In this document: in pieces, positions 1 to 64,000 of the stretch
Layout of the letters: each line of letters opens with the position of its first letter
How positions within the stretch are numbered: the first letter of the stretch is position 1
Origin: Kiloniella laminariae
GTDB lineage: Bacteria > Pseudomonadota > Alphaproteobacteria > Kiloniellales > Kiloniellaceae
Length of the DNA: 64,000 nucleotides
Reading direction: 5' to 3'
Assembly (NCBI RefSeq): GCF_027214005.1
Contig: NZ_JAPWGY010000002.1
Location: 186,001 to 250,000 of the forward strand
The notes under the pieces: generated by a model
Database searches by the model: none
What the model saw: only the letters and a program-made list of their open reading frames with translations
What the model was told of the DNA's origin: nothing
Program-made: the position numbers and the translations under genes

Positions 1-503
1 TTGAGAACCACGATAATCATCGGGGCAATCGCGAGGATGGGAATGGTCTGGGAGGAAATAATCCAGGGCATCAGACTTTTGTCCAGGCTCCGGTTATGGA
101 CAATACCCACCGCCAGAAGAATCCCCAGAACGGAACCGATACCAAAGCCCATCAGGGTCGAAGACAGCGTGATCCAGGCGTGATAGACAAGACTGCGCTT
201 CGAGGTAACTTTTGTGAGTACCGTTGTCTTGTAGAGTTCAGCCGCGACTTGATGGGGAGCGGGCAATACCGGTCTTTCCTGCGCCAGAGTATCCGTAATC
301 AGCTGACTGGTGGTCCACTCAACATTCCCCCGGGCATAGATATCTTTCTGGAAAGCTGTGTTCAGCATCACAGCCGAGCCATACCAGATCCCAATAATGG
401 CACAAACGACCACGATCACAGGACCGGTTTTGCCCGACATCAGAGTACTCCAGATGCTCTCGCGTCTCGAGTGTCCCGAAGACAGCAAAGCATCAGTCGT
501 CAT
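1..503 (-). CDS. ABC transporter permease, NitT/TauT type (C-terminal part outside window)
   Basis: Inner-membrane permease subunit of an importer of the nitrate/taurine type; only the first 167 residues lie in the window. Hydrophobic segments are visible at about residues 29-45 and 114-134, and the sequence around residues 150-167 (SSQTIPILAIAPMIIVVL) is typical of these permeases just before the cytoplasmic loop that contacts the ATPase. The start ATG at 503 overlaps the end of the upstream ATPase gene by 11 bases, so the two are translationally coupled. Its position after dihydropyrimidinase suggests a pyrimidine-related substrate, but that is inference. The substrate-binding protein is not seen and may lie beyond the left edge. 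Confidence 0.85.
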   Translation of the reverse strand, partial: MTTDALLSSGHSRRESIWSTLMSGKTGPVIVVVCAIIGIWYGSAVMLNTAFQKDIYARGNVEWTTSQLITDTLAQERPVLPAPHQVAAELYKTTVLTKVTSKRSLVYHAWITLSSTLMGFGIGSVLGILLAVGIVHNRSLDKSLMPWIISSQTIPILAIAPMIIVVL

Positions 504-1380
504 AGCTGTGTCCTTCCCTCAGTCCCTCGCGTACCCGGTGGGCGATGGCCAGAAACTCTGGGCTCTCGCGAATATCCAGAGAACGATCTCGAGGGAGATT
601 ACAGTCAATGACATCATAGATACGCCCGGGACGCGGTGACATGACTACAATCTTCGATGACAGGAATACAGCTTCGGGAATTGAATGCGTGACAAAGAGG
701 ACCGTTTTGTTTGTCTTGTCCCACAAGCGTAACAACTGCTCATTCAGATGATCCCGGACGATCTCGTCCAGTGCCCCGAAAGGCTCATCCATCAGCAGCA
801 GCTCCGGGTCAAAAGACAGGGCCCTGGCAATAGAAGCCCGTTGCTGCATGCCGCCCGACAACTGCCATGGAAATTTTTTTTCAAAACCGGCAAGGTTAAC
901 CAGTTCCATATTTTTGCTAATTCTCTGTTGCCTCTCGGCTTTTGGATAGCCCATGATTTCCAATGGCAGACCAATATTCCCTGCGATTGTTCGCCAGGGA
1001 TAAAGGGCTGCGGCCTGAAAGACATATCCATAATCCCGGTTTAGCCGGGCCTCTTCCGCCGATACACCGTTAACCAGCAAACTGCCCCCGGTAGGCTGTT
1101 CAAGATCGGCAACCGCCCGTAGTAATGTCGTCTTGCCACAGCCTGAAGGGCCGATAAAAGAAACAAAATCTCCCCGCCCGATCGAAAGGTCAATCTCTGA
1201 CAAGGCGTGAACCGGACCATCATTGGTCTCGAAACTCAAAGAGAGATTTTTGATCTCGACTACCGGGGATACTGCCTTGTCTGTTGCCATTGAATTTTGT
1301 TCCATACCCATCTTGTCAAGCTGACTAAAGCCGCTGTTTTGAACGCCGTTCTTTGCGTCCGCTTGCGAAACCTGCAGCAT
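493..1380 (-). CDS. ABC transporter ATP-binding protein, NitT/TauT type
   Basis: ATPase of the importer whose permease follows. Motifs are complete: Walker A GPSGCGKTT at residues 77-85, Q-loop near residue 121, signature LSGGMQQR at 174-181, Walker B LLLMDEP at 195-200 and the H-loop TH at 231-232. Length (295 aa) is slightly above the family norm of about 260 because of a 40-residue N-terminal extension; internal Met codons at residues 24, 26 and 31 are possible true starts. It lies 113 bases downstream of dihydropyrimidinase on the same strand, and that gap holds two hairpins. A role in uptake of pyrimidines or related ureides is inferred from context. Confidence 0.9.
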   Translation of the reverse strand: MLQVSQADAKNGVQNSGFSQLDKMGMEQNSMATDKAVSPVVEIKNLSLSFETNDGPVHALSEIDLSIGRGDFVSFIGPSGCGKTTLLRAVADLEQPTGGSLLVNGVSAEEARLNRDYGYVFQAAALYPWRTIAGNIGLPLEIMGYPKAERQQRISKNMELVNLAGFEKKFPWQLSGGMQQRASIARALSFDPELLLMDEPFGALDEIVRDHLNEQLLRLWDKTNKTVLFVTHSIPEAVFLSSKIVVMSPRPGRIYDVIDCNLPRDRSLDIRESPEFLAIAHRVREGLREGHSYDD

Positions 1381-1406
1381 GGTTTAACTCCCTAGTTCGT
1401 TGAACT

Positions 1407-1462
1407 CTGCCGTTAAGCGGCAGTTATTGTTCTTTTGAAAGGGAACCTTCGGCTCCCTTTCA
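1407..1462 (-). other. Two intercistronic hairpins between hydA and the ABC genes
   Basis: Two inverted repeats lie in the 113-base gap. CTGCCG/CGGCAG (1407-1412 and 1418-1423) has a 5-base loop. TGAAAGGGA/TCCCTTTCA (1436-1444 and 1454-1462) encloses a TTCGG-type loop. Neither is followed by a T-run in the minus direction, so they look like mRNA-stability or partial termination elements, not clear intrinsic terminators. Confidence 0.55.
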
Positions 1463-1493
1463 GACCTTCTTGTACACGTCTTCCCGCCAGCAG

Positions 1494-2948
1494 TTATACC
1501 CCGGCTGGCATATTCTCTGCCTTGCGCTCAACCTTGCGTGGCGCGGTGATTTCTTTCCACTTGGACAGGGCCTTGTTCACGGCCGGGTAAGGATCACGCC
1601 CGACAAACTCACCATGTCCCGGCTCAACCTTAACAGCAGACTCTTCAATCGCCACCTTGCCGCGTGTCAGAGTGAAGCGTGGCAGTCCGGTAACCTTCTT
1701 TCCTTCAAAGACATTGTATTCGATAACTGACTGCTGTGATTTGGCCGTAATGGTTTTGGATCGGTTGGGATCCCAGACCACCAGATCAGCATCAGCACCG
1801 ACCATAACAGCACCTTTTTTCGGATACATGTTCAGGATTTTGGCAATATTGGTCGAGGTCACGGCAACAAATTCGTTCATGGTCAAACGCCCCGTTGCAA
1901 CGCCATAGGTCCAGAGCATGGGCATACGGTCTTCCAACCCACCTGTTCCGTTCGGAATCTTTGTAAAATCACCAATTCCAAAACGTTTCTGATCCACTGT
2001 AAAGGCACAGTGATCCGTCGCCACAACCTGTAACGACCCCGACTGAAGGCCCGCCCAGAGACTATCCTGATGCATCTTATTCCGGAATGGAGGTGACATG
2101 ACGCGCTGGGCTGAATGGTCCCAATTGGGATTGGCATATTCACTTTCGTCCAGCGTCAAATGCTGGATCAGAGGTTCGCCGAATACCCGCATACCCTTTT
2201 GTCGTGCCCGGCGGATCGCCTCGTGTGCCTGCTCACAAGAAGTATGAACGATATAAAGCGGTACACCCGCCATATCAGCAATCATGATTGCCCGGTTGGC
2301 GGCTTCGCCTTCCACTTCCGGGGGCCGGGAATAGGCGTGGGCTTCCGGACCATTATTCCCTTCCGCCAGAAGTTTTTGCTGCAGCGTTGCCACAACATCC
2401 CCATTCTCGGCATGAACCAGCGGCATGGCCCCCAGCGCAGAGCAGCGTTGGAACGAGGCGAACATCTCGTCATCATCGACCATCAGTGCGCCTTTGTAGG
2501 CCATAAAATGCTTGAAGGTGTTGATCCCGCGACCAACGACCTCTTCCATTTCATCGAATACCTTCTCGCCCCACCAGGTCACAGCCATATGATAGGAATA
2601 ATCTGCACAGGCAGAACCGGATTTCTGCTGCCAGATTGCCAGGGCCTCCATCAGGGACTGACCGGGAGAAGGCAGGCAAAAATCCACCACCATGGTCGTT
2701 CCACCAGCAAGGCCCGCCCGGGTGCCGCTTTCAAAGTTATCGGCAGAGTGTGTGCCCATAAAAGGCATCTCAAGATGGACATGCGGGTCAATCCCACCCG
2801 GCATGATGTAACAGCCCGTCGCATCCAGCGTCTCATTGGCCGAAAGATTCTGGCCAATTTCTACAATCTTGCCGCCTTCAACTTTCACATCGGCCTTATA
2901 GGAAAGATCGGCCGTAACAACTGTCCCGCCCTTGATAACTTTACTCAT
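1494..2948 (-). CDS. hydA: Dihydropyrimidinase (D-hydantoinase)
   Basis: Cytoplasmic zinc amidohydrolase that opens the ring of 5,6-dihydrouracil or dihydrothymine to N-carbamoyl-beta-amino acids, the second step of the reductive pyrimidine pathway. The metal-binding HVH is at residues 57-59 in GGIDPHVHLEMPF. The lysine that is carboxylated in the family is Lys152 in FMAYKG. Further metal-site histidines are in PLVHAENG (about 179) and VHTSCEQA (about 235), and the TDHCAF motif is near 315. Length 484 aa is normal. The gene is 14 bases from the upstream hydrolase gene, so the two are certainly co-transcribed, and it sits in a cluster with PreT/PreA, which supply its substrate. Confidence 0.95.
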   Translation of the reverse strand: MSKVIKGGTVVTADLSYKADVKVEGGKIVEIGQNLSANETLDATGCYIMPGGIDPHVHLEMPFMGTHSADNFESGTRAGLAGGTTMVVDFCLPSPGQSLMEALAIWQQKSGSACADYSYHMAVTWWGEKVFDEMEEVVGRGINTFKHFMAYKGALMVDDDEMFASFQRCSALGAMPLVHAENGDVVATLQQKLLAEGNNGPEAHAYSRPPEVEGEAANRAIMIADMAGVPLYIVHTSCEQAHEAIRRARQKGMRVFGEPLIQHLTLDESEYANPNWDHSAQRVMSPPFRNKMHQDSLWAGLQSGSLQVVATDHCAFTVDQKRFGIGDFTKIPNGTGGLEDRMPMLWTYGVATGRLTMNEFVAVTSTNIAKILNMYPKKGAVMVGADADLVVWDPNRSKTITAKSQQSVIEYNVFEGKKVTGLPRFTLTRGKVAIEESAVKVEPGHGEFVGRDPYPAVNKALSKWKEITAPRKVERKAENMPAGV

Positions 2949-2962
2949 GACTAATCCCTTCC

Positions 2963-4213
2963 TTATTTGAAGATTTCGGCAGTTTCAACAACAGCATGGA
3001 ACAGAACATCTGCTCCCGCAGCAGCCCATTCCGGTGATATTTCTTCATCCTCGTTATGGCTGAGGCCATCGACGCAAGGGCACATCACCATGGCTGTCGG
3101 GGCTACACGGTTAACCCAGCAGGCGTCGTGTCCGGCACCAGAGACGATATCCCGGTGGCTGTAACCCAGGCGAATTGCTGCATTGCGAACCGCTGCGACA
3201 CAGGTCTCATCAAACTTGACCGGATCAAAGGCACCGACCTGTTCGATTTCCATCTTCAGCCCCAGTTCTTCAATAAGCTCCTGGCCTTCATAACGAAGCG
3301 CCTGCTCCATTGCCGTAATCACGTCCTTTTCCGGGTGACGGAAATCAATGGTGAAAACCGCTTTTCCCGGAATGATATTGCGGGAGTTCGGATAGATGTC
3401 CATATGCCCGACAGCACCGACGGCATGCGGTGCAAAACGCCAGGCAATGTCATTGACCAGCTCGGTAATCCGCGCAGCACCGAGGCCAGCATTAACCCGC
3501 TTGGGCATTGGTGTTGAACCGGTGTGGCTTTCCTTGCCGGTCAGGGTAACCTGTAACCAGTTCAGCCCCTGCCCATGGGTAACAACACCGATGTCCACTT
3601 TTTCATCTTCCAGAATAGGTCCTTGTTCAATATGCAGCTCAAACATGGCATGTAGCTTGCGCGCACCAACCGGCTCATCCCCGATAAAGCCGATGCGTTT
3701 CAGTTCATCACCAAATTTTTTGCCCTCGGCATCTTCCCGGGCATAGGCCCAGTCCTGAGTATGAACCCCTGCAAAAACCCCGGATGCCAGCATGGCCGGA
3801 GCAAAACGGGTGCCTTCCTCGTTGGTCCAGTTTACAACTTCGATTGCCCGTTTGGTTTTGATGCCCATGTCATTGAGCGTACGAATGATTTCAAGTCCGG
3901 CGAGCACACCCAGCACACCGTCATACTTGCCGCCCGTTGGCTGTGTATCCAGATGAGACCCGACCATTACCGGAAGAAGGCTGGGATCTGTTCCTTCATG
4001 ACGGGCAAACATATTGCCCATAGAGTCAATCCCGACAGTCATCCCCGCCTCTTCACACCAGCGTGCAAAAAGATGCCGTCCTTCAGCATCTTCATCCGTC
4101 AGCGTCTGACGGTTGTTACCCCCGCGCACTCCAGGACCAATTTTGGCTATTTCCATCAGGGATTCCCAAAGCCTTGGGGAATTAATATGCATATTATCAG
4201 CTGGTTTACTCAT
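2963..4213 (-). CDS. M20-family Zn-dependent amidohydrolase, probable beta-ureidopropionase
   Basis: Hydrolyses an N-carbamoyl group to amine, CO2 and ammonia. Next to dihydropyrimidinase the expected substrate is N-carbamoyl-beta-alanine or its 2-methyl analogue. The family (HyuC/AllC/M20) also includes allantoate amidohydrolase. Metal ligands fit the family: His88 in GSHLDT, Asp99 in GGKYDG, Glu132/133 in NEEGTRF, plus ELHIEQGP further on. I chose the ATG at 4213 because a GGGAG ribosome-binding site (4221-4225) precedes it; an in-frame ATG at 4234 would add seven residues with no such site. Length is then 416 aa. It follows mmsA after an intrinsic terminator. It could also act on allantoate, since no allantoicase is present in the window. 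Confidence 0.85.
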   Translation of the reverse strand: MSKPADNMHINSPRLWESLMEIAKIGPGVRGGNNRQTLTDEDAEGRHLFARWCEEAGMTVGIDSMGNMFARHEGTDPSLLPVMVGSHLDTQPTGGKYDGVLGVLAGLEIIRTLNDMGIKTKRAIEVVNWTNEEGTRFAPAMLASGVFAGVHTQDWAYAREDAEGKKFGDELKRIGFIGDEPVGARKLHAMFELHIEQGPILEDEKVDIGVVTHGQGLNWLQVTLTGKESHTGSTPMPKRVNAGLGAARITELVNDIAWRFAPHAVGAVGHMDIYPNSRNIIPGKAVFTIDFRHPEKDVITAMEQALRYEGQELIEELGLKMEIEQVGAFDPVKFDETCVAAVRNAAIRLGYSHRDIVSGAGHDACWVNRVAPTAMVMCPCVDGLSHNEDEEISPEWAAAGADVLFHAVVETAEIFK

Positions 4214-4260
4214 CAGAACGCTCCCGGAAATCACTTATATTTTCTTACATCTACATTTGA

Positions 4261-4298
4261 AAAAGGCACTGCCTCGCCAAAGGGAAACAGTGCCTTTT
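4261..4298 (-). terminator. Intrinsic terminator or attenuator after mmsA
   Basis: An 11-bp perfect stem (AAAAGGCACTG with CAGTGCCTTTT, 16-base loop) begins two bases after the mmsA stop codon. Read on the minus strand it is followed by a run of T residues. It lies between mmsA and the M20 hydrolase, so it should end or reduce transcription into the rest of the cluster. The hydrolase and hydA may therefore depend on read-through or on a promoter in the 47 bases after the hairpin. Confidence 0.75.
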
Positions 4299-4300
4299 CT

Positions 4301-5797
4301 TTATTCCATATTGGGGAAGGTAAAGACCGCGCCTTCCTTGATCCCCGCAGGCCAGCGTGTGGTTACTGTCTTGAGGCGGGTGTAAAAGCGGATACCTTCT
4401 GGCCCGTAGATAGAATGGTCTCCGAACAGTGACCGCTTCCACCCCCCAAAGGAATGATAGGCTACTGGCACAGGAATTGGTACGTTAACGCCGACCATAC
4501 CGACCTCAATTGAATCTGCAAAAGTACGCGCAGTATCTCCATCGCGCGTAAAGATCGCAGTACCATTGCCATATTCATGTTTGTTGATCAGATCCACCGC
4601 CTGATCAAAATCCTTGGCGCGCAGCACCGACAGGACAGGGCCAAAGATCTCTTCTTTGTAAATTGTCATGTCAGGCGTCACACGATCAAAAAGCGTGCCC
4701 CCGACAAAATATCCGTTTTCATACCCCTGAAGCTTAAAGCCCCGACCATCCACGACCAGTTCCGCTCCCGCATCAACACCCTGCTGGATGTATCCCAGAA
4801 CTTTTTCCTGATGCGCTTTGGTAATCACAGGTCCCATATCTGCATCGGCATCAGTGCTTGGTCCAATACGCATGCTCTGGACACGGGGCGCCAGAGTTTC
4901 GATCAGCTTGTCAGCAGTTTCCTCCCCGACAGGCACAGCAACAGAAATCGCCATACAACGCTCGCCTGCTGAACCGTAACCTGCCCCCATCAGGGCATCG
5001 GCGACCTTGTCCATATCCGCATCCGGCATAACGATCATGTGATTTTTGGCTCCGCCGAGCGCCTGCACCCGTTTTCCTTTGGCAGTACCGCGGGAATAGA
5101 CATATTCGGCGATCGGCGTAGACCCGACAAAAGAGATTGCCTTGACATCAGGATGGTCCAGAAGCGTATCGACCGCCTCCTTGTCCCCATGAACCACATT
5201 AAGAACGCCAGCGGGAAAACCTGCCTGTTGAAAGAGATCCCAGACCAGCATCGGCGCAGAGGGGTCACGCTCGGAAGGTTTCAATACAAAAGTATTGCCA
5301 CAGGCAATCGCGACCGGATACATCCACATCGGCACCATCGCCGGGAAATTAAACGGGGTAATACCCGCAACAACACCAAGAGGTTGTCTGTCTGAATAGC
5401 TGTCAACCTGCGGGCCGACATTCCTGCTGAATTCACCTTTGAGAAGATGCGGAATACCACAGGCAAACTCGACCACTTCAATTCCTCGGGCGACTTCACC
5501 CAATGCATCATCGTGGGTTTTCCCGTGTTCGCGGCTGATTTCTCGTGCAATATCTGCTGCATGCCGATCAAGTAATTCCTTGAACTTGAACATATAACGG
5601 GCACGCTTCAAAGGAGGCGTCGCCCCCCAGTCCTTAGCCGCCGCTTTCGCAGCAGCAACGGCTTCATTCACTTCCTCCACCGTCGAAAGAGGAAGCTCTG
5701 CGATCTGTTCTCCCGTCGCAGGATTGAATATCTGCGAGGTACGAGAACTGCTGGAAAGGCGTTTTTCACCTGCAATCGCGTTATTGATCCGTTCCAT
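4301..5797 (-). CDS. mmsA: CoA-acylating methylmalonate-semialdehyde dehydrogenase
   Basis: Aldehyde dehydrogenase family enzyme that converts (methyl)malonate semialdehyde with NAD+ and CoA to propionyl- or acetyl-CoA and CO2. It is the last step for the beta-alanine and beta-aminoisobutyrate released by pyrimidine breakdown, after a transaminase that is not seen here. The catalytic Cys281 lies in GSAGERCMAIS, the oxyanion-hole Asn150 in TPFNFPAM, and the conserved GGAKNH at 248-253. Length 498 aa is normal for MmsA/IolA. Its promoter must lie in the 5798-6328 region, which carries RutR operators and is shared with the divergent regulator genes. An intrinsic terminator follows directly. Confidence 0.93.
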   Translation of the reverse strand: MERINNAIAGEKRLSSSSRTSQIFNPATGEQIAELPLSTVEEVNEAVAAAKAAAKDWGATPPLKRARYMFKFKELLDRHAADIAREISREHGKTHDDALGEVARGIEVVEFACGIPHLLKGEFSRNVGPQVDSYSDRQPLGVVAGITPFNFPAMVPMWMYPVAIACGNTFVLKPSERDPSAPMLVWDLFQQAGFPAGVLNVVHGDKEAVDTLLDHPDVKAISFVGSTPIAEYVYSRGTAKGKRVQALGGAKNHMIVMPDADMDKVADALMGAGYGSAGERCMAISVAVPVGEETADKLIETLAPRVQSMRIGPSTDADADMGPVITKAHQEKVLGYIQQGVDAGAELVVDGRGFKLQGYENGYFVGGTLFDRVTPDMTIYKEEIFGPVLSVLRAKDFDQAVDLINKHEYGNGTAIFTRDGDTARTFADSIEVGMVGVNVPIPVPVAYHSFGGWKRSLFGDHSIYGPEGIRFYTRLKTVTTRWPAGIKEGAVFTFPNME

Positions 5798-6228
5798 AAT
5801 ACCGCCCTTTATCTCGTCAAGATCTCCAATACAGGAGCCTTTGACCGTGCCAATTGTTCCATTTCAGATGACACAGATGGATAGTGCATCATCGCTTAAG
5901 CCACAGATGAGCCACAGAACTGACAGATAAACAGGTTACAGAGACAGGCGACAGCGCCTGATCAAAACACAGGTACAAACCCCGAAAACAGAAAGCAGGA
6001 GCAACAAACGCTCTCCCCACGGGACAGCTGCTTCGTCACTCTATCTTTAACTTTACAAGTTACGCCGTTGGGCTGTTTTTGTTTTTTTGATTTATCGGCG
6101 AAATCTCGGATTATTCAGACGCTACCACCTTTTCCGTGCACGTACCTGTTCTCCCTGTAGACCCGGCTCGAACAATTCCGGGGCCTTGTTTTTATATTGG
6201 CAGTTGTTTAACCTGCCTTGAAGATTTA
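5798..6228. other. Long non-coding region upstream of mmsA
   Basis: No gene is supported here. The region is the left part of the 531-base divergent promoter space between mmsA and the first TetR gene. It contains a stretch with seven ACAG tetramers between 5903 and 5954, and an isolated TTGACC at 5841-5846 that lacks a matching second half. The mmsA leader probably runs through it if transcription starts near the operators at 6255-6303. Confidence 0.5.
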
Positions 6229-6244
6229 TTTACCTGGTGGTCAA
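6229..6244. promoter_or_regulatory. Degenerate third RutR-like site
   Basis: The 16-mer matches TTGACCA-N2-TGGTCAA at 12 of 14 defined positions; the right half TGGTCAA is perfect and the left half has two mismatches. It lies 26 bases, centre to centre, from the next site. It is weaker than the two sites to its right and may be chance. Confidence 0.35.
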
Positions 6245-6254
6245 ATTTTATTTC

Positions 6255-6270
6255 CTGACCATTTGGTCAA
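6255..6270. promoter_or_regulatory. RutR-type operator 1
   Basis: CTGACCATTTGGTCAA is a 14-bp perfect palindrome (TGACCA-TT-TGGTCA) and differs at one position from the TTGACCA-N2-TGGTCAA consensus known for E. coli RutR. It lies between mmsA and the two RutR-like genes, so it can serve both directions. Confidence 0.85.
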
Positions 6271-6287
6271 GTTAACGCTACTAAACC

Positions 6288-6303
6288 TTGACCAAATGGT
6301 CAA
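6288..6303. promoter_or_regulatory. RutR-type operator 2
   Basis: TTGACCAAATGGTCAA is an exact match to the RutR consensus. Its centre is 33 bases from that of operator 1, close to three helical turns, which would allow cooperative binding. It lies 25 bases before the chosen start codon of the first regulator gene, so it should mediate autoregulation. An ATG inside the palindrome (6296) is a possible but unlikely start. Confidence 0.9.
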
Positions 6304-6328
6304 TAATAAAAATAAGCCGGAAACACGG

Positions 6329-7039
6329 ATGAAAAAATCGGAAAGAGTAAAAAAAACCACTGCCAAAGCCGGAATAAGACAGGAAAATGAAAAGATAATC
6401 CTCAAAGCTGCCGAAAGTGTTTTTGCCGAATACGGTTTCCGCGGGGCGACCACCAGCATGATTGCCGAGCAGGCAAACATCCCGAAAGCCAACCTGCATT
6501 ACTACTTCCCGACCAAAGAGGCACTGTATCGGCAGGTAGTGGACAACATTTTCAACATCTGGCTTCAGGCAGCAGACTCCTTTGACGACTGCGATGACCC
6601 GGTTGAGGCGCTCAGTCGCTACATCGAGAAAAAAATGGATATCTCACGGGACAACCCCATGGGCTCCAAAGTCTGGGCCAATGAGATCATCCAGCGCGCG
6701 CCGGTTATTCAGGACTATCTTGAAACCACACTCAAGGACTGGACGGAATCGCGAGCCGTGATTATCCGCAGGTGGATTGCCCAGGGAAAGATCAACCCGA
6801 TTGATCCGCAATATCTGTTGTATATGATCTGGTCAACGACCCAGCATTACGCCGATTTCAACCATCAGATCGAAACTCTCAATGGCGGCACCCCTCTCAG
6901 CGACGCACAATACCGGGTCGCGAAGGACAATGTTATCGAGATCATACTTACCGGCATCGGTGCCGTCCAGCGCCGCCGCAACAGCCTGCTTCAGGATAAC
7001 AGTCCCAAAGACCAGCAAGAAAAGAGTGACAGGGCATGA
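6329..7039 (+). CDS. rutR: RutR-like TetR-family regulator (first of a tandem pair)
   Basis: Pyrimidine-responsive repressor of the TetR family. The N-terminal helix-turn-helix spans about residues 38-60 (ATTSMIAEQANIPKANLHYY). The C-terminal part carries the RutR-type features WANEIIQRAP and YMIWSTTQHYADF. The reading frame stays open upstream, but those earlier Met codons (6218, 6296) lie before or inside the operators, so I chose ATG 6329, giving 236 aa, close to the 212 of the usual family. The gene overlaps the next one by ATGA. Exact RutR operators just upstream support both the identity and autoregulation. The ligand in the family is uracil or thymine. Confidence 0.88.
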   Translation: MKKSERVKKTTAKAGIRQENEKIILKAAESVFAEYGFRGATTSMIAEQANIPKANLHYYFPTKEALYRQVVDNIFNIWLQAADSFDDCDDPVEALSRYIEKKMDISRDNPMGSKVWANEIIQRAPVIQDYLETTLKDWTESRAVIIRRWIAQGKINPIDPQYLLYMIWSTTQHYADFNHQIETLNGGTPLSDAQYRVAKDNVIEIILTGIGAVQRRRNSLLQDNSPKDQQEKSDRA

Positions 7040-7674
7040 GTCCAAGAGCCGGACAAACAAAAAAACGCACCCGTATTCAGGCAATCAACGAAGAAAAAAT
7101 TGTCGAGGCTGCTCTGGAGATCTTTGCCACTTTCGGTTTCAGAGGCACCACCATAGATCAGATCGCCCAGAAGGCCGAGATGTCCAAGCCGAACCTTCTG
7201 TACTATTTCAGACGTAAAGAAGACATCTATATCTCTGTTTTACGGCGAACCCTGGAAGAGTGGTTAACGCCCCTCACCGCGCTTAATCCTAAGGGTGATC
7301 CCCTGGAGGAGATCAGCAAATACACTGCCCTTAAACTGGAAATGTCGCGCAAAAATCCGACCGCTTCCCGTCTCTTTGCCAACGAAATTCTTCACGGCGC
7401 CCCGATGATCGAAGATGTACTCAAGGGATCACTCAAACAGCTGGTTGATGAAAAGGCGGCAGTAATCGGCAACTGGGTCAAGGAAGGAAAATTGGCTCAG
7501 GTTGACCCTTATCACCTGATTTTCATGATCTGGGCCACGACCCAACACTATGCCGACTTCAAAGTCCAGATGCATGCAATACTGGGCAAAACAGTCGACG
7601 CGCCTGATTATTACGAACAGGCAGGCACAACCATCAACGCCATTTTCCTCGAAGGACTGAAACCAAGAAGCTGA
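7036..7674 (+). CDS. RutR-like TetR-family regulator (second of a tandem pair)
   Basis: A 212-residue paralogue of the preceding regulator, starting inside its stop codon (ATGA). The helix-turn-helix is at about residues 38-58 (TTIDQIAQKAEMSKPNLLYY). The ligand-domain signatures FANEILHGAPMI and FMIWATTQHYADF are those of RutR. The recognition helices of the two proteins differ (IPKANLHYYF versus MSKPNLLYYF), so they may read related but different operators. A candidate is the TTTATCA-N2-TGATAAA palindrome before preT. It may also form heterodimers with its neighbour. The gene converges on the DMT permease gene with 23 bases between. Confidence 0.87.
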   Translation: MSPRAGQTKKRTRIQAINEEKIVEAALEIFATFGFRGTTIDQIAQKAEMSKPNLLYYFRRKEDIYISVLRRTLEEWLTPLTALNPKGDPLEEISKYTALKLEMSRKNPTASRLFANEILHGAPMIEDVLKGSLKQLVDEKAAVIGNWVKEGKLAQVDPYHLIFMIWATTQHYADFKVQMHAILGKTVDAPDYYEQAGTTINAIFLEGLKPRS

Positions 7675-7697
7675 AAACTTTCCTGATCTTGCCTTGA

Positions 7698-8615
7698 TTA
7701 GCCGCTGACTGTCCGTTGCAAGAAAACCATTGCCGTTGCTGTAACAAGCCCACCGATCACGAGAGAGAGATCAGGCATCTGGCGAGAGACTACCCCCTCT
7801 ATCGCCAGAACGATTGCCGGGGTCAGAAACGTATAGGCCATAACCTTCGCCGCAGGTAATTTGAAGCTGGCATACTTGAGCAGTAAAAAGCTGATCGCTG
7901 TGTTACAGACTGCCAGGTAAGCAATCGCCCCGTAAACAGAAAAAGGCAGCTCTGCCCAAGGGGTATCAACGACTTCCCGCCAGCCATACACTCCCAGAAT
8001 CACGGTTCCGGCAATCAGTGTCCAGAAGGTCAGCACCAGCAGGTTTTCTCCCTTATGGAAGCGCCGGACACAGGGGGAGTAGGCCGCATAAGACAAACAG
8101 CCAACCCAGAAAATCATCTCCCCACGACCGAGGGAGAACTGTAAAAGCGCCTCAAAACTCCCGCCGAACACAACCCATACAGCTCCGGCAGCAGCGATAA
8201 ACAGCCCGCCCCAAAGTCTTGGACTGGTTTTCTGCCCGATGAGAAAATAGGCAATGACCGCCGTCATCATTGGTATCAGGGTAAAAACCGCTCCAAGGCT
8301 GACGGCACTGCCCAGACGCAGACCTTCAAACATTGTAACGAAGAAGACGACCAGTAATGCCCCCAGACAAAGATATCTGAAGCAAAGCAAGGGCCCGGGC
8401 CAATTCCACTCCTGTTTAAAAAACAGCAGTGCACCAAAAGCTGTAGACGCGATACAGAAACGCAGAAAAGTCAAAGCGACCGGATCAAGCGCGTGCGTGA
8501 TGGCGGCTCCAACCGGAAAGGATGTGCTGACCAGAAAGATAAAAAGCAACATCGCTCTATGTGCTTTTTTTTCTCCCCTGGCCTGCAGAAGTACTGTTTC
8601 TGTACTGAGGGACAC
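7698..8615 (-). CDS. DMT-superfamily (EamA) permease
   Basis: Inner-membrane protein of 305 aa with the two tandem EamA repeats, each about five transmembrane helices (first repeat from about residue 20, second from about residue 165). Members usually export amino acids or other metabolites. It is the last gene of the preT-preA unit, 66 bases after preA, so it may export a pyrimidine catabolite such as beta-alanine or move a pyrimidine; nothing in the sequence fixes the substrate. Confidence 0.8.
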   Translation of the reverse strand: MSLSTETVLLQARGEKKAHRAMLLFIFLVSTSFPVGAAITHALDPVALTFLRFCIASTAFGALLFFKQEWNWPGPLLCFRYLCLGALLVVFFVTMFEGLRLGSAVSLGAVFTLIPMMTAVIAYFLIGQKTSPRLWGGLFIAAAGAVWVVFGGSFEALLQFSLGRGEMIFWVGCLSYAAYSPCVRRFHKGENLLVLTFWTLIAGTVILGVYGWREVVDTPWAELPFSVYGAIAYLAVCNTAISFLLLKYASFKLPAAKVMAYTFLTPAIVLAIEGVVSRQMPDLSLVIGGLVTATAMVFLQRTVSG

Positions 8616-8681
8616 GGTACCTACCTTCGTCTTAGCAGGGGATGGTCGGCCAGACTATCCGCTCAGTCAGAAAACACCAGT

Positions 8682-9989
8682 TTATTCAGCAGCCTTTATC
8701 GCACTGGGGTTATTGGGATGGGTTGTCCAGTTCGCATAGCTGGGGTCAATCGGCTTGTTCGTGCGCGGATCAGTACCTTCGGTCATCTGCACCATAGAAA
8801 TACAGTCTTCAACCGGACAGACACTGACGCAAAGATTACAACCGACACATTCATCATCGATCACCTCGAACTTGCGCACACCATCGACCGTTGCGGTAAT
8901 TGCCTGATGCGACGTATCTTCACAGGCAATATGGCAACGTCCACACTTGATGCACAGATCCTGATCAATCGATGCCTTGGCAATATAGTTCAGGTTGAGG
9001 TACTTCCAATCGGTAACATTAGGCACAGCCTGACCAACAAAATCATCAAGCGAGCTGTAACCCTTTTCATCCATCCAGTTGGAAAGACCTTCGGCCAGTT
9101 CCGTCACAATTTTGAAGCCATAGGTCATGGCCGCTGTACAGACCTGAACGTTACCAGAGCCCAGAACCATAAATTCTGCTGCATCTTTCCAGGTAGTGAT
9201 TCCCCCAATGCCGGAGATCGGCAAGCCTTGCGTTTCCGGATCACGGGCAATTTCCGCAACCATATTCAAGGCAATCGGCTTCACCGCCGGGCCGCAATAG
9301 CCCCCGTGCGTCCCCTTGCCATCTACCGTCGGTGTCGGCGCCATCAGATCGAGGTCAACCCCGACTATCGAGTTGATGGTATTGATCAGGGAAACCGCAT
9401 CAGCGCCACCGCGATGTGCAGCCCTTGCTGACTGACGTACATCAGAAATGTTTGGCGTCAACTTGACGATAACCGGCAGATCGGAATGGGTTTTGCACCA
9501 GCGGGTCACCATCTCGACATATTCCGGTACCTGGCCAACGGCTGCACCCATGCCCCGTTCTGACATCCCGTGCGGGCACCCGAAGTTCAGCTCGATCCCG
9601 TCACAGCCGGTTTCTTCAACACGCTTGAGAATGTTGATCCAGTTCTGTTCTTCACAGGGCACCATCAAAGAGACAATCAACGCCCGGTCCGGCCAGTTCT
9701 TCTTGACCCGGGTGATTTCCTCTAGGTTGATTTCCAAAGAGCGATCCGTAATCAGCTCGATGTTATTAAGCCCAAGCAAACGACGGTCATTCCCGTGGAT
9801 CGCGCCATAACGGGGGCCATTGACGTTGACCACATGCGGGTTTTCGCCCAGGGTTTTCCAGACAACGCCCCCCCAGCCTGCTTCATAGGCCCGAACAACA
9901 TTGTATTCTTTATCCGTTGGTGGAGCAGATGCGAGCCAGAACGGATTGGGGGATTTAATACCCAGAAAATTGCTACTGATATCAGCCAT
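8682..9989 (-). CDS. preA: NAD-dependent dihydropyrimidine dehydrogenase, subunit PreA
   Basis: Catalytic subunit of the PreTA complex, which reduces uracil or thymine to the 5,6-dihydro form. Residues 1-330 form the FMN-binding TIM-barrel domain of the dihydroorotate dehydrogenase type (start FLGIKSPNPFWLASAPPT; ELNFGCPHG in the active region). Two [4Fe-4S] motifs follow: CIKCGRCHIAC at 346-356 and CVGCNLCVSVC at 381-391. Length 435 aa agrees with the family, with a short extra C-terminal tail. It follows preT by 64 bases on the same strand and feeds dihydropyrimidinase. Confidence 0.95.
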   Translation of the reverse strand: MADISSNFLGIKSPNPFWLASAPPTDKEYNVVRAYEAGWGGVVWKTLGENPHVVNVNGPRYGAIHGNDRRLLGLNNIELITDRSLEINLEEITRVKKNWPDRALIVSLMVPCEEQNWINILKRVEETGCDGIELNFGCPHGMSERGMGAAVGQVPEYVEMVTRWCKTHSDLPVIVKLTPNISDVRQSARAAHRGGADAVSLINTINSIVGVDLDLMAPTPTVDGKGTHGGYCGPAVKPIALNMVAEIARDPETQGLPISGIGGITTWKDAAEFMVLGSGNVQVCTAAMTYGFKIVTELAEGLSNWMDEKGYSSLDDFVGQAVPNVTDWKYLNLNYIAKASIDQDLCIKCGRCHIACEDTSHQAITATVDGVRKFEVIDDECVGCNLCVSVCPVEDCISMVQMTEGTDPRTNKPIDPSYANWTTHPNNPSAIKAAE

Positions 9990-10010
9990 GTTATAACTCC
10001 TTGATCAATG

Positions 10011-10034
10011 TTCCTTTGGGCTTCGGCCCAGGAA
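10011..10034 (-). other. UUCG-loop hairpin between preT and preA
   Basis: TGGGC-TTCG-GCCCA (10017-10030) with an outer TTCC/GGAA pair makes a compact hairpin in the 64-base gap. It has no T-run and is best read as an mRNA-stability element. Confidence 0.45.
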
Positions 10035-10053
10035 ATAAGGTGTGCAGTCCCAC

Positions 10054-11409
10054 TCAGGCATTCAGGAAAGCGTTGATTGCTTCAGCAGCAACCTTGCCAT
10101 CCTCTACCGCAGCAACTGTCAGGTCCTCGCCACCAGCGATACAATCGCCGCCGGCCCAGACATCCCCCAGACTTGTCCGGCGGTCTTCACCAACCCGAAT
10201 TCGTCCACTCTCAAGTTCAACAACTTCCGCTGATCCATTCAGAGGAGCAGCGATAAAATTCTGGCCAATTGCTTTGAAGACCATATCGGCATTCAGGGTA
10301 AAGGTTTCCCCTGTCCCTTTCAGGGAGCCGGATGTGTTCTCCGTATATTCACACTCTATGGCACTTACCTTGCCATTTACACCGATCAGGCGATTGGGTT
10401 TGACCCAATGGCGAATGGTGACGCCTTTGGTTTGGGCCAGATCCTGCTCATACTCACTGGCATTCATCTGCTCTTTGCCGCGGCGATAAAGAATCGTGAC
10501 TTCTTCCGCCCCGAGAAGCTTCGACTGCACAGCTGCATCAACCGCGGTCATCCCGCCACCGATCACAACCACCTTCCGGCCGACGGGAAGCACCGACAGA
10601 TCCTTGCTTTGACGCAGATCTGAAATATAGGAGACCGCGTCAACAACGCCTTCAAGATCCTCGCCCTCAGCCCGCAGTGCATTGACCCCAGCCAGGCCCA
10701 TACCAAGGAAAACGGCATCATATTTTTGGCGCAATTCAGCGAGGGAAAGATCTTTTCCAAGGCCCTTACCCAACTCAAGGGTAATTCCTCCGATCGACAG
10801 CAAAAACTCGACTTCCCGCTGGGCAAAATTATCAACTGATTTATATGCGGCAATACCATATTCATTGAGGCCGCCAGCTTTTTTACGGGCATCATAGACG
10901 GTAACATCATGCCCGTGCATAGCAAGGCGATGTGCGCAAGAAAGTCCGGCAGGCCCCGCGCCGACCACCGCAATTTTCCGTCCCGTCAGGGCCGCACGTT
11001 CAAAGACCTTGTCCCCCTCTTCCAACAGATGATCTGTTGCATAACGTTGCAGCAGGCCGATCTTGACTGGCTTGCCTTCTGCTTCTTGACGGACACAGGC
11101 CTGTTCACACAGGGTTTCTGTCGGACAAACACGGGCACACATCCCCCCGAGAATATTCTCTTCGAAGATTGTCTTTGCTGCGCCCTTCACGTTATCCGCG
11201 GAAATCTGGCGGATAAACATGGGAATATCAATTGATGTTGGGCAAGCCACTGTGCAGGGCGCGTCATAGCAGAAATAACAACGGTCTGCCTCTACATACG
11301 CCTCGTGGCTGGCAAGTGGTGGATGGATATCGCCAAAATTCTTGCTGTATTCTTCCTGGGCAAGACGGCTGGATCGGATATCCGGCCCTTCACCGGTTTT
11401 TATAGTCAT
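10054..11409 (-). CDS. preT: NAD(P)-dependent oxidoreductase subunit PreT
   Basis: Electron-entry subunit of the dihydropyrimidine dehydrogenase complex, passing electrons from NADH through FAD and Fe-S clusters to PreA. The N-terminal GltD-like Fe-S domain has two cysteine groups (residues 44, 47, 52, 56 and 91, 95, 101, 105). The FAD site GAGPAG is at 150-155, and the NADH-binding VVVIGGGMTAVDAA is near 280. Length is 451 aa, about 40 residues longer than the E. coli protein. It is the first gene of a preT-preA-DMT unit whose promoter lies in the AT-rich region 11410-11727. Confidence 0.95.
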   Translation of the reverse strand: MTIKTGEGPDIRSSRLAQEEYSKNFGDIHPPLASHEAYVEADRCYFCYDAPCTVACPTSIDIPMFIRQISADNVKGAAKTIFEENILGGMCARVCPTETLCEQACVRQEAEGKPVKIGLLQRYATDHLLEEGDKVFERAALTGRKIAVVGAGPAGLSCAHRLAMHGHDVTVYDARKKAGGLNEYGIAAYKSVDNFAQREVEFLLSIGGITLELGKGLGKDLSLAELRQKYDAVFLGMGLAGVNALRAEGEDLEGVVDAVSYISDLRQSKDLSVLPVGRKVVVIGGGMTAVDAAVQSKLLGAEEVTILYRRGKEQMNASEYEQDLAQTKGVTIRHWVKPNRLIGVNGKVSAIECEYTENTSGSLKGTGETFTLNADMVFKAIGQNFIAAPLNGSAEVVELESGRIRVGEDRRTSLGDVWAGGDCIAGGEDLTVAAVEDGKVAAEAINAFLNA

Positions 11410-11727
11410 CCCTATACTCCCTGACGGATATTTTGTGACGTACGTTTTTTATTATTTTGTATTTTGATTTTATTTTTTGTACACGACCCGCTCTCTTTAT
11501 CCGGAGCGGTGTCATCCCTGTTATTCCCAGTATGATAAGTATAAATTTATCACACAGTCAATTTTTTTATCATTTGATAAATTTTTTTAGCTGAACAAAA
11601 ACAGCAATCTCGAAGCACATCGAATCAACCCTTTGAAAAATCTACAATATAATTATATATCCCACCGGAATTTGTCCTGTGATATACTGCCTATGCTCGC
11701 GACATAACAAAGCCAGGATGCCCCAGA
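11410..11727. other. AT-rich divergent promoter region of preT and the orphan binding protein
   Basis: No gene is seen. The region is markedly AT-rich. It contains a CCGCTC/GAGCGG hairpin (11488-11509), an inverted repeat TGATAA-N8-TTATCA (11533-11552) and the perfect palindrome at 11566-11581, which share the TTATCA element. Promoters for both divergent genes must lie here. Confidence 0.6.
11566..11581. promoter_or_regulatory. Palindromic operator candidate upstream of preT
   Basis: TTTATCATTTGATAAA is a perfect 16-bp palindrome with the same 7-2-7 layout as the RutR operators (TTGACCA-N2-TGGTCAA) but a different half-site. A second TTATCA inverted repeat lies 20-30 bases to the left. It may be read by the second RutR-like protein. 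Confidence 0.6.
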
Positions 11728-12573
11728 ATGTTTTCTTTGATTATGCTTTTCGCGCGCTCTATGGGCACTGCTCCCAAATCATTTTCCGGCAAGTCCGCCC
11801 CGTCGCCAGACTCTCCTCTGCGATTTCTGATCAGGATTACCCTTTTCTTCTTTTTCTCCCTGACAGCGCTTTGCACCGCAGCCCTGTCATCCGCAAATGC
11901 AGAAGACAGAATACGCTATGGCCTCTCACACTGGCCTCCTTTTGCCTTGACTGAACAGACCCAACCCACAGGAATTGATTATGATATCGCCATGGAGATA
12001 TCCAGACGCATGGCCATTCCCTTTGAAGTACGAGCCTGTCCGTTTAAACGCTGCCTGATAGAAATGGAACGTGGTGACCTGGATCTGATGTCTGGCATTG
12101 CCCGAAATGACGAACGCGCCGTTTACATGAACTACTCTGACACACCTTACCACGCCGTATCCGTGGTCTTTTTTGTCAGGGCCGGAGAACAGGATCGGCT
12201 CAAGAAATATGATGATCTCTATAATCTAAGAACAGGTGCAGTTGTTTCTTCTCATTACTTTGAGCCGTTCAACAATGATGAAAAAATCGCCAAGGCCGAA
12301 GTCGCCAAAGAGCAAAAATTGCTTCCCATGCTTAATACTGGCCGGATTGATACCTATGTGGGAACTGATCCGAATGCTTCCTACGAGATCTTGACACTCG
12401 GCTACAAGGACAAGCTGGTAAAAGCACTCTATAATCCCGGAGTTGAAGTCCCTGTCTACTTTGCCTTCTCCCGCGTATCAGCATTCCAGTCAAAAACCGG
12501 AGAACTGGGCCGGATTATCAAGGAAATGCACCAGGATGGAACCATCAAAACCATTCTGGCAAAATACCAATAG
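11728..12573 (+). CDS. Orphan periplasmic solute-binding protein (SBP_bac_3 type)
   Basis: A 281-residue protein of the polar-amino-acid binding family. A hydrophobic signal segment at about residues 34-54 (FLIRITLFFFFSLTALCTAA) follows an unusually long polar N-terminus; mature sequence probably begins near SANAED. The family start IRYGLSHWPPF and the GDLDLMSGIARND region are visible. AGGA at 11715-11718 supports ATG 11728; ATG 11761 would shorten the odd N-terminus but lacks a ribosome-binding site. No permease or ATPase gene adjoins it, so it may work with distant subunits or act as a sensor. It converges on the Lrp gene with five bases between. Confidence 0.8.
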   Translation: MFSLIMLFARSMGTAPKSFSGKSAPSPDSPLRFLIRITLFFFFSLTALCTAALSSANAEDRIRYGLSHWPPFALTEQTQPTGIDYDIAMEISRRMAIPFEVRACPFKRCLIEMERGDLDLMSGIARNDERAVYMNYSDTPYHAVSVVFFVRAGEQDRLKKYDDLYNLRTGAVVSSHYFEPFNNDEKIAKAEVAKEQKLLPMLNTGRIDTYVGTDPNASYEILTLGYKDKLVKALYNPGVEVPVYFAFSRVSAFQSKTGELGRIIKEMHQDGTIKTILAKYQ

Positions 12574-12578
12574 TATGA

Positions 12579-13040
12579 TTAACTCTGGATAACCGGAACA
12601 CCCGCCCAGGGACGTACAGTACGTAAAGAAAAACTTGACTGCATATGGGCGACCCCTGGCAAACGAGATAAAGCATTGCGGTGGATCTGTTCGTAGTCTG
12701 CTACATTTTTTGCCACAACCCTGAGCAAGTAATCCGCCTGTCCCGCCATAAGATGACATTCGGAAATCTCCGGTGCCTTTTGCACCGCTCTCTCGAATTG
12801 CTCAAGCGTATCTTCACTTTGTGAATGCAGGGTTATTTCAACAAAAATCTCGATCGAATACCCCAGTGCTTTTGCGTCAAGCCGTGCAACATACCCCGAG
12901 ATCTGCCCGCCGCTTTCGAGCAATTTGATCCGCCTGTGGCAGGCAGAAGTCGAAAGTCCGACTTTGTCCGCCAGAGTCGAGATCGGCATCCGACAATCCT
13001 CTTGCAGATACGACAGAATTTTAACATCAATTCTATCCAT
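12579..13040 (-). CDS. Lrp/AsnC-family transcriptional regulator
   Basis: A 153-residue amino-acid-responsive regulator. The N-terminal helix-turn-helix is at about residues 17-42 (ISTLADKVGLSTSACHRRIK), followed by the RAM/AsnC ligand domain from about residue 65. It is divergent from the dgcN-dgcA-dat-alr cluster, so it is the obvious candidate regulator of D-amino-acid catabolism, probably with an amino acid effector. The dyads and repeats in 13041-13347 are likely binding sites. Confidence 0.9.
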   Translation of the reverse strand: MDRIDVKILSYLQEDCRMPISTLADKVGLSTSACHRRIKLLESGGQISGYVARLDAKALGYSIEIFVEITLHSQSEDTLEQFERAVQKAPEISECHLMAGQADYLLRVVAKNVADYEQIHRNALSRLPGVAHMQSSFSLRTVRPWAGVPVIQS

Positions 13041-13347
13041 GATAAATTATCCTTATTTTTATTATTAAATTCGAATAATATCCGAATACGACCAAGCTTT
13101 ACTATGAAATTCAAGACCCATTTCAAACAAATGTTTGACAATATCCTCTCAACTGAGGTTTCTGCTTTGATAACGAACGGTTGAACCCTTCTTGGATCCG
13201 GTTATGCTTTCTCGCGCCCCTTCTTTCCCACCCGGAAGAAAGCTCCAGAAAATCTGACCCAAAGATCAAGGAGCAGGCAGCCCACGCAATATCCGGCAAA
13301 CCTTACAATCCTGCGTGATTGGATCGCGCAATTCTGGGAGTAATTAC
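13041..13347. promoter_or_regulatory. Divergent control region between the Lrp gene and dgcN
   Basis: This 307-base stretch has no gene. Next to the Lrp start are GATAAATTATC (13041-13051) and a direct repeat of CGAATA (in TTCGAATAATATCCGAATA, about 13069-13088), a plausible Lrp-type site. A perfect 16-bp palindrome TCAAACAAATGTTTGA lies at 13123-13138. dgcN has a TGGGAG ribosome-binding site at 13335-13340. Confidence 0.6.
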
Positions 13348-14346
13348 ATGAGCATCAGAACACCGTATCTCCTCTTCCTCGGAAACGCTGCCGATCCGCT
13401 TGCAGCCAAGGTTGCCCAGGGTATCAGGGACTGGCGTCCGGAAAACTGCGTTGGCCAGCTTCGCCTCGAAGACTGCAACGCCGATCTCGGCCTTACAGAC
13501 ATGTCACCAGAACAGGCTTTTGCCGAAGGGGCAAAGACCATGGTTGTCGGTGTGGCTAACCGCGGTGGTGTTATTGATGCCAGCTGGGTAACGGTACTGG
13601 TTCAGGCCCTTGAAGCCGGTCTTGATCTGGCAGCTGGTTTGCACAACAAGCTTGCAGATGTTCCCGAAGTTGCAGCAGCGGCAAAACGCCTTGGGCGCAA
13701 GATCCACGATGTGCGTCATCCGACCAGACAATACCCTGTTGCAGCAGGATCTCCCCGCCCCGGGAAGCGTCTGCTGGCGGTTGGAACAGATTGTTCCTGT
13801 GGGAAAATGTACACCACCCTTGCTATTGAAAAAGAACTGCGTGATCGCGGCATACCGGCCGATTTTCGTGCAACAGGCCAGACCGGCATTTTGATCACAG
13901 GCGATGGTGTCTCCATCGATGCCGTCGCTTCAGATTTCATCTCTGGCTCAGTCGAAGTACACTCCCCCGCAAACGATGAGAATCATTGGGATATCATTGA
14001 AGGCCAAGGATCTCTTTATCACGCCTCTTTTGCCGGGGTTTCCCTTGGACTGATCCACGGCTCTCAGCCGGATGCTCTTGTGCTGTGCCATGAACCGACC
14101 CGAACGCACATGCGCGGCTTGCCAGACTTTACCCTGCCTTCGCTTGAAGACTGCATGGACGCCAATCTGCGCGCGGCCCATCTGACCAACAAGAACGCCA
14201 AATTCGTCGGAATATCAATCAACACCGCCAAGTTAAGCGAAGCAGAAGCAACAGCTTATCTGGCCAAGATCGAAGCAGAATTCGGTTTGCCTGCAGTTGA
14301 TCCTGTGCGTACCGGCGTTGCCAAGATTGTGGACAACTTCGCATGA
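13348..14346 (+). CDS. dgcN: D-glutamate N-acetyltransferase DgcN (DUF1611 family)
   Basis: In marine Proteobacteria proteins of this family acetylate D-glutamate to N-acetyl-D-glutamate. The sequence has the two-part DUF1611 layout with a P-loop-like element GTDCSCGKMYT at residues 146-156 and the family stretch IEGQGSLYHASFAGVSLGLI (about 217-236). The chosen ATG 13348 has TGGGAG eight bases upstream; the frame extends eleven codons further but without a site. Length 332 aa is normal. The gene overlaps dgcA by ATGA, the arrangement expected for the DgcN-DgcA pair. Older annotations would call it a hypothetical or NAD-dependent epimerase-like protein. Confidence 0.88.
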   Translation: MSIRTPYLLFLGNAADPLAAKVAQGIRDWRPENCVGQLRLEDCNADLGLTDMSPEQAFAEGAKTMVVGVANRGGVIDASWVTVLVQALEAGLDLAAGLHNKLADVPEVAAAAKRLGRKIHDVRHPTRQYPVAAGSPRPGKRLLAVGTDCSCGKMYTTLAIEKELRDRGIPADFRATGQTGILITGDGVSIDAVASDFISGSVEVHSPANDENHWDIIEGQGSLYHASFAGVSLGLIHGSQPDALVLCHEPTRTHMRGLPDFTLPSLEDCMDANLRAAHLTNKNAKFVGISINTAKLSEAEATAYLAKIEAEFGLPAVDPVRTGVAKIVDNFA

Positions 14347-15323
14347 GCCGGAAGATAACGATTTCTTCAACTCCCTGGCCAATCCGCGGCTCTTTTACGA
14401 TTTCTCGCGGCTCCAAAACCGAGGCTGTCGTCCTCAATGTCTACATTGAAGAAAACGGCATCCGGGCCCAGGGTGAGTCAGTCCCCTATCCCAGGTATGG
14501 AGAAAGTGTTGATTCCGTTACCAGGCAGATCAAGACGATCCTCCCCGCATTGGAAAAGGGCATGACCCGTCTTGAGCTTCAGGATGCACTTGCGCCTGGC
14601 GCAGCCCGCTTTGCTGTGGATGCGGCCCTCTGGGATCTTGAAGCCAAGAAAGCCGGGAAACGCGCCTGGGAAATTGCCGGTATTTCCATGGCGCCTGCCA
14701 CAACAGTCTATACGCTGTCTCTTGCCGAACCCGGACAGATGGAACAGGACGCCCGGGACAATCAGGACAAACCTGTCCTGAAACTCAAACTTGGTGGACA
14801 GGGTGATCTGGCCAGGGTTGCTGCCGTCCGCAAGGGCCACCCGACAGCAAGGATCGTGGTTGACGCCAATGAAGCCTGGAGCCGGGATCTTTATCTGGAA
14901 CTGGTTCCCGAGCTGGTCAAACTGGGCGTAGAGATGATCGAGCAGCCTTTTCCTGCCGCGGATGACGAAGCCCTGCGAGACCTTGACCGGCCAATTACCA
15001 TTTGTGCCGATGAATCCTGTCATGATCGCAAGTCCTTACCGGGCCTCGTCGGCAAATACGACATGGTCAACATCAAGCTCGACAAAACAGGCGGACTGAC
15101 AGAAGCCCTTGCCATGAAAAAAGAAGCTGAAGCCCTTGGTTTCGAAATCATGACCGGCTGCATGCTGGGTTCATCTCTTGCCATGGCTCCCGCGATGGTC
15201 GTCGCCCAGGGCAGCAAGCTGGTGGACCTCGATGCCCCGTTGTTGCTGTCAAAAGACTGTGAACCCGGTCTGGTCTTTAACGGCGTAGAAATTACCCCCC
15301 CGGAAAAAGCCCTTTGGGGTTAA
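14343..15323 (+). CDS. dgcA: N-acetyl-D-glutamate racemase DgcA (enolase superfamily)
   Basis: Member of the dipeptide-epimerase branch of the enolase superfamily. With DgcN it would convert N-acetyl-D-glutamate to the L form. The two acid-base lysines are in KLKLGG (Lys147/149) and in NIKLDKTGG (243-251). Metal ligands are Asp174 (VDANEAW), Glu200 (EQPFP) and Asp223 (ADESCH). Length 326 aa. Start codon overlaps the dgcN stop. Sequence alone cannot exclude an L-Ala-D/L-Glu epimerase, but the coupling to dgcN favours the acetylated substrate. A deacetylase to finish the pathway is not in the window. Confidence 0.88.
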   Translation: MSRKITISSTPWPIRGSFTISRGSKTEAVVLNVYIEENGIRAQGESVPYPRYGESVDSVTRQIKTILPALEKGMTRLELQDALAPGAARFAVDAALWDLEAKKAGKRAWEIAGISMAPATTVYTLSLAEPGQMEQDARDNQDKPVLKLKLGGQGDLARVAAVRKGHPTARIVVDANEAWSRDLYLELVPELVKLGVEMIEQPFPAADDEALRDLDRPITICADESCHDRKSLPGLVGKYDMVNIKLDKTGGLTEALAMKKEAEALGFEIMTGCMLGSSLAMAPAMVVAQGSKLVDLDAPLLLSKDCEPGLVFNGVEITPPEKALWG

Positions 15324-15350
15324 TATTTCCAGGGGTTAAGGAAGAAGAAA

Positions 15351-16199
15351 ATGAGTAGAACAGTTTATGTAAACGGTGATTTCCTGCCAGAAGAAGACGC
15401 CAGGATCTCCGTCTTTGATCGTGGGTTTCTCTTTGCTGATGGCGTATATGAAGTCTCCACCGTGCTTGAAGGCCGCCTGATTGACAACGAAGCCCATCTT
15501 ATTCGTCTCCAGCGTTCCCTTGATGAACTCAAAATGGGTTGTCCTGTGACCAAGGACGAGCTGGTTGAGTTACAAAAAGAGCTGATCAGACGGAATAATC
15601 TGGTTGAAGGCGGTTTGTATCTTCAGGTGACCAGAGGAGCAGCAGATCGGGAATTTGGCTTTCCCAGAGACGCCAAACCGTCTCTTGTCATGTTCACCCA
15701 GGTCAAGAACCTGATCAACAGCCCCGTGGCTGAAAAAGGTCTCAAGGTGATCTCGGTTCCTGATATCCGCTGGCAGCGCCGCGATATCAAGTCTGTCGGC
15801 CTGCTTGCCCCGGCACTGGCCAAACAGGCGGCAGTCGACGCGGGTGCAGATGACGCCTGGATGTACGAAGACGGCTTCGTCACCGAAGGCAGTTCAAACA
15901 ATGCCTATATCATCACCAAAGCCGGGGTCATTGTAACCCGTCATCTGGGGAATGAGATCCTGCACGGCATCACCCGGCGGTCTGTGCTTGCCCTTGCTGC
16001 CGAAAACAATATCACCATCGAGGAACGGCCTTTTACTCTGGAAGAAGCCGCTGATGCCGCCGAAGCTTTCGTCACCTCAGCCACAACCTTTGTCACGGCG
16101 GTTGTTTCTCTTGATGGCAAGCAGATTGGATCTGGAAAACCCGGACCACTGGCAAACCGCCTACGTCAACTTTATATCGAACAGGCCTTAAAAAGCTGA
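15351..16199 (+). CDS. dat: D-amino-acid transaminase
   Basis: Fold-type IV PLP enzyme that moves the amino group between D-amino acids, typically D-alanine plus 2-oxoglutarate to pyruvate plus D-glutamate. The start MSRTVYVNGDFLPEEDA, the FDRGFLFADGVYE segment, the PLP lysine Lys147 in RRDIKSVGLL, and SSNNAYI with the following residues all match the family. Length 282 aa is usual. It lies 27 bases after dgcA in the same operon, so its D-glutamate product would go straight to DgcN. Ribosome-binding site AAGGAAG precedes the ATG. Confidence 0.92.
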   Translation: MSRTVYVNGDFLPEEDARISVFDRGFLFADGVYEVSTVLEGRLIDNEAHLIRLQRSLDELKMGCPVTKDELVELQKELIRRNNLVEGGLYLQVTRGAADREFGFPRDAKPSLVMFTQVKNLINSPVAEKGLKVISVPDIRWQRRDIKSVGLLAPALAKQAAVDAGADDAWMYEDGFVTEGSSNNAYIITKAGVIVTRHLGNEILHGITRRSVLALAAENNITIEERPFTLEEAADAAEAFVTSATTFVTAVVSLDGKQIGSGKPGPLANRLRQLYIEQALKS

Positions 16200-16299
16200 A
16201 CCCGACATGTTGATCTCCGTTCTGGGTTATAGTCATATTTAAAGGTTATGACCCGGAACGGAGACTGGAATCATACAGAACGTAAAGCTGGACTGGCAT

Positions 16300-17400
16300 A
16301 TGGAAAGTATTCAAGGCACCTGTCCGGAACTGATCGTGGATCTGGAAGCTGTAATAAGCAATTACAGAACCCTGAAAGCGACCGTCCTCGGCGACTGTGC
16401 TGCGGTTCTCAAGGCCAATGCCTATGGGCTTGGCAGCGAAAAGATCGCACAGGCACTCTATGACGAGGGCTGCAGAACCTTTTTTGTCGCCCTGACCCGG
16501 GAAGGCATCGAACTGCGCAGCCAGTTCCCTGCAGCCAGGATCTTTGTCCTTTCTCCCTTCATTACCATTGACGGAGCCCTGCTTCAGGAAAACAGCCTCA
16601 TCCCCTGTCTTTATGATCTTGAGGGGATCCGGAACTGGACCAACCTTCATGAAAAACCTGCTCCCGCAGCCCTGCATTTTGAAACCGGGATAAACCGGCT
16701 TGGTATCCAGGAAAAGGAACTTTCCTTTCTCTTGAAAGACAAAAAAGACCTGGCAAAACTGGACCTCCGGCTCATCATGAGCCACCTGTCCTGTGCCGAC
16801 CGTCTGGCCTCTGCTGAAAACTCCCGTCAGCTTGCCGCCTTTCGCCGCATCATAAAAAACTTCCCTGCCGTTCCGGCAAGCCTGGCAAACACAGCCGGAA
16901 CTTTGCTTGGCTCAAAGTATCATTTTGATCTCGTTCGCCCCGGCATTGGCCTCTACGGTCACGATCCACATTATTTTGAAAAAGGTCAGTCACGCCTGCA
17001 GACTGTTGTCAGCTTCCGGGCGCCCCTTATGCAAATCAAGCAGGTCGAGGCTGGCGAAGCTGTCGGATATGGTGCGACTCCTGTTCATAAAAGCACCCGT
17101 CTTGGCGTCATTCTCTGTGGGTATGCAGACGGCATGATGCGCGCCCTTTTCAAACCTCTCAGCGGCGAGAGCCATCAGGTCACCGTTAATGGATACAAGG
17201 CCCCTATTATTGGCCGGGTCTCAATGGACATGATCACGATTGATCTGACTGATTTGCCAGCAACGGCGTGCAGCACGGGCGACATGGTCGAGATCTTTGG
17301 CCCCAACAGCCTGGTCGAAGATGCCGCTGCCATGGCCGGAACCTCCGCTTACGAGCTTTTCACTAGGGTCAGTGACCGGGCCATACGCAAATATATCTGA
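16300..17400 (+). CDS. alr: Alanine racemase
   Basis: Fold-type III PLP enzyme interconverting L- and D-alanine. PLP lysine Lys38 lies in AVLKANAYGLG, and the second catalytic base, tyrosine, is in AVGYGATPV (about residue 250). Length 366 aa is typical. It follows dat by 100 bases, a wider gap than its neighbours have. Within a D-amino-acid cluster it is probably a catabolic (DadX-like) racemase, not the cell-wall one, but that is inference. The start at 16300 is inferred by family length; an upstream promoter of its own is possible. Confidence 0.92.
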   Translation: MESIQGTCPELIVDLEAVISNYRTLKATVLGDCAAVLKANAYGLGSEKIAQALYDEGCRTFFVALTREGIELRSQFPAARIFVLSPFITIDGALLQENSLIPCLYDLEGIRNWTNLHEKPAPAALHFETGINRLGIQEKELSFLLKDKKDLAKLDLRLIMSHLSCADRLASAENSRQLAAFRRIIKNFPAVPASLANTAGTLLGSKYHFDLVRPGIGLYGHDPHYFEKGQSRLQTVVSFRAPLMQIKQVEAGEAVGYGATPVHKSTRLGVILCGYADGMMRALFKPLSGESHQVTVNGYKAPIIGRVSMDMITIDLTDLPATACSTGDMVEIFGPNSLVEDAAAMAGTSAYELFTRVSDRAIRKYI

Positions 17401-17537
17401 GGCAACAAAAACCGACGCCTCCCTCTTCACAGCTGACGTCTTGGCCCTTCCCTTAAATCCGGCTCCGGTGTACATCTTCAATAACAAACTTTCGACACCA
17501 CCTATACAGATATCGTGTTTCAAAACAGGGAAATCAA

Positions 17538-18617
17538 ATGGCAAACAATAAAACAAGAACCACCAATGGCCGGGGAAGGCTGTTCAACTCCATACTCGAC
17601 ACCGTAGGCGACACGCCCTGTATCCGTATCAACAATCTCGCCCCCGAAGGTGTGTCGCTTTACGTCAAGGCCGAATTCTTCAATCCGCTCAGCTCGGTCA
17701 AGGATCGTCTGGCGCTGAACATTATCGAAGCAGCCGAACGCAATGGCACGCTGAAACCCGGACAGACAGTTGTCGAGGCCACCAGCGGCAATACCGGTAT
17801 CGGCCTCGCCATGGTCTGCGCCCAAAAAGGCTACCCACTTGTGGTCACCATGGCCGACAGCTTTTCGATCGAACGCCGTAAGCTGATGCGTATTCTTGGT
17901 GCAAAAGTTGTGCTGACCCCCCGGGCGCAAAAGGGCTTTGGCATGTATCAGAAAGCCGCTGAACTGGCCAAGGCAAATGGATGGTTCCTGGCCAGCCAGT
18001 TCGAAACGGCTGCAAATGCCGACATTCACGAAATGACAACAGCCCGCGAAATCATGGCTGATTTTGCTGGACAGCGCCTCGATTATTTTGTCAGTGGCTA
18101 TGGTACAGGCGGGACCATTACGGGTGTTTCCCGCGTATTGCGCAAAGAACGCCCGGACACAAAAATCATTCTGACAGAACCTGCCAATGCACAGCTGGTC
18201 GGCAGCGGCAAACCACAGGAACGCAACGAAGACGGGACAGCCTCCGTCGGGCATTCTGCTTTTGAGCCCCACCCGATCCAGGGCTGGACTCCCGACTTTA
18301 TTCCCCAGGTCCTGCAGGAACTTCTTGATAACAAAAACTATGATGAACTGCTTCCTGTTCCAGGCGGTGAAGCAGTCAGTTGGGCGCAAAAGCTCGCGAG
18401 CAAGGAAGGCATCCTGACCGGCATTTCCGGCGGCGCCACCTTTGCTGTTGCCATGAAGGTTGCCGAGAAAGCAGCACCGGGTTCAGTCATCCTCTGCATG
18501 CTGCCTGATACCGGCGAGCGCTACATGACAACACCTCTGTTTGACAGTATCGCCGAAGACATGGATGAAGAAGAAATCGCCCTGTCGCGCTCTACCCCGG
18601 GTTATCAGCTCGGGTAA
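17538..18617 (+). CDS. Cysteine-synthase-like PLP enzyme
   Basis: Fold-type II PLP protein of the O-acetylserine sulfhydrylase group. PLP lysine Lys55 is in PLSSVKDRLAL. The phosphate loop is GTGGTITG, and the substrate loop is TSGNTGIG. At 359 aa it is longer than CysK (about 320) through a C-terminal tail with FDSIAEDMDEEE and RSTPGYQLG, seen in a distinct subgroup of the family. It is the last plus-strand gene of the D-amino-acid cluster, 137 bases after alr. It may make cysteine, or act on another beta-substituted amino acid; context does not decide. Confidence 0.85.
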   Translation: MANNKTRTTNGRGRLFNSILDTVGDTPCIRINNLAPEGVSLYVKAEFFNPLSSVKDRLALNIIEAAERNGTLKPGQTVVEATSGNTGIGLAMVCAQKGYPLVVTMADSFSIERRKLMRILGAKVVLTPRAQKGFGMYQKAAELAKANGWFLASQFETAANADIHEMTTAREIMADFAGQRLDYFVSGYGTGGTITGVSRVLRKERPDTKIILTEPANAQLVGSGKPQERNEDGTASVGHSAFEPHPIQGWTPDFIPQVLQELLDNKNYDELLPVPGGEAVSWAQKLASKEGILTGISGGATFAVAMKVAEKAAPGSVILCMLPDTGERYMTTPLFDSIAEDMDEEEIALSRSTPGYQLG

Positions 18618-18641
18618 AAGATTACAGCAAGGTACCTCATA

Positions 18642-18682
18642 AAAAAGGTTCAGGCGGTTTTCAAATCTACCTGAACCTTTTT
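18642..18682. terminator. Bidirectional intrinsic terminator
   Basis: A 13-bp perfect stem (AAAAAGGTTCAGG with CCTGAACCTTTTT, 15-base loop) lies between the convergent cysteine-synthase-like gene and malate synthase G. It ends in T-runs in both directions, so it can stop transcription from both sides. Confidence 0.88.
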
Positions 18683-18688
18683 CTTATT

Positions 18689-20863
18689 CTAGAGAGCTTT
18701 TTTCAACTCCAGTCGTCGGGCGTGCAGGATTGGCTCGGTGTAACCGGAGGGTTGTTCCCTGCCCTTGAACACCAGATCACAGGCTGCCTGATAAGCGATG
18801 CTTTTATCAATATTTACCGTCATGGGAGTGTAATCTGAATCATCCGCATTCTGCGCATCGACAACTCCCGCCATACGTTTCAGTGTTTCCCGCACCTGTT
18901 CTTCTGTACAGATCCCGTGATGGAGCCAATTGGCGATATGCTGGCTGGAAATCCGCAAGGTCGCACGGTCTTCCATCAGGCCAACGTTGTTGATATCGGG
19001 TACTTTCGAGCAGCCGACACCCTGATCCACCCAGCGCACCACATAACCCAGCAGGCCCTGAACGTTGTTATCCAGTTCGCGCTGAACCTCGTCTGGCGAC
19101 CAGTTGGCATTCTCAGCCACCGGCACGCTAATCAGATCATCAAGTGTCGCCCGGCACTGCCCGGCAAGCTGTTGCTGACGCTCCTGAACCGATACCTGAT
19201 GATAGTGCGTGGCGTGTAATGTGGCCGCTGTTGGCGAGGGCACCCAGGCTGTATTCGCGCCCGCTTTTGGATGTGCGATTTTCTGTTCCAGCATATCAGC
19301 CATCAGGTCCGGCATGGCCCACATGCCTTTACCAATCTGGGCTTTGCCACTGAGGCCACAGGCAAGGCCTGTATCGACATTCCAATCTTCATAGGCCTTG
19401 ATCCAGCGGGTGTTTTTCATCTCCGCTTTGGTAACCATGGGCCCGGCTTCCATCGCCGTATGAATTTCATCTCCGGTACGATCAAGAAAGCCAGTGTTGA
19501 TGAAAAACACCCGGTTTTTTGCCGCACGGATCGCTTCTTTCAGGTTCAGGGTGGTCCGGCGCTCTTCATCCATAATGCCGATTTTCAGTGTATGGCGCTC
19601 CAGCCCGAGAATATCCTCAACCCGGCTGAAGATCCTGTCAGCAAAGGCAACCTCTTCCGGGCCGTGCATTTTCGGCTTAACAATATAAACCGATCCGCTA
19701 CGACTGTTGCGCGGGCCACTGGATTTTTTCAAATCATGCAAGGCTATCATGGCTGTAACCAGGCAATCCATGAGGCCTTCAGGAACCTCTTGTTTCTGCT
19801 CACCGACCAAAATGGCCGGATTGGTCATGAGGTGGCCGACATTCCTGACCAGCATCAGACTGCGCCCCTGCAGATCGAACACAGCCCCTTCTGGCGACAG
19901 ATAGGAGCGGTCAGGATCAAGGCTGCGGGTGATGGTCTTTTCTCCCTTGGAGAAACTGATCGCAAGATCCCCTTTCATCAAGCCAAGCCAGTTGCGATAG
20001 ACCTCGACTTTTTCCCCGGCATCGACAGCCGCAACAGAATCCTCGCAATCCATAATGGTCGAAAGGGCAGATTCCAGAATGATATCCACCACCCCTGCCG
20101 GATCATTTCGGCCGATACCTCTGGTGCGATCCACTACAATTTCGAGATGCAGGTTATTGTGACGGAGCAACAAACTGTAAGCGGCTTTGGGATCCCCGCT
20201 ATACCCCAGAAACTCGGTTCCCTTTGCCAGTCCGGTGCGGGTGCCATCCTCAAGTGTTATCTGCAACCGGCCATCGCGGATGTTGTAACAGATCGCGTCT
20301 CGATGTGACCCTCGTTCCAGCTTTGCCGCCTGATCCAGAAAGGATCGAGCCCAGGCAATAACCTTTTCCCCACGTTTGGGATTGAACGAACTGCCCTTTT
20401 CAGCACCCATTGTTTCAGCAATGGCATCTGTCCCATAAAGTGCGTCATAGAGACTGCCCCAACGGGCATTCGCAGCATTAAGGGCATAACGCGCATTGCG
20501 GACAGGAACAACCAGCTGTGGCCCGGCCACGGTTGTGATTTCGCTGTCGACCCTGTTCGTCTCTATGGAAAAACCAGCTCCCACAGGCACGATATACCCT
20601 ATTTCCTCAAGGTAGGTTTTATAGGCTTTATGGTCTGTAATCGGGCCGGGATGTTTTTTGTGCCAGTTATCCAGGCGATCCTGCAGCTGTTCCCTTTTAT
20701 CCAATAGTGCCCTGTTCACTGGCATCAGTTCGTTCAACATTTTCTCAAAACCTTGCCAGAAGTCGGCAGGCTTGATGCCAGTACCGGGCAGCGCTTCTTC
20801 AATCAGGAAATCATGCAAAACCTTTTTAATCTGGAGCGCGCCGATCTTAATCCGATCAGTCAT
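18689..20863 (-). CDS. glcB: Malate synthase G
   Basis: Condenses glyoxylate with acetyl-CoA to malate in the cytoplasm. The 724-residue length and monomeric G-type architecture match E. coli GlcB (723 aa). Diagnostic stretches include [17 protein letters not shown] (about 264-280) and the acetyl-CoA region [16 protein letters not shown]. It is 122 bases downstream of allA on the same strand, so it is placed to take up the glyoxylate released by ureidoglycolate lyase and return purine carbon to the TCA cycle. A terminator follows. Confidence 0.97.
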
Positions 20864-20985
20864 TTATAAACTTTCTTTCGTCTGGGTATTATTATCGGGC
20901 TTTTTAGCAGCCCTTTTTGTCGTGTTTACTAAAGTGCGTTTTTAATATTAATACAGCAAAATTCCGGATTTACGATAAGGGTACT

Positions 20986-21495
20986 TTACGGGATTTGTAA
21001 AACTGCTGTTTGGTCCTTGAACCAACGTTCTTCAAGATTATTCCCTTTCCCCTTACGATCAACGACCAAAAACTCCTGTAGAGGAGCCAGGACCAACAAC
21101 GGGTGGTGCCAGATATTCCTAGCGTACTGGACCCCCTGCTGGCCTGATGCAAAAAAAGCCCGGCAGTTTTCAGCAGTCGGGCTTTCTCCTTGAGCGACCA
21201 CGATCAGCCAGGGGTCCGGGTGCATGGGAATGAAGGCCTGGCTGCCCAGAGGGTGGCGCTCAAGCATCGAGATTGTTATGGGCAGGGCGCGCGGTGTTCC
21301 CCTGAAAATCGACAGAATAACCTCGGCCTCTTCCCCGGTAACATCAACCTGTGCCAGATCATGGAACCGCCGGGTTGTTCCCTCATTAATCAAATAGCTT
21401 TTTTCATAATCCGTCTCAATCACCTGCCCGAATGGCGCAAAAGCCTCGGCAGTTAACGGTATAGGGCGGAGTACAAAGGGGTCTGGCATTGTCAT
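20986..21495 (-). CDS. allA: Ureidoglycolate lyase
   Basis: Splits ureidoglycolate into glyoxylate and urea. The 169-residue protein has the family features GQVIETDYEKSYLINEGTTRRFHD near the start (quoted here only in part: FGQVIETDYEKSYLINEGTT) and the cupin motif HPLGSQAFIPM with HHPLLVLAP later. It overlaps the allantoinase gene by four bases and ends the urate arm. The substrate would come from allantoate via allantoicase, which is not in the window. Confidence 0.93.
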   Translation of the reverse strand: MTMPDPFVLRPIPLTAEAFAPFGQVIETDYEKSYLINEGTTRRFHDLAQVDVTGEEAEVILSIFRGTPRALPITISMLERHPLGSQAFIPMHPDPWLIVVAQGESPTAENCRAFFASGQQGVQYARNIWHHPLLVLAPLQEFLVVDRKGKGNNLEERWFKDQTAVLQIP

Positions 21496-22415
21496 GATCC
21501 CTCATAGGGGTGCTGTTTGATCCAGTGCTGGGCGATATCGATCCGCCGCGCGCACCAGACCTTGTCATGTGACTGGATATAATCGACAAATTTTTTCAAT
21601 CCGGCAAATCGTCCGGGGCGGCCAATCAAACGGCAGTGCAGGCCAACAGAAAGCATCTTTGGTGCTTCGGCACCTTCGTCATAAAGTGTATCAAAGGCAT
21701 CCTTCAAGTAAGTGAAGAACTGCTCGCCTGTATTGAAGCCCTGGGCCGTGGCAAATCGCATGTCATTCGTATCAAGCGTATAAGGTACGACAAGATGCGG
21801 GCGATCAACCACCCGCGACCAGAACGGCAGATCATCGGAATAGTCGTCGGCATCATAGACAAAACCACCCTCTTCAGCGACAAGCTGACGGGTGTTTTCT
21901 GACGTGCGTCCGGTATACCAACCCAGTGGCCGTTCTCCGGTGATCCTTTTCTGGATCTCAATCGCGCGGGCCATATGCTCGCGTTCCTGCTCTTTCGACA
22001 TGCCGTGGTAATTGATCCAGCGATAGCCGTGCGAACAGATCTCATGCCCATCCTTCAGAGCCGCCTCAATCACAGCTGGATGCCGCTCCATGGCCATGGC
22101 AACAGCAAAGAGAGTGATCGGTATCTGCCGCTCGCGGAACAGTTGGAGAATACGCCAGACACCAGCACGAGAGCCATATTCATAGATTGATTCCATCGAC
22201 ATATGCCGGGCCTTGTCAAAAGCGGCAGCGCCGATAATCTCCGACAGGAACACTTCCGATGCCGGGTCACCATGCAAAATACAGTTTTCACCGCCCTCTT
22301 CGTAGTTCAGAACAAACTGTACTGCAACGCGTGCGCCCTCAGGCCAGCCAGCTTTTGCGGGTACCGGGCCATAACCGATCAGGTCCCGCGGATATCCCTT
22401 TTGCGCATCAGTCAT
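21492..22415 (-). CDS. puuE: Allantoinase PuuE (polysaccharide-deacetylase fold)
   Basis: Hydrolyses allantoin to allantoate by the metal-independent PuuE route, unrelated to amidohydrolase-type allantoinases. The N-terminal GYGPVPAKAGWPEGARVAVQ and the NodB-like stretch SMESIYEYGSRAGVWRI with SHGYRWINYHGM are family hallmarks. Length 307 aa is standard. Start and stop codons overlap by four bases with uraD and allA, so the three are translationally coupled. Confidence 0.95.
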   Translation of the reverse strand: MTDAQKGYPRDLIGYGPVPAKAGWPEGARVAVQFVLNYEEGGENCILHGDPASEVFLSEIIGAAAFDKARHMSMESIYEYGSRAGVWRILQLFRERQIPITLFAVAMAMERHPAVIEAALKDGHEICSHGYRWINYHGMSKEQEREHMARAIEIQKRITGERPLGWYTGRTSENTRQLVAEEGGFVYDADDYSDDLPFWSRVVDRPHLVVPYTLDTNDMRFATAQGFNTGEQFFTYLKDAFDTLYDEGAEAPKMLSVGLHCRLIGRPGRFAGLKKFVDYIQSHDKVWCARRIDIAQHWIKQHPYEGS

Positions 22416-22927
22416 TGAACCCGATCCTCCAGTCGAAAGCGGATAATCCGGGCGATCTGTTCCAGCGCGGTGCGGAATTCTTCTGCCGTATCGTTTTCAA
22501 GTCTGGCTTCAAAAGCATCCATGATCATGAACTTGGTCGCGCCTTTCACAGCAAAGATAAAAGGAAAGCCGAACTTCTCGCGATAGCGATCATTTGCGAT
22601 TGTAAAGCGTTCGAACTCTTCTGCCGTCAACTGGTCCAGACCGACCCCGGCCTGCTCTTTTTTTGAATCTTCCGTCAACTCTCCCGCCAACGCAGCCTTG
22701 CCAGCCAGATCGGGGTGCGCCCTGATCAGTGCAAGCTGGGCATCCGGTTCTGCCGCGAACATGACCTGGGCAAAAGCCCCGATCATGGCATCCCGGTTGG
22801 CAAAGGGGCGCTCTTTTCCCGCCAGTTCAGCGACCCAGGGAGAATGCTCGGCAATATCACCGAATGCCCCGGCAAAATCGGGGGCATCCATAAGGTTGAC
22901 TGCCTTAAGAGAATAACACCTGCTCAT
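22412..22927 (-). CDS. uraD: OHCU decarboxylase
   Basis: Decarboxylates 2-oxo-4-hydroxy-4-carboxy-5-ureidoimidazoline to S-allantoin, the step after HIU hydrolase. The catalytic His71 is in RAHPDLAGKAAL, and FGFPFIFAVKG (about 136-146) is the conserved substrate-side segment. Length 171 aa is normal. It is 30 bases downstream of puuD and overlaps puuE by four bases. Confidence 0.94.
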   Translation of the reverse strand: MSRCYSLKAVNLMDAPDFAGAFGDIAEHSPWVAELAGKERPFANRDAMIGAFAQVMFAAEPDAQLALIRAHPDLAGKAALAGELTEDSKKEQAGVGLDQLTAEEFERFTIANDRYREKFGFPFIFAVKGATKFMIMDAFEARLENDTAEEFRTALEQIARIIRFRLEDRVQ

Positions 22928-22957
22928 TCAACTATTTCTCCGCTTCTGCTGATCGGG

Positions 22958-24136
22958 TTACTGCTGGGCAATCCAGGCACCAAGAGTTGTCCGTTCAGCA
23001 TCTGTCATACCCGTTTCATTGCCAAGGGGCATCGCATCAGAATCAACCGCCTGCGCCTTGACCCGGTCCAGATACCTCGTGAGATCCTCTATTGTTTCTA
23101 GATGAATATCCTGTGGAGCTTCATCAAAGACCTCACTGGTTGGCGTCACCGCATGACAGCTGGAGCAATGGGTCTGAAGTACTTCAAGAACAGCCGTATC
23201 TGAAACTTTATCACTACCATAATCCCGTGTGGCCGGGGCAGTCAGAATGATCGCTGTAATCAGCCCCAAAGCCGCAACAGGAAGTGTCCAGGCGTACTGC
23301 TTAAAAACATCCCCGGCTTCATGACGGTTGAGCAGATGACGGGCAGCACCACCGATGACAATAATCAAGGCAACCAGAAGCCAGCTGTGCGGATGTCCGG
23401 TCAGCATAGGATAATGATTGCTCACCATCATTAACAGCACTGGCAGAGTCAGATAGTTATTATGCACCGAGCGCTGTTTTCCGATTTTACCATACTTGGC
23501 ATCAGGCTCTTCACCACGCATCAGGGCAGCCGCGACTTTTTTCTGGTTTGGAATAATGATTCCGAAAACGTTCACAGCCATCATGGTGCCAACAAAAGCA
23601 CCCACATGGATCAGGGCGCCACGTCCGGAAAAGACCTGGGAAAACAGCCAGCTCGCGCCCACAATGAGGATAAAGACACAGAGCGCCAACAGGCCGGTGT
23701 TTTTCCCCAGAGGAGAACGACAGATTCCGTCATAGATCAGCCAGCCCCCAATAAGACTTGCCACCGAAATGGCAATCGCCTGCCAGGGCTCCAGCACCAT
23801 AACAGTCGGGTCAATCAGATAGCTGCTGGCGTTGTAATAGTACTGAACCACCAGAAGGGCAAAACCTGTAACCCAGGTCAGATAGGCTTCCCATTTAAAC
23901 CAGACCAGATCATCTGGCAGTTTTTTGGGAGCGACCAGGTACTTTTCAACATTGTAGAATCCCCCGCCATGCACCTGCCAGGACGACCCGAAGACATCTT
24001 TGTCCAGGCCCTCGCGCTTGCGCAGGGAGAGATCAAGCCCGATGAAATAGAAGGATGTACCGATCCAGCCCACACCGGCAATAAGATGGGCCCAGCGGAT
24101 AATCAAATTAAGCCAGTCTACCGCAAATGATTCCAT
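22958..24136 (-). CDS. puuD: Urate hydroxylase PuuD with C-terminal cytochrome c domain
   Basis: Integral membrane urate oxidase that makes 5-hydroxyisourate and passes electrons to the respiratory chain without releasing hydrogen peroxide. About eight hydrophobic segments fill residues 1-310. The C-terminal haem domain has CSSCH at 324-328 and the probable axial Met in AMPLGN near 367. The N-terminal WAHLIAGVGWIGTSFYFI is typical. Length 392 aa. It follows 8-oxoguanine deaminase by 86 bases and is directly followed by uraD. Confidence 0.94.
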   Translation of the reverse strand: MESFAVDWLNLIIRWAHLIAGVGWIGTSFYFIGLDLSLRKREGLDKDVFGSSWQVHGGGFYNVEKYLVAPKKLPDDLVWFKWEAYLTWVTGFALLVVQYYYNASSYLIDPTVMVLEPWQAIAISVASLIGGWLIYDGICRSPLGKNTGLLALCVFILIVGASWLFSQVFSGRGALIHVGAFVGTMMAVNVFGIIIPNQKKVAAALMRGEEPDAKYGKIGKQRSVHNNYLTLPVLLMMVSNHYPMLTGHPHSWLLVALIIVIGGAARHLLNRHEAGDVFKQYAWTLPVAALGLITAIILTAPATRDYGSDKVSDTAVLEVLQTHCSSCHAVTPTSEVFDEAPQDIHLETIEDLTRYLDRVKAQAVDSDAMPLGNETGMTDAERTTLGAWIAQQ

Positions 24137-24222
24137 GTTACGTCATCCTTCCTGATGATCCTTGCCGCCATACGACGGTTCTTTTTTACTTGTTGTGTTC
24201 TCGCCCCCGCACAGGGAGCTTT

Positions 24223-25575
24223 TTAAGCAGCTTTGTTCGCCAGATCGATGGCGATATTGCGGTGCCGACGGAGCAATGGCTGGAGATCCAGCCGGGTTAT
24301 CCGGCCTTCACTAACCAGCAACTCCCCGCCCACCGCTGTGTAGTTTGCATTGACGGGATGGCAAAGCAGCAAACCGGCAACCGGGTCGAGCTCTGCGCCT
24401 GAATGATAGAGTTCATCAAGTTTAAACGCAGCAAAGTCCGCCTGATAACCTGGCGCCAGAACGCCCACATCACTGCGGTTGAGCACCTTCGCCCCTCCCA
24501 GCGTCGCGATTTCAATGGCTTCACGAACCTTCAAACCCCGTGCCCCGTGCTTGACACGTTGCAGCAGCATCGACTGGCGGGCTTCAGCCAGAAGGTGGCT
24601 GGAATCATTCGATGCGGATCCATCGACGCCCAGTCCAACCTTGACCCCCGCATCATACATTTCCCGCACTGGCGCAATGCCCGACCCCAGCCGCATATTG
24701 GAGCAGGGGCAATGGGCTACCCCGGTCCCGGTACGAGCAAACAGCGAAATTTCATCGGGATTCAATTGAACACAATGGGCATGCCAGACATCATTGCCAA
24801 CCCAGCCCAGCTCTTCAGCATAATCGCCCGGACGCAGGCCAAATTTTTCCTGACTGTAGAGAATATCCTCGACGTTTTCAGCAAGATGAGTGTGCAATCC
24901 CACGCCATAGGAACGCGCCAGCAAGGCTGATTCTCGCATCAGATCCCGTGAAACCGAAAAAGGGGAGCAGGGTGCCAAAGCAATCCGGATCCGCGAACCA
25001 TCTGCACCATCATGGTAGGTCTCGATCAGCCGCTGGCTGTCTTTCAAAATTGCTTTTTCATTTTCCACCAGGCTGTCAGGTGGAAGTCCGCCGTCACTCT
25101 CACCAATCGACATGGACCCCCGGGTCGCATGGAATCGGATGCCCATTTCCATTGCTCCCTCAATGGAATCATCCAGTCGGCTGCCATTGGGGAAAAGATA
25201 AAGATGATCGCTGGTTGTCGTACAACCCGACAACAACAGTTCCGCAATACCGACCTGAGCAGAAACCTTGATCGCTTCAGGTGTCAGATGCGACCAGACG
25301 GGATAGAGCGACTGCAACCAGGGAAACAGCGGCTCATCCTGTGCAAAGGTGCGGGTCAGGGTCTGATAGAGATGATGATGTGTGTTCACCAGCCCCGGAA
25401 GAACGATATGACCACTCAGATCAAGGACTCTGTCTGCATCCTGGGGCAACTCTCCAGAATTCCCCACCGCGGTGATGACACCATCCACAGCATAAAGAGC
25501 ACCCTCTTTCAGCTCTCGCCGCTCCTGATCCATTGTTACCAGGACACGAGCATTTTTGATCAACAGAGTTTTCAT
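24223..25575 (-). CDS. 8-oxoguanine deaminase
   Basis: Amidohydrolase that deaminates 8-oxoguanine to urate, giving a second entry into urate breakdown. The zinc site HHH at 66-68 in NTHHHLYQTLTR, the DEPLFPWLQSLYPVW segment (about 80-94), THLAEN for the third metal histidine and GVDGSASND for the aspartate are as in the characterised bacterial enzyme. Length 450 aa. It sits between the NCS2 permease (25 bases) and puuD. The related hydroxyatrazine/S-adenosylhomocysteine deaminase subgroups are the main alternative, but the urate operon context decides for 8-oxoguanine. Confidence 0.9.
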   Translation of the reverse strand: MKTLLIKNARVLVTMDQERRELKEGALYAVDGVITAVGNSGELPQDADRVLDLSGHIVLPGLVNTHHHLYQTLTRTFAQDEPLFPWLQSLYPVWSHLTPEAIKVSAQVGIAELLLSGCTTTSDHLYLFPNGSRLDDSIEGAMEMGIRFHATRGSMSIGESDGGLPPDSLVENEKAILKDSQRLIETYHDGADGSRIRIALAPCSPFSVSRDLMRESALLARSYGVGLHTHLAENVEDILYSQEKFGLRPGDYAEELGWVGNDVWHAHCVQLNPDEISLFARTGTGVAHCPCSNMRLGSGIAPVREMYDAGVKVGLGVDGSASNDSSHLLAEARQSMLLQRVKHGARGLKVREAIEIATLGGAKVLNRSDVGVLAPGYQADFAAFKLDELYHSGAELDPVAGLLLCHPVNANYTAVGGELLVSEGRITRLDLQPLLRRHRNIAIDLANKAA

Positions 25576-25600
25576 AGCGTTCTTCAGTTCTTTTGACTTT

Positions 25601-26923
25601 CTAGAGATCAGCTTCTTTTGGAAGGATCAGGTTAAGCAGAATTGCCAGGAATGCCGAAGGCGCCAGACCTGATGTCATCAGGATCTTTGCTGTTTCGGGT
25701 AAAGTGGCAACAGCTTCCGGGACTGACTTGAGCCCAAGACCAATGCCCAAAGACACGGCAATGATTACCAGATCCCGGCGCGACAGTTTGGTCATGGCCA
25801 AAAGCTTCATACCAGCCCCCGCTATCATGCCAAACATGATAATGGCCGCACCACCGAGTACCGCATTTGGCATGACAGAAATAACTGCGCCAAGTTTCGG
25901 GAAAAGACCGGCAATAATCAGGAAAACAGCACCACAGGTAACCACATGTCGGCTCATCACACCCGTAAGCGCGACCAGACCGACGTTTTGGCTATAGGAA
26001 GTATTGGGCATCGCCCCGAAAAGCGCCCCCAAAGCCGTGCCCAGACCATCAGCCATGGTTCCCCCCGCAATCTCGCGATCCGTAGCTTCCCGGCCTGCCC
26101 CACCTGTGGTAATTCCCGAAATATCCCCGACAGTCTCAATCGCACTGACCACAGACATCAGCAACATACCGATAACAGCTGCTGTGTTGATCTCGAAACC
26201 ATAGGAAAAGAGCGAAGGCAGGGCAAACCAACTCGCAGAGCCTACTCGACCAAAGTCCACCAGTCCCATGGGAATGGCGACTAGATAGCCGACAATCAAT
26301 CCAATCAGAATAGCCGAAGCTGAAAGGAAACCCTTGGTCAGGAATTTGACTGCTAGGGTGACCACCATCACCAATATGGCCAGAGAGATGTGATGCAAGG
26401 CTCCAAAATCCTCAACCTTGCCTGCTCCGCCCGCCGCATACTGTATACCCACCGGGATCAAGGCCAGACCGATGGAAAGGACCACAATCCCTGTTACCAG
26501 TGGTGGCAATATCCCGCGCAAACGACCAATAAAGGTCCCGAGAATAAAATGGAATACCCCGCCAATGGCAGCAGAAGCAAAAAGGGCTCCCATCCCGGCG
26601 GTTTTGACAATCGGGATCATAATCGGAATAAAGGCGAAACTTGTTCCCTGCACAATCGGCAAACGGGCTCCAACCGGACCAATACCGATCGTCTGTAACA
26701 ATGTCGCAATACCCGCAACGAACATGGCTGTCTGGATCAGGAAAACCTTGTCACCCCCTGATAGACCAGCCACCCCCGCGATAATAATAGGAACGGTGAC
26801 ATTGCCGGCAAACATCGCCAGTACATGCTGGATCCCCAAAGGGATGGCTTCTTTCATTGGCGGGCAATAGTTTGGGTCTTTCAGCTGCTCGGCAGTTGCT
26901 GCCGATTTTGATATCTCTGTCAT
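25601..26923 (-). CDS. NCS2-family purine/urate permease
   Basis: Inner-membrane nucleobase:cation symporter of 440 aa with the 14-segment UraA/XanP fold. The motif QNVGLVALTGVMSRHV (about 304-319) and the Glu/Gln-bearing half-helices of the family are present (ETVGDISGITTGG in the first). The start AIPLGIQHVLAMFAGNVTVP is the standard NCS2 opening. Urate or xanthine is the likely substrate, since the gene lies between HIU hydrolase and 8-oxoguanine deaminase in the urate arm. Confidence 0.92.
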   Translation of the reverse strand: MTEISKSAATAEQLKDPNYCPPMKEAIPLGIQHVLAMFAGNVTVPIIIAGVAGLSGGDKVFLIQTAMFVAGIATLLQTIGIGPVGARLPIVQGTSFAFIPIMIPIVKTAGMGALFASAAIGGVFHFILGTFIGRLRGILPPLVTGIVVLSIGLALIPVGIQYAAGGAGKVEDFGALHHISLAILVMVVTLAVKFLTKGFLSASAILIGLIVGYLVAIPMGLVDFGRVGSASWFALPSLFSYGFEINTAAVIGMLLMSVVSAIETVGDISGITTGGAGREATDREIAGGTMADGLGTALGALFGAMPNTSYSQNVGLVALTGVMSRHVVTCGAVFLIIAGLFPKLGAVISVMPNAVLGGAAIIMFGMIAGAGMKLLAMTKLSRRDLVIIAVSLGIGLGLKSVPEAVATLPETAKILMTSGLAPSAFLAILLNLILPKEADL

Positions 26924-27021
26924 ACTCTGTTTTCTCCCCGTTCATTTATCACACCGGGTTTTTCCGGCTTTTCTTTTATGGCAGGCCTTTCAAGACCGAT
27001 TCTAAGAAACTGACCGACAGA

Positions 27022-27369
27022 TCAGCTCCCCCGATAGGTTGAATAGCCAAAAGGTGAAAGAAGCAGGGGAACATGATAATGCTGATCAGCATCAGCAATG
27101 CCGAAACGTATGACCACCAGATCAAGAAAAGCAGGATCACTGAGTACAGCCCCGCCAGCTCTCAGATATTCGCCTGCATGAAAATGAAGCTCGTAAATCC
27201 CCGGAATAAAGCTGTCCTGATCCAGAACAGGGCTATCCGCTCTTCCGTCTTCATTTGTGATCAGTTCCCGTAAAGGGGCTGTCTCGCCGACACGAAACAG
27301 TTCTATTTTCAAACCGGACGCAGCAATTCCCTTTGCTGTATCCAGCACATGCGTCGTCAGACACCCCAT
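27022..27369 (-). CDS. uraH: 5-hydroxyisourate hydrolase, copy 1 (transthyretin-like)
   Basis: Hydrolyses 5-hydroxyisourate to OHCU. The 115-residue protein has the three catalytic elements: His in LTTHVLD, Arg in the central EDGR/IR regions, and [19 protein letters not shown] at the end, the family signature. I chose ATG 27369 by comparison with copy 2 ([10 protein letters not shown]); ATG 27378 would add three residues. It is the second gene of the urate arm, after LysR copy 1. A candidate regulator site lies at 27424-27453. Confidence 0.94.
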   Translation of the reverse strand: MGCLTTHVLDTAKGIAASGLKIELFRVGETAPLRELITNEDGRADSPVLDQDSFIPGIYELHFHAGEYLRAGGAVLSDPAFLDLVVIRFGIADADQHYHVPLLLSPFGYSTYRGS

Positions 27370-27423
27370 AAGCCTCATCCTGCCTTTTATTCTTTTTATA
27401 TGAGGCAGTATGTCGCAGTCAGA

Positions 27424-27453
27424 GTGATCGCAAAAGAAGCTATTTTAGATCAC
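27424..27453 (-). promoter_or_regulatory. Dyad with shared 19-base element upstream of uraH copy 1
   Basis: GTGATC-N18-GATCAC forms a dyad at 27424-27453. Inside it, on the minus strand, ATCTAAAATAGCTTCTTTT (27450 down to 27432) shares ATCTAAA-N5-TTCTTTT with the region before uraH copy 2 (29522-29540). It lies 63 bases before the gene. It is a candidate binding site for one or both LysR proteins. Confidence 0.55.
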
Positions 27454-27471
27454 AGTGATGCCAAATAGAGA

Positions 27472-28401
27472 TCAACTGTTTGCCAAATACGCGGTAAGTG
27501 CCTTGTTTGCATGACGGGCAAAGGTCGAAGGGGCCAAAGAAAGCTCGTGCGTGGCATTGGTCAAAACCACCAGTCTGTCTCTTGGAATATCAGCATCTGA
27601 CAGGTTTACATAGGCAAGAAGCCCGGCCTGTCGCTCCTGCTCGATACCCAGAATTGTCTGGAAGGTCACATGGTGGCCATTACGGGCCAGATTGCGCATA
27701 AACCGCAGTGAATTGGCCTTGATAAAAGCGGCGGGCCTGCATTTTAGTCGCGTCAAGGGCACCTCCAGAATCCGCGCAAGCGAGAGATTCCCCGCCGGGA
27801 GAGCCAGAGGATAGTCGAGACAATCAGCAAAGGAACAGCTTTTTGAGCGTGTCAGCGGGTGGCCCGGCGCAACCACAGCTCCGACTTTCAGCTCCCAGCT
27901 TGCTATTTCCTTAAGTGCTTCATGATCCGGAGGATTGAAGGTAAAGCCAATATGGGCCTTAGCAGTCGAAATCAGGCGGGCAACCTTGAGCGAACTGGTA
28001 ATCGTCACTTCCAGGGTAATCCCGGGGTAGAGTTCCTGAAAACTATGGGTTAGCTGCGGCAAGATCGCATCGGCAACCGATTCAACCGAAGTCACCCGTA
28101 CAACCCCCTGCTTCAACCCCCGCAGGTCACCAATCTGTTCCGACAGCACATCAAAGTCAGTCAGAACCGAACGGGCATGGCGCAACAATAATTCGCCTGC
28201 TTCTGACAGGCGAAGCCGACGCCCCACCCGCTCAAAGAACTGCAGCCCAAATTCCTCTTCCAGTCCCAAAATCTGACGGTTTACCGCCGAAGAGGCAATA
28301 TTCAACTGGCGGGCTGCCTCACGAATGGACCCGTGTTCAGCAACAGCAACAAAGTAACGCAAAGCCGGAGAATAAAGAGTATGCGCACGTTCGATTTTCA
28401 C
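27472..28401 (-). CDS. LysR-family regulator, copy 1 (urate-consuming arm)
   Basis: A 309-residue LysR protein with an N-terminal winged helix (FVAVAEHGSIREAARQLNIA, about 17-36) and a periplasmic-binding-type effector domain from about residue 95. It heads the minus-strand operon for urate breakdown and is divergent from a close paralogue. The identical core NIASSAVNRQIL in the recognition region of both suggests that they read similar sites. The effector is probably a purine or urate-pathway intermediate; that is inference. Confidence 0.9.
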   Translation of the reverse strand: MKIERAHTLYSPALRYFVAVAEHGSIREAARQLNIASSAVNRQILGLEEEFGLQFFERVGRRLRLSEAGELLLRHARSVLTDFDVLSEQIGDLRGLKQGVVRVTSVESVADAILPQLTHSFQELYPGITLEVTITSSLKVARLISTAKAHIGFTFNPPDHEALKEIASWELKVGAVVAPGHPLTRSKSCSFADCLDYPLALPAGNLSLARILEVPLTRLKCRPAAFIKANSLRFMRNLARNGHHVTFQTILGIEQERQAGLLAYVNLSDADIPRDRLVVLTNATHELSLAPSTFARHANKALTAYLANS

Positions 28402-28455
28402 AGAGATCCACCTCAGGAAACGTCGCCCGACTTATGGATTAAAACAGAGGGGCTT

Positions 28456-28472
28456 GAAAAGAGTACCTTTTC
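28456..28472. promoter_or_regulatory. Inverted repeat between the divergent LysR genes
   Basis: GAAAAG-N5-CTTTTC lies in the 178-base space between the two LysR genes, 55 bases from copy 1 and 108 from copy 2. It is a candidate autoregulatory site. A wider GCTTGA/TCAAGC pair (28453-28458 and about 28498-28503) is also present. Confidence 0.45.
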
Positions 28473-28579
28473 TTATAGCCTAAGATGAGGAAGCCTCAAG
28501 CAGAAGACCCCATAAAAAAATAAGAGAAAAAACTTCAGGGCGGGATTATGACTTCACCAAAACGAGCAGGAACCTGTTT

Positions 28580-29500
28580 ATGCGCATAGACGATGCCTTT
28601 GTCTCTACGGCTTTCCGTTACTTCGCAGCGACAGCAGAAGCCGGCTCCATCCGGGCCGCGGCCCGGGAACTCAACATCGCCTCTTCGGCGGTAAACCGTC
28701 AGATCCTGATGCTGGAAGATGCTTTGGGAATGCCACTGTTTGAACGAACAGGGCGTGCCATGTTGCTCACCGAGGCAGGGAATGTTCTGTTAAAGCAGAC
28801 CAAGACCACTCTGCGGGACTATGAAGATGCCCTGGGCATCATCAACGAACTTCGCGGTCTGCAACGCGGCCGGGTCAGAATCGCCACCGCGGAATCCGTC
28901 TCGGTCAGCCTTCTCCCGGAAATCCTGGCTGATTTTTCCGAAAAATACCCTTCGATTGAAATCTTTCTGACCGTCACTGTCGCCGATGCTGTAACCGAAA
29001 TGGTGCGTTCTCGTGAAGCCGACCTTGGTTTTACCTATAACCCCTCTGCACTGGACGGCCTTGATATTGCCTATGAAGAAAGCCTGGAAGTCGGCGCGAT
29101 TGTTTCACCCGACCACCCTCTGATCAAAAGAGAAAAAGTGACGTTACGCGACTGTATCGCCTATCCCTATGCCTATCCTGCCCGAGGATTGAGCCTTCGC
29201 CTCGCCCTCGACGCCACAATGTCTGACCTTGCCAGCCCCAGAAAACCTGTGCTGGAAGCCAACTCACTGCGGGTCATGGCCGCCATGGCCCGGGAAGGCC
29301 GCTGTATTGCCTTTCAAACCCGTGTCGGCATCGAACAACATCTCAAGGCAGGAACATTGGTTTTTCTCCCGCTGTCTGACACGAAACTGCCAATGGATCG
29401 CCTGATGCTGGTCAGGCAATCAACCCGAGCCCCCTCACCAGCGACCCAGATTTTTGAAAAACATGTGGTTGACCATCTAAAGACCCACCCGCTTAACTGA
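28580..29500 (+). CDS. LysR-family regulator, copy 2 (urate-producing arm)
   Basis: A 306-residue paralogue of LysR copy 1. The winged helix is FAATAEAGSIRAAARELNIA (about 15-34), followed by the same NIASSAVNRQIL core and an effector domain with the family stretch RVRIATAESVSVSLLPEIL. It heads the plus-strand run uraH2-xdhABC-ABC importer-guaD and is divergent from copy 1. The mirror arrangement suggests that it controls the urate-producing half of purine catabolism. Confidence 0.9.
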   Translation: MRIDDAFVSTAFRYFAATAEAGSIRAAARELNIASSAVNRQILMLEDALGMPLFERTGRAMLLTEAGNVLLKQTKTTLRDYEDALGIINELRGLQRGRVRIATAESVSVSLLPEILADFSEKYPSIEIFLTVTVADAVTEMVRSREADLGFTYNPSALDGLDIAYEESLEVGAIVSPDHPLIKREKVTLRDCIAYPYAYPARGLSLRLALDATMSDLASPRKPVLEANSLRVMAAMAREGRCIAFQTRVGIEQHLKAGTLVFLPLSDTKLPMDRLMLVRQSTRAPSPATQIFEKHVVDHLKTHPLN

Positions 29501-29521
29501 TGCCTTTTTTAGACCCCTGAT

Positions 29522-29540
29522 ATCTAAACTTTGTTCTTTT
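29522..29540 (+). promoter_or_regulatory. 19-base element upstream of uraH copy 2
   Basis: ATCTAAACTTTGTTCTTTT matches the element before uraH copy 1 in 14 of 19 positions, all of them in the outer ATCTAAA and TTCTTTT blocks with the same 5-base spacer. It is 96 bases before the gene. It is probably a common regulator site. Confidence 0.5.
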
Positions 29541-29636
29541 TAGAGCCATAGATGCCTGTCATACTAATTTCAAAATGAACAATTGGGCTGCCTTCAATAT
29601 ATGAGGGACAGACCCGTCTAGGGGAGTACTGGTCGC

Positions 29637-29990
29637 ATGGGGCGACTTACAACACATGTACTGGACACGGCCAAGGGCGTGCCTGCAAAAGGCCTCGCCA
29701 TTGAACTCTGGCGGGTGAAAGACAATGATTTTGCATTGATAAAATCAGTCACCACAAATGATGATGGCCGGGTTGATGGTCCCTTGCTTGAAAACAATCA
29801 GCTTGAACGCGGGCAATATGAGTTGCGGTTTATGGCTGGTGATTATCTTCGTGCTGAAAGCAAGGCCCTGCCCGACCCCTTGTTTCTGGATGTGATTCCG
29901 ATCCGCTTCGGCATTGCAGATACCACCTCCCACTATCATGTGCCTCTGTTAATTTCGCCTTATGGCTATTCGACCTACCGCGGGAGTTAA
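29637..29990 (+). CDS. uraH: 5-hydroxyisourate hydrolase, copy 2 (transthyretin-like)
   Basis: A 117-residue paralogue of uraH copy 1 with the same N-terminal [11 protein letters not shown] and C-terminal HYHVPLL plus GYSTYRGS signatures, so it should be active. It sits in the urate-producing arm, one base before xdhA, so HIU hydrolase is made together with xanthine dehydrogenase. Having two copies in opposite operons is unusual. The start ATG is preceded by AGGGGAG at a proper distance. Confidence 0.94.
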
Positions 29991-29991
29991 G

Positions 29992-31494
29992 ATGACAATG
30001 CGCCAGAGCATCAGGTTTGTCAGAGACGGAAAAGCGGTTGAACTGACGAACATCGGACCGAACGATACCCTGCTCGACTATCTGCGACTGACTGAAGAAT
30101 CACGGGGTACGAAAGAAGGCTGTGCCGAAGGTGACTGTGGCGCCTGTAGTGTCGCTGTTGGCTCGATCAATTCAAACGGCAAACTTGAATATCAGGCCGT
30201 TAACAGCTGTATCCAGTTGCTCGGCATGCTCGATGGCAAGGAGGTCATTACCATCGATGACCTGTCTCGCGGACAGGAAGAACTGCATCCTGTTCAAGAT
30301 GCCATGGTACGCCATCACGGTTCACAATGTGGTTTTTGTACACCCGGTATCGTCATGTCGCTTTTTACTCTCTATCACAAAGGGATCAAGGCTGATCGGC
30401 CGGCAATCAACAACCAGCTCGCTGGCAACCTCTGCCGCTGTACCGGGTATCGACCCATTATTGATGCCGCTCTGGAAAGTTGTAATGGATCGGTCGACGA
30501 CCGTTTTTCCAAGGCCTTGAAGACAACCACTGAAACTCTGACCGGGCTTGATGACGGACAAGATGTTTTTGTCGGTACCGAGGAACGTTTTTTCGCGGCT
30601 CCTGTATCCATGGCATCTTTGGCAAAGCTCTACAGTCAGCACCCTGATGCCATTGTTGTCGCCGGTGCCACAGATGTCGGTCTCTGGATTACGAAACAGC
30701 TCCGCGATCTGCCCAAGATCATTCACCTTGGTCGGGTAAAAGGCCTGGACAGGGTCGAAGATAACGGCAATGAACTTGTCATTGGTGCTGGCGCAACCTA
30801 TGCCCAGGCAGAAGAAGCCCTGGCAACCATTGATCCCGATATTGCCGAAGTTGTCAGGCGTATCGGCTCCACCCAGGTGCGGGCATCAGGTACCATTGGC
30901 GGCAATATCGCCAACGGTTCACCCATTGGTGACAGCCCCCCCCTGTTGATCGCGCTTGATGCCAGACTTGGTCTTGAAAAAGCCGAAGGGAAACGGGAAA
31001 TCAGGCTAGAGGATTTCTTCATCGATTATGGCAAACAGGATCGCCAGCCCGGTGAGTTTGTCAGCCATGTAACAATACCAAAGCTTGCTGAAAACCAGTT
31101 TTTGCGCAGTTACAAAGTCTCCAAACGCTTTGATCAGGATATCTCCGCCCTCTTGGCCGCCTTTCGCCTGACACTCGAGAACAACAGAGTAACCAGCGCC
31201 CGCATCGCGTTCGGTGGTATGGCTGCCACGCCCAAACGGGCAGGTAAAACAGAAAAAGCCCTGATTGGACTGGACCTGGCGGATCAAGCTGGCTGGGTAA
31301 AAGCAGCCGAAACCCTGGAACAGGATTACCAGCCCATTTCAGATATGCGCGCGAGCAAGGAATACCGGATAGACGTTGCCAAAGGACTGTTACTTAAGGC
31401 GCTTCATGAAATTTCCCATTCCGCTTCAGGAACCGACAGCCCGGAAACAAGAGTGATCGGGAAACGGGAACATTCTTTAAGAGAGGCCGTTTAA
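29992..31494 (+). CDS. xdhA: Xanthine dehydrogenase small subunit (Fe-S and FAD)
   Basis: Electron-transfer subunit of the molybdenum enzyme that oxidises hypoxanthine and xanthine to urate. The plant-type [2Fe-2S] site CAEGDCGACSV (about 44-54) is followed by the second cluster with CGFCTPGIV and CRCTGYRPI (about 108-150), then the FAD domain from about 195 (VVAGATDVGLWI) with IGSTQVRASGTIGGNIANGS. I chose ATG 29992 because GGGAG lies five bases before it; the frame opens earlier inside uraH2. Length is 500 aa. Confidence 0.95.
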   Translation: MTMRQSIRFVRDGKAVELTNIGPNDTLLDYLRLTEESRGTKEGCAEGDCGACSVAVGSINSNGKLEYQAVNSCIQLLGMLDGKEVITIDDLSRGQEELHPVQDAMVRHHGSQCGFCTPGIVMSLFTLYHKGIKADRPAINNQLAGNLCRCTGYRPIIDAALESCNGSVDDRFSKALKTTTETLTGLDDGQDVFVGTEERFFAAPVSMASLAKLYSQHPDAIVVAGATDVGLWITKQLRDLPKIIHLGRVKGLDRVEDNGNELVIGAGATYAQAEEALATIDPDIAEVVRRIGSTQVRASGTIGGNIANGSPIGDSPPLLIALDARLGLEKAEGKREIRLEDFFIDYGKQDRQPGEFVSHVTIPKLAENQFLRSYKVSKRFDQDISALLAAFRLTLENNRVTSARIAFGGMAATPKRAGKTEKALIGLDLADQAGWVKAAETLEQDYQPISDMRASKEYRIDVAKGLLLKALHEISHSASGTDSPETRVIGKREHSLREAV

Positions 31495-31497
31495 GTT

Positions 31498-33810
31498 ATG
31501 TTGAAAAAAGCCTCATCACCTGCTCTCAACGTCGGCAAAGCAACCAAGCACGATAGTGCAGACCGTCACGTTCGCGGCAATGCCCTCTATATCGACGACA
31601 TTCGCGAACCCCGTGGTACGCTCCATCTGGCACCTGGTTATGCCAGGGAATCCTGTGGAAAAATCAAATCCCTTGATCTCGAGGTTGTACGTTCTGCCCC
31701 CGGTGTTGTCGCGGTACTCACTGCTGCCGATATCCCCGGCCTGAATGACTGTAGCCCTTCCTTTGGCGGGGACCCCATTCTTGCAGACGATAGAATTGAA
31801 TTTCATGGACAGGTCATTTTTGCTGTCGTTGCCCAAAGCCATATTGAAGCAAGAAAAGCCGCAAAACTGGCCCGCATAGAGATCGTTGCCGAGACTCCCA
31901 TGGTCACGGCCGAAGATGGTATGGCTCGGGATGCCTCGGTTCTTCCCACATACGAGTTCAATCGGGGTACCCCTGCTGAAACGATAAAAGCATCCCCGCT
32001 TTCAATCTCCGACTCTTTTCGTATTGGGGGACAAGAACACTTTTATCTCGAAGGCCAGGTCTCTCTGGCAATTCCGCAGGATCAGGGAGAAATTCTTGTC
32101 CATACCTCGACACAGCACCCGACAGAAATCCAGCACCTTATTGCCAAGATGCTCAAGATCAGAGACGCCGCTGTTGTCTGTGAGTGCCGCCGGATGGGAG
32201 GCGCCTTTGGTGGCAAGGAATCACAGGCGGCTCAATGGGCCTGCCTCGCCGCATTGGCCACACATATAACGGGTCGCCCGGCTAAAATGCGCCTTGACCG
32301 GGACGACGATATGATCATGACAGGCAAACGCCATGATTTTCGTTGCGACTGGCAGGCGGGCTTTGATGAGAAGGGCAAGATCTCTGCAGTCGAAGTTGAT
32401 TTCCTCGCCCGCTGCGGCTGTTCGGCTGATTTGTCTCTCGGTGTTAATGACCGCACCATGTTTCATGCAGACAACTCCTATTATTACCCTGAGAACCGGA
32501 TCACCTCCCATCGGATAAAAACCAACACCGTTTCCAATACTGCCTTTCGCGGTTTTGGTGGTCCTCAGGGCATGGTCTTTTCAGAACGGATGATGGATGC
32601 CATCGCCATCAAGCTTGGACTCGATCCGCTTGATGTCCGTAGAACCAATTTTTACGGCGGTTCTGGTCGGGATATCACCCCCTTTGGCATGAAGGTCGAA
32701 GACAATATCCTGGAAGAACTGGTCGGGGAGTTGGAACAGACCAGTGACTATCGCAAGCGTCGTCAGGAAATCGCGGCCTTTAACGCCAAAAGCCCTTTCC
32801 TTAAAAAAGGACTGGCCCTGAACCCACTGAAGTTTGGAATTTCCTTTACGCTGAAGCACCTCAATCAGGCTGGCGCATTGGTTCATGTCTACACCGACGG
32901 TTCGGTCCAGGTGAACCACGGCGGAACAGAAATGGGGCAAGGCCTCTATACCAAAGTTGCCCAGGTTGTTGCAGAGGAATTCGGAATTGACCTCGAAAAC
33001 GTACAAATCACAGCGACGACGACTGACAAGGTTCCGAATACGGCCCCAACAGCAGCCTCATCGGGTACAGATCTCAATGGCATGGCCGCCAAACTGGCTG
33101 CCGAGACGATCAAAATACGTCTGATCGACCTCGCAGCGCGGCTTTACCAGATTGAAAAATCTGCTGTTTCCTTTGCCAATAATCACGTGCAGATCGGACA
33201 GCAAAAAATCACCTTTGCCGAATTGACCCAGCAAGCCTTTTTGCAAAGGGTGTCTCTTTCCTCAACCGGCTACTATGCCACGCCCAACATAACCTGGGAC
33301 CGGGACAGCAAAAGTGGACGACCTTTTCTCTATTTTGCCTATGGGGCCGCCTGTGCAGAAGTCACAATTGATACCTCGACCGGGGAAATGGTCATTGACC
33401 GGGTTGATATTCTGCACGACGTGGGAAAATCCCTGAACCCCGCGCTGGACATCGGCCAGATCGAAGGTGGTTTTGTCCAGGGTATGGGCTGGCTAACCAC
33501 AGAGGAACTGGTTTACGACGACCAGGGCCGCCTGCGCACCCACGCACCCTCGACTTACAAAATACCGACAGCATCCGATTTGCCAGAAGATTTCCGGGTC
33601 AAACTCTGGGATTCACCTGGCAATCGCGAAGATACAATCTATCGCTCCAAAGCGGTAGGCGAACCTCCGGTCATGCTGGCAACGGCCGTTTTTTCAGCGA
33701 TAACCAACGCTATCGCCTCACTTAAGCCCGGCGTTCTTCCCCAACTCAGCACCCCCGCGACACCGGAAAATATTCTGGCCGCGGTCAAGCTGATGAAAAG
33801 TGGAGACTGA
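31498..33810 (+). CDS. xdhB: Xanthine dehydrogenase large subunit (molybdopterin)
   Basis: Catalytic subunit that binds the molybdenum cofactor and substrate. Visible are the cofactor segments GGAFGGKESQ (about 238-247) and FRGFGGPQGM, the CRRMGG motif before them, and the catalytic Glu in KAVGEPPVM near residue 721. Length 770 aa is standard for bacterial XdhB. It starts three bases after xdhA and overlaps the start region of xdhC. Confidence 0.95.
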   Translation: MLKKASSPALNVGKATKHDSADRHVRGNALYIDDIREPRGTLHLAPGYARESCGKIKSLDLEVVRSAPGVVAVLTAADIPGLNDCSPSFGGDPILADDRIEFHGQVIFAVVAQSHIEARKAAKLARIEIVAETPMVTAEDGMARDASVLPTYEFNRGTPAETIKASPLSISDSFRIGGQEHFYLEGQVSLAIPQDQGEILVHTSTQHPTEIQHLIAKMLKIRDAAVVCECRRMGGAFGGKESQAAQWACLAALATHITGRPAKMRLDRDDDMIMTGKRHDFRCDWQAGFDEKGKISAVEVDFLARCGCSADLSLGVNDRTMFHADNSYYYPENRITSHRIKTNTVSNTAFRGFGGPQGMVFSERMMDAIAIKLGLDPLDVRRTNFYGGSGRDITPFGMKVEDNILEELVGELEQTSDYRKRRQEIAAFNAKSPFLKKGLALNPLKFGISFTLKHLNQAGALVHVYTDGSVQVNHGGTEMGQGLYTKVAQVVAEEFGIDLENVQITATTTDKVPNTAPTAASSGTDLNGMAAKLAAETIKIRLIDLAARLYQIEKSAVSFANNHVQIGQQKITFAELTQQAFLQRVSLSSTGYYATPNITWDRDSKSGRPFLYFAYGAACAEVTIDTSTGEMVIDRVDILHDVGKSLNPALDIGQIEGGFVQGMGWLTTEELVYDDQGRLRTHAPSTYKIPTASDLPEDFRVKLWDSPGNREDTIYRSKAVGEPPVMLATAVFSAITNAIASLKPGVLPQLSTPATPENILAAVKLMKSGD

Positions 33811-33811
33811 A

Positions 33812-34795
33812 ATGAAGGTCTGGTCACTTCTTGCAAAACAACTGGAACAGAACAGCTGTTGTGCCCTTGTGACCATGATCGAGGTTCAGGGCTCTGCCCC
33901 GCGTGAAGCCGGAACCAGAATGGTTATCCGACCCGATGGTGGATTTCATGGAACCATCGGCGGCGGAACACTGGAATGGCGGGTTCTGGCCGACGCCCAG
34001 AAACATATGAAATCTTCGCACGCGCAGATTCACTGGAGCAAACATGCTCTGGGGCCACAGCTGGGCCAATGTTGTGGCGGCGTGGTCCGCTTGTTGATAG
34101 AGGTGTTCTCCAAAGCACAACTCCCCGAAGTCCGGGCTCTGGCTGAACAGGAAATCCAAGGACCTTTTTTCACAAAAGGGACACCAAAACAGGATTGCAT
34201 CAAAAGAGAGGTTACAATCGGCTCTCCAAACCAGCCCAGCAGCATCTCTTTCGACAGAAAAGGCTGTTTACAGGAATGTTTTGGTGAAGAACGGCGCAAA
34301 GTTTACCTTTTTGGTGCAGGTCATATCGGCCGCGCCCTGATGCTTAATATGGCGGCTTTACAATTCGACCTGAAGTGGATTGATTCCCGAGCAGAATCTT
34401 TCCCTTCTCTGGTCCCGTCCAATGTTGAAAAGCACTTTACACACAATCCCGTCGCAGCTCTGGATGCAGCACCGGACGGGAGCTTTATTGTCATCATGAC
34501 CCATAGCCACGCGCTGGATCTTGAACTTGTTCATGCAGCACTCGCAACCAGGCGCTTTGCTTATGTTGGCGTTATAGGTTCAGAAACAAAAAAAGCCCGC
34601 TTCCGCAACAGATTGCACACAGCAGGGCTAGAAACAGAGACCATAGATAAACTTGTCTGTCCCATCGGGATCACAGGTATTCATTCAAAACATCCTGCCG
34701 CTATCGCAGTTTCGGTAACAGCCGAACTGCTCGTGCGGGATGAAGAAATTCTTGGTAAACAACAATCGGTGTTCAGAATCGCCGAAGAAGGCTAA
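33812..34795 (+). CDS. xdhC: Xanthine dehydrogenase accessory protein XdhC
   Basis: Chaperone that binds sulfurated molybdenum cofactor and inserts it into XdhB. The N-terminal XdhC/CoxI domain (ALVTMIEVQGSAPREAGTRM) is followed by a Rossmann domain with LFGAGHIGRALMLN near residue 160. ATG 33812 lies one base after the xdhB stop with GTGGAG before it; a GTG at 33800 is an alternative. Length is 327 aa. The order xdhA-xdhB-xdhC is the usual one. Confidence 0.93.
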   Translation: MKVWSLLAKQLEQNSCCALVTMIEVQGSAPREAGTRMVIRPDGGFHGTIGGGTLEWRVLADAQKHMKSSHAQIHWSKHALGPQLGQCCGGVVRLLIEVFSKAQLPEVRALAEQEIQGPFFTKGTPKQDCIKREVTIGSPNQPSSISFDRKGCLQECFGEERRKVYLFGAGHIGRALMLNMAALQFDLKWIDSRAESFPSLVPSNVEKHFTHNPVAALDAAPDGSFIVIMTHSHALDLELVHAALATRRFAYVGVIGSETKKARFRNRLHTAGLETETIDKLVCPIGITGIHSKHPAAIAVSVTAELLVRDEEILGKQQSVFRIAEEG

Positions 34796-34841
34796 AAAGC
34801 CTGAGACCAGGAAATAATCACGGCAACGGGAGGGCCGGCAT

Positions 34842-36425
34842 GTGACGGAGAAATTATCCGTAAAAGGTGGAACTGCGGCTAGAGCAGAGTATCTACTAGA
34901 GGCACGCAACATCACCAAAATGTTTGGTGACCTTGCGGCCAACAGTGATGTAACCCTGAAAATTTCACCCGGAGAAATCCATGCGCTCCTAGGGGAAAAC
35001 GGCGCCGGGAAATCTACGCTGGTCAAGATTATCTATGGTGCCCTGCAGCCCACAGTCGGCGAGTTGCGCTGGTTGGGTGAAACAGTCAACATTGCCAATC
35101 CTGCTGCCGCGCGAAAACTCGGGATCGGCATGGTGTTTCAGCATTTCTCGCTGTTTGAAGCCCTGAGCGTCGCAGAAAACATTGCATTGGCACTCCCCGG
35201 TGACATCGATCTTGGCGAACTTTCCAAAAAAATCAGCCAGGTTTCGAGTGAGTATGGCCTGCCCCTGGAACCAACGGCACTGGTTGCGGATCTTTCCGTC
35301 GGCGAACGCCAGCGTATCGAGATCGTTCGCTGCCTGCTTCAGGAACCTCGCCTGCTCATCATGGATGAGCCCACAGCTGTATTAACGCCTCAGGAAGCCG
35401 ACCAGCTGTTCCTCACGCTTGAACGGCTGGCCAGCGAAGGCTGCGCCGTCCTCTATATTTCCCACCGCCTGGATGAGGTCAAAAGGCTCTGTCATGACTC
35501 GACCATCCTGCGACACGGTAAAGTCGTGGGTACAGTCAATCCGCAAAAAGAAACCGCCGCCAGCCTCGCACGCTTGATGGTTGGTGCAGACGTTCATGCT
35601 ATTAACAGCAATCGGGTATCGTCTCCGGGTGCAAGCCTGTTAAAACTCAACAACCTTAGCCAAAAAGCTGATGGCCCCTTTGGTGTTGCTTTGCGGAACA
35701 TTGAACTGGATGTCAGAGCTGGCGAGGTCGTCGCTATTGCAGGGGTCGCTGGCAATGGACAGTCCGAGCTGTTCGATGCCATTTCCGGTGAACGTCTTTC
35801 AAGCACTGCCGAAAGTATATGTATCAACGAACGGAACTGTGGTCTGGACAACATCACTTTACGACGTCGCCATTCGTCCGGATTTGTGCCGGAAGAACGC
35901 CTTGGACATGGGGCGGTCCCCGGTTTCACCCTTTCTGAAAACATCATTCTGACCCGTCATTCTGACGATGATGGCCTCTCCAGTTCCGGTTTTCTTGACC
36001 GGGCCAAAGCCATTGCAATCAATGAACGGATTACCCAGGATTATGATGTCCGCAAAGGAAAGCCGGACCCGGAAGCCCGGGCCCTTTCTGGTGGCAATCT
36101 GCAAAAATTTGTTGTCGGACGCGAACTTGATCGCAAACCCAGGGTTCTGGTGATCAACCAGCCGACATGGGGTGTTGATGCGGGTGCTGCGGCCCTGATC
36201 CGTCAGGCCCTGATAGATCTTGCGCTTTCTGGTTCCGCAGTATTGGTCATCTCGCAGGACCTTGACGAGATCTTTGAAATTGCGGATCGCATCGCTGTTA
36301 TCTCTCGCGGACAGCTGTCAGAAGCCTTTCCCGCCAGCGAGCTTTCCCTTGAAAGCATCGGCCTGATGATGGCCGGGGCACACGAGAAAAAAGACAGCCA
36401 CATCACTGAAAAGGCAAGCGCATGA
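34842..36425 (+). CDS. BMP-type nucleoside/nucleobase ABC importer, ATPase (purine cluster)
   Basis: A 527-residue protein with two ABC domains, as in NupA/YufO-type importers. Domain 1 has an intact Walker A (GENGAGKST, about 47-55), signature LSVGERQRIE and Walker B LLIMDEPTAVLTP. Domain 2 has the degenerate Walker A GVAGNGQS and NQPTWGVD in place of a normal Walker B, which is usual for this family. It uses a GTG start 46 bases after xdhC, and its end overlaps the first permease gene by four bases. Between xdhC and guaD, the likely cargo is a purine or purine nucleoside. Confidence 0.92.
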   Translation: MTEKLSVKGGTAARAEYLLEARNITKMFGDLAANSDVTLKISPGEIHALLGENGAGKSTLVKIIYGALQPTVGELRWLGETVNIANPAAARKLGIGMVFQHFSLFEALSVAENIALALPGDIDLGELSKKISQVSSEYGLPLEPTALVADLSVGERQRIEIVRCLLQEPRLLIMDEPTAVLTPQEADQLFLTLERLASEGCAVLYISHRLDEVKRLCHDSTILRHGKVVGTVNPQKETAASLARLMVGADVHAINSNRVSSPGASLLKLNNLSQKADGPFGVALRNIELDVRAGEVVAIAGVAGNGQSELFDAISGERLSSTAESICINERNCGLDNITLRRRHSSGFVPEERLGHGAVPGFTLSENIILTRHSDDDGLSSSGFLDRAKAIAINERITQDYDVRKGKPDPEARALSGGNLQKFVVGRELDRKPRVLVINQPTWGVDAGAAALIRQALIDLALSGSAVLVISQDLDEIFEIADRIAVISRGQLSEAFPASELSLESIGLMMAGAHEKKDSHITEKASA

Positions 36426-37507
36426 GACTGATTCTGGAAAAGCGTTCCGAACATTCGGAATTCATGACCCTGATGTCGCCTTTACTGGCTATCTTTCTGA
36501 CAGTAGTTACCGGGGCTATCATTTTTGCTCTTCAGGGACTTAACCCCCTTGAAGCGCTGTATGTCTACTTTATCGAGCCAGTAACAAGCATGTGGTCGAT
36601 CGAGGAAGTTCTGGTCAAGGCTGCTCCTCTGATCCTGATCGGGGCCGGACTATCCATCTGTTATATGGCTAACGTCTGGAATATTGGCGCAGAAGGCCAG
36701 TTGACCATGGGCGCAGCCTTTGGGTCTATTGTACCGATATTCTTTACCAGTTGGCAGTCTCCCCTGACCCTTGTAGCCATGCTTGTTTGTGGCGCCATCG
36801 GCGGGGCTGCTTTTGCCGCAATCCCTGCTTTTCTCAAAAACCGCTTTAATGCCAATGAGATCCTGACCAGTCTGATGCTGGTCTACATTGCCCAGTTGAT
36901 CCTTGATTGGCTGGTTCGCGGGCCTTGGCGGGATCCGAAAGGCTATAACTTCCCCCAGTCAATTCCTTTTGAAGGCTGGCAACTCCTGCCGACACTCGGA
37001 GATGGTCGGGTTCATATCGGAATTATTCTCGCCATTGTCGCGGTAATCATCTTGAGCATCCTGATGTCCAGAACCCTCAAAGGTTTTGAGATCATGGTCA
37101 TTGGTAATTCTCCCCGCGCAGGGAGATTTTCAGGCTTTTCCCGCAAGAAAACAGTCTGGTTCTGCCTGCTGCTTTCCGGCGGGCTCGCTGGACTGGCAGG
37201 TATTGGTGAAGTAGCGGGGCCAAGTGGGCAACTCCAACCCTCCATTTCTCCTGGCTACGGCTTTACCGCCATTATTGTTGCTTTCCTTGGCCGCCTGAAC
37301 CCAATCGGGGTGTTTTTTGCAGGCATCATGCTAGCCATCACCTATATCGGGGGAGAAGGGGCACAGGTTGTGCTTGGAGTATCAGATAAAACCGCACAGG
37401 TCTTCCAGGGCATCCTGCTGTTTTTTATTCTCGCCTGTGACACTCTTATTCTCTACCGGATCAAACTCCTCGGTCCGGTTACCCCACAACAAGCAGCTGC
37501 GGAGTAA
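36422..37507 (+). CDS. BMP-type ABC importer permease 1 (purine cluster)
   Basis: A 361-residue inner-membrane subunit of the branched-chain-type permease family. The segment YMANVWNIGAEGQLTMGAAF (about 82-101) is the hallmark of nucleoside importer permeases (NupB/YufP type). Its start overlaps the ATPase stop by ATGA, and the second permease follows after five bases. Confidence 0.92.
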   Translation: MRLILEKRSEHSEFMTLMSPLLAIFLTVVTGAIIFALQGLNPLEALYVYFIEPVTSMWSIEEVLVKAAPLILIGAGLSICYMANVWNIGAEGQLTMGAAFGSIVPIFFTSWQSPLTLVAMLVCGAIGGAAFAAIPAFLKNRFNANEILTSLMLVYIAQLILDWLVRGPWRDPKGYNFPQSIPFEGWQLLPTLGDGRVHIGIILAIVAVIILSILMSRTLKGFEIMVIGNSPRAGRFSGFSRKKTVWFCLLLSGGLAGLAGIGEVAGPSGQLQPSISPGYGFTAIIVAFLGRLNPIGVFFAGIMLAITYIGGEGAQVVLGVSDKTAQVFQGILLFFILACDTLILYRIKLLGPVTPQQAAAE

Positions 37508-37512
37508 CGCAA

Positions 37513-38433
37513 ATGGACGGTACACAGGCAATTATTCTGACGATCATTACCGCCTCGACCCCCCTGCTCCTCGCAGCTATAGGTGAGCTTGTGGTTGAAA
37601 GGTCCGGGGTACTCAACCTTGGCGTGGAAGGCATGATGGTTATGGGTGCGGTTTGTGGCTTTGCCACAGCCTATACAACCGGGTCCCCGACACTTGGTAT
37701 TTTTGCTGGCATCATGGCTGGTATTGGCATGGCATTCATTTTTGCCTTTATGACCCAGACTCTGGTTTCCAACCAGGTCGCCACCGGCCTTGCCCTGACC
37801 CTTTTGGGGCTCGGGCTTTCGGGATTGATTGGTGAATCCTTTGTCGGTCTCCCCGGCGTCAAGCTCGTCCCTGTTTCCATTCCACTGCTAAGCGATATTC
37901 CCTTTATTGGTCGTATTCTTTTTGGGCAGGATATTCTGGTTTACGCCTCTATCGCTCTGGTTATCGCCACAACCTATGTTCTTTTCAAAACCCGCGTCGG
38001 TCTGATTATCCGTGCTGTTGGCGACAATCACCATTCCGCCCATTCCCTGGGCTATAACGTCATCATGGTACGTTACGCCTGTATTCTGTTCGGTGGCGCC
38101 TGTGCAGGCCTGTCCGGGGCTTACCTTTCCCTGGCCTATACGCCACAGTGGATCGAGAACATGACCGCCGGACGTGGCTGGATTGCATTGGCTCTGGTTG
38201 TCTTCGCCACCTGGTTACCCAAACGTCTGGCCATTGGTGCCTATCTTTTTGGTACCGTCTGGATTATGGGTCTCTATGTACAGGCGCAGGGCTTGGGTAT
38301 ACCATCACAGTTTCTTTCGTCACTGCCATACCTTGTGACAATCATTGCTCTGGTTATTATTTCTGGAAACAAGACTCTCACTCGTGTAAATACCCCGGCG
38401 TGTATTGGTCAATCCTTTGTTCCTGATCGATAA
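37513..38433 (+). CDS. BMP-type ABC importer permease 2 (purine cluster)
   Basis: A 306-residue partner of permease 1. The N-terminal ERSGVLNLGVEGMMVMGAVC (about 31-50) is the matching hallmark of the NupC/YufQ-type subunit. About eight to ten hydrophobic segments are visible. It is followed by a 108-base gap with a hairpin and then by the binding protein. Confidence 0.92.
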   Translation: MDGTQAIILTIITASTPLLLAAIGELVVERSGVLNLGVEGMMVMGAVCGFATAYTTGSPTLGIFAGIMAGIGMAFIFAFMTQTLVSNQVATGLALTLLGLGLSGLIGESFVGLPGVKLVPVSIPLLSDIPFIGRILFGQDILVYASIALVIATTYVLFKTRVGLIIRAVGDNHHSAHSLGYNVIMVRYACILFGGACAGLSGAYLSLAYTPQWIENMTAGRGWIALALVVFATWLPKRLAIGAYLFGTVWIMGLYVQAQGLGIPSQFLSSLPYLVTIIALVIISGNKTLTRVNTPACIGQSFVPDR

Positions 38434-38460
38434 ACCGGATAAGAATACAACTAGTTTCGG

Positions 38461-38490
38461 CGTCTTCGCGCAAAGCGGCCAGCGTAGACG
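38461..38490 (+). other. Intercistronic hairpin before the binding-protein gene
   Basis: CGTCTTCGC pairs with GCGTAGACG (one mismatch) in the gap between permease 2 and the binding protein. It may protect the 5' end of a processed binding-protein mRNA. Confidence 0.4.
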
Positions 38491-38541
38491 AACCACCTAT
38501 GAACGGCCGTTGAGTGTTCGCTTAACAGGGAGGAATACCCA

Positions 38542-39609
38542 ATGAAAAAATGGTTGGGATTTGCCGCTGCTGTCGCAATGTCTTTTGCGATAACGTCGGC
38601 TTCTGCTGCAGATAAACTAAAAGTCGGTTTCATTTACGTCGGCCCCATTGGGGACCATGGCTGGTCCTACCAGCATGAACAGGGACGTCTCGCGATTGAC
38701 GCCGCTCTTGGCGATCAGGTGGAAACCTCCTACATCGAAAAGGTCGATGAAGGTCCCGATGCAGAACGTGCAATTGAACGCCTGGCCCGCCAGGGAGCGA
38801 ACCTTATTTTCACAACTTCCTTTGGCTTCATGGAGCCTACACTGAAAGTTGCCAAGCGTTTTCCTGACGTAAAATTTGAACACGCTACCGGTTACAAACG
38901 CGCAGATAACGTCTCGACCTATTCTTCACGGTTCTATGAAGGGCGTTATATCATCGGCCAGATCGCAGCCAGAATGTCCAAATCCGGCGTGGCTGGTTAT
39001 ATTGGCTCCTTCCCAATTCCGGAAGTTGTCCGCGGCATCAATTCCTTCATGCTCGGTGCACAGTCCGTCAACCCGGATTTCAAACTGAAAATTGTCTGGG
39101 TGAACTCCTGGTTTGACCCAGGCAAGGAAGCTGACGCAGCCAAGGTTCTCATTGGTCAGGGCGCAGATATCATCACCCAGCACACAGATTCTACTGCACC
39201 ACTTCAGATTGCTGGCGAAAACGGTGTTTATGGGTTTGGTCAGGCTTCTGACATGATCGCTTTTGCACCAAATTCACAGCTGACAGCGATTGTTGACGAC
39301 TGGTCAAGTTACTATGTCAACCGGACCAAAGCTGCTCTGGATGGCACCTGGGAATCTACTGACACCTGGGGTGGTATCAATGATAAAATGGTTGGTATGG
39401 CACCCTTCACCAACATGCCAGATGATGTTAAAGCCGAAGCAGGCAAGACAACAGCCAAAATCATTTCCGGCCGTTTCCACCCTTTCCAGGGTCCCATCTT
39501 TAAACAGGATGGCACTGAAGCCGCCAAAGAAGGTGAAATCATTTCTGATGGTGAACTCCTCGGCATGAACTGGTACGTCAAGGGTATCGACGATCAGTTG
39601 CCGCAATAA
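38542..39609 (+). CDS. BMP-family substrate-binding protein (purine cluster)
   Basis: Periplasmic nucleoside/nucleobase receptor of the basic membrane protein family. A clear Sec signal peptide covers residues 1-22 (MKKWLGFAAAVAMSFAITSA), with cleavage near SASA-A. The mature start LKVGFIYVGPIGDHGWSY and the ITQHTDSTAPL segment are typical. Length 355 aa. AGGGAGG at the proper distance supports the start. Expected cargo is a purine, judged from the xdh and guaD neighbours. Confidence 0.92.
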   Translation: MKKWLGFAAAVAMSFAITSASAADKLKVGFIYVGPIGDHGWSYQHEQGRLAIDAALGDQVETSYIEKVDEGPDAERAIERLARQGANLIFTTSFGFMEPTLKVAKRFPDVKFEHATGYKRADNVSTYSSRFYEGRYIIGQIAARMSKSGVAGYIGSFPIPEVVRGINSFMLGAQSVNPDFKLKIVWVNSWFDPGKEADAAKVLIGQGADIITQHTDSTAPLQIAGENGVYGFGQASDMIAFAPNSQLTAIVDDWSSYYVNRTKAALDGTWESTDTWGGINDKMVGMAPFTNMPDDVKAEAGKTTAKIISGRFHPFQGPIFKQDGTEAAKEGEIISDGELLGMNWYVKGIDDQLPQ

Positions 39610-39676
39610 ATTCCGGTAATATCGGAATAATATGCAAAAACGGGGCACGGATAACGGTCCCGGAAAACCGGATAAA

Positions 39677-39705
39677 ATCAGCCCCTGCCCCACGCAGGGG
39701 CTGAT
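39677..39705 (+). other. Strong hairpin between the binding protein and guaD
   Basis: ATCAGCCCCTGC pairs perfectly with GCAGGGGCTGAT (12 bp, 5-base loop). No T-run follows, so it is more likely an mRNA-stability or processing element that keeps the binding-protein mRNA in excess. The rest of the 253-base gap shows no gene. Confidence 0.55.
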
Positions 39706-39862
39706 GCCGGGAACAACCAGTCTGACGCGCGATTAATGAAATCCCCGGACTGATCATATAACAAACAGGTATAAATAACGGGTTCAGAGTGTGATTGGTG
39801 ACAATCGCAGGAACATCCTGCGCGCCAGAATCATGAAGCACGTCTACAGATAGGGTCATGTC

Positions 39863-41188
39863 ATGACAATAGCCGATCAGCAGCCATCCAGAGTTCTCCG
39901 GGGATCAACGGTCAACTTCCTAGCCAATCCCCGTACAAACGGGAATGAAAAAAGTACCGTTTATATAAAACAGGGCGCACTCGTCCTTGGTCAGGCCGGG
40001 CGTATCCTCTGGCAGGGTGCCTTTTCAGATCTGCCTACTGTCTATACCGGATTGCCCTGTGATGATTTTGGTGAACAGTTAATTCTACCCGGTTTTATCG
40101 ACGCCCACATCCACTTCCCGCAATATCGCATTTTGGCTGCCCCTGGCAAAGATCTGCTCGATTGGCTCAACCGCTTCACCTTCCCTGAAGAATCTCGTTA
40201 TAGCTCTTCTGAACATGCTGCTACGGCGGCTGAAGTCTTTCTCGACCGGCTTTTTACCAATGGGACAACCTCGGCTCTTGCTTTTTGTTCTGTACATAAA
40301 GCCTGTGCTGAAGCTCTTTTTTCTGCCGCTGAAAAACGTGGAATGGCCCTGCTCACTGGTAAAACCATGATGGACCGCCTGGCACCCGATGCGGTTCTTG
40401 ATGATCCGGAAACCGGCGCGAGAGAGTCAAAAGAATTACTGGACAGCTGGCATAACAAGGGGCGTTTGAAATATGCCATCACTCCCCGTTTCGCCGTGAC
40501 CTCGACAGACGCCCAACTTCAGTTGACGGGGGAGTTGTACCGCGATCACCCTGATTGCATCATGCAGACCCATCTCTCCGAAAGTCCGGGCGAAATCGCC
40601 ACTGTACAATCCCAGTTTCCCTGGTCCAAAGACTATACAGATATCTACGATCATTTCGGCCTGCTTGGACCGAACTCTTTCTTTGCCCATGGCATTCACC
40701 TGTCCGAGCGCGAATGTGCCCGGCTGGCCGAAGCTGGATCGACTGTTGTGCACTGCCCCACCTCAAACAATTTCCTTGGTTCCGGCCTGTTCGACATTGA
40801 CCATGTCGGCAATCAGGCGCGGCCTGTGGGTGTTGGTGTTGCCACAGATGTCGGTGGAGGGACCAGCTATTCCATGCTCCAGACCCTGGGCGAAGCATAT
40901 AAAGTTGCCATGCTCAAAGGACGCAAGATCACCGCACATGATGCCTTCTATATGGCGACACTCGGCAACGCCGAACGTTTGAAAATGGAGAGTGAAATCG
41001 GCAGTCTTGATGCAGGAAAATGGGCCGACATTGTCGTGCTCGACCCCAAGGCGACGCCCGTACTGGAAAGCCGCCAGGAAGTATCGGAAACTCTTGAGGA
41101 TATCCTCTTCTCGCTGATGATTCTCGGCGATGACCGGGCTATCAAAGCCACATATGTAGCCGGGAAATCCGTGTACAAGAAACAATAA
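39863..41188 (+). CDS. guaD: Guanine deaminase
   Basis: Zinc amidohydrolase converting guanine to xanthine, the substrate of XdhAB. The opening metal motif is PGFIDAHIHFPQYRI (about 76-90); THLSES, HGIHLS and HCPTSNNFLGSGLF follow, with the last aspartate in ATDVGGG. Length 441 aa is typical. It is the last gene of the urate-producing arm, with AGGG seven bases before the ATG and a strong terminator after it. Confidence 0.95.
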   Translation: MTIADQQPSRVLRGSTVNFLANPRTNGNEKSTVYIKQGALVLGQAGRILWQGAFSDLPTVYTGLPCDDFGEQLILPGFIDAHIHFPQYRILAAPGKDLLDWLNRFTFPEESRYSSSEHAATAAEVFLDRLFTNGTTSALAFCSVHKACAEALFSAAEKRGMALLTGKTMMDRLAPDAVLDDPETGARESKELLDSWHNKGRLKYAITPRFAVTSTDAQLQLTGELYRDHPDCIMQTHLSESPGEIATVQSQFPWSKDYTDIYDHFGLLGPNSFFAHGIHLSERECARLAEAGSTVVHCPTSNNFLGSGLFDIDHVGNQARPVGVGVATDVGGGTSYSMLQTLGEAYKVAMLKGRKITAHDAFYMATLGNAERLKMESEIGSLDAGKWADIVVLDPKATPVLESRQEVSETLEDILFSLMILGDDRAIKATYVAGKSVYKKQ

Positions 41189-41226
41189 TACCAAACCCGC
41201 CTAGATCTTGCTGTTTATTCCTCTCG

Positions 41227-41271
41227 CTCTTATTCTCTGGTCAAGCGGCCAGAGAATAAGAGTATTTTTTT
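41227..41271 (+). terminator. Intrinsic terminator after guaD
   Basis: A 14-bp perfect stem (CTCTTATTCTCTGG with CCAGAGAATAAGAG, 8-base loop) is followed by TATTTTTTT. It closes the urate-producing arm and separates it from the convergent orphan binding-protein gene. Confidence 0.93.
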
Positions 41272-41315
41272 CATCAAAGAAATTTGTTTCAGAACAGTCT
41301 CATCGATACCTTTTC

Positions 41316-42074
41316 TCATGAATCAGGCGACAGCGTTCCATTCCCGTATTCAGAGATAATCGCCTCAATTATCCCTTCCTCTCGCAACTCGCTTATTGCC
41401 TGATCAAAAGCCGGAAGAACGGATAGATATTCCGAGCCTTTACCGATACAGAGATGAAGTGGCAAAGATGCAAGAATACCGGGCATTTTTTCAATCTGAT
41501 TTCTCAGTTCACTATTCTTCATAAAATAATCGAAATTAAAGTTATTCCTGACAACGATATCTCCCCGCTTTGCAGCAAGTAATCGATAGGTCTGTGCCAG
41601 GGTATCTGCCCAGATCACATTCAGATCATCAGCCTTGTTTCTTGTCCAGTCATTGCCCCGGTATTCCACCAACACAAAATCTGCAAGCTCTTCATAAGAT
41701 TTAATCTGGAGAAGTTCATTACGACGGGGGTGATCTACATAGGTATAAACACCAATTTCGAGAACAGTGAGGGGCTCTTTGCTACAAACGGTGTATTCCA
41801 GTCGCACCGGGGTCGGCACAGTAACAAACGCGTCTGCATACCCCTTCCGAACCTCTTCCTGAGCCCGCGCCCAGGGGTAGCTTTTATAAACCACCTCAAG
41901 GCCCATTTTCTCTTTCAAGGCGATACTCAGAACGTCCACTCCGATACCCTGTATTCGCCCGGCATCATTCCAGACCAAAGGTGCATAGCTATCCGGAAAA
42001 GCAAAGGTGATAGGATCAGCCCGGAGAGAGGACGGCAACAACAATAAAAGTGTTGCGAGCAGACTTGTTTTCAA
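41316..42074 (-). CDS. Orphan periplasmic solute-binding protein (SBP_bac_3 type)
   Basis: A 252-residue protein with a Sec signal peptide (residues 1-19, ending SSLRA) and the family opening ITFAFPDSYAPLVWNDAGRI. It resembles binding proteins of polar-amino-acid importers, but no permease or ATPase lies next to it. Cys in the YTVCSKEP region may be unpaired. It could serve a remote importer or act in sensing. Neighbours on both sides are in other units. Confidence 0.78.
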   Translation of the reverse strand: MKTSLLATLLLLLPSSLRADPITFAFPDSYAPLVWNDAGRIQGIGVDVLSIALKEKMGLEVVYKSYPWARAQEEVRKGYADAFVTVPTPVRLEYTVCSKEPLTVLEIGVYTYVDHPRRNELLQIKSYEELADFVLVEYRGNDWTRNKADDLNVIWADTLAQTYRLLAAKRGDIVVRNNFNFDYFMKNSELRNQIEKMPGILASLPLHLCIGKGSEYLSVLPAFDQAISELREEGIIEAIISEYGNGTLSPDS

Positions 42075-42240
42075 AAACTCACACTCCTGATTATCGGGGG
42101 ATTATCCCCTAGATTGTTATTTCCGGAGTATTTACTCAACTATAGTAAGTTATTTCCCCACTGCTTTACAGAAAAATTCCATAGGTCCCGGATCATCCAG
42201 AATAAGCAAAAAAACAATTCCGTATTCACCAGCCACAAAA

Positions 42241-43296
42241 CTACTTTACTGCCTGTAACAGATCTTTTGCTTCCTCTTTATCGACACCATTGGCCATCAC
42301 AGGTTTATTCTCGCTGTCGGTCTCTGGCTCAAAAACCGGTTCAAAAACCATTGGGAAATGATCTGATCCTGTATAGGCAAGCCGCTTGATATCCACCAGA
42401 CTGAAGTCATCACTATGAAACAGATGATCCAGTGGCCAGCGGGCAAACCAGTACTTTGCATGAAAGGAAGAGAATAAACCTCTTCCTATTCGTGGATCGA
42501 GCAAGCCACTCAGTTTTTGAAACCGTTCCGTCGTGCGTGACCAGGCAACATCGTTAAGATCTCCGGTGACAATACAGGGAAAGTGATCATCTGCAGCCTC
42601 CATCCCCACCATAACAAGTTCAGCATCCCGCTCTACAGTATGGGACACGGGATCTGGGGGTTCGGGATGGACAACATAAAGCCGAAATTGAAATCTGCTT
42701 TCCGGTACCGACAGCAAGGCAAGTATAGACGGGATATCTTCTCTTACCAGAAAACGGATTTCCGCCTCTTTAAGCGGGAATTTGGACCATAACATGATGC
42801 CGTAAGTATTATCCTGTGCCCGCTCCAGACGGTTTTCATAATCCCCGGCCCTCTTTTGCAGGGCGTCAACCCATCCCTGATCTGTTTCCATAAAGATGCA
42901 GATATCTGCATCTTCCTGCTGGATACGGTCACAGAGGTCGTCATAACGGCGGTTATATTGCAACACATTGGCAACAAGGAACTTGATCACACGCTCTTGT
43001 TCAATCGTGTGTGCTTTTGCCGTTCGAGCCTGAACTTTCACAAACGGGGTATAGCGCATAATTTTTACCAGCTGAATTGCCAGACAAAATCCCGAAAGGC
43101 TCCAAAAGGCCAACAGGACAACTGTCCAGTCAAAAACAACTGGCCCCAGAAACAGAAGTACCAACAACAGGGTTGCAAGCTGTACCCTGGGGAAATCAAA
43201 CGTTCTTACCAATCCATGAGCCAGAGGCAACAGAGGCACAAGCGTGGCAGCAACCAAAAAGAGGGACAGAACGGCATAGAGAATGAAATAGATCAT
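42241..43296 (-). CDS. Membrane-anchored endonuclease/exonuclease/phosphatase-fold protein
   Basis: About three hydrophobic segments occupy residues 1-78. The rest is an EEP domain: LVANVLQYNRRYDD, the metal Glu in IFMETDQ, HPEPPDP, GDLNDVAWS and the closing GSDHFPM. Proteins of this layout (UPF- or YafD-like) have unknown substrates, possibly lipid phosphates or nucleic acid outside the cytoplasm. I chose ATG 43296 because GGGGGAG precedes it; ATG 43323 would add nine residues. Length is then 351 aa. It lies 87 bases downstream of the LacI gene and could be in its transcript. Confidence 0.82.
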   Translation of the reverse strand: MIYFILYAVLSLFLVAATLVPLLPLAHGLVRTFDFPRVQLATLLLVLLFLGPVVFDWTVVLLAFWSLSGFCLAIQLVKIMRYTPFVKVQARTAKAHTIEQERVIKFLVANVLQYNRRYDDLCDRIQQEDADICIFMETDQGWVDALQKRAGDYENRLERAQDNTYGIMLWSKFPLKEAEIRFLVREDIPSILALLSVPESRFQFRLYVVHPEPPDPVSHTVERDAELVMVGMEAADDHFPCIVTGDLNDVAWSRTTERFQKLSGLLDPRIGRGLFSSFHAKYWFARWPLDHLFHSDDFSLVDIKRLAYTGSDHFPMVFEPVFEPETDSENKPVMANGVDKEEAKDLLQAVK

Positions 43297-43383
43297 AGCT
43301 CCCCCAATAGAGCGGACTATCACTACTCATGCAAGTTCCAGAGATTTTCTCCAGCTGATGTTCCCAAGCTTGATCAGGTTAAC

Positions 43384-44379
43384 TCAGAAAACAGGGGCAG
43401 GTCCCGAAGATCCCCGGACGATCAGACGTCCCGGGTATTTGATATCTTCACCAATTCCCTTTGACTGCACGAGAAGATCCAACGCAGAACTGGCCATCTG
43501 GGAAATCGACTGACGAATTGTTGAAAGTCGGGGCGTGACAAGGACCGCCAGAGGAATATCATCAAAGCCGACAACTGTTAACTCGTGTGGTACCTCAATC
43601 TTGAGGTCTCTGGCGGCTCGCATAATACCGATGGCCTGCTGGTCACTGGCGGTTGCTATTGCCGTCGGTCTTTGCGAAACAGGGCGGTTAAGGAAAATTC
43701 TTCCCAGCTCTTCGCCAGCCGTAAAATCAAATGCCCCCCGCAATATCTCCAGATCCGGTTTCACCCCCAGATCTTTACCACCAATCGTCAGCCCAGCGAC
43801 AAATCCACTCTCTCGAGCACGTGCGACCCTTGTCTCAGAAGGACCAGCCGCGTAACCGATACGCAGGTGTCCCATTTCCAGTAGATGGAGCGCAGCAAGG
43901 CTGGCACTGACTTCATGATCTGTTGCAACACAGGGATAAGAGACAAAGGTACGGTCCAGGGCGACAATCGGTATATCCGTCGCCAGTTGCTGGGCATTGT
44001 CTTCTGAAGCAGAGACAACCAGTATTCCCAATGGCGAACGATCAAGCAGTGTTTCTATCTGCTGTTTCTCATAAGCCGGGTCATCATGAGTGTTGGCCAA
44101 CATCACCGACAGTCCCTGCCCGGCAGCGAGCATCTCGACCTGTTTTGCCAACTGGGCAAAAAACGGGTTCGTGATATCGGGAACAATGAGCCCGATAATA
44201 TCACTCCGGTTAGTTCGCAGGGCCCGGGCAACCGGATTGGGCTTATATCTCAGTTCCCGGACGGCGGCTTCAACCTTTTCCTGCAGCCTTGGCTTGACCG
44301 TCTCATTTTTAGCCAATACCCGGGACACCGTTCCAACGGATACCCCCGCCAGTTGCGCTACATCTTTGATTGTTGCCAT
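43384..44379 (-). CDS. LacI-family regulator
   Basis: A 331-residue repressor with the N-terminal helix-turn-helix and hinge (TIKDVAQLAGVSVGTVSRVL, residues 3-22; RALRTNRSDIIGLIVPDI) and a sugar-binding core. It follows the RbsABC-like importer genes on the same strand after 206 bases. The palindromes with central CG before the binding-protein gene (48289-48326) have the form expected of a LacI-family operator, so it probably controls that importer. Confidence 0.92.
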   Translation of the reverse strand: MATIKDVAQLAGVSVGTVSRVLAKNETVKPRLQEKVEAAVRELRYKPNPVARALRTNRSDIIGLIVPDITNPFFAQLAKQVEMLAAGQGLSVMLANTHDDPAYEKQQIETLLDRSPLGILVVSASEDNAQQLATDIPIVALDRTFVSYPCVATDHEVSASLAALHLLEMGHLRIGYAAGPSETRVARARESGFVAGLTIGGKDLGVKPDLEILRGAFDFTAGEELGRIFLNRPVSQRPTAIATASDQQAIGIMRAARDLKIEVPHELTVVGFDDIPLAVLVTPRLSTIRQSISQMASSALDLLVQSKGIGEDIKYPGRLIVRGSSGPAPVF

Positions 44380-44498
44380 CTCGAACCACTGTCAGAATAA
44401 TACGGTTTTCACTGCAGCAGGAAAACTGTCTCATTACACTGCCCAGCCAGCTATATGTACATGAACTCCGGCATTTATAAAGCCCTTAGCAGGAAAAG

Positions 44499-44539
44499 GT
44501 AGCGTCACCTCTGGGAGGAAAAAGAAAAGGTGACGCTAC
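44499..44539 (-). terminator. Hairpin after the importer permease gene
   Basis: A 12-bp perfect stem (GTAGCGTCACCT with AGGTGACGCTAC, 17-base loop) lies 47 bases past the permease stop codon, between it and the LacI gene. On the minus strand it is followed by a short CTTTTCC, a weak T-run. It probably ends the importer operon. Confidence 0.65.
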
Positions 44540-44585
44540 GAGGCAAAACTAACAACGCCCGGATGGTCCGCTGTAAGGCCAGAGA

Positions 44586-45590
44586 TCAGTTTCGGGTATA
44601 TTTGGCGCGATAGTGGTCAAGAATGACCGCAACGATAATCACCACTCCTGTAATCATCTGACGCATAAAATCACTCAAACCAAGCAGGATCAGCCCATTG
44701 GCCAGCACCCCGATAATGAAGGCTCCCAACAGCGTACCCAGGACTGACCCGCGCCCTCCACTAAGGCTGGTACCGCCAATAATCACGGCAGCAATAGCAT
44801 TGAGTTCAAAACCGACACCCGCAATAGGGCTGGAAATATTCAGGCGGGCCATATAGATGATTGCCGCAATCCCCGCAGTAAAGCCACAGATGGTAAAGGC
44901 CGCAACTTTGCACCAGAAGACCGAGTGCCCCGCCAGACGAACTGCTTCTTCACTATTCCCCAGCCCATAAAGCAGTCGCCCGAATACCGTTCGTGTCAAT
45001 ACAAACCAGGCTAACAACGCAAGCATCAGCGCAACCAGGAAAACCACTGGAATTCCATACAACGTCATGGAACCAAAGGCATTGAATTCAGAAGGGAAAG
45101 AATAGATCGTCCGTGCGTCGGAAATATGCAAGGCCGCCCCCCGGGCCACATTGAGCATCCCGAGCGTAATAATGAAGGACGGCAATGCCCAAAAAGCGCT
45201 GATGGCACCATTTAACAAGCCACAAACTGTTCCCGCCAGGACAGCTGCCAGGACGGCCAGACTGATGGCCATTGGCACGCCCACATCCAGCGATATCGCC
45301 TTGCCTGCAACAACCGCGCAAAGTGCCAGCAAGGACCCGACTGACAGGTCGATTCCTCCAATAAGAATGACAAAAGTCATCCCCACCGCGAGAACCAGAT
45401 TGATTGTTACCTGGGTCAAAATATTGGTGATATTATTGGCTGTAAGAAAATGCTCTGTTGTCACTGAAAAGATAATCACCAAAGCCACCAGCGCCAAGCC
45501 AATCCCGGCCTCTCGCAACACCGATTTGAAAGAAAGCTTCTTTCGGCCTGTAAAGGCTGTCTGTGCAAGCCCTGTCGCTTCAACATTCAT
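44586..45590 (-). CDS. Sugar ABC transporter permease (RbsC type)
   Basis: A 334-residue inner-membrane permease of the ribose/xylose class. NLVLAVGMTFVILIGGIDLS (about 64-83) is the class hallmark, and IGGTSLSGGRGSVLGTLLGA appears near residue 272. It starts two bases after the ATPase gene. The sugar cannot be read from the sequence, and no sugar kinase or isomerase gene is nearby. Confidence 0.92.
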   Translation of the reverse strand: MNVEATGLAQTAFTGRKKLSFKSVLREAGIGLALVALVIIFSVTTEHFLTANNITNILTQVTINLVLAVGMTFVILIGGIDLSVGSLLALCAVVAGKAISLDVGVPMAISLAVLAAVLAGTVCGLLNGAISAFWALPSFIITLGMLNVARGAALHISDARTIYSFPSEFNAFGSMTLYGIPVVFLVALMLALLAWFVLTRTVFGRLLYGLGNSEEAVRLAGHSVFWCKVAAFTICGFTAGIAAIIYMARLNISSPIAGVGFELNAIAAVIIGGTSLSGGRGSVLGTLLGAFIIGVLANGLILLGLSDFMRQMITGVVIIVAVILDHYRAKYTRN

Positions 45591-45592
45591 TT

Positions 45593-47176
45593 TTAAATTC
45601 CCTGATCTTTGCGTTGATACGCCAGACGTAAAATAGCTTCTTCGGAAAAGGCCTCACGCGGGATTTCGCCCTGTACCCTATGATCTGACAAGACAAGAAT
45701 ACGATCACAAAGCGTAATCAGTTCTGGCAGCTCAGAAGAAACCACCAGCATTGCAACACCCTTTTGTGCCAGGCTGCGCATAATCGCATAGATCTCAGCC
45801 TTGGCCCCGACATCCACCCCCCGGGTGGGTTCATCCAGCAACAGAACACTTGGATCTCTTGCCAGCCATTTCGCGATAACAACCTTCTGCTGGTTCCCCC
45901 CGGACAAGCTCGCCGCCCGATCAGACAGGCCGCCACTTTTCAGTTTCAGCATACTGCCAAGCCTGTCTGCCAGACTGAGTTCCGCCAGACGATTGAGAAG
46001 CCCTTTTTGGGAAACTTTCTCCAGAGCTGCCAGAGCGACGTTGGCAGCGATTGCCATATCCAGAATGAGACCTTCGTCTTTACGGTCTTCGGTCACAAAA
46101 CCGATCCCCGACTTTATGGCTTCACGGGGGGATGCAAAAGAAACTGGCGTACCCTCCCGCATCATCTGTCCCGATGCCACAGGATCTATACCAAAAATCC
46201 CCCGCAGCAATTCGGTACGTCCCGCGCCGACAAGACCTGCGATCCCCAGGATTTCACCATAGCGCAGATCAAAAGAAACGCCCTCTTCATATGGCGACTT
46301 CGCAACCCTGAAATTCTGTAACGACAGGGCAACAGAACCCAGTTCTGTCGTTGTTTTTTCCAACGCCATTTCCTTGGCAAGACGTCGCCCGACCATGAGC
46401 GCAACAAGCTGGTCTGGTGACGTTTCCGAAATTTCTTCCGTAACAATCGTCTCTCCGCTTCTGAGAACCGTCACCCGGTCACAGTTGGCAAAGACTTCGT
46501 TCAGGTGGTGGGAAACAAAAACCACCGTTACTCCCTGTGCCCGGATAGCTGCAACGATATTAAACAGCCGGTCGGTTTCCCGGTCGGTCAAGGTTGCTGT
46601 TGGTTCATCCAGAATCAGAATTCTGCTGTCAGACTGCAGGGCTCTGGCAATCTCGATCAGCTGTCGATGCGCAATCCCTAACGAATAGACCCGGGCATTG
46701 ACATCCACGTCCTGTAACCCGATTGCATCCAGCGCAACCCGGGCCCGACGGTCCATCTCTTTTTTATCGAGAAGCCCCAGTCTTGTCCGGGGCATCTGTT
46801 CAAAGCTGATGTTTTCGGCAACAGAAAGGTGAGGCAGGAGGTTGAACTCCTGATGCACGACCTGAATTCCCCGAAACTTGGCATCTCGGGGGCCTGCCGG
46901 TTTGTAGACCTGTCCATCAAGCAAAATATCACCTGCTGATGGCTGGAAAACTCCTGTGAGGATTTTGATCAGCGTGGATTTTCCGGCACCATTTTCGCCA
47001 ACCAGAGCATGGACCTCTCCTGCGCGAAGAGAAAGGCTCACCCCCTTGAGGGCTTTTACCCCGCCAAAATTTTTGTGCAGGTCTCTGACCGTGAGGATAT
47101 CAGGCGAGATATCCTGCAATGTCTCCTGATTATCCGTTTGTCCCTGGGATGCTTCCCTTGTCTGGACGATATCCAT
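45593..47176 (-). CDS. Sugar ABC transporter ATP-binding protein (RbsA type)
   Basis: A 527-residue double ABC protein. Domain 1 has Walker A GENGAGKST (about 58-66) and Walker B ILILDEPTATL. Domain 2 has the degenerate Walker A AGLVGAGRTE, with LSGGNQQKVV and VLLLDEPTRGVDVG. This is the layout of RbsA/MglA/XylG proteins. It lies 87 bases downstream of the binding-protein gene, separated by an intrinsic terminator that acts as an attenuator. Confidence 0.93.
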   Translation of the reverse strand: MDIVQTREASQGQTDNQETLQDISPDILTVRDLHKNFGGVKALKGVSLSLRAGEVHALVGENGAGKSTLIKILTGVFQPSAGDILLDGQVYKPAGPRDAKFRGIQVVHQEFNLLPHLSVAENISFEQMPRTRLGLLDKKEMDRRARVALDAIGLQDVDVNARVYSLGIAHRQLIEIARALQSDSRILILDEPTATLTDRETDRLFNIVAAIRAQGVTVVFVSHHLNEVFANCDRVTVLRSGETIVTEEISETSPDQLVALMVGRRLAKEMALEKTTTELGSVALSLQNFRVAKSPYEEGVSFDLRYGEILGIAGLVGAGRTELLRGIFGIDPVASGQMMREGTPVSFASPREAIKSGIGFVTEDRKDEGLILDMAIAANVALAALEKVSQKGLLNRLAELSLADRLGSMLKLKSGGLSDRAASLSGGNQQKVVIAKWLARDPSVLLLDEPTRGVDVGAKAEIYAIMRSLAQKGVAMLVVSSELPELITLCDRILVLSDHRVQGEIPREAFSEEAILRLAYQRKDQGI

Positions 47177-47203
47177 AATCCGGGCCTTATTGACTGAAAC
47201 CAG

Positions 47204-47254
47204 AAAAAAAATGGATCAGCAGGTGGTTCTGTTTCTATCGCCAGCCTGCTGATC
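47204..47254 (-). terminator. Attenuating terminator between binding protein and ATPase genes
   Basis: A 10-bp perfect stem (GATCAGCAGG with CCTGCTGATC, 21-base loop) is followed on the minus strand by CA and eight T residues. It lies right after the binding-protein stop codon, so most transcripts should end there and the binding protein should be made in excess of the membrane parts. Confidence 0.85.
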
Positions 47255-47263
47255 TCATAAGAA

Positions 47264-48190
47264 TTACTTCTCGCCGGTCACAAGCGTTACCGGGGTTCTG
47301 ACCCAGCCCTGCGGTTTGGGTGAACCCGCAAGAACGTCAAGGGCAATATCAATGGCATTTGCTGCCATTTCCTGACCGAACTGGTCCACGGTTGCCAAGA
47401 GACGACCATCGGACAGCATCGGGCTGACAGCCGGAATATTGTCAAAGCCGACAACCATAATGTCCTTGGAACGCCCGGCAGATTCCAGAGCTTTCACCAC
47501 GCCGATTGCCATGGAATCATTCGCCGCCATAATCCCCTGGATGTCGGGGTTTGCTGTCAGAATGTTGGTGGCAACGGTATTGGCTTCCTCGGTTTCCCAA
47601 TGGGCAGTACGGGATTCAACCAGTACAAGTCCACCTTCCTTGATGGAATCTTCAAAACCCATCTTTCTCTGATGTGCATTGTCGGCACCGGGATTGCCTT
47701 CAATGATGACAACCTTGCCACCTTTACCAAGTTTCTGGGCCAGGGCATCCCCGGCCAGCTTTGCCCCGCCCCGATTGTCCGGGCCGACAAAAGCCAGTTC
47801 AACACCGTTTTCCTCTTTGGCTTTCTCATCCAGAGCAACGTCAAAGTTGATCACAACGATGCCGGCTTCCATTGCCCGTTTCAGCGGCGGGACAAGGGCC
47901 CTTGAATCAGCCGGGGCAATCACAATTGCGTCTACACCCTGGGTAATAAAGTTTTCAACGGCGTTGATCTGGGTCTCGATATCCGCTTCTGACTGCATAC
48001 CCACAGCCTTGAGGACATAATCCCCACGTTTCGCTTCATGGGCATTTGCCCCTTCAAGCATATTTTTGAAAAACTCGTTGGCCAGAGATTTCATCACCAG
48101 TCCAACAACAGGTTTATCGTCAGCCATTGCCGGGGCTGTCGCCAGGGCAAACGTCATTGCAGCAGCAGCTGCTACTTTCAAGATTTTCAT
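47264..48190 (-). CDS. Sugar ABC transporter substrate-binding protein (RbsB type)
   Basis: Periplasmic receptor of the importer, of the ribose-binding type. The Sec signal peptide is residues 1-23 (MKILKVAAAAAMTFALATAP then AMA). The mature start is PVVGLVMKSLANEFFKNMLE. I chose ATG 48190, which has GGGAAGAGG before it and gives a proper signal peptide; the open frame begins 27 codons earlier. Length is 308 aa. LacI-type operators lie about 100 bases upstream. Confidence 0.92.
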   Translation of the reverse strand: MKILKVAAAAAMTFALATAPAMADDKPVVGLVMKSLANEFFKNMLEGANAHEAKRGDYVLKAVGMQSEADIETQINAVENFITQGVDAIVIAPADSRALVPPLKRAMEAGIVVINFDVALDEKAKEENGVELAFVGPDNRGGAKLAGDALAQKLGKGGKVVIIEGNPGADNAHQRKMGFEDSIKEGGLVLVESRTAHWETEEANTVATNILTANPDIQGIMAANDSMAIGVVKALESAGRSKDIMVVGFDNIPAVSPMLSDGRLLATVDQFGQEMAANAIDIALDVLAGSPKPQGWVRTPVTLVTGEK

Positions 48191-48288
48191 GATACCTCTT
48201 CCCGTTATGCCACCTTGTTCAGGCACCAGAGCCTTTGGCGGCTTCTTTTTGCAATGAACCCAGCTAAACAAATTTGTTTTTGGTCGTC

Positions 48289-48308
48289 AATATGAAACGT
48301 TTCATATT
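48289..48308. promoter_or_regulatory. LacI-family operator 1
   Basis: AATATGAAACGTTTCATATT is a perfect 20-bp palindrome with the central CG typical of LacI/GalR-family sites. It is about 100 bases upstream of the importer binding-protein gene. The LacI gene at the other end of the cluster is the likely partner. Confidence 0.88.
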
Positions 48309-48309
48309 T

Positions 48310-48326
48310 TTGTATCGTTTCATATT
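48310..48326. promoter_or_regulatory. LacI-family operator 2 (half-perfect)
   Basis: The right half CGTTTCATATT repeats operator 1 exactly, while the left half matches only partly. The centre is 18 bases from that of operator 1. Together they form a tandem site. Confidence 0.6.
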
Positions 48327-48393
48327 GACGAGAATTTTATCCCTTTGGCAAAGCGGGTTAGCAGCAATAGCTATTTTCCTGAAAAGAAGGTTT

Positions 48394-48419
48394 AAAAACC
48401 CGTGCCAGAGTCTCCGGCA
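48394..48419 (-). terminator. Intrinsic terminator after the DUF3010 gene
   Basis: On the minus strand a 7-bp stem (TGCCGGA with TCTGGCA, one G-T pair) with a 3-base loop is followed after four bases by five T residues. It separates the DUF3010 gene from the importer promoter. Confidence 0.65.
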
Positions 48420-48444
48420 TCAAAAAACAGCAGACGGGTCGGCT

Positions 48445-48861
48445 TCAGATGTGTACCAGCCCCCAAACTCCGGCCAGAAAGGCTGTCTGCTGATATTTGA
48501 GCAGAGGTGCTGGAAAACTGATACTGCGTTTCTTTTCCATGGTCGCAAGAGCCTGCGGCGAAACAAGAACCACCTCGGGGCCAGAAATAATCTGGATAAG
48601 GGCCTCCATCTTGAAGGTATCCGGACCACCGGCAAATTTTCCCTTTTTTGCCCGTTTCTTGATCAGGATTTTTTCGACCCTGTTGTTTGCCATAAAATCA
48701 TCAACCGCTTTTCTGAAAAGAGACACCTCTGCAGCACAATCACTATCTTTCAGGGTGATTTTCCGGGTCACATGATCAAGAAGCTCAAAACACGCTTCCT
48801 GCCCCTGCAGCAAAACCAGAATTGCTTCATTTCCCTTCAGCTCAACACCACAAACTTTCAT
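48445..48861 (-). CDS. DUF3010 family protein
   Basis: A 138-residue cytoplasmic protein of unknown function. The opening MKVCGVELKGNEAILVLL, the central IKKRAKKGKFAGGPDTFKME and the later LVSPQAL are the conserved parts of DUF3010. The fold is suspected to be RNase H/Ruv-C-like in related groups, but I cannot verify that from the sequence. It is its own unit: divergent from the secreted-protein gene and closed by a terminator. Confidence 0.82.
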   Translation of the reverse strand: MKVCGVELKGNEAILVLLQGQEACFELLDHVTRKITLKDSDCAAEVSLFRKAVDDFMANNRVEKILIKKRAKKGKFAGGPDTFKMEALIQIISGPEVVLVSPQALATMEKKRSISFPAPLLKYQQTAFLAGVWGLVHI

Positions 48862-49007
48862 GCTCCCCCCTCAATCAGAAATATATCTGACACCTTTTCT
48901 GGAATTGTTTTGAACCCTATCCGCTCTCTTTCCGACAAACCAGATAAAAGGAAGCGAAGCAGCAACGCCAAGTTTCCCGCCAGTTCAACCAAACAGGAGA
49001 TCGGGTC

Positions 49008-49757
49008 ATGACACAGGTTATCACACACAGACTTCTTGCCGGGCTGGGTACCAGTCTGATTACCGCAAGCTTTATCGCCCTCACTTCAGGACCAGCTCTG
49101 GCAGGCTGTGTCCCTCTTGGAAATGGCCAGACCTACTGTGGACGCTTTCCCCCACCCCAGGCAAAGCTTGAACCAATGACAGCAACAAAGCTTCAAAACA
49201 GAGTACAGCCAAGTGAAAACCTGGATCAGAAGGTCCAGACAAGAACAACACCGACACGAACACTGCGTCCACAGGCACAATCTTTATCCAACCGCAGTAC
49301 CAGACCCACAGTTTCGGGACCTGTGATCTTTGGTGCCCCTGGTGGACCGGGAATACCTGACCTCGTTGTGCTCCCTGCCTACGGCGGGTCAAGCGGCATG
49401 CCAAATACAGGCTATTGCGGCAGCTGGAATGGTGGTAACCAGAGCGTGCGCTGGATTGTCAGAAACAACGGCACCGCTCAGGCAGCCTCCAGTGCAGTCA
49501 GCCTCGGTTTTGCAGTCCCCCTTGGCCAACCCTGGAGCGAAAAATACCCGACAAATCAGGTACTCAACGTGCCATCCCTGGCACCTGGACAGCAAATCCA
49601 GATGTCTTTTGCAATTCCGGCAGTTTCCTGGTCGCCAACGGCTCACCCCAGTGTCACTTTTGGCTTTGCTGCCGATTACCACCAGGACAACCTGGAACAA
49701 GGAGGTGAAGGTAACAACCTCGTTTCCAACGCTTTTTGCCTTGGCCCTGCCAGTTAA
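49008..49757 (+). CDS. Secreted CARDB-like protein
   Basis: A 249-residue exported protein. The signal peptide covers about residues 1-32 (ending GPALAG). Residues 35-110 are a low-complexity linker rich in Thr, Pro, Gln and Arg. Residues 125-245 look like a CARDB/immunoglobulin-like adhesion domain (SVRWIVRNNGTAQAAS; VPSLAPGQQIQMSF; GNNLVSNAFC). Six Cys residues (34, 44 and others near the ends) could form disulfides. AGGAGA before the ATG supports the start. Function unknown; a terminator follows. Confidence 0.7.
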   Translation: MTQVITHRLLAGLGTSLITASFIALTSGPALAGCVPLGNGQTYCGRFPPPQAKLEPMTATKLQNRVQPSENLDQKVQTRTTPTRTLRPQAQSLSNRSTRPTVSGPVIFGAPGGPGIPDLVVLPAYGGSSGMPNTGYCGSWNGGNQSVRWIVRNNGTAQAASSAVSLGFAVPLGQPWSEKYPTNQVLNVPSLAPGQQIQMSFAIPAVSWSPTAHPSVTFGFAADYHQDNLEQGGEGNNLVSNAFCLGPAS

Positions 49758-49785
49758 TGCCGATTAAACAGGACCAGCTGCGAAC

Positions 49786-49835
49786 AAAGGCCACAGTTAA
49801 CCACAGGGATATCCTGCAGGTTAGGTGGCCTTTTT
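49786..49835 (+). terminator. Complex terminator after the CARDB-like gene
   Basis: AAAGGCCAC pairs with GTGGCCTTT and is followed by TTTTT overlap. Inside lies a second helix TAACC/GGTTA capped by AGGGATATCCT. It looks like an intrinsic terminator with a long structured loop. Confidence 0.75.
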
Positions 49836-49916
49836 CCTGACATAAAACTTTCCCCTTAAGACCACAATACCCGCTCAGTCTTGAACCTGACTTTCAAACA
49901 GAGACAGGCTCAAGCA

Positions 49917-51053
49917 ATGTTCAAGTCCCCCCGCTTCCTCTTCACCAGCTTGATGGCATCCGTAGCAATCCTGAGTAGCAGCACAATCGTCATGGCAGCA
50001 AATCATGAAAACAGCACGTCAAAAGACCGTGTCGAAGTTGCTTTTGTGCTCGATACCACGGGCTCCATGGCCGACCTGATTGATGGCGCCAAGCGCAAGA
50101 TCTGGTCAATTGCCAACACAATCGTCGACATTCATCCCGATGCAGATATTCGCATGGCCCTGATTGGCTATCGCGATATTGGCGATGATTATGTGGTCAA
50201 ACCTTTTCCGATGAACAAGGATATCCAGGGGCTCTATGGCAACCTGGTCCGCTTTGAGGCTGATGGAGGCGGAGACACACCAGAGGCCGTTAACGAAGCT
50301 CTCAATACAGCAGTACGCAAACTCGACTGGGACGAAGACAGCAACACCCAGAGAATTATTTTTCTGGTCGGCGATGCTCCTCCGCATATGGATTATGCCA
50401 ACGCGCCGCAATACCCCGAAATCATCGAGGTTGCGAACAAGAAAGGTATCATCATCAATGCCGTACAGGCCGGAGAAGATAGCGAAACACGCGACATCTG
50501 GAAAGAAATTGCCCAACGTGGTCATGGAAGATATATCCCCATCCCACAGGACGGCGGCAAGATAACCATCATAGAAACCCCCTTTGACAATGACATCATC
50601 ATCTTGCAAAGACGGATTGATGAAACCGTTATTCCCTATGGTTCTGACAGCGAACAGTCCGAAGTCCGAAGTAAAATGACTCTCAAATCAGCAGCCCCCG
50701 AAGCGGTTCAGGTAGAGAATTCAAAATTTTATGCCAAACGTTCTGCTGAAAAGGAGGTGATCACTGGTGGCGGTGATCTTGTTGCCGACGTCAGAAATGA
50801 CAGCGTCGCGCTGGACAAGATTGAGGAAAAGCAATTACCAGAGGATCTGCAAGGCCTGTCACTCGCGCAAAAACAGGATTATTTAAAAGAAAAGCTGGCA
50901 GCTAGGGCAGAGCTGGAACAAAAAATGGCCCTGCTGATCAAAAAACATGACGACTATATCGCGGAACAACTCAAAGCCAGGGAAAACGCTCCCGCCAAAG
51001 CCGACAGCTTTGATCAGGTTGTAACCGAAACCCTGCGCGAACAGTTGAAATAA
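49917..51053 (+). CDS. Secreted von Willebrand factor A-domain protein
   Basis: A 378-residue exported protein. The signal peptide is at about residues 1-28 (ending IVMAA). The vWA domain follows at about 38-225, with the metal site DTTGS at 46-50 and GGGDTPEAV for the later Thr and IFLVGDAPPHM for the Asp. A charged, coiled-coil-like tail (LEQKMALLIKKHDDYIAEQL) closes it. I chose ATG 49917 for the signal peptide; a TTG at 49881 would add twelve residues. It may work with the CARDB-like protein next to it. Function unknown. Confidence 0.8.
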   Translation: MFKSPRFLFTSLMASVAILSSSTIVMAANHENSTSKDRVEVAFVLDTTGSMADLIDGAKRKIWSIANTIVDIHPDADIRMALIGYRDIGDDYVVKPFPMNKDIQGLYGNLVRFEADGGGDTPEAVNEALNTAVRKLDWDEDSNTQRIIFLVGDAPPHMDYANAPQYPEIIEVANKKGIIINAVQAGEDSETRDIWKEIAQRGHGRYIPIPQDGGKITIIETPFDNDIIILQRRIDETVIPYGSDSEQSEVRSKMTLKSAAPEAVQVENSKFYAKRSAEKEVITGGGDLVADVRNDSVALDKIEEKQLPEDLQGLSLAQKQDYLKEKLAARAELEQKMALLIKKHDDYIAEQLKARENAPAKADSFDQVVTETLREQLK

Positions 51054-51064
51054 CAGTTCATTCC

Positions 51065-51104
51065 ATTCAGGAGCCGCAGAAATCCCCTTCTCCGGCTCCT
51101 GAAT
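51065..51104 (+). terminator. Hairpin between the vWA gene and the radical SAM gene
   Basis: A 12-bp perfect stem (ATTCAGGAGCCG with CGGCTCCTGAAT, 16-base loop) sits in the 82-base convergent gap. It has no T-run, so termination may be Rho-dependent or it may block read-through from both sides. Confidence 0.55.
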
Positions 51105-51135
51105 TACGTCAGCTATTTACCGCAATTACCTGGGT

Positions 51136-53232
51136 TCAGGTTTTTGCCCGCAAGCTGTTCAAAGGACGACGGCGACCTTTTCCGGCATGGGTGGTAAAGA
51201 AAGTCTGCTCACCTTTCTTCTTGCCCATCCGGCGTCCCTCACCGATTTTGTTATCACCAGTCCCAAGCGGCTGATGTGCCGGCACCAGATGTTTTTTCCC
51301 CGGTCCGATCAGATCAGCTCGTCCCAGATTACGCAGGGCTTCACGCAGCATCGGCCAGTTTTCCGGATCATGATAGCGCAGGAAAGCCTTGTGCAGGCGT
51401 CGCTGCTTCAGCCCCTTGGCAGTCTTGACCACCTCGCCACTATGGCGACGGATCGGACGCAAGGGGTTACGTTCGCTATGATACATTGCCGTCGACAATG
51501 CCATGGGTGAAGGAATGAAATTCTGCACCTGATCTGCGCGGAAACCATTCTGTTTCAACCAGATCGCCAGGTTCATCATATCCTCGTCTTCACAACCGGG
51601 ATGAGCCGCGATGAAGTAAGGTATCAGATAGAGTTCCTTGCCCGCTTTTTTGGCCGCAGCATCAAACATCGACTTGAAACGCTCATAGGTTCCGATGCCC
51701 GGCTTCATCATTTTGGAAAGCGCACGCTCTTCCGTATGTTCCGGCGCAATCTTCAGATACCCCCCCACATGATGGGTCACCAGTTCCTTGATATAGGTCG
51801 GGCTCTTGACCGCAATGTCATATCGCAGGCCAGACTGGATCGAGATCTTCTTGACTCCCTTGATGTCCCGGCCCTTGCGATAGAGCTGGATCAGGCTCTC
51901 ATGACTGGTATCAAGGTTCTTGCAGACATCCGGATAGACACAGGACAGGCGGCGGCAGACCTTCTGGATATTGTCGTCCTTGCAGGCCATGCGGTACATG
52001 TTGGCTGTCGGGCCGCCAAGGTCGGTAATCTGCCCGGTAAAGCCGTCGACCTTATCCCTGATATCCTCGATTTCCTTGAGGATCGATTCTTCAGAACGGC
52101 TCTGGATGACACGGCCTTCGTGTTCTGTGATCGAACAAAAAGAACAACCGCCAAAGCAACCGCGCATGATGTTGACGGAAAAACGGATCATATCCCAGGC
52201 TGCCAGCTTGGCATCGCCATAAACAGGATGCGGGGCACGAGCGTAAGTTAGATCAAAGACCCCGTCCATTTCCGGTGTGGTCAGGGGAATGGGCGGTGGG
52301 TTGATCCAGATATCACGATCACCATGCCCCTGTACCATTGCCCGGGCGTTCCCCGGATTGCTCTCCAGATGCACAACACGGGATGCCTGGGCATAGAGGG
52401 CCTTGTCGGCGATGACCTCTTCATAGGACGGCAAGCGAACAGCCGTTTTGTCCTTGTCAGCTTCACGCAGTTTTTTTCTGGCTTCAGCCCGATCAGGGAT
52501 ATGGTGCAGGTCATTTTCATCATCGATGGAGGACATGTCAGCAATGGTCCAGCCTTCCGGCATTTCCTTGCGGACAATAACTGTTCCCCGGACATCCATA
52601 ATATCCTTGGGGTGCTCTCCGGCTGCGATACGGTGGGTCACCTCGACGATAGCGCGTTCGGCATTCCCGTAGAACAGCAGATCAGCCTTGCTGTCGATCA
52701 GAACAGAACGGCGGACCTTGTCGGACCAGTAGTCATAATGCGCTGTGCGGCGCAGTGAAGCTTCGATACCACCGATAATAACCGGTACATCCTTGTAAGC
52801 TTCGCGGCAACGTTGGGAATAGACAATCACCGAACGGTCGGGGCGCTTTCCCCCTTCATCATTGGGTGTATAGCTGTCGTTGTGGCGTACCCTGCGATCA
52901 GCAGTATAGCGGTTAACCATGGAATCCATGTTCCCGCCAGTCACACCGAAATAGAGATTTGGCTTACCCAGTACGGTGAAGGGATCGGCATTGTCCCATT
53001 CAGGCTGGGCGATGATGCCAACCCGGAAACCCTGGGCTTCCAGTAGACGGCCAATAATGGCCATGCCAAAGCTGGGATGATCGACATAGGCATCGCCAGT
53101 CACCAGAATAACATCACAGCTATCCCAGCCCAGCTCGTCCATTTCGGCACGGGACATAGGCAGAAACGGGGCAATGCCGAAGCGTTGTGCCCAATATTTG
53201 CGATAGGAAAAAAGATTCTTGGCTTCGAGCAT
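51136..53232 (-). CDS. YgiQ-family radical SAM protein
   Basis: A 698-residue protein of the conserved YgiQ family. A cobalamin-binding-like or N-terminal UPF0313 domain ([36 protein letters not shown]) is followed by the radical SAM core with CFGGCSFC, cysteines at 359, 363 and 366. The [10 protein letters not shown] and [16 protein letters not shown] segments belong to the core. The C-terminal tail is basic. Its substrate is not known in any organism I can name. It is a single-gene unit here. Confidence 0.93.
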
Positions 53233-53860
53233 AACTCACGCCTTATGTAATTTCTCGCTGACGATTATCCGGTTTCGCGCCACATCCAGGGCAGCGGTCG
53301 GCATTTCACTGCCTGTTTTAACTACTTGAGCGCCAAGGTCAAGTATTCCCTTGGTTTGCAGACGCAGACCAACCATGCAGAATCAGCGCCACTAAAAATA
53401 TGACAAGGCGTAATTTAACAGGGAGCAGCCGATCAGAATAGATCCCAATTCTGAAATTTCCATAAAACTTCCAAGAAACCTCTTGGCTTTTACTTCAGAA
53501 ACCCTTGCCATAAAGGAAAAGAAAAATATCAAATACTCTGAACAATATCATTCCCGTAGCTGTCTCTCCTGAAGGTCATCCAAAGAATTCTCAGGATATT
53601 TTTCCGTTTTATTTGACCGTTTGATCAAATAAAACTAGCATTGCTCTTGCGGTTAAATAAAAACGCACCCGGATCAACCAGGGTCGTACTAAAACTCTAT
53701 TCTTCATCTATCCGTATGCGGAACCTTCCCTTCGCAGTGAATGTTCCGATCGAACAAATAAGAATGAAATTATTGGAAAACAGCTGGATAGCCCCGCTCG
53801 TGGAAGCCTTCTATCCTGTATTTCTGATTAAATCGCACAATGAATCCAGGGAGGGATCTC
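53233..53860. other. Long non-coding region before the second BMP importer
   Basis: This 628-base region carries no convincing gene; the open frame from 53641 overlaps the importer gene in another frame and has no family features. Its main feature is the RutR-like operator at 53606-53635, with a possible promoter in which TTGACC (53613-53618) and TAGCAT (53636-53641) are 17 bases apart. The transcript would then have a leader of more than 200 bases. GGAGGGA precedes the importer start. Confidence 0.6.
53606..53635. promoter_or_regulatory. RutR-like operator in front of the second BMP importer
   Basis: The core TTGACCGTTTGATCAA (53613-53628) matches the RutR consensus TTGACCA-N2-TGGTCAA at 12 of 14 positions. 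Outside it the dyad extends perfectly over GTTTTA/TAAAAC, making a 30-base dyad with two inner mismatch pairs. The TTGACC also fits a -35 element, so binding would block the promoter. Confidence 0.7.
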
Positions 53861-54865
53861 ATGACAACTTTATCAAGACGGACGCTACTCGCTCTTGCCG
53901 GGGCAGGTTTAACAACCTTGGCTTTGGGCTCGACACCCGGTTTTGCCAAGACTCTGAAAGTCGCGGGAATTTACACACAGCCTATCCAGCAAAAATGGGA
54001 CGCGCGCCTGCATCAGGCACTGGTCGCTGCCCAAGAAGCCGGTGAAATCGAGTATGTATTTTCCGAAAAGGTTTCCAACACTGACTATATCCGTGTACTT
54101 CGGGAATATGCAGAAGGAAAAGCTGATCTGATCGTCGGCGAAGCTTTCGGCATCAGCAAGGAAGCCCGCAAGGTAGCCGATGACTACCCCGAAGTTGCCT
54201 TTCTCATGGGCGACCCTTTCAAAGCCCATGGCAGTAACTTCTCTGTCTTTGATAACTACATCCATGAACCCTGTTATCTCATGGGCATAATTGCCGGAAG
54301 CATGAGCAAAGCTGGCAAGATTGGCATGGTCGGTGGCTATCCTATCGGCGAGGTCAACCGCCTGTTCAATGCGTTCATGGCCGGTGCCCGCTCGGTTAAC
54401 CCAGAAGTTCAGTTCAAAGTGACCTTCATCGGCTCCTGGTACGATCCTCCCAAAGCCAAAGAAGCAGCCTTTGCCCAGATCGAGGCTGGTGTTGACGTCC
54501 TCTATGCCGAACGCGCCGGGGTGGTTGATGCAGCCAGAGACAAAGGTATTCTCGCCTTTGGCAATGTCAATGACATGAACAAGGAAGAAAACGGGACTGA
54601 TGTCGTTGTTACCTCGGCCCTCTGGCATATGGAAAATGCCATCGGACACGCCATTGAACAGGTCAAGGCAGGGACTTTCGAAGCCGCGGATTACAAAGAA
54701 TGGACCATGATGCAAAAAGGCGGCGCATCGCTGGCTCCCTACTACGAGTTCGACAACAAGATCCCCCCGGAAGCCAAAGCAAAGGTCGAAGAGATCAAGG
54801 CAGACATCCTTTCTGGCAGCTTTGTTGTCGAGATTGATGACAACGAACCCAAATCAACTTACTGA
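53861..54865 (+). CDS. BMP-family substrate-binding protein with Tat signal (pyrimidine cluster)
   Basis: Periplasmic nucleoside/nucleobase receptor of 334 aa. Residues 1-29 form a twin-arginine signal (SRRTLLAL, then a hydrophobic stretch, cleavage near GFA-K). The mature start TLKVAGIYTQPIQQKWD and GKADLIVGEAFG are of the BMP family. I chose ATG 53861 because GGAGGGA lies before it; the frame opens seven codons earlier. It differs from the Sec-exported receptor of the purine cluster. Expected cargo is cytosine or another pyrimidine, from codA at the end of the operon. Confidence 0.9.
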   Translation: MTTLSRRTLLALAGAGLTTLALGSTPGFAKTLKVAGIYTQPIQQKWDARLHQALVAAQEAGEIEYVFSEKVSNTDYIRVLREYAEGKADLIVGEAFGISKEARKVADDYPEVAFLMGDPFKAHGSNFSVFDNYIHEPCYLMGIIAGSMSKAGKIGMVGGYPIGEVNRLFNAFMAGARSVNPEVQFKVTFIGSWYDPPKAKEAAFAQIEAGVDVLYAERAGVVDAARDKGILAFGNVNDMNKEENGTDVVVTSALWHMENAIGHAIEQVKAGTFEAADYKEWTMMQKGGASLAPYYEFDNKIPPEAKAKVEEIKADILSGSFVVEIDDNEPKSTY

Positions 54866-54871
54866 GAACAA

Positions 54872-54915
54872 CCGTCTCTCCGGAGCTGAAAAGGGTATCC
54901 GCTCCGGAGAGACGG
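54872..54915 (+). other. 15-bp intercistronic hairpin after the binding-protein gene
   Basis: CCGTCTCTCCGGAGC pairs perfectly with GCTCCGGAGAGACGG (14-base loop), seven bases past the stop codon. No T-run follows. It should stabilise the 3' end of the binding-protein mRNA or act as a partial stop before the ATPase gene. Confidence 0.8.
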
Positions 54916-54988
54916 GTTGCTTTCCCATGTAAACGGGTTCTTTGCTGCATGATCTCGACAAAGAGCCCGTCAATATCCGGGGATCCAA

Positions 54989-56590
54989 ATGGCGCTTCTG
55001 GCCTTCCATCATATTACCAAGAGATTTGGTTCTCTGATTGCCAACAATGACATCACCCTGTCACTGGAAAGTGGCGAAGTTCTTGCCTTGCTCGGAGAAA
55101 ACGGCGCTGGCAAAACCACCTTGATGAATATTCTCTACGGTCACTATTTGGCCGATGAAGGATATATCGAGGTTGATGGCACTCCCCTGCCCCCCGGATC
55201 GACGGATGCCGCGATCAAGGCAGGCATTGGCATGGTTCATCAGCATTTCACCCTGGCTGAAAACCTCACCGTCCTCGAAAACATCATGCTGGGAACCGAA
55301 AGTCTCTGGTCCCTGTCGCAAAAACAGACCGCTGCCCGCAAAAAGCTGGCACAGATGTCACTGGACTACGGCCTTGCGGTAGCACCAGATGCTCCTGTAT
55401 CAGCGCTTTCCGTCGGCGAGCGCCAGCGGGTTGAGATTCTCAAGGCGCTTTATCGCGATGCACGGGTCCTGATTCTTGACGAGCCAACAGCCGTATTGAC
55501 CCCTCAAGAAGCAGAAAGCCTGTTCAGCACACTGGAAAGCCTGACAAAAAGAGGCTTTGCCATTATATTCATCTCCCACAAGTTACACGAGATCCTGCGC
55601 ATCAGTGACCGGGTTGCGGTTCTCCGTCGGGGACAGATTGTCGGCTCTGTGGCAACAGCCGATGCCGATCGTTCAAGTCTGGCTGAAATGATGGTCGGCC
55701 GAAAAGTTGAACGCCCAAGCCTTGACCCAATGGCAACAGGCAAAGCTGTCGTCAGGCTTGAAGGGGTAACCCTCCAGAACAGAAATGAAGTCCCGACACT
55801 GGACCAGATCAGTCTTACAGTTCATCAGCATCAGATCATCGGGATTGCAGGTGTTGCCGGGAATGGGCAATCTGCACTGGCCGACCTGCTTAGCGGCCTC
55901 TCCAGCCCGACAAAGGGTACGTTTGAATTGCTCGGCCAGGCCGTCACCAGGGCGTCGCCCGCTGACATTGTTCACAGGGGTGTTGGACGTATCCCGGAAG
56001 ACCGTCACCATAGCGGCGTGGTGGGTGACATGACGCTCTGGGAAAACCTGGTCAGTGAGGACCTGCGTGTTCCCCCTGTCTCTCGCGGCGGCTTTCTCAT
56101 CGACCAGAAAGCTTGCATAAAACGGGCAGAACGTCTGATCGAACAATTTGATATCCGCTGTGAAGGTCCCGAAGCAGAGACAAAACTTCTCTCTGGCGGC
56201 AATATGCAAAAACTTATTCTGGCGCGCGCGCTCTCCCCAAACCCGGGCTTTATCCTTGCCAACCAGCCTGTACGTGGCCTGGATGAAGGGGCAATTGCCT
56301 ATGTACATGGACAGTTGCTGGCAGCACGCGAACGCGGTGCAGGTATTCTGCTGATTTCCGAAGACCTTGATGAACTGTTTTCGCTTTGTGATCGCATCGC
56401 TGTAATTTACCACGGAAAACTGACCCGCAGCTTTGATGCAAAATCCGTCACCGCTGGGCAGCTTGGCCTTATGATGGCCGGACAGGATCCCGGGGATATA
56501 GAGCTTCCCTCAGAACAGACGATTGAACAGGCAAAAGCATCTATTTCTGATACTCTTCAAGATCAGGGGACGAAGATCCATGCAGATTGA
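54989..56590 (+). CDS. BMP-type ABC importer, ATPase (pyrimidine cluster)
   Basis: A 533-residue double ABC protein homologous to the one in the purine cluster. Domain 1: Walker A GENGAGKTT (about 35-43), LSVGERQRVE, Walker B VLILDEPTAVLTP. Domain 2: degenerate GVAGNGQSA, LSGGNMQKLI and NQPVRGLDEG. It is 123 bases after the binding-protein gene, and its end overlaps the first permease gene by eleven bases. Confidence 0.92.
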   Translation: MALLAFHHITKRFGSLIANNDITLSLESGEVLALLGENGAGKTTLMNILYGHYLADEGYIEVDGTPLPPGSTDAAIKAGIGMVHQHFTLAENLTVLENIMLGTESLWSLSQKQTAARKKLAQMSLDYGLAVAPDAPVSALSVGERQRVEILKALYRDARVLILDEPTAVLTPQEAESLFSTLESLTKRGFAIIFISHKLHEILRISDRVAVLRRGQIVGSVATADADRSSLAEMMVGRKVERPSLDPMATGKAVVRLEGVTLQNRNEVPTLDQISLTVHQHQIIGIAGVAGNGQSALADLLSGLSSPTKGTFELLGQAVTRASPADIVHRGVGRIPEDRHHSGVVGDMTLWENLVSEDLRVPPVSRGGFLIDQKACIKRAERLIEQFDIRCEGPEAETKLLSGGNMQKLILARALSPNPGFILANQPVRGLDEGAIAYVHGQLLAARERGAGILLISEDLDELFSLCDRIAVIYHGKLTRSFDAKSVTAGQLGLMMAGQDPGDIELPSEQTIEQAKASISDTLQDQGTKIHAD

Positions 56591-57629
56591 ATTACGCGAA
56601 CACATCGCCCCCTGGCGCATCGCCTTGGCACCTGTCGCAGCCGTCGCCGTATCACTCTTGCTGGGTTCGATCCTTATCCTCTGGGTTGGTGCCTCGGTCA
56701 GCGAGGCCTATCTTCTCCTGGTCAAGGGTGCACTTGGTTCAAGCTTTGCCCTTACAGAAACCTTTACCCGCTCTATCCCGCTGATTTTCACCGGGCTGGC
56801 TGCGGCTATCGCTTTTCGGGCAAGATTTTACAATATTGGTGGTGAAGGACAGCTTTATTGCGGGGCACTCGCGGCAACTTTTTTTGGCACAGGACTGGTC
56901 ACTTTGCCGCCCCTGTTGATGATCCCCTTTCTGATGCTGGTTGGCGCGCTGGCCGGAGGCGCCGCGCTGGCGGTGCCGGTTCTGCTGAAAACGCATCTGA
57001 AAGTTGACGAGGTTGTCACCACGCTACTGCTGAATTTTGTCATTCTGTTGTTTGTCGGCTATCTGCTCGAAGGTCCATGGAAAGATCCCATGTCCATGGG
57101 CTGGCCCCAGAGCGAGTCCATCATTGATGAAGGGGTCTTCCCGAAACTGGTTGATAAAAGCCGCCTGCATTTTGGCCTTCTGTTTGCCGTGATCGGATCG
57201 GTTCTTTGCTGGGCGATGATGCGCTTTACGGTTTGGGGCTACGAAATCCGGGCCGTCGGGCACAATCCTTCTGCTGCCCGCTTTTCCGGGATCAACGTCA
57301 ATGCCACGGTGATCAGAACCGCCTTGATCAGCGGCGGTTTTGCAGGACTGGCCGGAGTCAGTGAGGTCGCCGGATTGAAAGGCTACCTTACACTCGATAT
57401 TTCCCCCGGCTTTGGCTATACCGGCATAGCTGTCGCCATGCTGGCCCAACTGCACCCCATGGCCGTGATCCTCTCTGCCCTTTTTATCTCCATGATCTAT
57501 GTCGGCGCTGATTCCATGAGCCGGGCCGTCAACATCCCGACCTATATTGCCGATGTCTTGGTTGGCTTGTCCGTCCTTTCCATACTCGTCAGTGTCATGC
57601 TGACCCGTTACCGTCTGCGCTGGAGATAG
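56580..57629 (+). CDS. BMP-type ABC importer permease 1 (pyrimidine cluster)
   Basis: A 349-residue permease of the NupB type, with FRARFYNIGGEGQLYCGALA (about 79-98) as the family mark. I chose ATG 56580, which lies inside the end of the ATPase gene with AGGGGA before it; the open frame reaches further upstream but in overlap with the ATPase. It is followed by permease 2 after four bases. Confidence 0.92.
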   Translation: MQIELREHIAPWRIALAPVAAVAVSLLLGSILILWVGASVSEAYLLLVKGALGSSFALTETFTRSIPLIFTGLAAAIAFRARFYNIGGEGQLYCGALAATFFGTGLVTLPPLLMIPFLMLVGALAGGAALAVPVLLKTHLKVDEVVTTLLLNFVILLFVGYLLEGPWKDPMSMGWPQSESIIDEGVFPKLVDKSRLHFGLLFAVIGSVLCWAMMRFTVWGYEIRAVGHNPSAARFSGINVNATVIRTALISGGFAGLAGVSEVAGLKGYLTLDISPGFGYTGIAVAMLAQLHPMAVILSALFISMIYVGADSMSRAVNIPTYIADVLVGLSVLSILVSVMLTRYRLRWR

Positions 57630-57633
57630 GATC

Positions 57634-58581
57634 ATGCTCGATATTTTCGACATTTTGATATCCGCTGGTTTCTGGGCCGCAACACTGCGCATTGTCAGCC
57701 CCCTGATCCTTGGAACATTGGGCGAGCTGATCTGCGAACGGGCTGGCGTGCTCAATCTCGGGATCGAAGGCATCATGACCATGGGTGCCATGTGTGGCTG
57801 GATGTGGGTCTATATGGGGGGGGATCTCTGGAGTGGTGTGCTTTTCGCGGCCTTTGTCGGGGCCCTCTTTGGCCTGCTCCACAGCAGCTTTACAGTCTAC
57901 CTTGGCTTGTCCCAGCACGTCACCGGGATCGGCATTACCCTCTTTGCATCCTCTCTAAGCTATTACGTCTTTCGCATGCTTTTGCCCAATGCGACCACAC
58001 CACCGAAAATCGTGCCCTTCCAACCATACGAGATCCCGCTCTTGTCCGATATTCCCGTTGTTGGGGAGGCCCTCTTCTCTCAGACACCTCTGACCTACCT
58101 GGCTTTGCTGCTGGTCCCTGCTGTCTGGTATGTACTCTACAAGACGCCTGTTGGTCTCGCCGTGCGCATGGCCGGGGAAAACCCCATGGCCGTCGAGGCC
58201 CAGGGGATCAATGTACTCTCCATACGCACAGGAGCCGTCATGGTCGGCAGCGCTTTCATGGCCGTCGGTGGAGCCTTCATCACCATGTCGGCCTTTGATG
58301 CTTTCTATTTTGGCATGATCAATGGTCGTGGCTGGATCTGTGTTGCACTGGTTATTTTTGCCTCCTGGAGACCCGGAAAAGCCCTGATTGGCGCCCTGCT
58401 TTTTGCCGGGCTGGATGCTCTGCAGGTTCGGGCACAACAAATGGCAGGCGCCATTATCCCCTATCAGTTTTTCCTGATGTTGCCCTATATTCTCAGCATC
58501 GTTGCCATGGTGATCATGGCGCGCCGGGCCAGCTACCCTCAGGCTCTGCTCACACCTTTCCGACGTGGTGAACGGACATAA
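57634..58581 (+). CDS. BMP-type ABC importer permease 2 (pyrimidine cluster)
   Basis: A 315-residue permease of the NupC type, with CERAGVLNLGIEGIMTMGAM (about 33-52). About eight to ten hydrophobic segments. It completes a full importer with the three genes before it, and codA follows after 41 bases. Confidence 0.92.
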   Translation: MLDIFDILISAGFWAATLRIVSPLILGTLGELICERAGVLNLGIEGIMTMGAMCGWMWVYMGGDLWSGVLFAAFVGALFGLLHSSFTVYLGLSQHVTGIGITLFASSLSYYVFRMLLPNATTPPKIVPFQPYEIPLLSDIPVVGEALFSQTPLTYLALLLVPAVWYVLYKTPVGLAVRMAGENPMAVEAQGINVLSIRTGAVMVGSAFMAVGGAFITMSAFDAFYFGMINGRGWICVALVIFASWRPGKALIGALLFAGLDALQVRAQQMAGAIIPYQFFLMLPYILSIVAMVIMARRASYPQALLTPFRRGERT

Positions 58582-58622
58582 CCGATAACCCGATAACACC
58601 TTTCTAGCCAGCGGACACTCCC

Positions 58623-59906
58623 ATGCTTGACCTCCTCATCAAAAACGCCAGCCTGCCCGACGGGCGCAAGAATATGGATATTGCCATTTCTGCAGACCGC
58701 ATCGTCGCGGTAGAGCCTAACATTACGACGGGGATCGAAGTAGGCAAAACCCGGATTGTAGATGCCGTAGGTCATCTGCTCAGTCCGCCCTTTATCGATC
58801 CGCATTTTCATCTTGATTCAACGCTCAGCCTTGGCCAACCCCGTCTGAATGAAAGCGGTACTCTACTGGAAGGCATCCAGCTCTGGGGAGAGCTGAAACC
58901 CCATCTGACCGCCGAAGCTATAAAAAAACGTGTTCATGCCCTCGCCCGCTGGTCCATAGCCCGTGGCACACTTGCCATCCGTAGCCATGTCGACACCAGC
59001 GATGATCGCCTCCTGGCGGTCGAGGCATTGCTTGAAGCCCGCAAGGAGCTGGCCCCCTGGATCGATATCCAGCTGGTCGCCTTTCCCCAGGACGGGTATT
59101 TCCGCTATGGCAAGGCCGCAGAAAACCTGAAACGGGCTCTGGATCTCGGTGTTGATGTGGTCGGTGGTATCCCCCATTTCGAGCGCACCATGGAAGATGG
59201 CGCTCGTTCGGTCACAGCGCTTTGTGAAATTGCCGCCAAACGCGGTCTGATGGTTGATATGCACTGCGATGAAACCGACGACCCCCTGTCCCGTCACATT
59301 GAAACCCTGACCGCGGAAACCATGCGTCTTGGATTACAGGGCCGGGTTGCCGGATCGCATCTGACCTCCATGCACTCCATGGACAACTACTACGTCAGCA
59401 AGCTGTTACCTTTGATACGCGAGGCAGACATCACTGCCATCCCCAATCCCCTGATCAACATTACGCTGCAGGGACGGCACGACAGCTATCCCAAACGCCG
59501 TGGCATGACACGGATCAAGGAAATGACCACCATGGGGATCAATGTCGCCCTCGGCCACGACTGTGTGATGGACCCCTGGTACAGCTTTGGCAGTCACGAC
59601 ATGCTCGAAGTCGCGCACATGGCTACCCATGTAGGTCAGATGACGGGCGTCTCGGAAACCCGCGCCATGTTTGCCGCCGTGACCGAGAACTCTGCCAGGG
59701 TTATGCACCTTCCCGATTATGGTATCGAGAAAGGCAACTACGCTGACCTCGTCATCCTTCAGGCGCGTGATGCGATCGAAGCCATCCGCCTTCGCCCGGC
59801 CCGGCTGTTTGTTATCCGACGGGGACAAATCATCAGTACGACAGCCCCGGTTACGGCAGAACTGGACCTGAACGGGAAGCGAGAGACCGTCGATTTCCTC
59901 AGGTAA
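58623..59906 (+). CDS. codA: Cytosine deaminase
   Basis: Metal-dependent amidohydrolase converting cytosine to uracil and ammonia. The metal site HFH is at 61-63, exactly where E. coli CodA has it (His61, His63). Other matching parts are IRSHVDTSD, PWIDIQLVAFPQ, DMHCDETDD, the TLQGRHDSYPKRRGMTRIKE region (about 280-299) and GHDCVMDPWY with the catalytic Asp. Length 427 aa equals CodA. Uracil made here is the substrate of PreTA in region 1. Confidence 0.94.
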   Translation: MLDLLIKNASLPDGRKNMDIAISADRIVAVEPNITTGIEVGKTRIVDAVGHLLSPPFIDPHFHLDSTLSLGQPRLNESGTLLEGIQLWGELKPHLTAEAIKKRVHALARWSIARGTLAIRSHVDTSDDRLLAVEALLEARKELAPWIDIQLVAFPQDGYFRYGKAAENLKRALDLGVDVVGGIPHFERTMEDGARSVTALCEIAAKRGLMVDMHCDETDDPLSRHIETLTAETMRLGLQGRVAGSHLTSMHSMDNYYVSKLLPLIREADITAIPNPLINITLQGRHDSYPKRRGMTRIKEMTTMGINVALGHDCVMDPWYSFGSHDMLEVAHMATHVGQMTGVSETRAMFAAVTENSARVMHLPDYGIEKGNYADLVILQARDAIEAIRLRPARLFVIRRGQIISTTAPVTAELDLNGKRETVDFLR

Positions 59907-60027
59907 CAAGGCCAAAAGCAAACAGGACAAAAACACTTAAGCAGGATAAGCGTCTATACTTTGCCCCTGCGAGCAGGTATAGCTCGAGAATAGCCCGTTC
60001 CCCGTTGCTGTTCCATAAGGTCGCTTT

Positions 60028-61284
60028 ATGTCTGCGTTTCATGAGTCCGTTAAAAAAGCCCAACAGAAAATTGCCGCGATTTTTCCTGAAACGCCGCTGC
60101 AACTGAACCGTTTTCTTTCGGACAAATACGACTGTAACGTTTATCTCAAACGCGAAGATCTGACCCCGGTGCGCAGTTATAAAATCCGGGGCGCGTTCAA
60201 TTTTTTCAGCAAGGCGCTCGGCCATCCCGACGGTCATGCCGATAAATTTGTCTGTGCATCGGCCGGCAATCATGCCCAGGGTTTCGCCTATGCCTGCAAT
60301 CATTTTCAAAAGCAGGGGACGGTATTTATGCCGACCACAACCCCTCAGCAAAAAATCGATAAAACCCGCGCTTTTGGCGGTTCTTATATCGAGGTCAAAC
60401 TGGTCGGTGATATCTTCGACGAAGCCTATGCAGCTGCTCATCGCTATGCCGAAAGCGAAAGTGCCCATATGGTTCCCCCCTTTGATCATCCCGATATCAT
60501 CGAAGGACAGGCCACCGTCGGGTTGGAAATCCTCGAACAGCTTGAAGGGGAACCCCTGGACCTTCTGATCATGCCCATTGGTGGTGGAGGCCTTTCCGCG
60601 GGGGTCATGAAAGTACTCTTGCCCCTCTCCCCCACGACAGATTTCCGTTTTGTTGAACCTGTTGGCGCGCCGAGCCTGACTGAAAGCCTCAATCAAGGGC
60701 AACGGATCAAACTGGAAAAGATCGATAATTTTGTTGATGGCGCAGCTGTCGCCCTGATTGGAGAACACAACTACGACATTCTCAAATCAGTTCCGGTTGA
60801 AAAGGTGCTGCTCTCTCCTGAAGGCAGACTTTGTGCGACCATGGTCAAGATGCTCAATATAGAAGGTGTTGTACTTGAACCAGCAGGTGCCCTTTCGATC
60901 GATGCGCTTGCTGATCTCGATCCCGAAGATATCAGAGGCAAGAATGTTGTCTGTGTCACTTCAGGCGGTAACTTTGACTTTGAGCGCTTGCCGGAAGTCA
61001 AGGAACGGGCGCTGAAATATGCCAGCTTGAAAAAATATTTTGTCCTGCGTATGCCCCAGCGCCCCGGCGCGCTCAAAGATTTCCTCTTTCTTTTGGGGCA
61101 GGATGACGACATCACCCGTTTTGAGTACCTGAAAAAATCCGCACGGAACTTTGGTTCAATTCTCATCGGCATAGAAACCAAAGACCCGGAAAATTTCAAG
61201 ATCCTGATGGAAAAGTTCGCCAAATCCGGCATCCAGTATCAGGACATCACCAACAACGAAGTCCTCTCGAACTTTATCGTCTAG
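60028..61284 (+). CDS. ilvA: Threonine ammonia-lyase with one C-terminal ACT-like domain
   Basis: PLP enzyme that deaminates threonine to 2-oxobutyrate. Lys52 in RSYKIRGAFNFF binds PLP; the phosphate loop SAGNHAQG is near 80 and GGGG(L) near 190. The last 80 residues (from KKYFVLRMPQRPGALKDF) are a single regulatory ACT-like domain, so this is the short form (418 aa), unlike the 514-aa E. coli protein with two. Biosynthetic or catabolic use cannot be told from context. Its 121-base upstream gap shows no clear operator. Confidence 0.93.
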   Translation: MSAFHESVKKAQQKIAAIFPETPLQLNRFLSDKYDCNVYLKREDLTPVRSYKIRGAFNFFSKALGHPDGHADKFVCASAGNHAQGFAYACNHFQKQGTVFMPTTTPQQKIDKTRAFGGSYIEVKLVGDIFDEAYAAAHRYAESESAHMVPPFDHPDIIEGQATVGLEILEQLEGEPLDLLIMPIGGGGLSAGVMKVLLPLSPTTDFRFVEPVGAPSLTESLNQGQRIKLEKIDNFVDGAAVALIGEHNYDILKSVPVEKVLLSPEGRLCATMVKMLNIEGVVLEPAGALSIDALADLDPEDIRGKNVVCVTSGGNFDFERLPEVKERALKYASLKKYFVLRMPQRPGALKDFLFLLGQDDDITRFEYLKKSARNFGSILIGIETKDPENFKILMEKFAKSGIQYQDITNNEVLSNFIV

Positions 61285-61311
61285 AGATACATCTGAGCAG
61301 CGAAAATTTTC

Positions 61312-61497
61312 TTAGCCCCCCTGGATCTTGGGTTCGACCTCATCTTCGGGGAAAAAATATAAGAACCAGAGAAGCCATAATATGCTTGCAAGGTCCCATA
61401 GTGTGCCTTCGCTGAAAAAGAAACTGATGACTAAAGGTATTTTATAGAGCCCGACAAAACCGATAAAGCCTAGGTACCAGTGTTTCTGCATTTTCAT
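61312..61497 (-). CDS. Small membrane protein of unknown function
   Basis: A 61-residue protein with two hydrophobic segments (about 8-27, FVGLYKIPLVISFFF region, and 33-50, ASILWLLWFLYFF) and an acidic-basic tail PEDEVEPKIQGG. I do not recognise a family. Its start lies 33 bases from the centre of a strong TetR-type operator (61512-61547), so it is probably a regulated gene and not a chance frame. It converges on ilvA with 27 bases between. Confidence 0.65.
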   Translation of the reverse strand: MKMQKHWYLGFIGFVGLYKIPLVISFFFSEGTLWDLASILWLLWFLYFFPEDEVEPKIQGG

Positions 61498-61511
61498 CGT
61501 GATAATTGCCC

Positions 61512-61547
61512 CTCAATTTCAATGAACGATCGTTCATGTATATTGAG
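61512..61547. promoter_or_regulatory. Extended TetR-type operator before the small membrane protein
   Basis: ATGAACGATCGTTCAT (61522-61537) is a perfect 16-bp palindrome. Around it CTCAAT (61512-61517) and ATTGAG (61542-61547) pair as an outer ring on the same axis, giving a 36-base dyad. Its form, GAACG-N2-CGTTC, is common for TetR-family sites. No TetR gene is adjacent. Confidence 0.75.
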
Positions 61548-61711
61548 AGGAATGGATATTATTTCAAGATGTGGTCAACAGAAAAATGACCGGATTGAGA
61601 AACATACCTCCAGTCCTGAACTGATCGTCGAGCCCTGTCTCGAAGGCGACCTATAATGCTATAGCCCGGCTCAGCTATGTTTTCAGGCAGCTACGAAAAG
61701 TTCTGAGAAAA

Positions 61712-61876
61712 TCAGTAAATTCCCAGGGCAAACAGCCCAACGACAATACCCCAAAAACACATATTGACGAAGGAACGCAAGATACCACCGTCTTCTTCAA
61801 GTGAAATATCCAGTTTTTTGATCACAAGATCTCCGGGTAAGAGAAAACCAGTGGCGAACCAGTGTAACAGGGGCAT
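61712..61876 (-). CDS. 54-residue small membrane protein
   Basis: A short gene with GGAAGGA (61883-61889) six bases before its ATG, an excellent ribosome-binding site. The product begins MPLLHWFATGFLLPGDLVIK and ends with a hydrophobic segment (about 36-54, SFVNMCFWGIVVGLFALGIY). No family recognised. It lies on the same strand as the other small membrane protein and the glutaminase gene, 104 bases after the latter. It is easily missed because of its size. Confidence 0.6.
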   Translation of the reverse strand: MPLLHWFATGFLLPGDLVIKKLDISLEEDGGILRSFVNMCFWGIVVGLFALGIY

Positions 61877-61980
61877 GGGTTAGTCCTTCCCTAATAGATG
61901 TATTTAATATACATATTTAATAGAAGGCTAATAAAAAAGTCAACGACATTTGCTATCGTAACGACGAAATACAAAACAAA

Positions 61981-62910
61981 TCAGAAAATTGATAAACCGG
62001 TTTTTGTTGTAAAGAGCTCCAGCGCCTGGGCACCAACCAGTGAATTACCGTACCTGTCCAGTTCTGGCGACCAGACTGCAACAGTTAGGTGCTGGGGCAA
62101 AACTGCGACGATACCTCCGCCAACCCCGCTTTTGGCAGGAAGCCCGACACGATAGGCGAAAGATCCCACTGCATCATAAAGCCCACAGGTCAGAAGCAGG
62201 GCATTGATACGCTTGGCCTCCCGGGCGCTCAGGATTTGCTGCCCCGCGAAAGATGAATACCCCGCACAAGCCAGTGGCAACACAGCCCGTGCCAGATCAA
62301 TACAGGAAGTCGTCAGGGCGCACTGGCGAAAATAGACTTCCAGAACCTCTGGAATGGGGCTGTGAATATTGCCAAAGCTGCACATCAGATTGGCCAGAGC
62401 AGCATTTCGGAAACCGTGATTGCGTTCAGATGTTGCCACAACCTCGTCGACCCTGTTCTGGGGATTTCCAGACAGAAGACGATAATAGTCATCAATACGC
62501 CGAGAGGCATCAGCGCTGCGACTGTTGATAATATCGGTGATCACCAATGCCCCGGCATTGATAAAGGGATTGCGGGGAATACCTTTTTCATACTCCAGCT
62601 GAACCAGGGAATTAAACGCCGTACCAGAGGGTTCACGCCCAACCCTGCTCCAGATATCACAATCACTAAACCCCAGGACCTGCATCAAGGTAAAAAGCTT
62701 TGAAATACTCTGGATCGAGAAACTTTCCTTTGCATCCCCAATCGAGAATTCCCGCCCGTCAATAGTGCGGACAGCCATCCCGAACTTGTCGCCTGGCACC
62801 TCTGCAAGTACAGGAATGTAATCTGCATTTTTGCCCTTGCCAAAAAAGGGCTGGACCTCTTCCAGGATCTCTTCGAGTATCCCCTGATAGTCAATACTCT
62901 CGTTACTCAT
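61981..62910 (-). CDS. glsA: Glutaminase
   Basis: Serine-dependent beta-lactamase-fold glutaminase, hydrolysing glutamine to glutamate and ammonia. The catalytic Ser-x-x-Lys is Ser68-Lys71 in SIQSISKLFTL; FNSLVQLEYEKGIPRNPFIN (about 97-116) and AGALVITDI follow, and the closing GVGGGIVAVLP is near 274. Length 309 aa is typical. It is divergent from matB across 246 bases that hold no clear operator. Confidence 0.95.
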   Translation of the reverse strand: MSNESIDYQGILEEILEEVQPFFGKGKNADYIPVLAEVPGDKFGMAVRTIDGREFSIGDAKESFSIQSISKLFTLMQVLGFSDCDIWSRVGREPSGTAFNSLVQLEYEKGIPRNPFINAGALVITDIINSRSADASRRIDDYYRLLSGNPQNRVDEVVATSERNHGFRNAALANLMCSFGNIHSPIPEVLEVYFRQCALTTSCIDLARAVLPLACAGYSSFAGQQILSAREAKRINALLLTCGLYDAVGSFAYRVGLPAKSGVGGGIVAVLPQHLTVAVWSPELDRYGNSLVGAQALELFTTKTGLSIF

Positions 62911-63156
62911 AGGCCCCAGAATTCCTGATCGTGTAGACTGGATAATTGTCTATCGTCCTGTCAGTTTATCCTACAGGCATGAAATTGCAGCAATTATTTA
63001 TTTGAAAATAATCGACAATGATAGCTGGAAACCGCTGTACCTAAGCTGGGATGAATTTTAACGTAAACTGTTGGACCAGGTGGCTTCCTGCCTGTAATTT
63101 TTATCAGCTTTGTACGAGATTTTCGCTCCCTCCTTCAGACAAGAAATACTTGCCTC

Positions 63157-64000
63157 ATGACAAACAACCTTTATGCCTGCTTCAGATCCCGTTTTCCCGC
63201 CGATGAAAACAAACCCTTTATTTTGCAGGCAAACGGGAGAGCGCTCACCTACGCTGATCTGGAACAGCAAACAGCTCAAATGGCTGGAACACTCCTTTCG
63301 CTGGGTATATCTAAAGCCGACAGGGTCGCTGTACAGGTAGAAAAAACACCTGAAGCCGTCATCCTCTATCTTGCCTGTTTACGGATCGGCGCAATCTATC
63401 TTCCCCTGAACACAGCCTACACCTCTGATGAACTAGGTTATTTTATCGGAGACGCAACACCTGGACTTTTGGTATGTGCCCCCGCCAAAGCCGAACAGCT
63501 GGCACCCATTGCCTCAATTCATAATGTCGCCCATCTGCTGACACTCGACGGGACTGGCTCAGGCAGTCTGATGAGCCATTATCACTCTGTAGCGCCTGAA
63601 ACCGGAATTGCCGATGTCTCCAAAGACGATGTCGCGGCAATTCTCTACACCTCCGGTACGACGGGACGGTCGAAAGGTGCCATGCTTACCCATGAAAATT
63701 TGGCCAGTAATGCCGCAGTCCTGCACAGCTATTGGGGATGGAACGCCCAGGACACCCTGCTCCATGCCCTGCCGATCTTTCATGTACATGGTCTGTTTGT
63801 CGCGATCCACTGTGTCTTGATGAACGGGTCAGCCATGTGGTTTCTTCCCAAATTCGACGTCCGCGAGGTAATGGATCTTCTCCCGCACAGTACTGTTCTG
63901 ATGGGGGTTCCAACTTTCTATACCCGGTTGCTGGAACAGGATGACTTCACCAGAACATCTTGCGCGAACATGCGCCTGTTCATTTCCGGTTCAGCCCCTC
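63157..64000 (+). CDS. matB: Malonyl-CoA synthetase (C-terminal part outside window)
   Basis: ANL-superfamily enzyme that activates malonate (or methylmalonate) with ATP and CoA. The first 281 residues are present: NTAYTSDELGYFIGDATP, the AMP-binding P-loop YTSGTTGRSKGAM at about 164-176, ALPIFHVHGLFVAIH, FLPKFD and VLMGVPTFYTRLL, which together match MatB more closely than other acyl-CoA ligases. ATG 63157 starts at the family N-terminus. The C-terminal half and any decarboxylase partner lie beyond the right edge. Confidence 0.9.
   Translation, partial: MTNNLYACFRSRFPADENKPFILQANGRALTYADLEQQTAQMAGTLLSLGISKADRVAVQVEKTPEAVILYLACLRIGAIYLPLNTAYTSDELGYFIGDATPGLLVCAPAKAEQLAPIASIHNVAHLLTLDGTGSGSLMSHYHSVAPETGIADVSKDDVAAILYTSGTTGRSKGAMLTHENLASNAAVLHSYWGWNAQDTLLHALPIFHVHGLFVAIHCVLMNGSAMWFLPKFDVREVMDLLPHSTVLMGVPTFYTRLLEQDDFTRTSCANMRLFISGSAP

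Follow-up and report, generated by a model that had tools for sequence, protein, structure and literature searches.

The window, by which we mean the whole 64,000-nucleotide stretch of Kiloniella laminariae DNA that was analysed (contig NZ_JAPWGY010000002.1, positions 186,001 to 250,000), contains five consecutive forward-strand genes behind a predicted operator. The genes and features are as follows.

53606 to 53635, no strand: extended dyad enclosing the operator
53613 to 53628, no strand: RutR-type operator TTGACCGTTTGATCAA, predicted by sequence
53613 to 53641, forward strand: promoter-like TTGACC-17-TAGCAT, its -35 inside the operator
53840 to 54865, forward strand: BMP-family substrate receptor (PF02608), pocket with an ER-x-G loop
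54989 to 56590, forward strand: ABC ATPase of the importer
56580 to 57629, forward strand: permease subunit 1 (BPD_transp_2), with 56580 taken as the start and the ORF as listed opening at 56523
57634 to 58581, forward strand: permease subunit 2 (BPD_transp_2)
58623 to 59906, forward strand: member of the cytosine deaminase family in which Cys occupies the position of E. coli Asp314, a candidate deaminase of cytosine/5-methylcytosine

The five-gene unit of the original prediction, comprising a BMP receptor, an ATPase, two permeases and a CodA-family enzyme, is real, and the receptor scores 130 bits against a Pfam gathering score of 24.1 for PF02608. A B6-type BMP importer was considered and rejected, with scores below the cut-offs (91.2 against 400 bits for NF047927 and 433.2 against 670 bits for NF047930). 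No NCS1 cytosine permease was found in the window's genome, which we counted in favour of the explanation preferred below.

The predicted operator before the importer

As had been claimed, TTGACCGTTTGATCAA agrees at 12 of the 14 specified positions with the RutR consensus, whose letters we take to be TTGACCANNTGGTCAA; the 16-bp palindrome assumed here as the operator definition, TTGACCAnnTGGTCAA, is likewise matched at 12/14. PMC10891134 describes the RutR box as a palindrome of approximately 16 bp. The left half of the operator reads TTGACCG (class I) and the right half can be read as TTGATCA (towards class II). The surrounding 30-base dyad was also confirmed, with 24 of its 30 bases complementary when counted by eye, and its outer arms are clearly retained only in the nearest species (L054). 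The overlap with a -35 element holds as well, since TTGACC opens a sigma-70-like pair of hexamers whose second member, TAGCAT, follows after 17 bp. This pair matches the sigma-70-like pattern at 9/12 positions and the pattern count of 1 against 1.2 expected is not above chance; both hexamers and their spacing are conserved in all eight genus members that have the gene. No known RNA element was matched by Rfam up to E 1 in the 5' region (53200-53900).

Sites with at most two mismatches to the RutR consensus number 71 genome-wide against 39 for the reversed pattern, an excess of chance matches for which genome-wide counts were rejected as proof of an operator. The chance expectation of such a site in the 607-bp intergenic region is 0.005-0.01. 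The stronger case for the operator lies in its conservation rather than in genome counts. Among importer orthologues of the window's family, 13 of 21, from three genera, are preceded by a dyad with 12-14/14 matches, 139-228 bp upstream of the extrapolated receptor start, and the reversed consensus reached a maximum of 11 matches in the same 760-bp windows. Conservation in related genomes had been set beforehand as the point on which the dyad would be judged, and these 13 orthologues keep it. Between the window's genus and genera g2 and g3, 10-14 of the 16 operator bases are kept and 22-32 of 120 flanking bases, so that the flanks are at background identity. The remaining eight orthologues all belong to genus g5, where, as read by eye, the 3' end of a dihydropyrimidinase gene immediately precedes the importer; tblastn confirmed this arrangement in the three clusters examined, and RutR sites of 12-13/14 stand before the dihydropyrimidinase gene in all three. 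From these comparisons, the site at 53613-53628 is a genuine RutR-type operator sequence, to which binding is predicted.

Probable placement in a pyrimidine regulon

The regulators and pyrimidine-degradation genes of the window are the following.

1494 to 2948, reverse strand: dihydropyrimidinase
2963 to 4234, reverse strand: bup, hydantoinase/carbamoylase-family amidase, likely beta-ureidopropionase by context
4301 to 5797, reverse strand: mmsA, CoA-acylating methylmalonate-semialdehyde dehydrogenase (MMSDH)
6229 to 6303, no strand: three class I RutR-type sites (6229, 6255, 6288) between rutR1 and mmsA
6329 to 7039, forward strand: RutR1, TetR-family RutR-like regulator, helix PKANLHYYF
7036 to 7674, forward strand: RutR2, grouping with E. 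coli RutR, helix SKPNLLYYF
8682 to 9989, reverse strand: preA, dihydropyrimidine dehydrogenase subunit
10054 to 11409, reverse strand: preT, dihydropyrimidine dehydrogenase NAD-binding subunit
11566 to 11581, no strand: class II palindrome TTTATCATTTGATAAA upstream of preT

Against NF011584 (cut-off 230 bits) RutR2 scores 238.1 and RutR1 184.3, and against TIGR03613 (cut-off 368 bits) they score 260.2 and 195.9, respectively; the regulator tree was built from RutR reads longer than 150 residues. The uracil contacts (W77, Y97, W167, Q171, Q179) and DNA lysines (K52, K62) given for E. coli RutR in PMC10891134 were mapped onto both paralogues, and all seven are conserved in each. The sites at 6255-6270 (13/14) and 6288-6303 (14/14) proved real, and another stands at 6229 (12/14); the three lie 26-100 bp from rutR1 and more than 430 bp from mmsA. 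The preT gene, which reached no NCBIfam cut-off, was named by its position before preA and by homology. Upstream of preTA stands the invariant palindrome TTTATCAnnTGATAAA, which differs from the RutR consensus, is identical in all seven genus members with a readable preT upstream region and, with one mismatch allowed, occurs nowhere else in the window's genome. For Kiloniella, preTA was rejected as a RutR target of the consensus kind (best 10/14). Joint derepression of the importer with the degradation genes, as first proposed, is plausible for mmsA-bup-dihydropyrimidinase, given the three consensus sites between mmsA and rutR1, closer to rutR1 though they are; preTA lacks a RutR-consensus site.

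In a class sample of 190 genomes, a RutR-like gene occurs in 15 of 18 genomes with the receptor and in 11 of 172 without it (Fisher p 8e-13, phylogeny not corrected). The deaminase lies about 5 kb from the receptor, start to start and on the same strand, in 15 of the 18; the two are far apart in G153 and on different contigs in G023 and G093. A RutR-type site is lacking at 10 of 17 class-sample receptors, and one of seven other BMP paralogues (L045) has an 11/14 match upstream. Among the named loci, 20 of the 45 that bear the receptor have a site of at least 11/14 in the approximately 350 bp upstream (19 of 42 once loci repeating family genomes are excluded: L103 = G012, L106 = G018, L118 = G017) and 25 have none. 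Seven of these 25 have pyrimidine-degradation or rutR genes nearby, two have ssuB- or mmsA-like genes, and 16 have neither. Pyrimidine genes are found nearby at 8/45 loci with the receptor versus 6/35 without it, and this linkage is therefore not receptor-specific. The receptor is absent from 35 of 80 deaminase loci within the sequence examined, some stretches being short.

Could the dyad serve another regulator, its likeness to a RutR box being coincidental? The hybrid operator is present in all eight genus members, and in each its right half (TGATCAA or TGATAAA) is off the RutR consensus. However, at 5/5 loci of two further genera the orthologous receptor is preceded by a site of 12-14/14 whose right half is of the TTGGTCA type. 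The sites before dihydropyrimidinase in the fused operons and the co-occurrence of RutR-like gene and receptor speak against it too, and we hold this reading to be very improbable. At the level of sequence, the original placement of the unit in the pyrimidine regulon is instead upheld: membership of the importer/deaminase unit in a RutR-type regulon is supported by the conserved dyad, the dihydropyrimidinase fusion in a sister genus, the co-occurrence with RutR and the RutR contact residues. This arrangement resembles the E. coli RutR regulon in its TetR-family repressor, contact residues, palindrome of about 16 bp and pyrimidine-degradation targets (PMC10891134). Unlike that regulon, which controls the Rut pathway, it would act on the reductive pathway together with a BMP importer/deaminase, and there are two RutR paralogues with perhaps a second operator class. 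RutR regulons with taxon-specific motif changes have been predicted in 68 proteobacterial genomes, according to PMC5343134 (RegPrecise). No earlier account of the importer was found in the literature covered, which excluded most subscription journals and the RegPrecise gene tables.

The receptor, the deaminase and the probable cargo

By sequence, the nearest relatives of the receptor are the purine-binding BMPs AtzT and Brucella 3S99, which are also close in fold (Z 34.0, rmsd 2.1 over 297 residues for AtzT, among the nearest folds; Z 32.9, rmsd 2.3 over 294 residues for 3S99), with guanosine-bound Lbp (7x0r, Z 33.5) tied with AtzT. Glu165 and the stacking residue Trp194 are retained. Unlike in those proteins, the Asn218/Asn220 loop is replaced by ER-x-G, and the window receptor lacks the Asn/His218 plus Asn/Asp220 base-contact loop of purine-base BMPs: it has a shorter ER-A-G there, Leu for Asn169 and Ala for Ser97. 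(AtzT Tyr45 aligns with Asp54 by HMMER or Trp53 by MAFFT; the MAFFT version was used.) All 45 deaminase-linked named receptors have ER-x-G in place of the purine-reading loop, with the AtzT Asn218-Thr-Asn220 stretch shortened and Leu or Ile at Asn169; L178, omitted from the alignment for a stop within the receptor hit, is counted among the 45. The receptor is thus, by its sequence, a member of a BMP subfamily in which ER-x-G replaces the purine-reading loop, and we infer a cytosine-type cargo for the importer.

The deaminase scores 749.3 bits against PRK07572 (NF005748, 'cytosine deaminase'; cut-off 438) and keeps 7/7 of the residues that we take to define CodA (His61, His63, Gln156, His214, Glu217, His246, Asp313). 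It is nearer E. coli CodA (1k6w, 379 bits) than 4R7W (316 bits), which, with 4R85, we take to be Klebsiella pneumoniae Kpn00632. The discriminating Asp (E. coli 314), whose loss marks 5-methylcytosine deaminases, is replaced by Cys, in all 19 family copies and in 79 of 81 rows of the named loci (80 best relatives). According to PMC6186785, CodA shows essentially no 5-methylcytosine deamination and gains it when Asp314 is changed to Ala; in the 5-methylcytosine deaminase of Klebsiella this position is occupied by Ser. The window enzyme is like Kpn00632 in being a CodA-family member with a non-Asp residue there, Cys rather than Ser. The codA assignment stands as to family, with the correction that the enzyme is of the Asp314-to-Cys type. 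Since Cys replaces the Asp314 that excludes 5-methylcytosine, a role in converting 5-methylcytosine to thymine, besides cytosine to uracil, is likely.

It is quite probable, judging from sequence comparisons, that these five genes work as one unit, repressed by RutR, which imports and deaminates an amino-pyrimidine base. A narrower version, in which the unit handles plain cytosine and Cys314 is a lineage trait with 5-methylcytosine at most a side substrate, is a serious possibility, if not the one we favour: the PRK07572 cut-off is well exceeded, and Cys314 is near-universal with or without this receptor and therefore not specific to this operon, but Cys, like the Ala and Ser of the active enzymes, is small and uncharged. 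Import of uracil, thymine or their reduced products, with the deaminase acting on an internally made base, appears improbable. The fusion to dihydropyrimidinase in genus g5 would suit it, yet a second, NMT1/SsuABC-like ABC system in the pyrimidine cluster (L199, 9397-13381; named by eye from ORFs and an ssuB-type ATPase) could serve that purpose, and the deaminase is in the unit at 19/21 family loci, the sequences of L060 and L062 ending earlier. Slightly more improbable is a purine or nucleoside cargo, with incidental linkage to the deaminase. Characterised BMP receptors point that way, as the ligands named for the close solved ones are purine bases, nucleosides (including thymidine and uridine) or riboflavin, and AtzT has an affinity of 110 nM for guanine, with 620 uM or weaker for nucleobases outside the guanine/adenine pair. 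A purine cargo was nevertheless rejected on the receptor pocket, which is unlike those of purine-binding BMPs in 45/45 cases, whereas BMP1 of the same window, beside a guanine deaminase, retains the 3S99-type QHTD; the adjoining deaminase in 15/18 class-sample genomes also argues against it.

In the mechanism that we prefer, for an amino-pyrimidine importer and deaminase, a RutR dimer at 53613-53628 would cover the -35 element and stop transcription, and the operator would be freed of RutR by uracil or thymine, which the deaminase produces, as suggested by E. coli RutR and the conserved ligand residues. Cytosine and/or 5-methylcytosine would enter through the BMP-type ABC importer and be turned by the CodA-family enzyme into uracil and/or thymine, with residue 314 as the argument for 5-methylcytosine. 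Degradation of the bases to beta-alanine or beta-aminoisobutyrate would then fall to PreTA, dihydropyrimidinase, amidase and MMSDH, which are encoded separately, and would continue, via a presumed transaminase, to acetyl-CoA or propionyl-CoA. 5-Methylcytosine is a frequent modification of DNA, and the free base from decaying DNA needs recycling; the locus offers a specific route, open to experimental test, along which uptake, deamination and reduction of the ring would be under common uracil/thymine-sensing control. The locus also points to a receptor subfamily marked by the ER-x-G loop.

A possible second operator class and two RutR paralogues

A further proposal, which we regard as doubtful, is that the tandem RutR1 and RutR2 split the regulon by operator class, RutR1 reading TTGACCA half-sites (rutR1-mmsA intergenic region) and RutR2 reading TTTATCA-like half-sites (preTA). 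A difference in half-site preference would explain both the class II preTA palindrome and the importer operator, which in Kiloniella is a hybrid with one half of each class; a RutR1-RutR2 heterodimer, or the two regulators jointly, would therefore govern the importer promoter. Such dual control would couple (5-methyl)cytosine uptake to both branches and, if true, would be an example of duplicated repressors dividing a regulon. Among half-sites of other genomes, those with T at the third or fifth position make up 1 of 44 where RutR1-type genes alone were found, 7 of 14 in genomes with RutR2-type genes only, and 4 of 12 where both types are present. The first two groups differ with a Fisher p of 8e-5, half-sites not being independent and having been picked by similarity to either consensus. 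The count excludes G191, as well as G055 and G184, in which both types occur in separate places and the only site is a class I site at rutR1. At each of the three loci with both RutR types that were counted, the site before preT has a half with T at position 3 or 5.

The operator before the importer/deaminase unit

The 16-mer, its dyad and the five genes behind it are as the original prediction described them, and the claimed overlap with a -35 element is found as a promoter-like pair, TTGACC-17-TAGCAT, whose -35 lies inside the operator.

53606-53635: 30-base dyad containing the RutR-type 16-mer at 53613-53628
53840-59906, + strand: BMP receptor, ABC ATPase, two permeases and CodA-family deaminase
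6329-7039, + strand: RutR-like regulator RutR1
7036-7674, + strand: RutR-like regulator RutR2

By pattern count, the window's genome holds 71 sites with at most 2 mismatches in 14, against 39 with the reversed pattern. Five lie within the window. Three of these precede rutR1, another (40797) falls within the ORF of the guanine deaminase, and the fifth is the importer operator. Given these numbers, the importer site taken alone is only suggestive.

Receptor orthologues (at least 73% identity) are carried by 21 of the 23 family genomes searched and were not found in the other two, G006 and G010; 20 loci other than the window were taken. The dyad (12-14 of 14) is conserved in 13/21 orthologues, namely in the window's own genus (g1, 8/8 including the window) and two others (g2, 4/4; g3, 1/1). 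In ungapped comparisons of g1 with g2/g3 representatives, 10-14 of 16 bases are kept in the 16-mer versus 22-32 of 120 in the flanks, the latter being about the level of unrelated DNA; g2 and g3 are closer to each other (13-15/16 and 35-45/120). A -10-like hexamer follows 17 bp on in g1 (TAGCAT, 8/8) and 18 bp on in g2 (4/6 matches) and g3 (3/6). The dyad is found before none of the eight receptor orthologues of a fourth genus, g5, where, as read by eye, a dihydropyrimidinase gene ends just upstream of the receptor (8/8). In the three g5 clusters mapped, dihydropyrimidinase, receptor, ATPase, permeases and deaminase are all on one strand, rutR1, preT, preA, bup and ssuB are close by, and sites of 12-13 of 14 precede dihydropyrimidinase (3/3). 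The site is thus missing where the unit has joined the pathway operon.

A search of genome contigs confirmed at least 592 deaminase relatives. Among the best 80, which were kept, the best named relative is from an uncultured Kiloniella (84%), and the receptor is present at 45 loci, always on the same strand and within 8 kb. A site of at least 11/14 precedes 20 of these 45 receptors, compared with 0/45 for the reversed consensus and 1/45 for single shuffles. The remaining 25 lack such a site, which counts against the RutR reading; pyrimidine or rutR genes are present at 7 of them, ssuB- or mmsA-like genes at a further 2, and neither kind at 16. Pyrimidine-degradation or rutR genes occur on the stretch at 8/45 loci with the receptor and 6/35 without it, and rutR is directly upstream of the receptor in two Cupriavidus loci. 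In Methylibium sp. NZG (L178, 4815-5714) the receptor stretch contains a stop codon, perhaps reflecting a decayed gene or an assembly error.

From the class, 190 genomes were sampled evenly. With E cut-offs of 1e-50 for the receptor, 1e-110 for the deaminase and 1e-30 for a RutR-like gene, the three are found in 18, 23 and 26 of them, respectively. A RutR-like gene is present in 15/18 receptor genomes versus 11/172 others (Fisher p 8e-13, uncorrected for phylogeny). The deaminase adjoins the receptor in 15/18; in the exceptions the two are on different contigs (G023, G093) or far apart (G153). Sites of at least 11/14 precede 7/17 of these receptors, the window's left out (control 0/17); one of seven other BMP paralogues in the family genomes (L045) has an 11/14 upstream match. 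Placement of the importer/deaminase unit in a RutR-type regulon, the part of the original prediction that stood, is supported by sequence.

Receptor cargo and deaminase substrate

Among solved structures, those closest to the receptor in sequence are AtzT and 3S99. Its structure model (pLDDT 89.4) scores Z 34.0 against AtzT, 33.5 against guanosine-bound Lbp 7x0r (a tie) and 32.9 against 3S99. Nine published AtzT site residues were placed on the receptor with one common numbering offset. Trp194, Glu165 and Phe98 are kept. In place of Ser97, Thr139 and Asn169 the receptor has Ala, Cys and Leu, respectively, and a shorter ER-A-G replaces the Asn218-Thr-Asn220 loop; the counterpart of Tyr45 depends on the aligner (Trp53 with MAFFT, Asp54 with HMMER). 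The ER-x-G loop is present in 45/45 deaminase-linked named receptors (best 80 of at least 592 relatives) and in 17/17 other class-sample receptors, but in 0/7 other BMP paralogues. The window's BMP1, which adjoins the guanine deaminase, keeps the 3S99-type loop.

29962-41188: purine cluster with xanthine-dehydrogenase-like genes (by eye), the first BMP importer with a 3S99-type pocket, and guanine deaminase

No RutR-like site of at least 11 precedes the eight gene starts checked in this cluster. Published AtzT affinities are 110 nM for guanine, 2.5 uM for adenine and 620 uM or weaker for other nucleobases. An NCS1 cytosine permease (PF02133) was not found in the window's genome, the control search being positive in 4/14 named genomes. 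A pyrimidine base is a plausible candidate cargo.

The deaminase scores above the CodA-subfamily cut-off in a profile search and keeps the catalytic residues of CodA. At E. coli position 314, where chain 1k6w has Asp, it has Cys, as do 19/19 family copies and 79/81 rows of named loci (best 80 of at least 592 relatives). The remaining two, Gly and Ala, are deaminases of Desulfobacter-group MAGs (L111, L125) and are useful material for base-preference tests. Rhodobacter Rsp0341 is one 5-methylcytosine deaminase. Another, from Klebsiella, has Ser at the discriminating position according to PMC6186785, which numbers this position one higher than 314 and describes its Asp as critical: CodA hardly acts on 5-methylcytosine, but the Ala mutant does. 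With Cys in place of an Asp that this paper calls critical, the predicted substrate is hence cytosine and/or 5-methylcytosine. The window's MMSDH gene passes its cut-off (725.2 vs 448.5 bits). Thymine from the deaminase would be degraded by the textbook pathway, in which thymine breakdown ends at MMSDH.

Regulators and possible operator classes

RutR is described as uracil/thymine-sensing in the title of a 2007 paper by Shimada. RutR1 and RutR2 both match E. coli RutR, and the seven residues that PMC10891134 names as contacts to uracil or DNA are all conserved in each. With midpoint rooting, RutR2 groups with E. coli RutR and RutR1 falls in the other clade, with a helix that is mostly PKANxHYYF. 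Three class I sites (RutR consensus type) lie upstream of both rutR1 and mmsA, 26-100 bp from the rutR1 start and >430 bp from mmsA, and we infer RutR control of the mmsA side. No mmsA was found between bup and rutR1 in the nearest relative, G007 (L190, 5693-7426), although the RutR-type sites are kept there.

No RutR-consensus site was found before preT in Kiloniella. The picture of a cytosine-only unit that is derepressed together with PreTA has to be modified. Upstream of preT is instead the palindrome TTTATCAAATGATAAA (11566-11581), identical in 7/7 readable genomes (window and L190-L195; L196, cut there, is left out) and occurring within one mismatch at one place only in the window's genome. 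It has the 7-2-7 geometry of the RutR box and 5/7 half-site letters alike, and may represent either a second RutR-like operator class or the site of another regulator. The g1 importer operator pairs TTGACCx with TGATCAA (3 members) or TGATAAA (5 members). In other genera, half-sites with T at position 3 or 5 number 1/44 in genomes where RutR1-type genes were the only ones found genome-wide, 7/14 where RutR2-type genes were the only ones, and 4/12 with both. The half-sites counted, among which G055, G184 and G191 were not entered, are not independent of one another and were picked for likeness to one consensus or the other. That RutR1 and RutR2 divide the pyrimidine regulon between two operator classes is a tentative and rather doubtful proposal.

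RutR-like genes also lie immediately next to a different BMP importer (L220, 5039-10231; L222, 9160-14433; L224, 9605-15128), with 26-30% receptor identity and the unit's CodA-family deaminase absent from the stretch; its cargo may also be a pyrimidine. An NMT1/SsuABC-like ABC importer (by eye) within the pyrimidine-degradation cluster (L199, 9397-13381; window, 493-1380) is a candidate second pyrimidine transporter.
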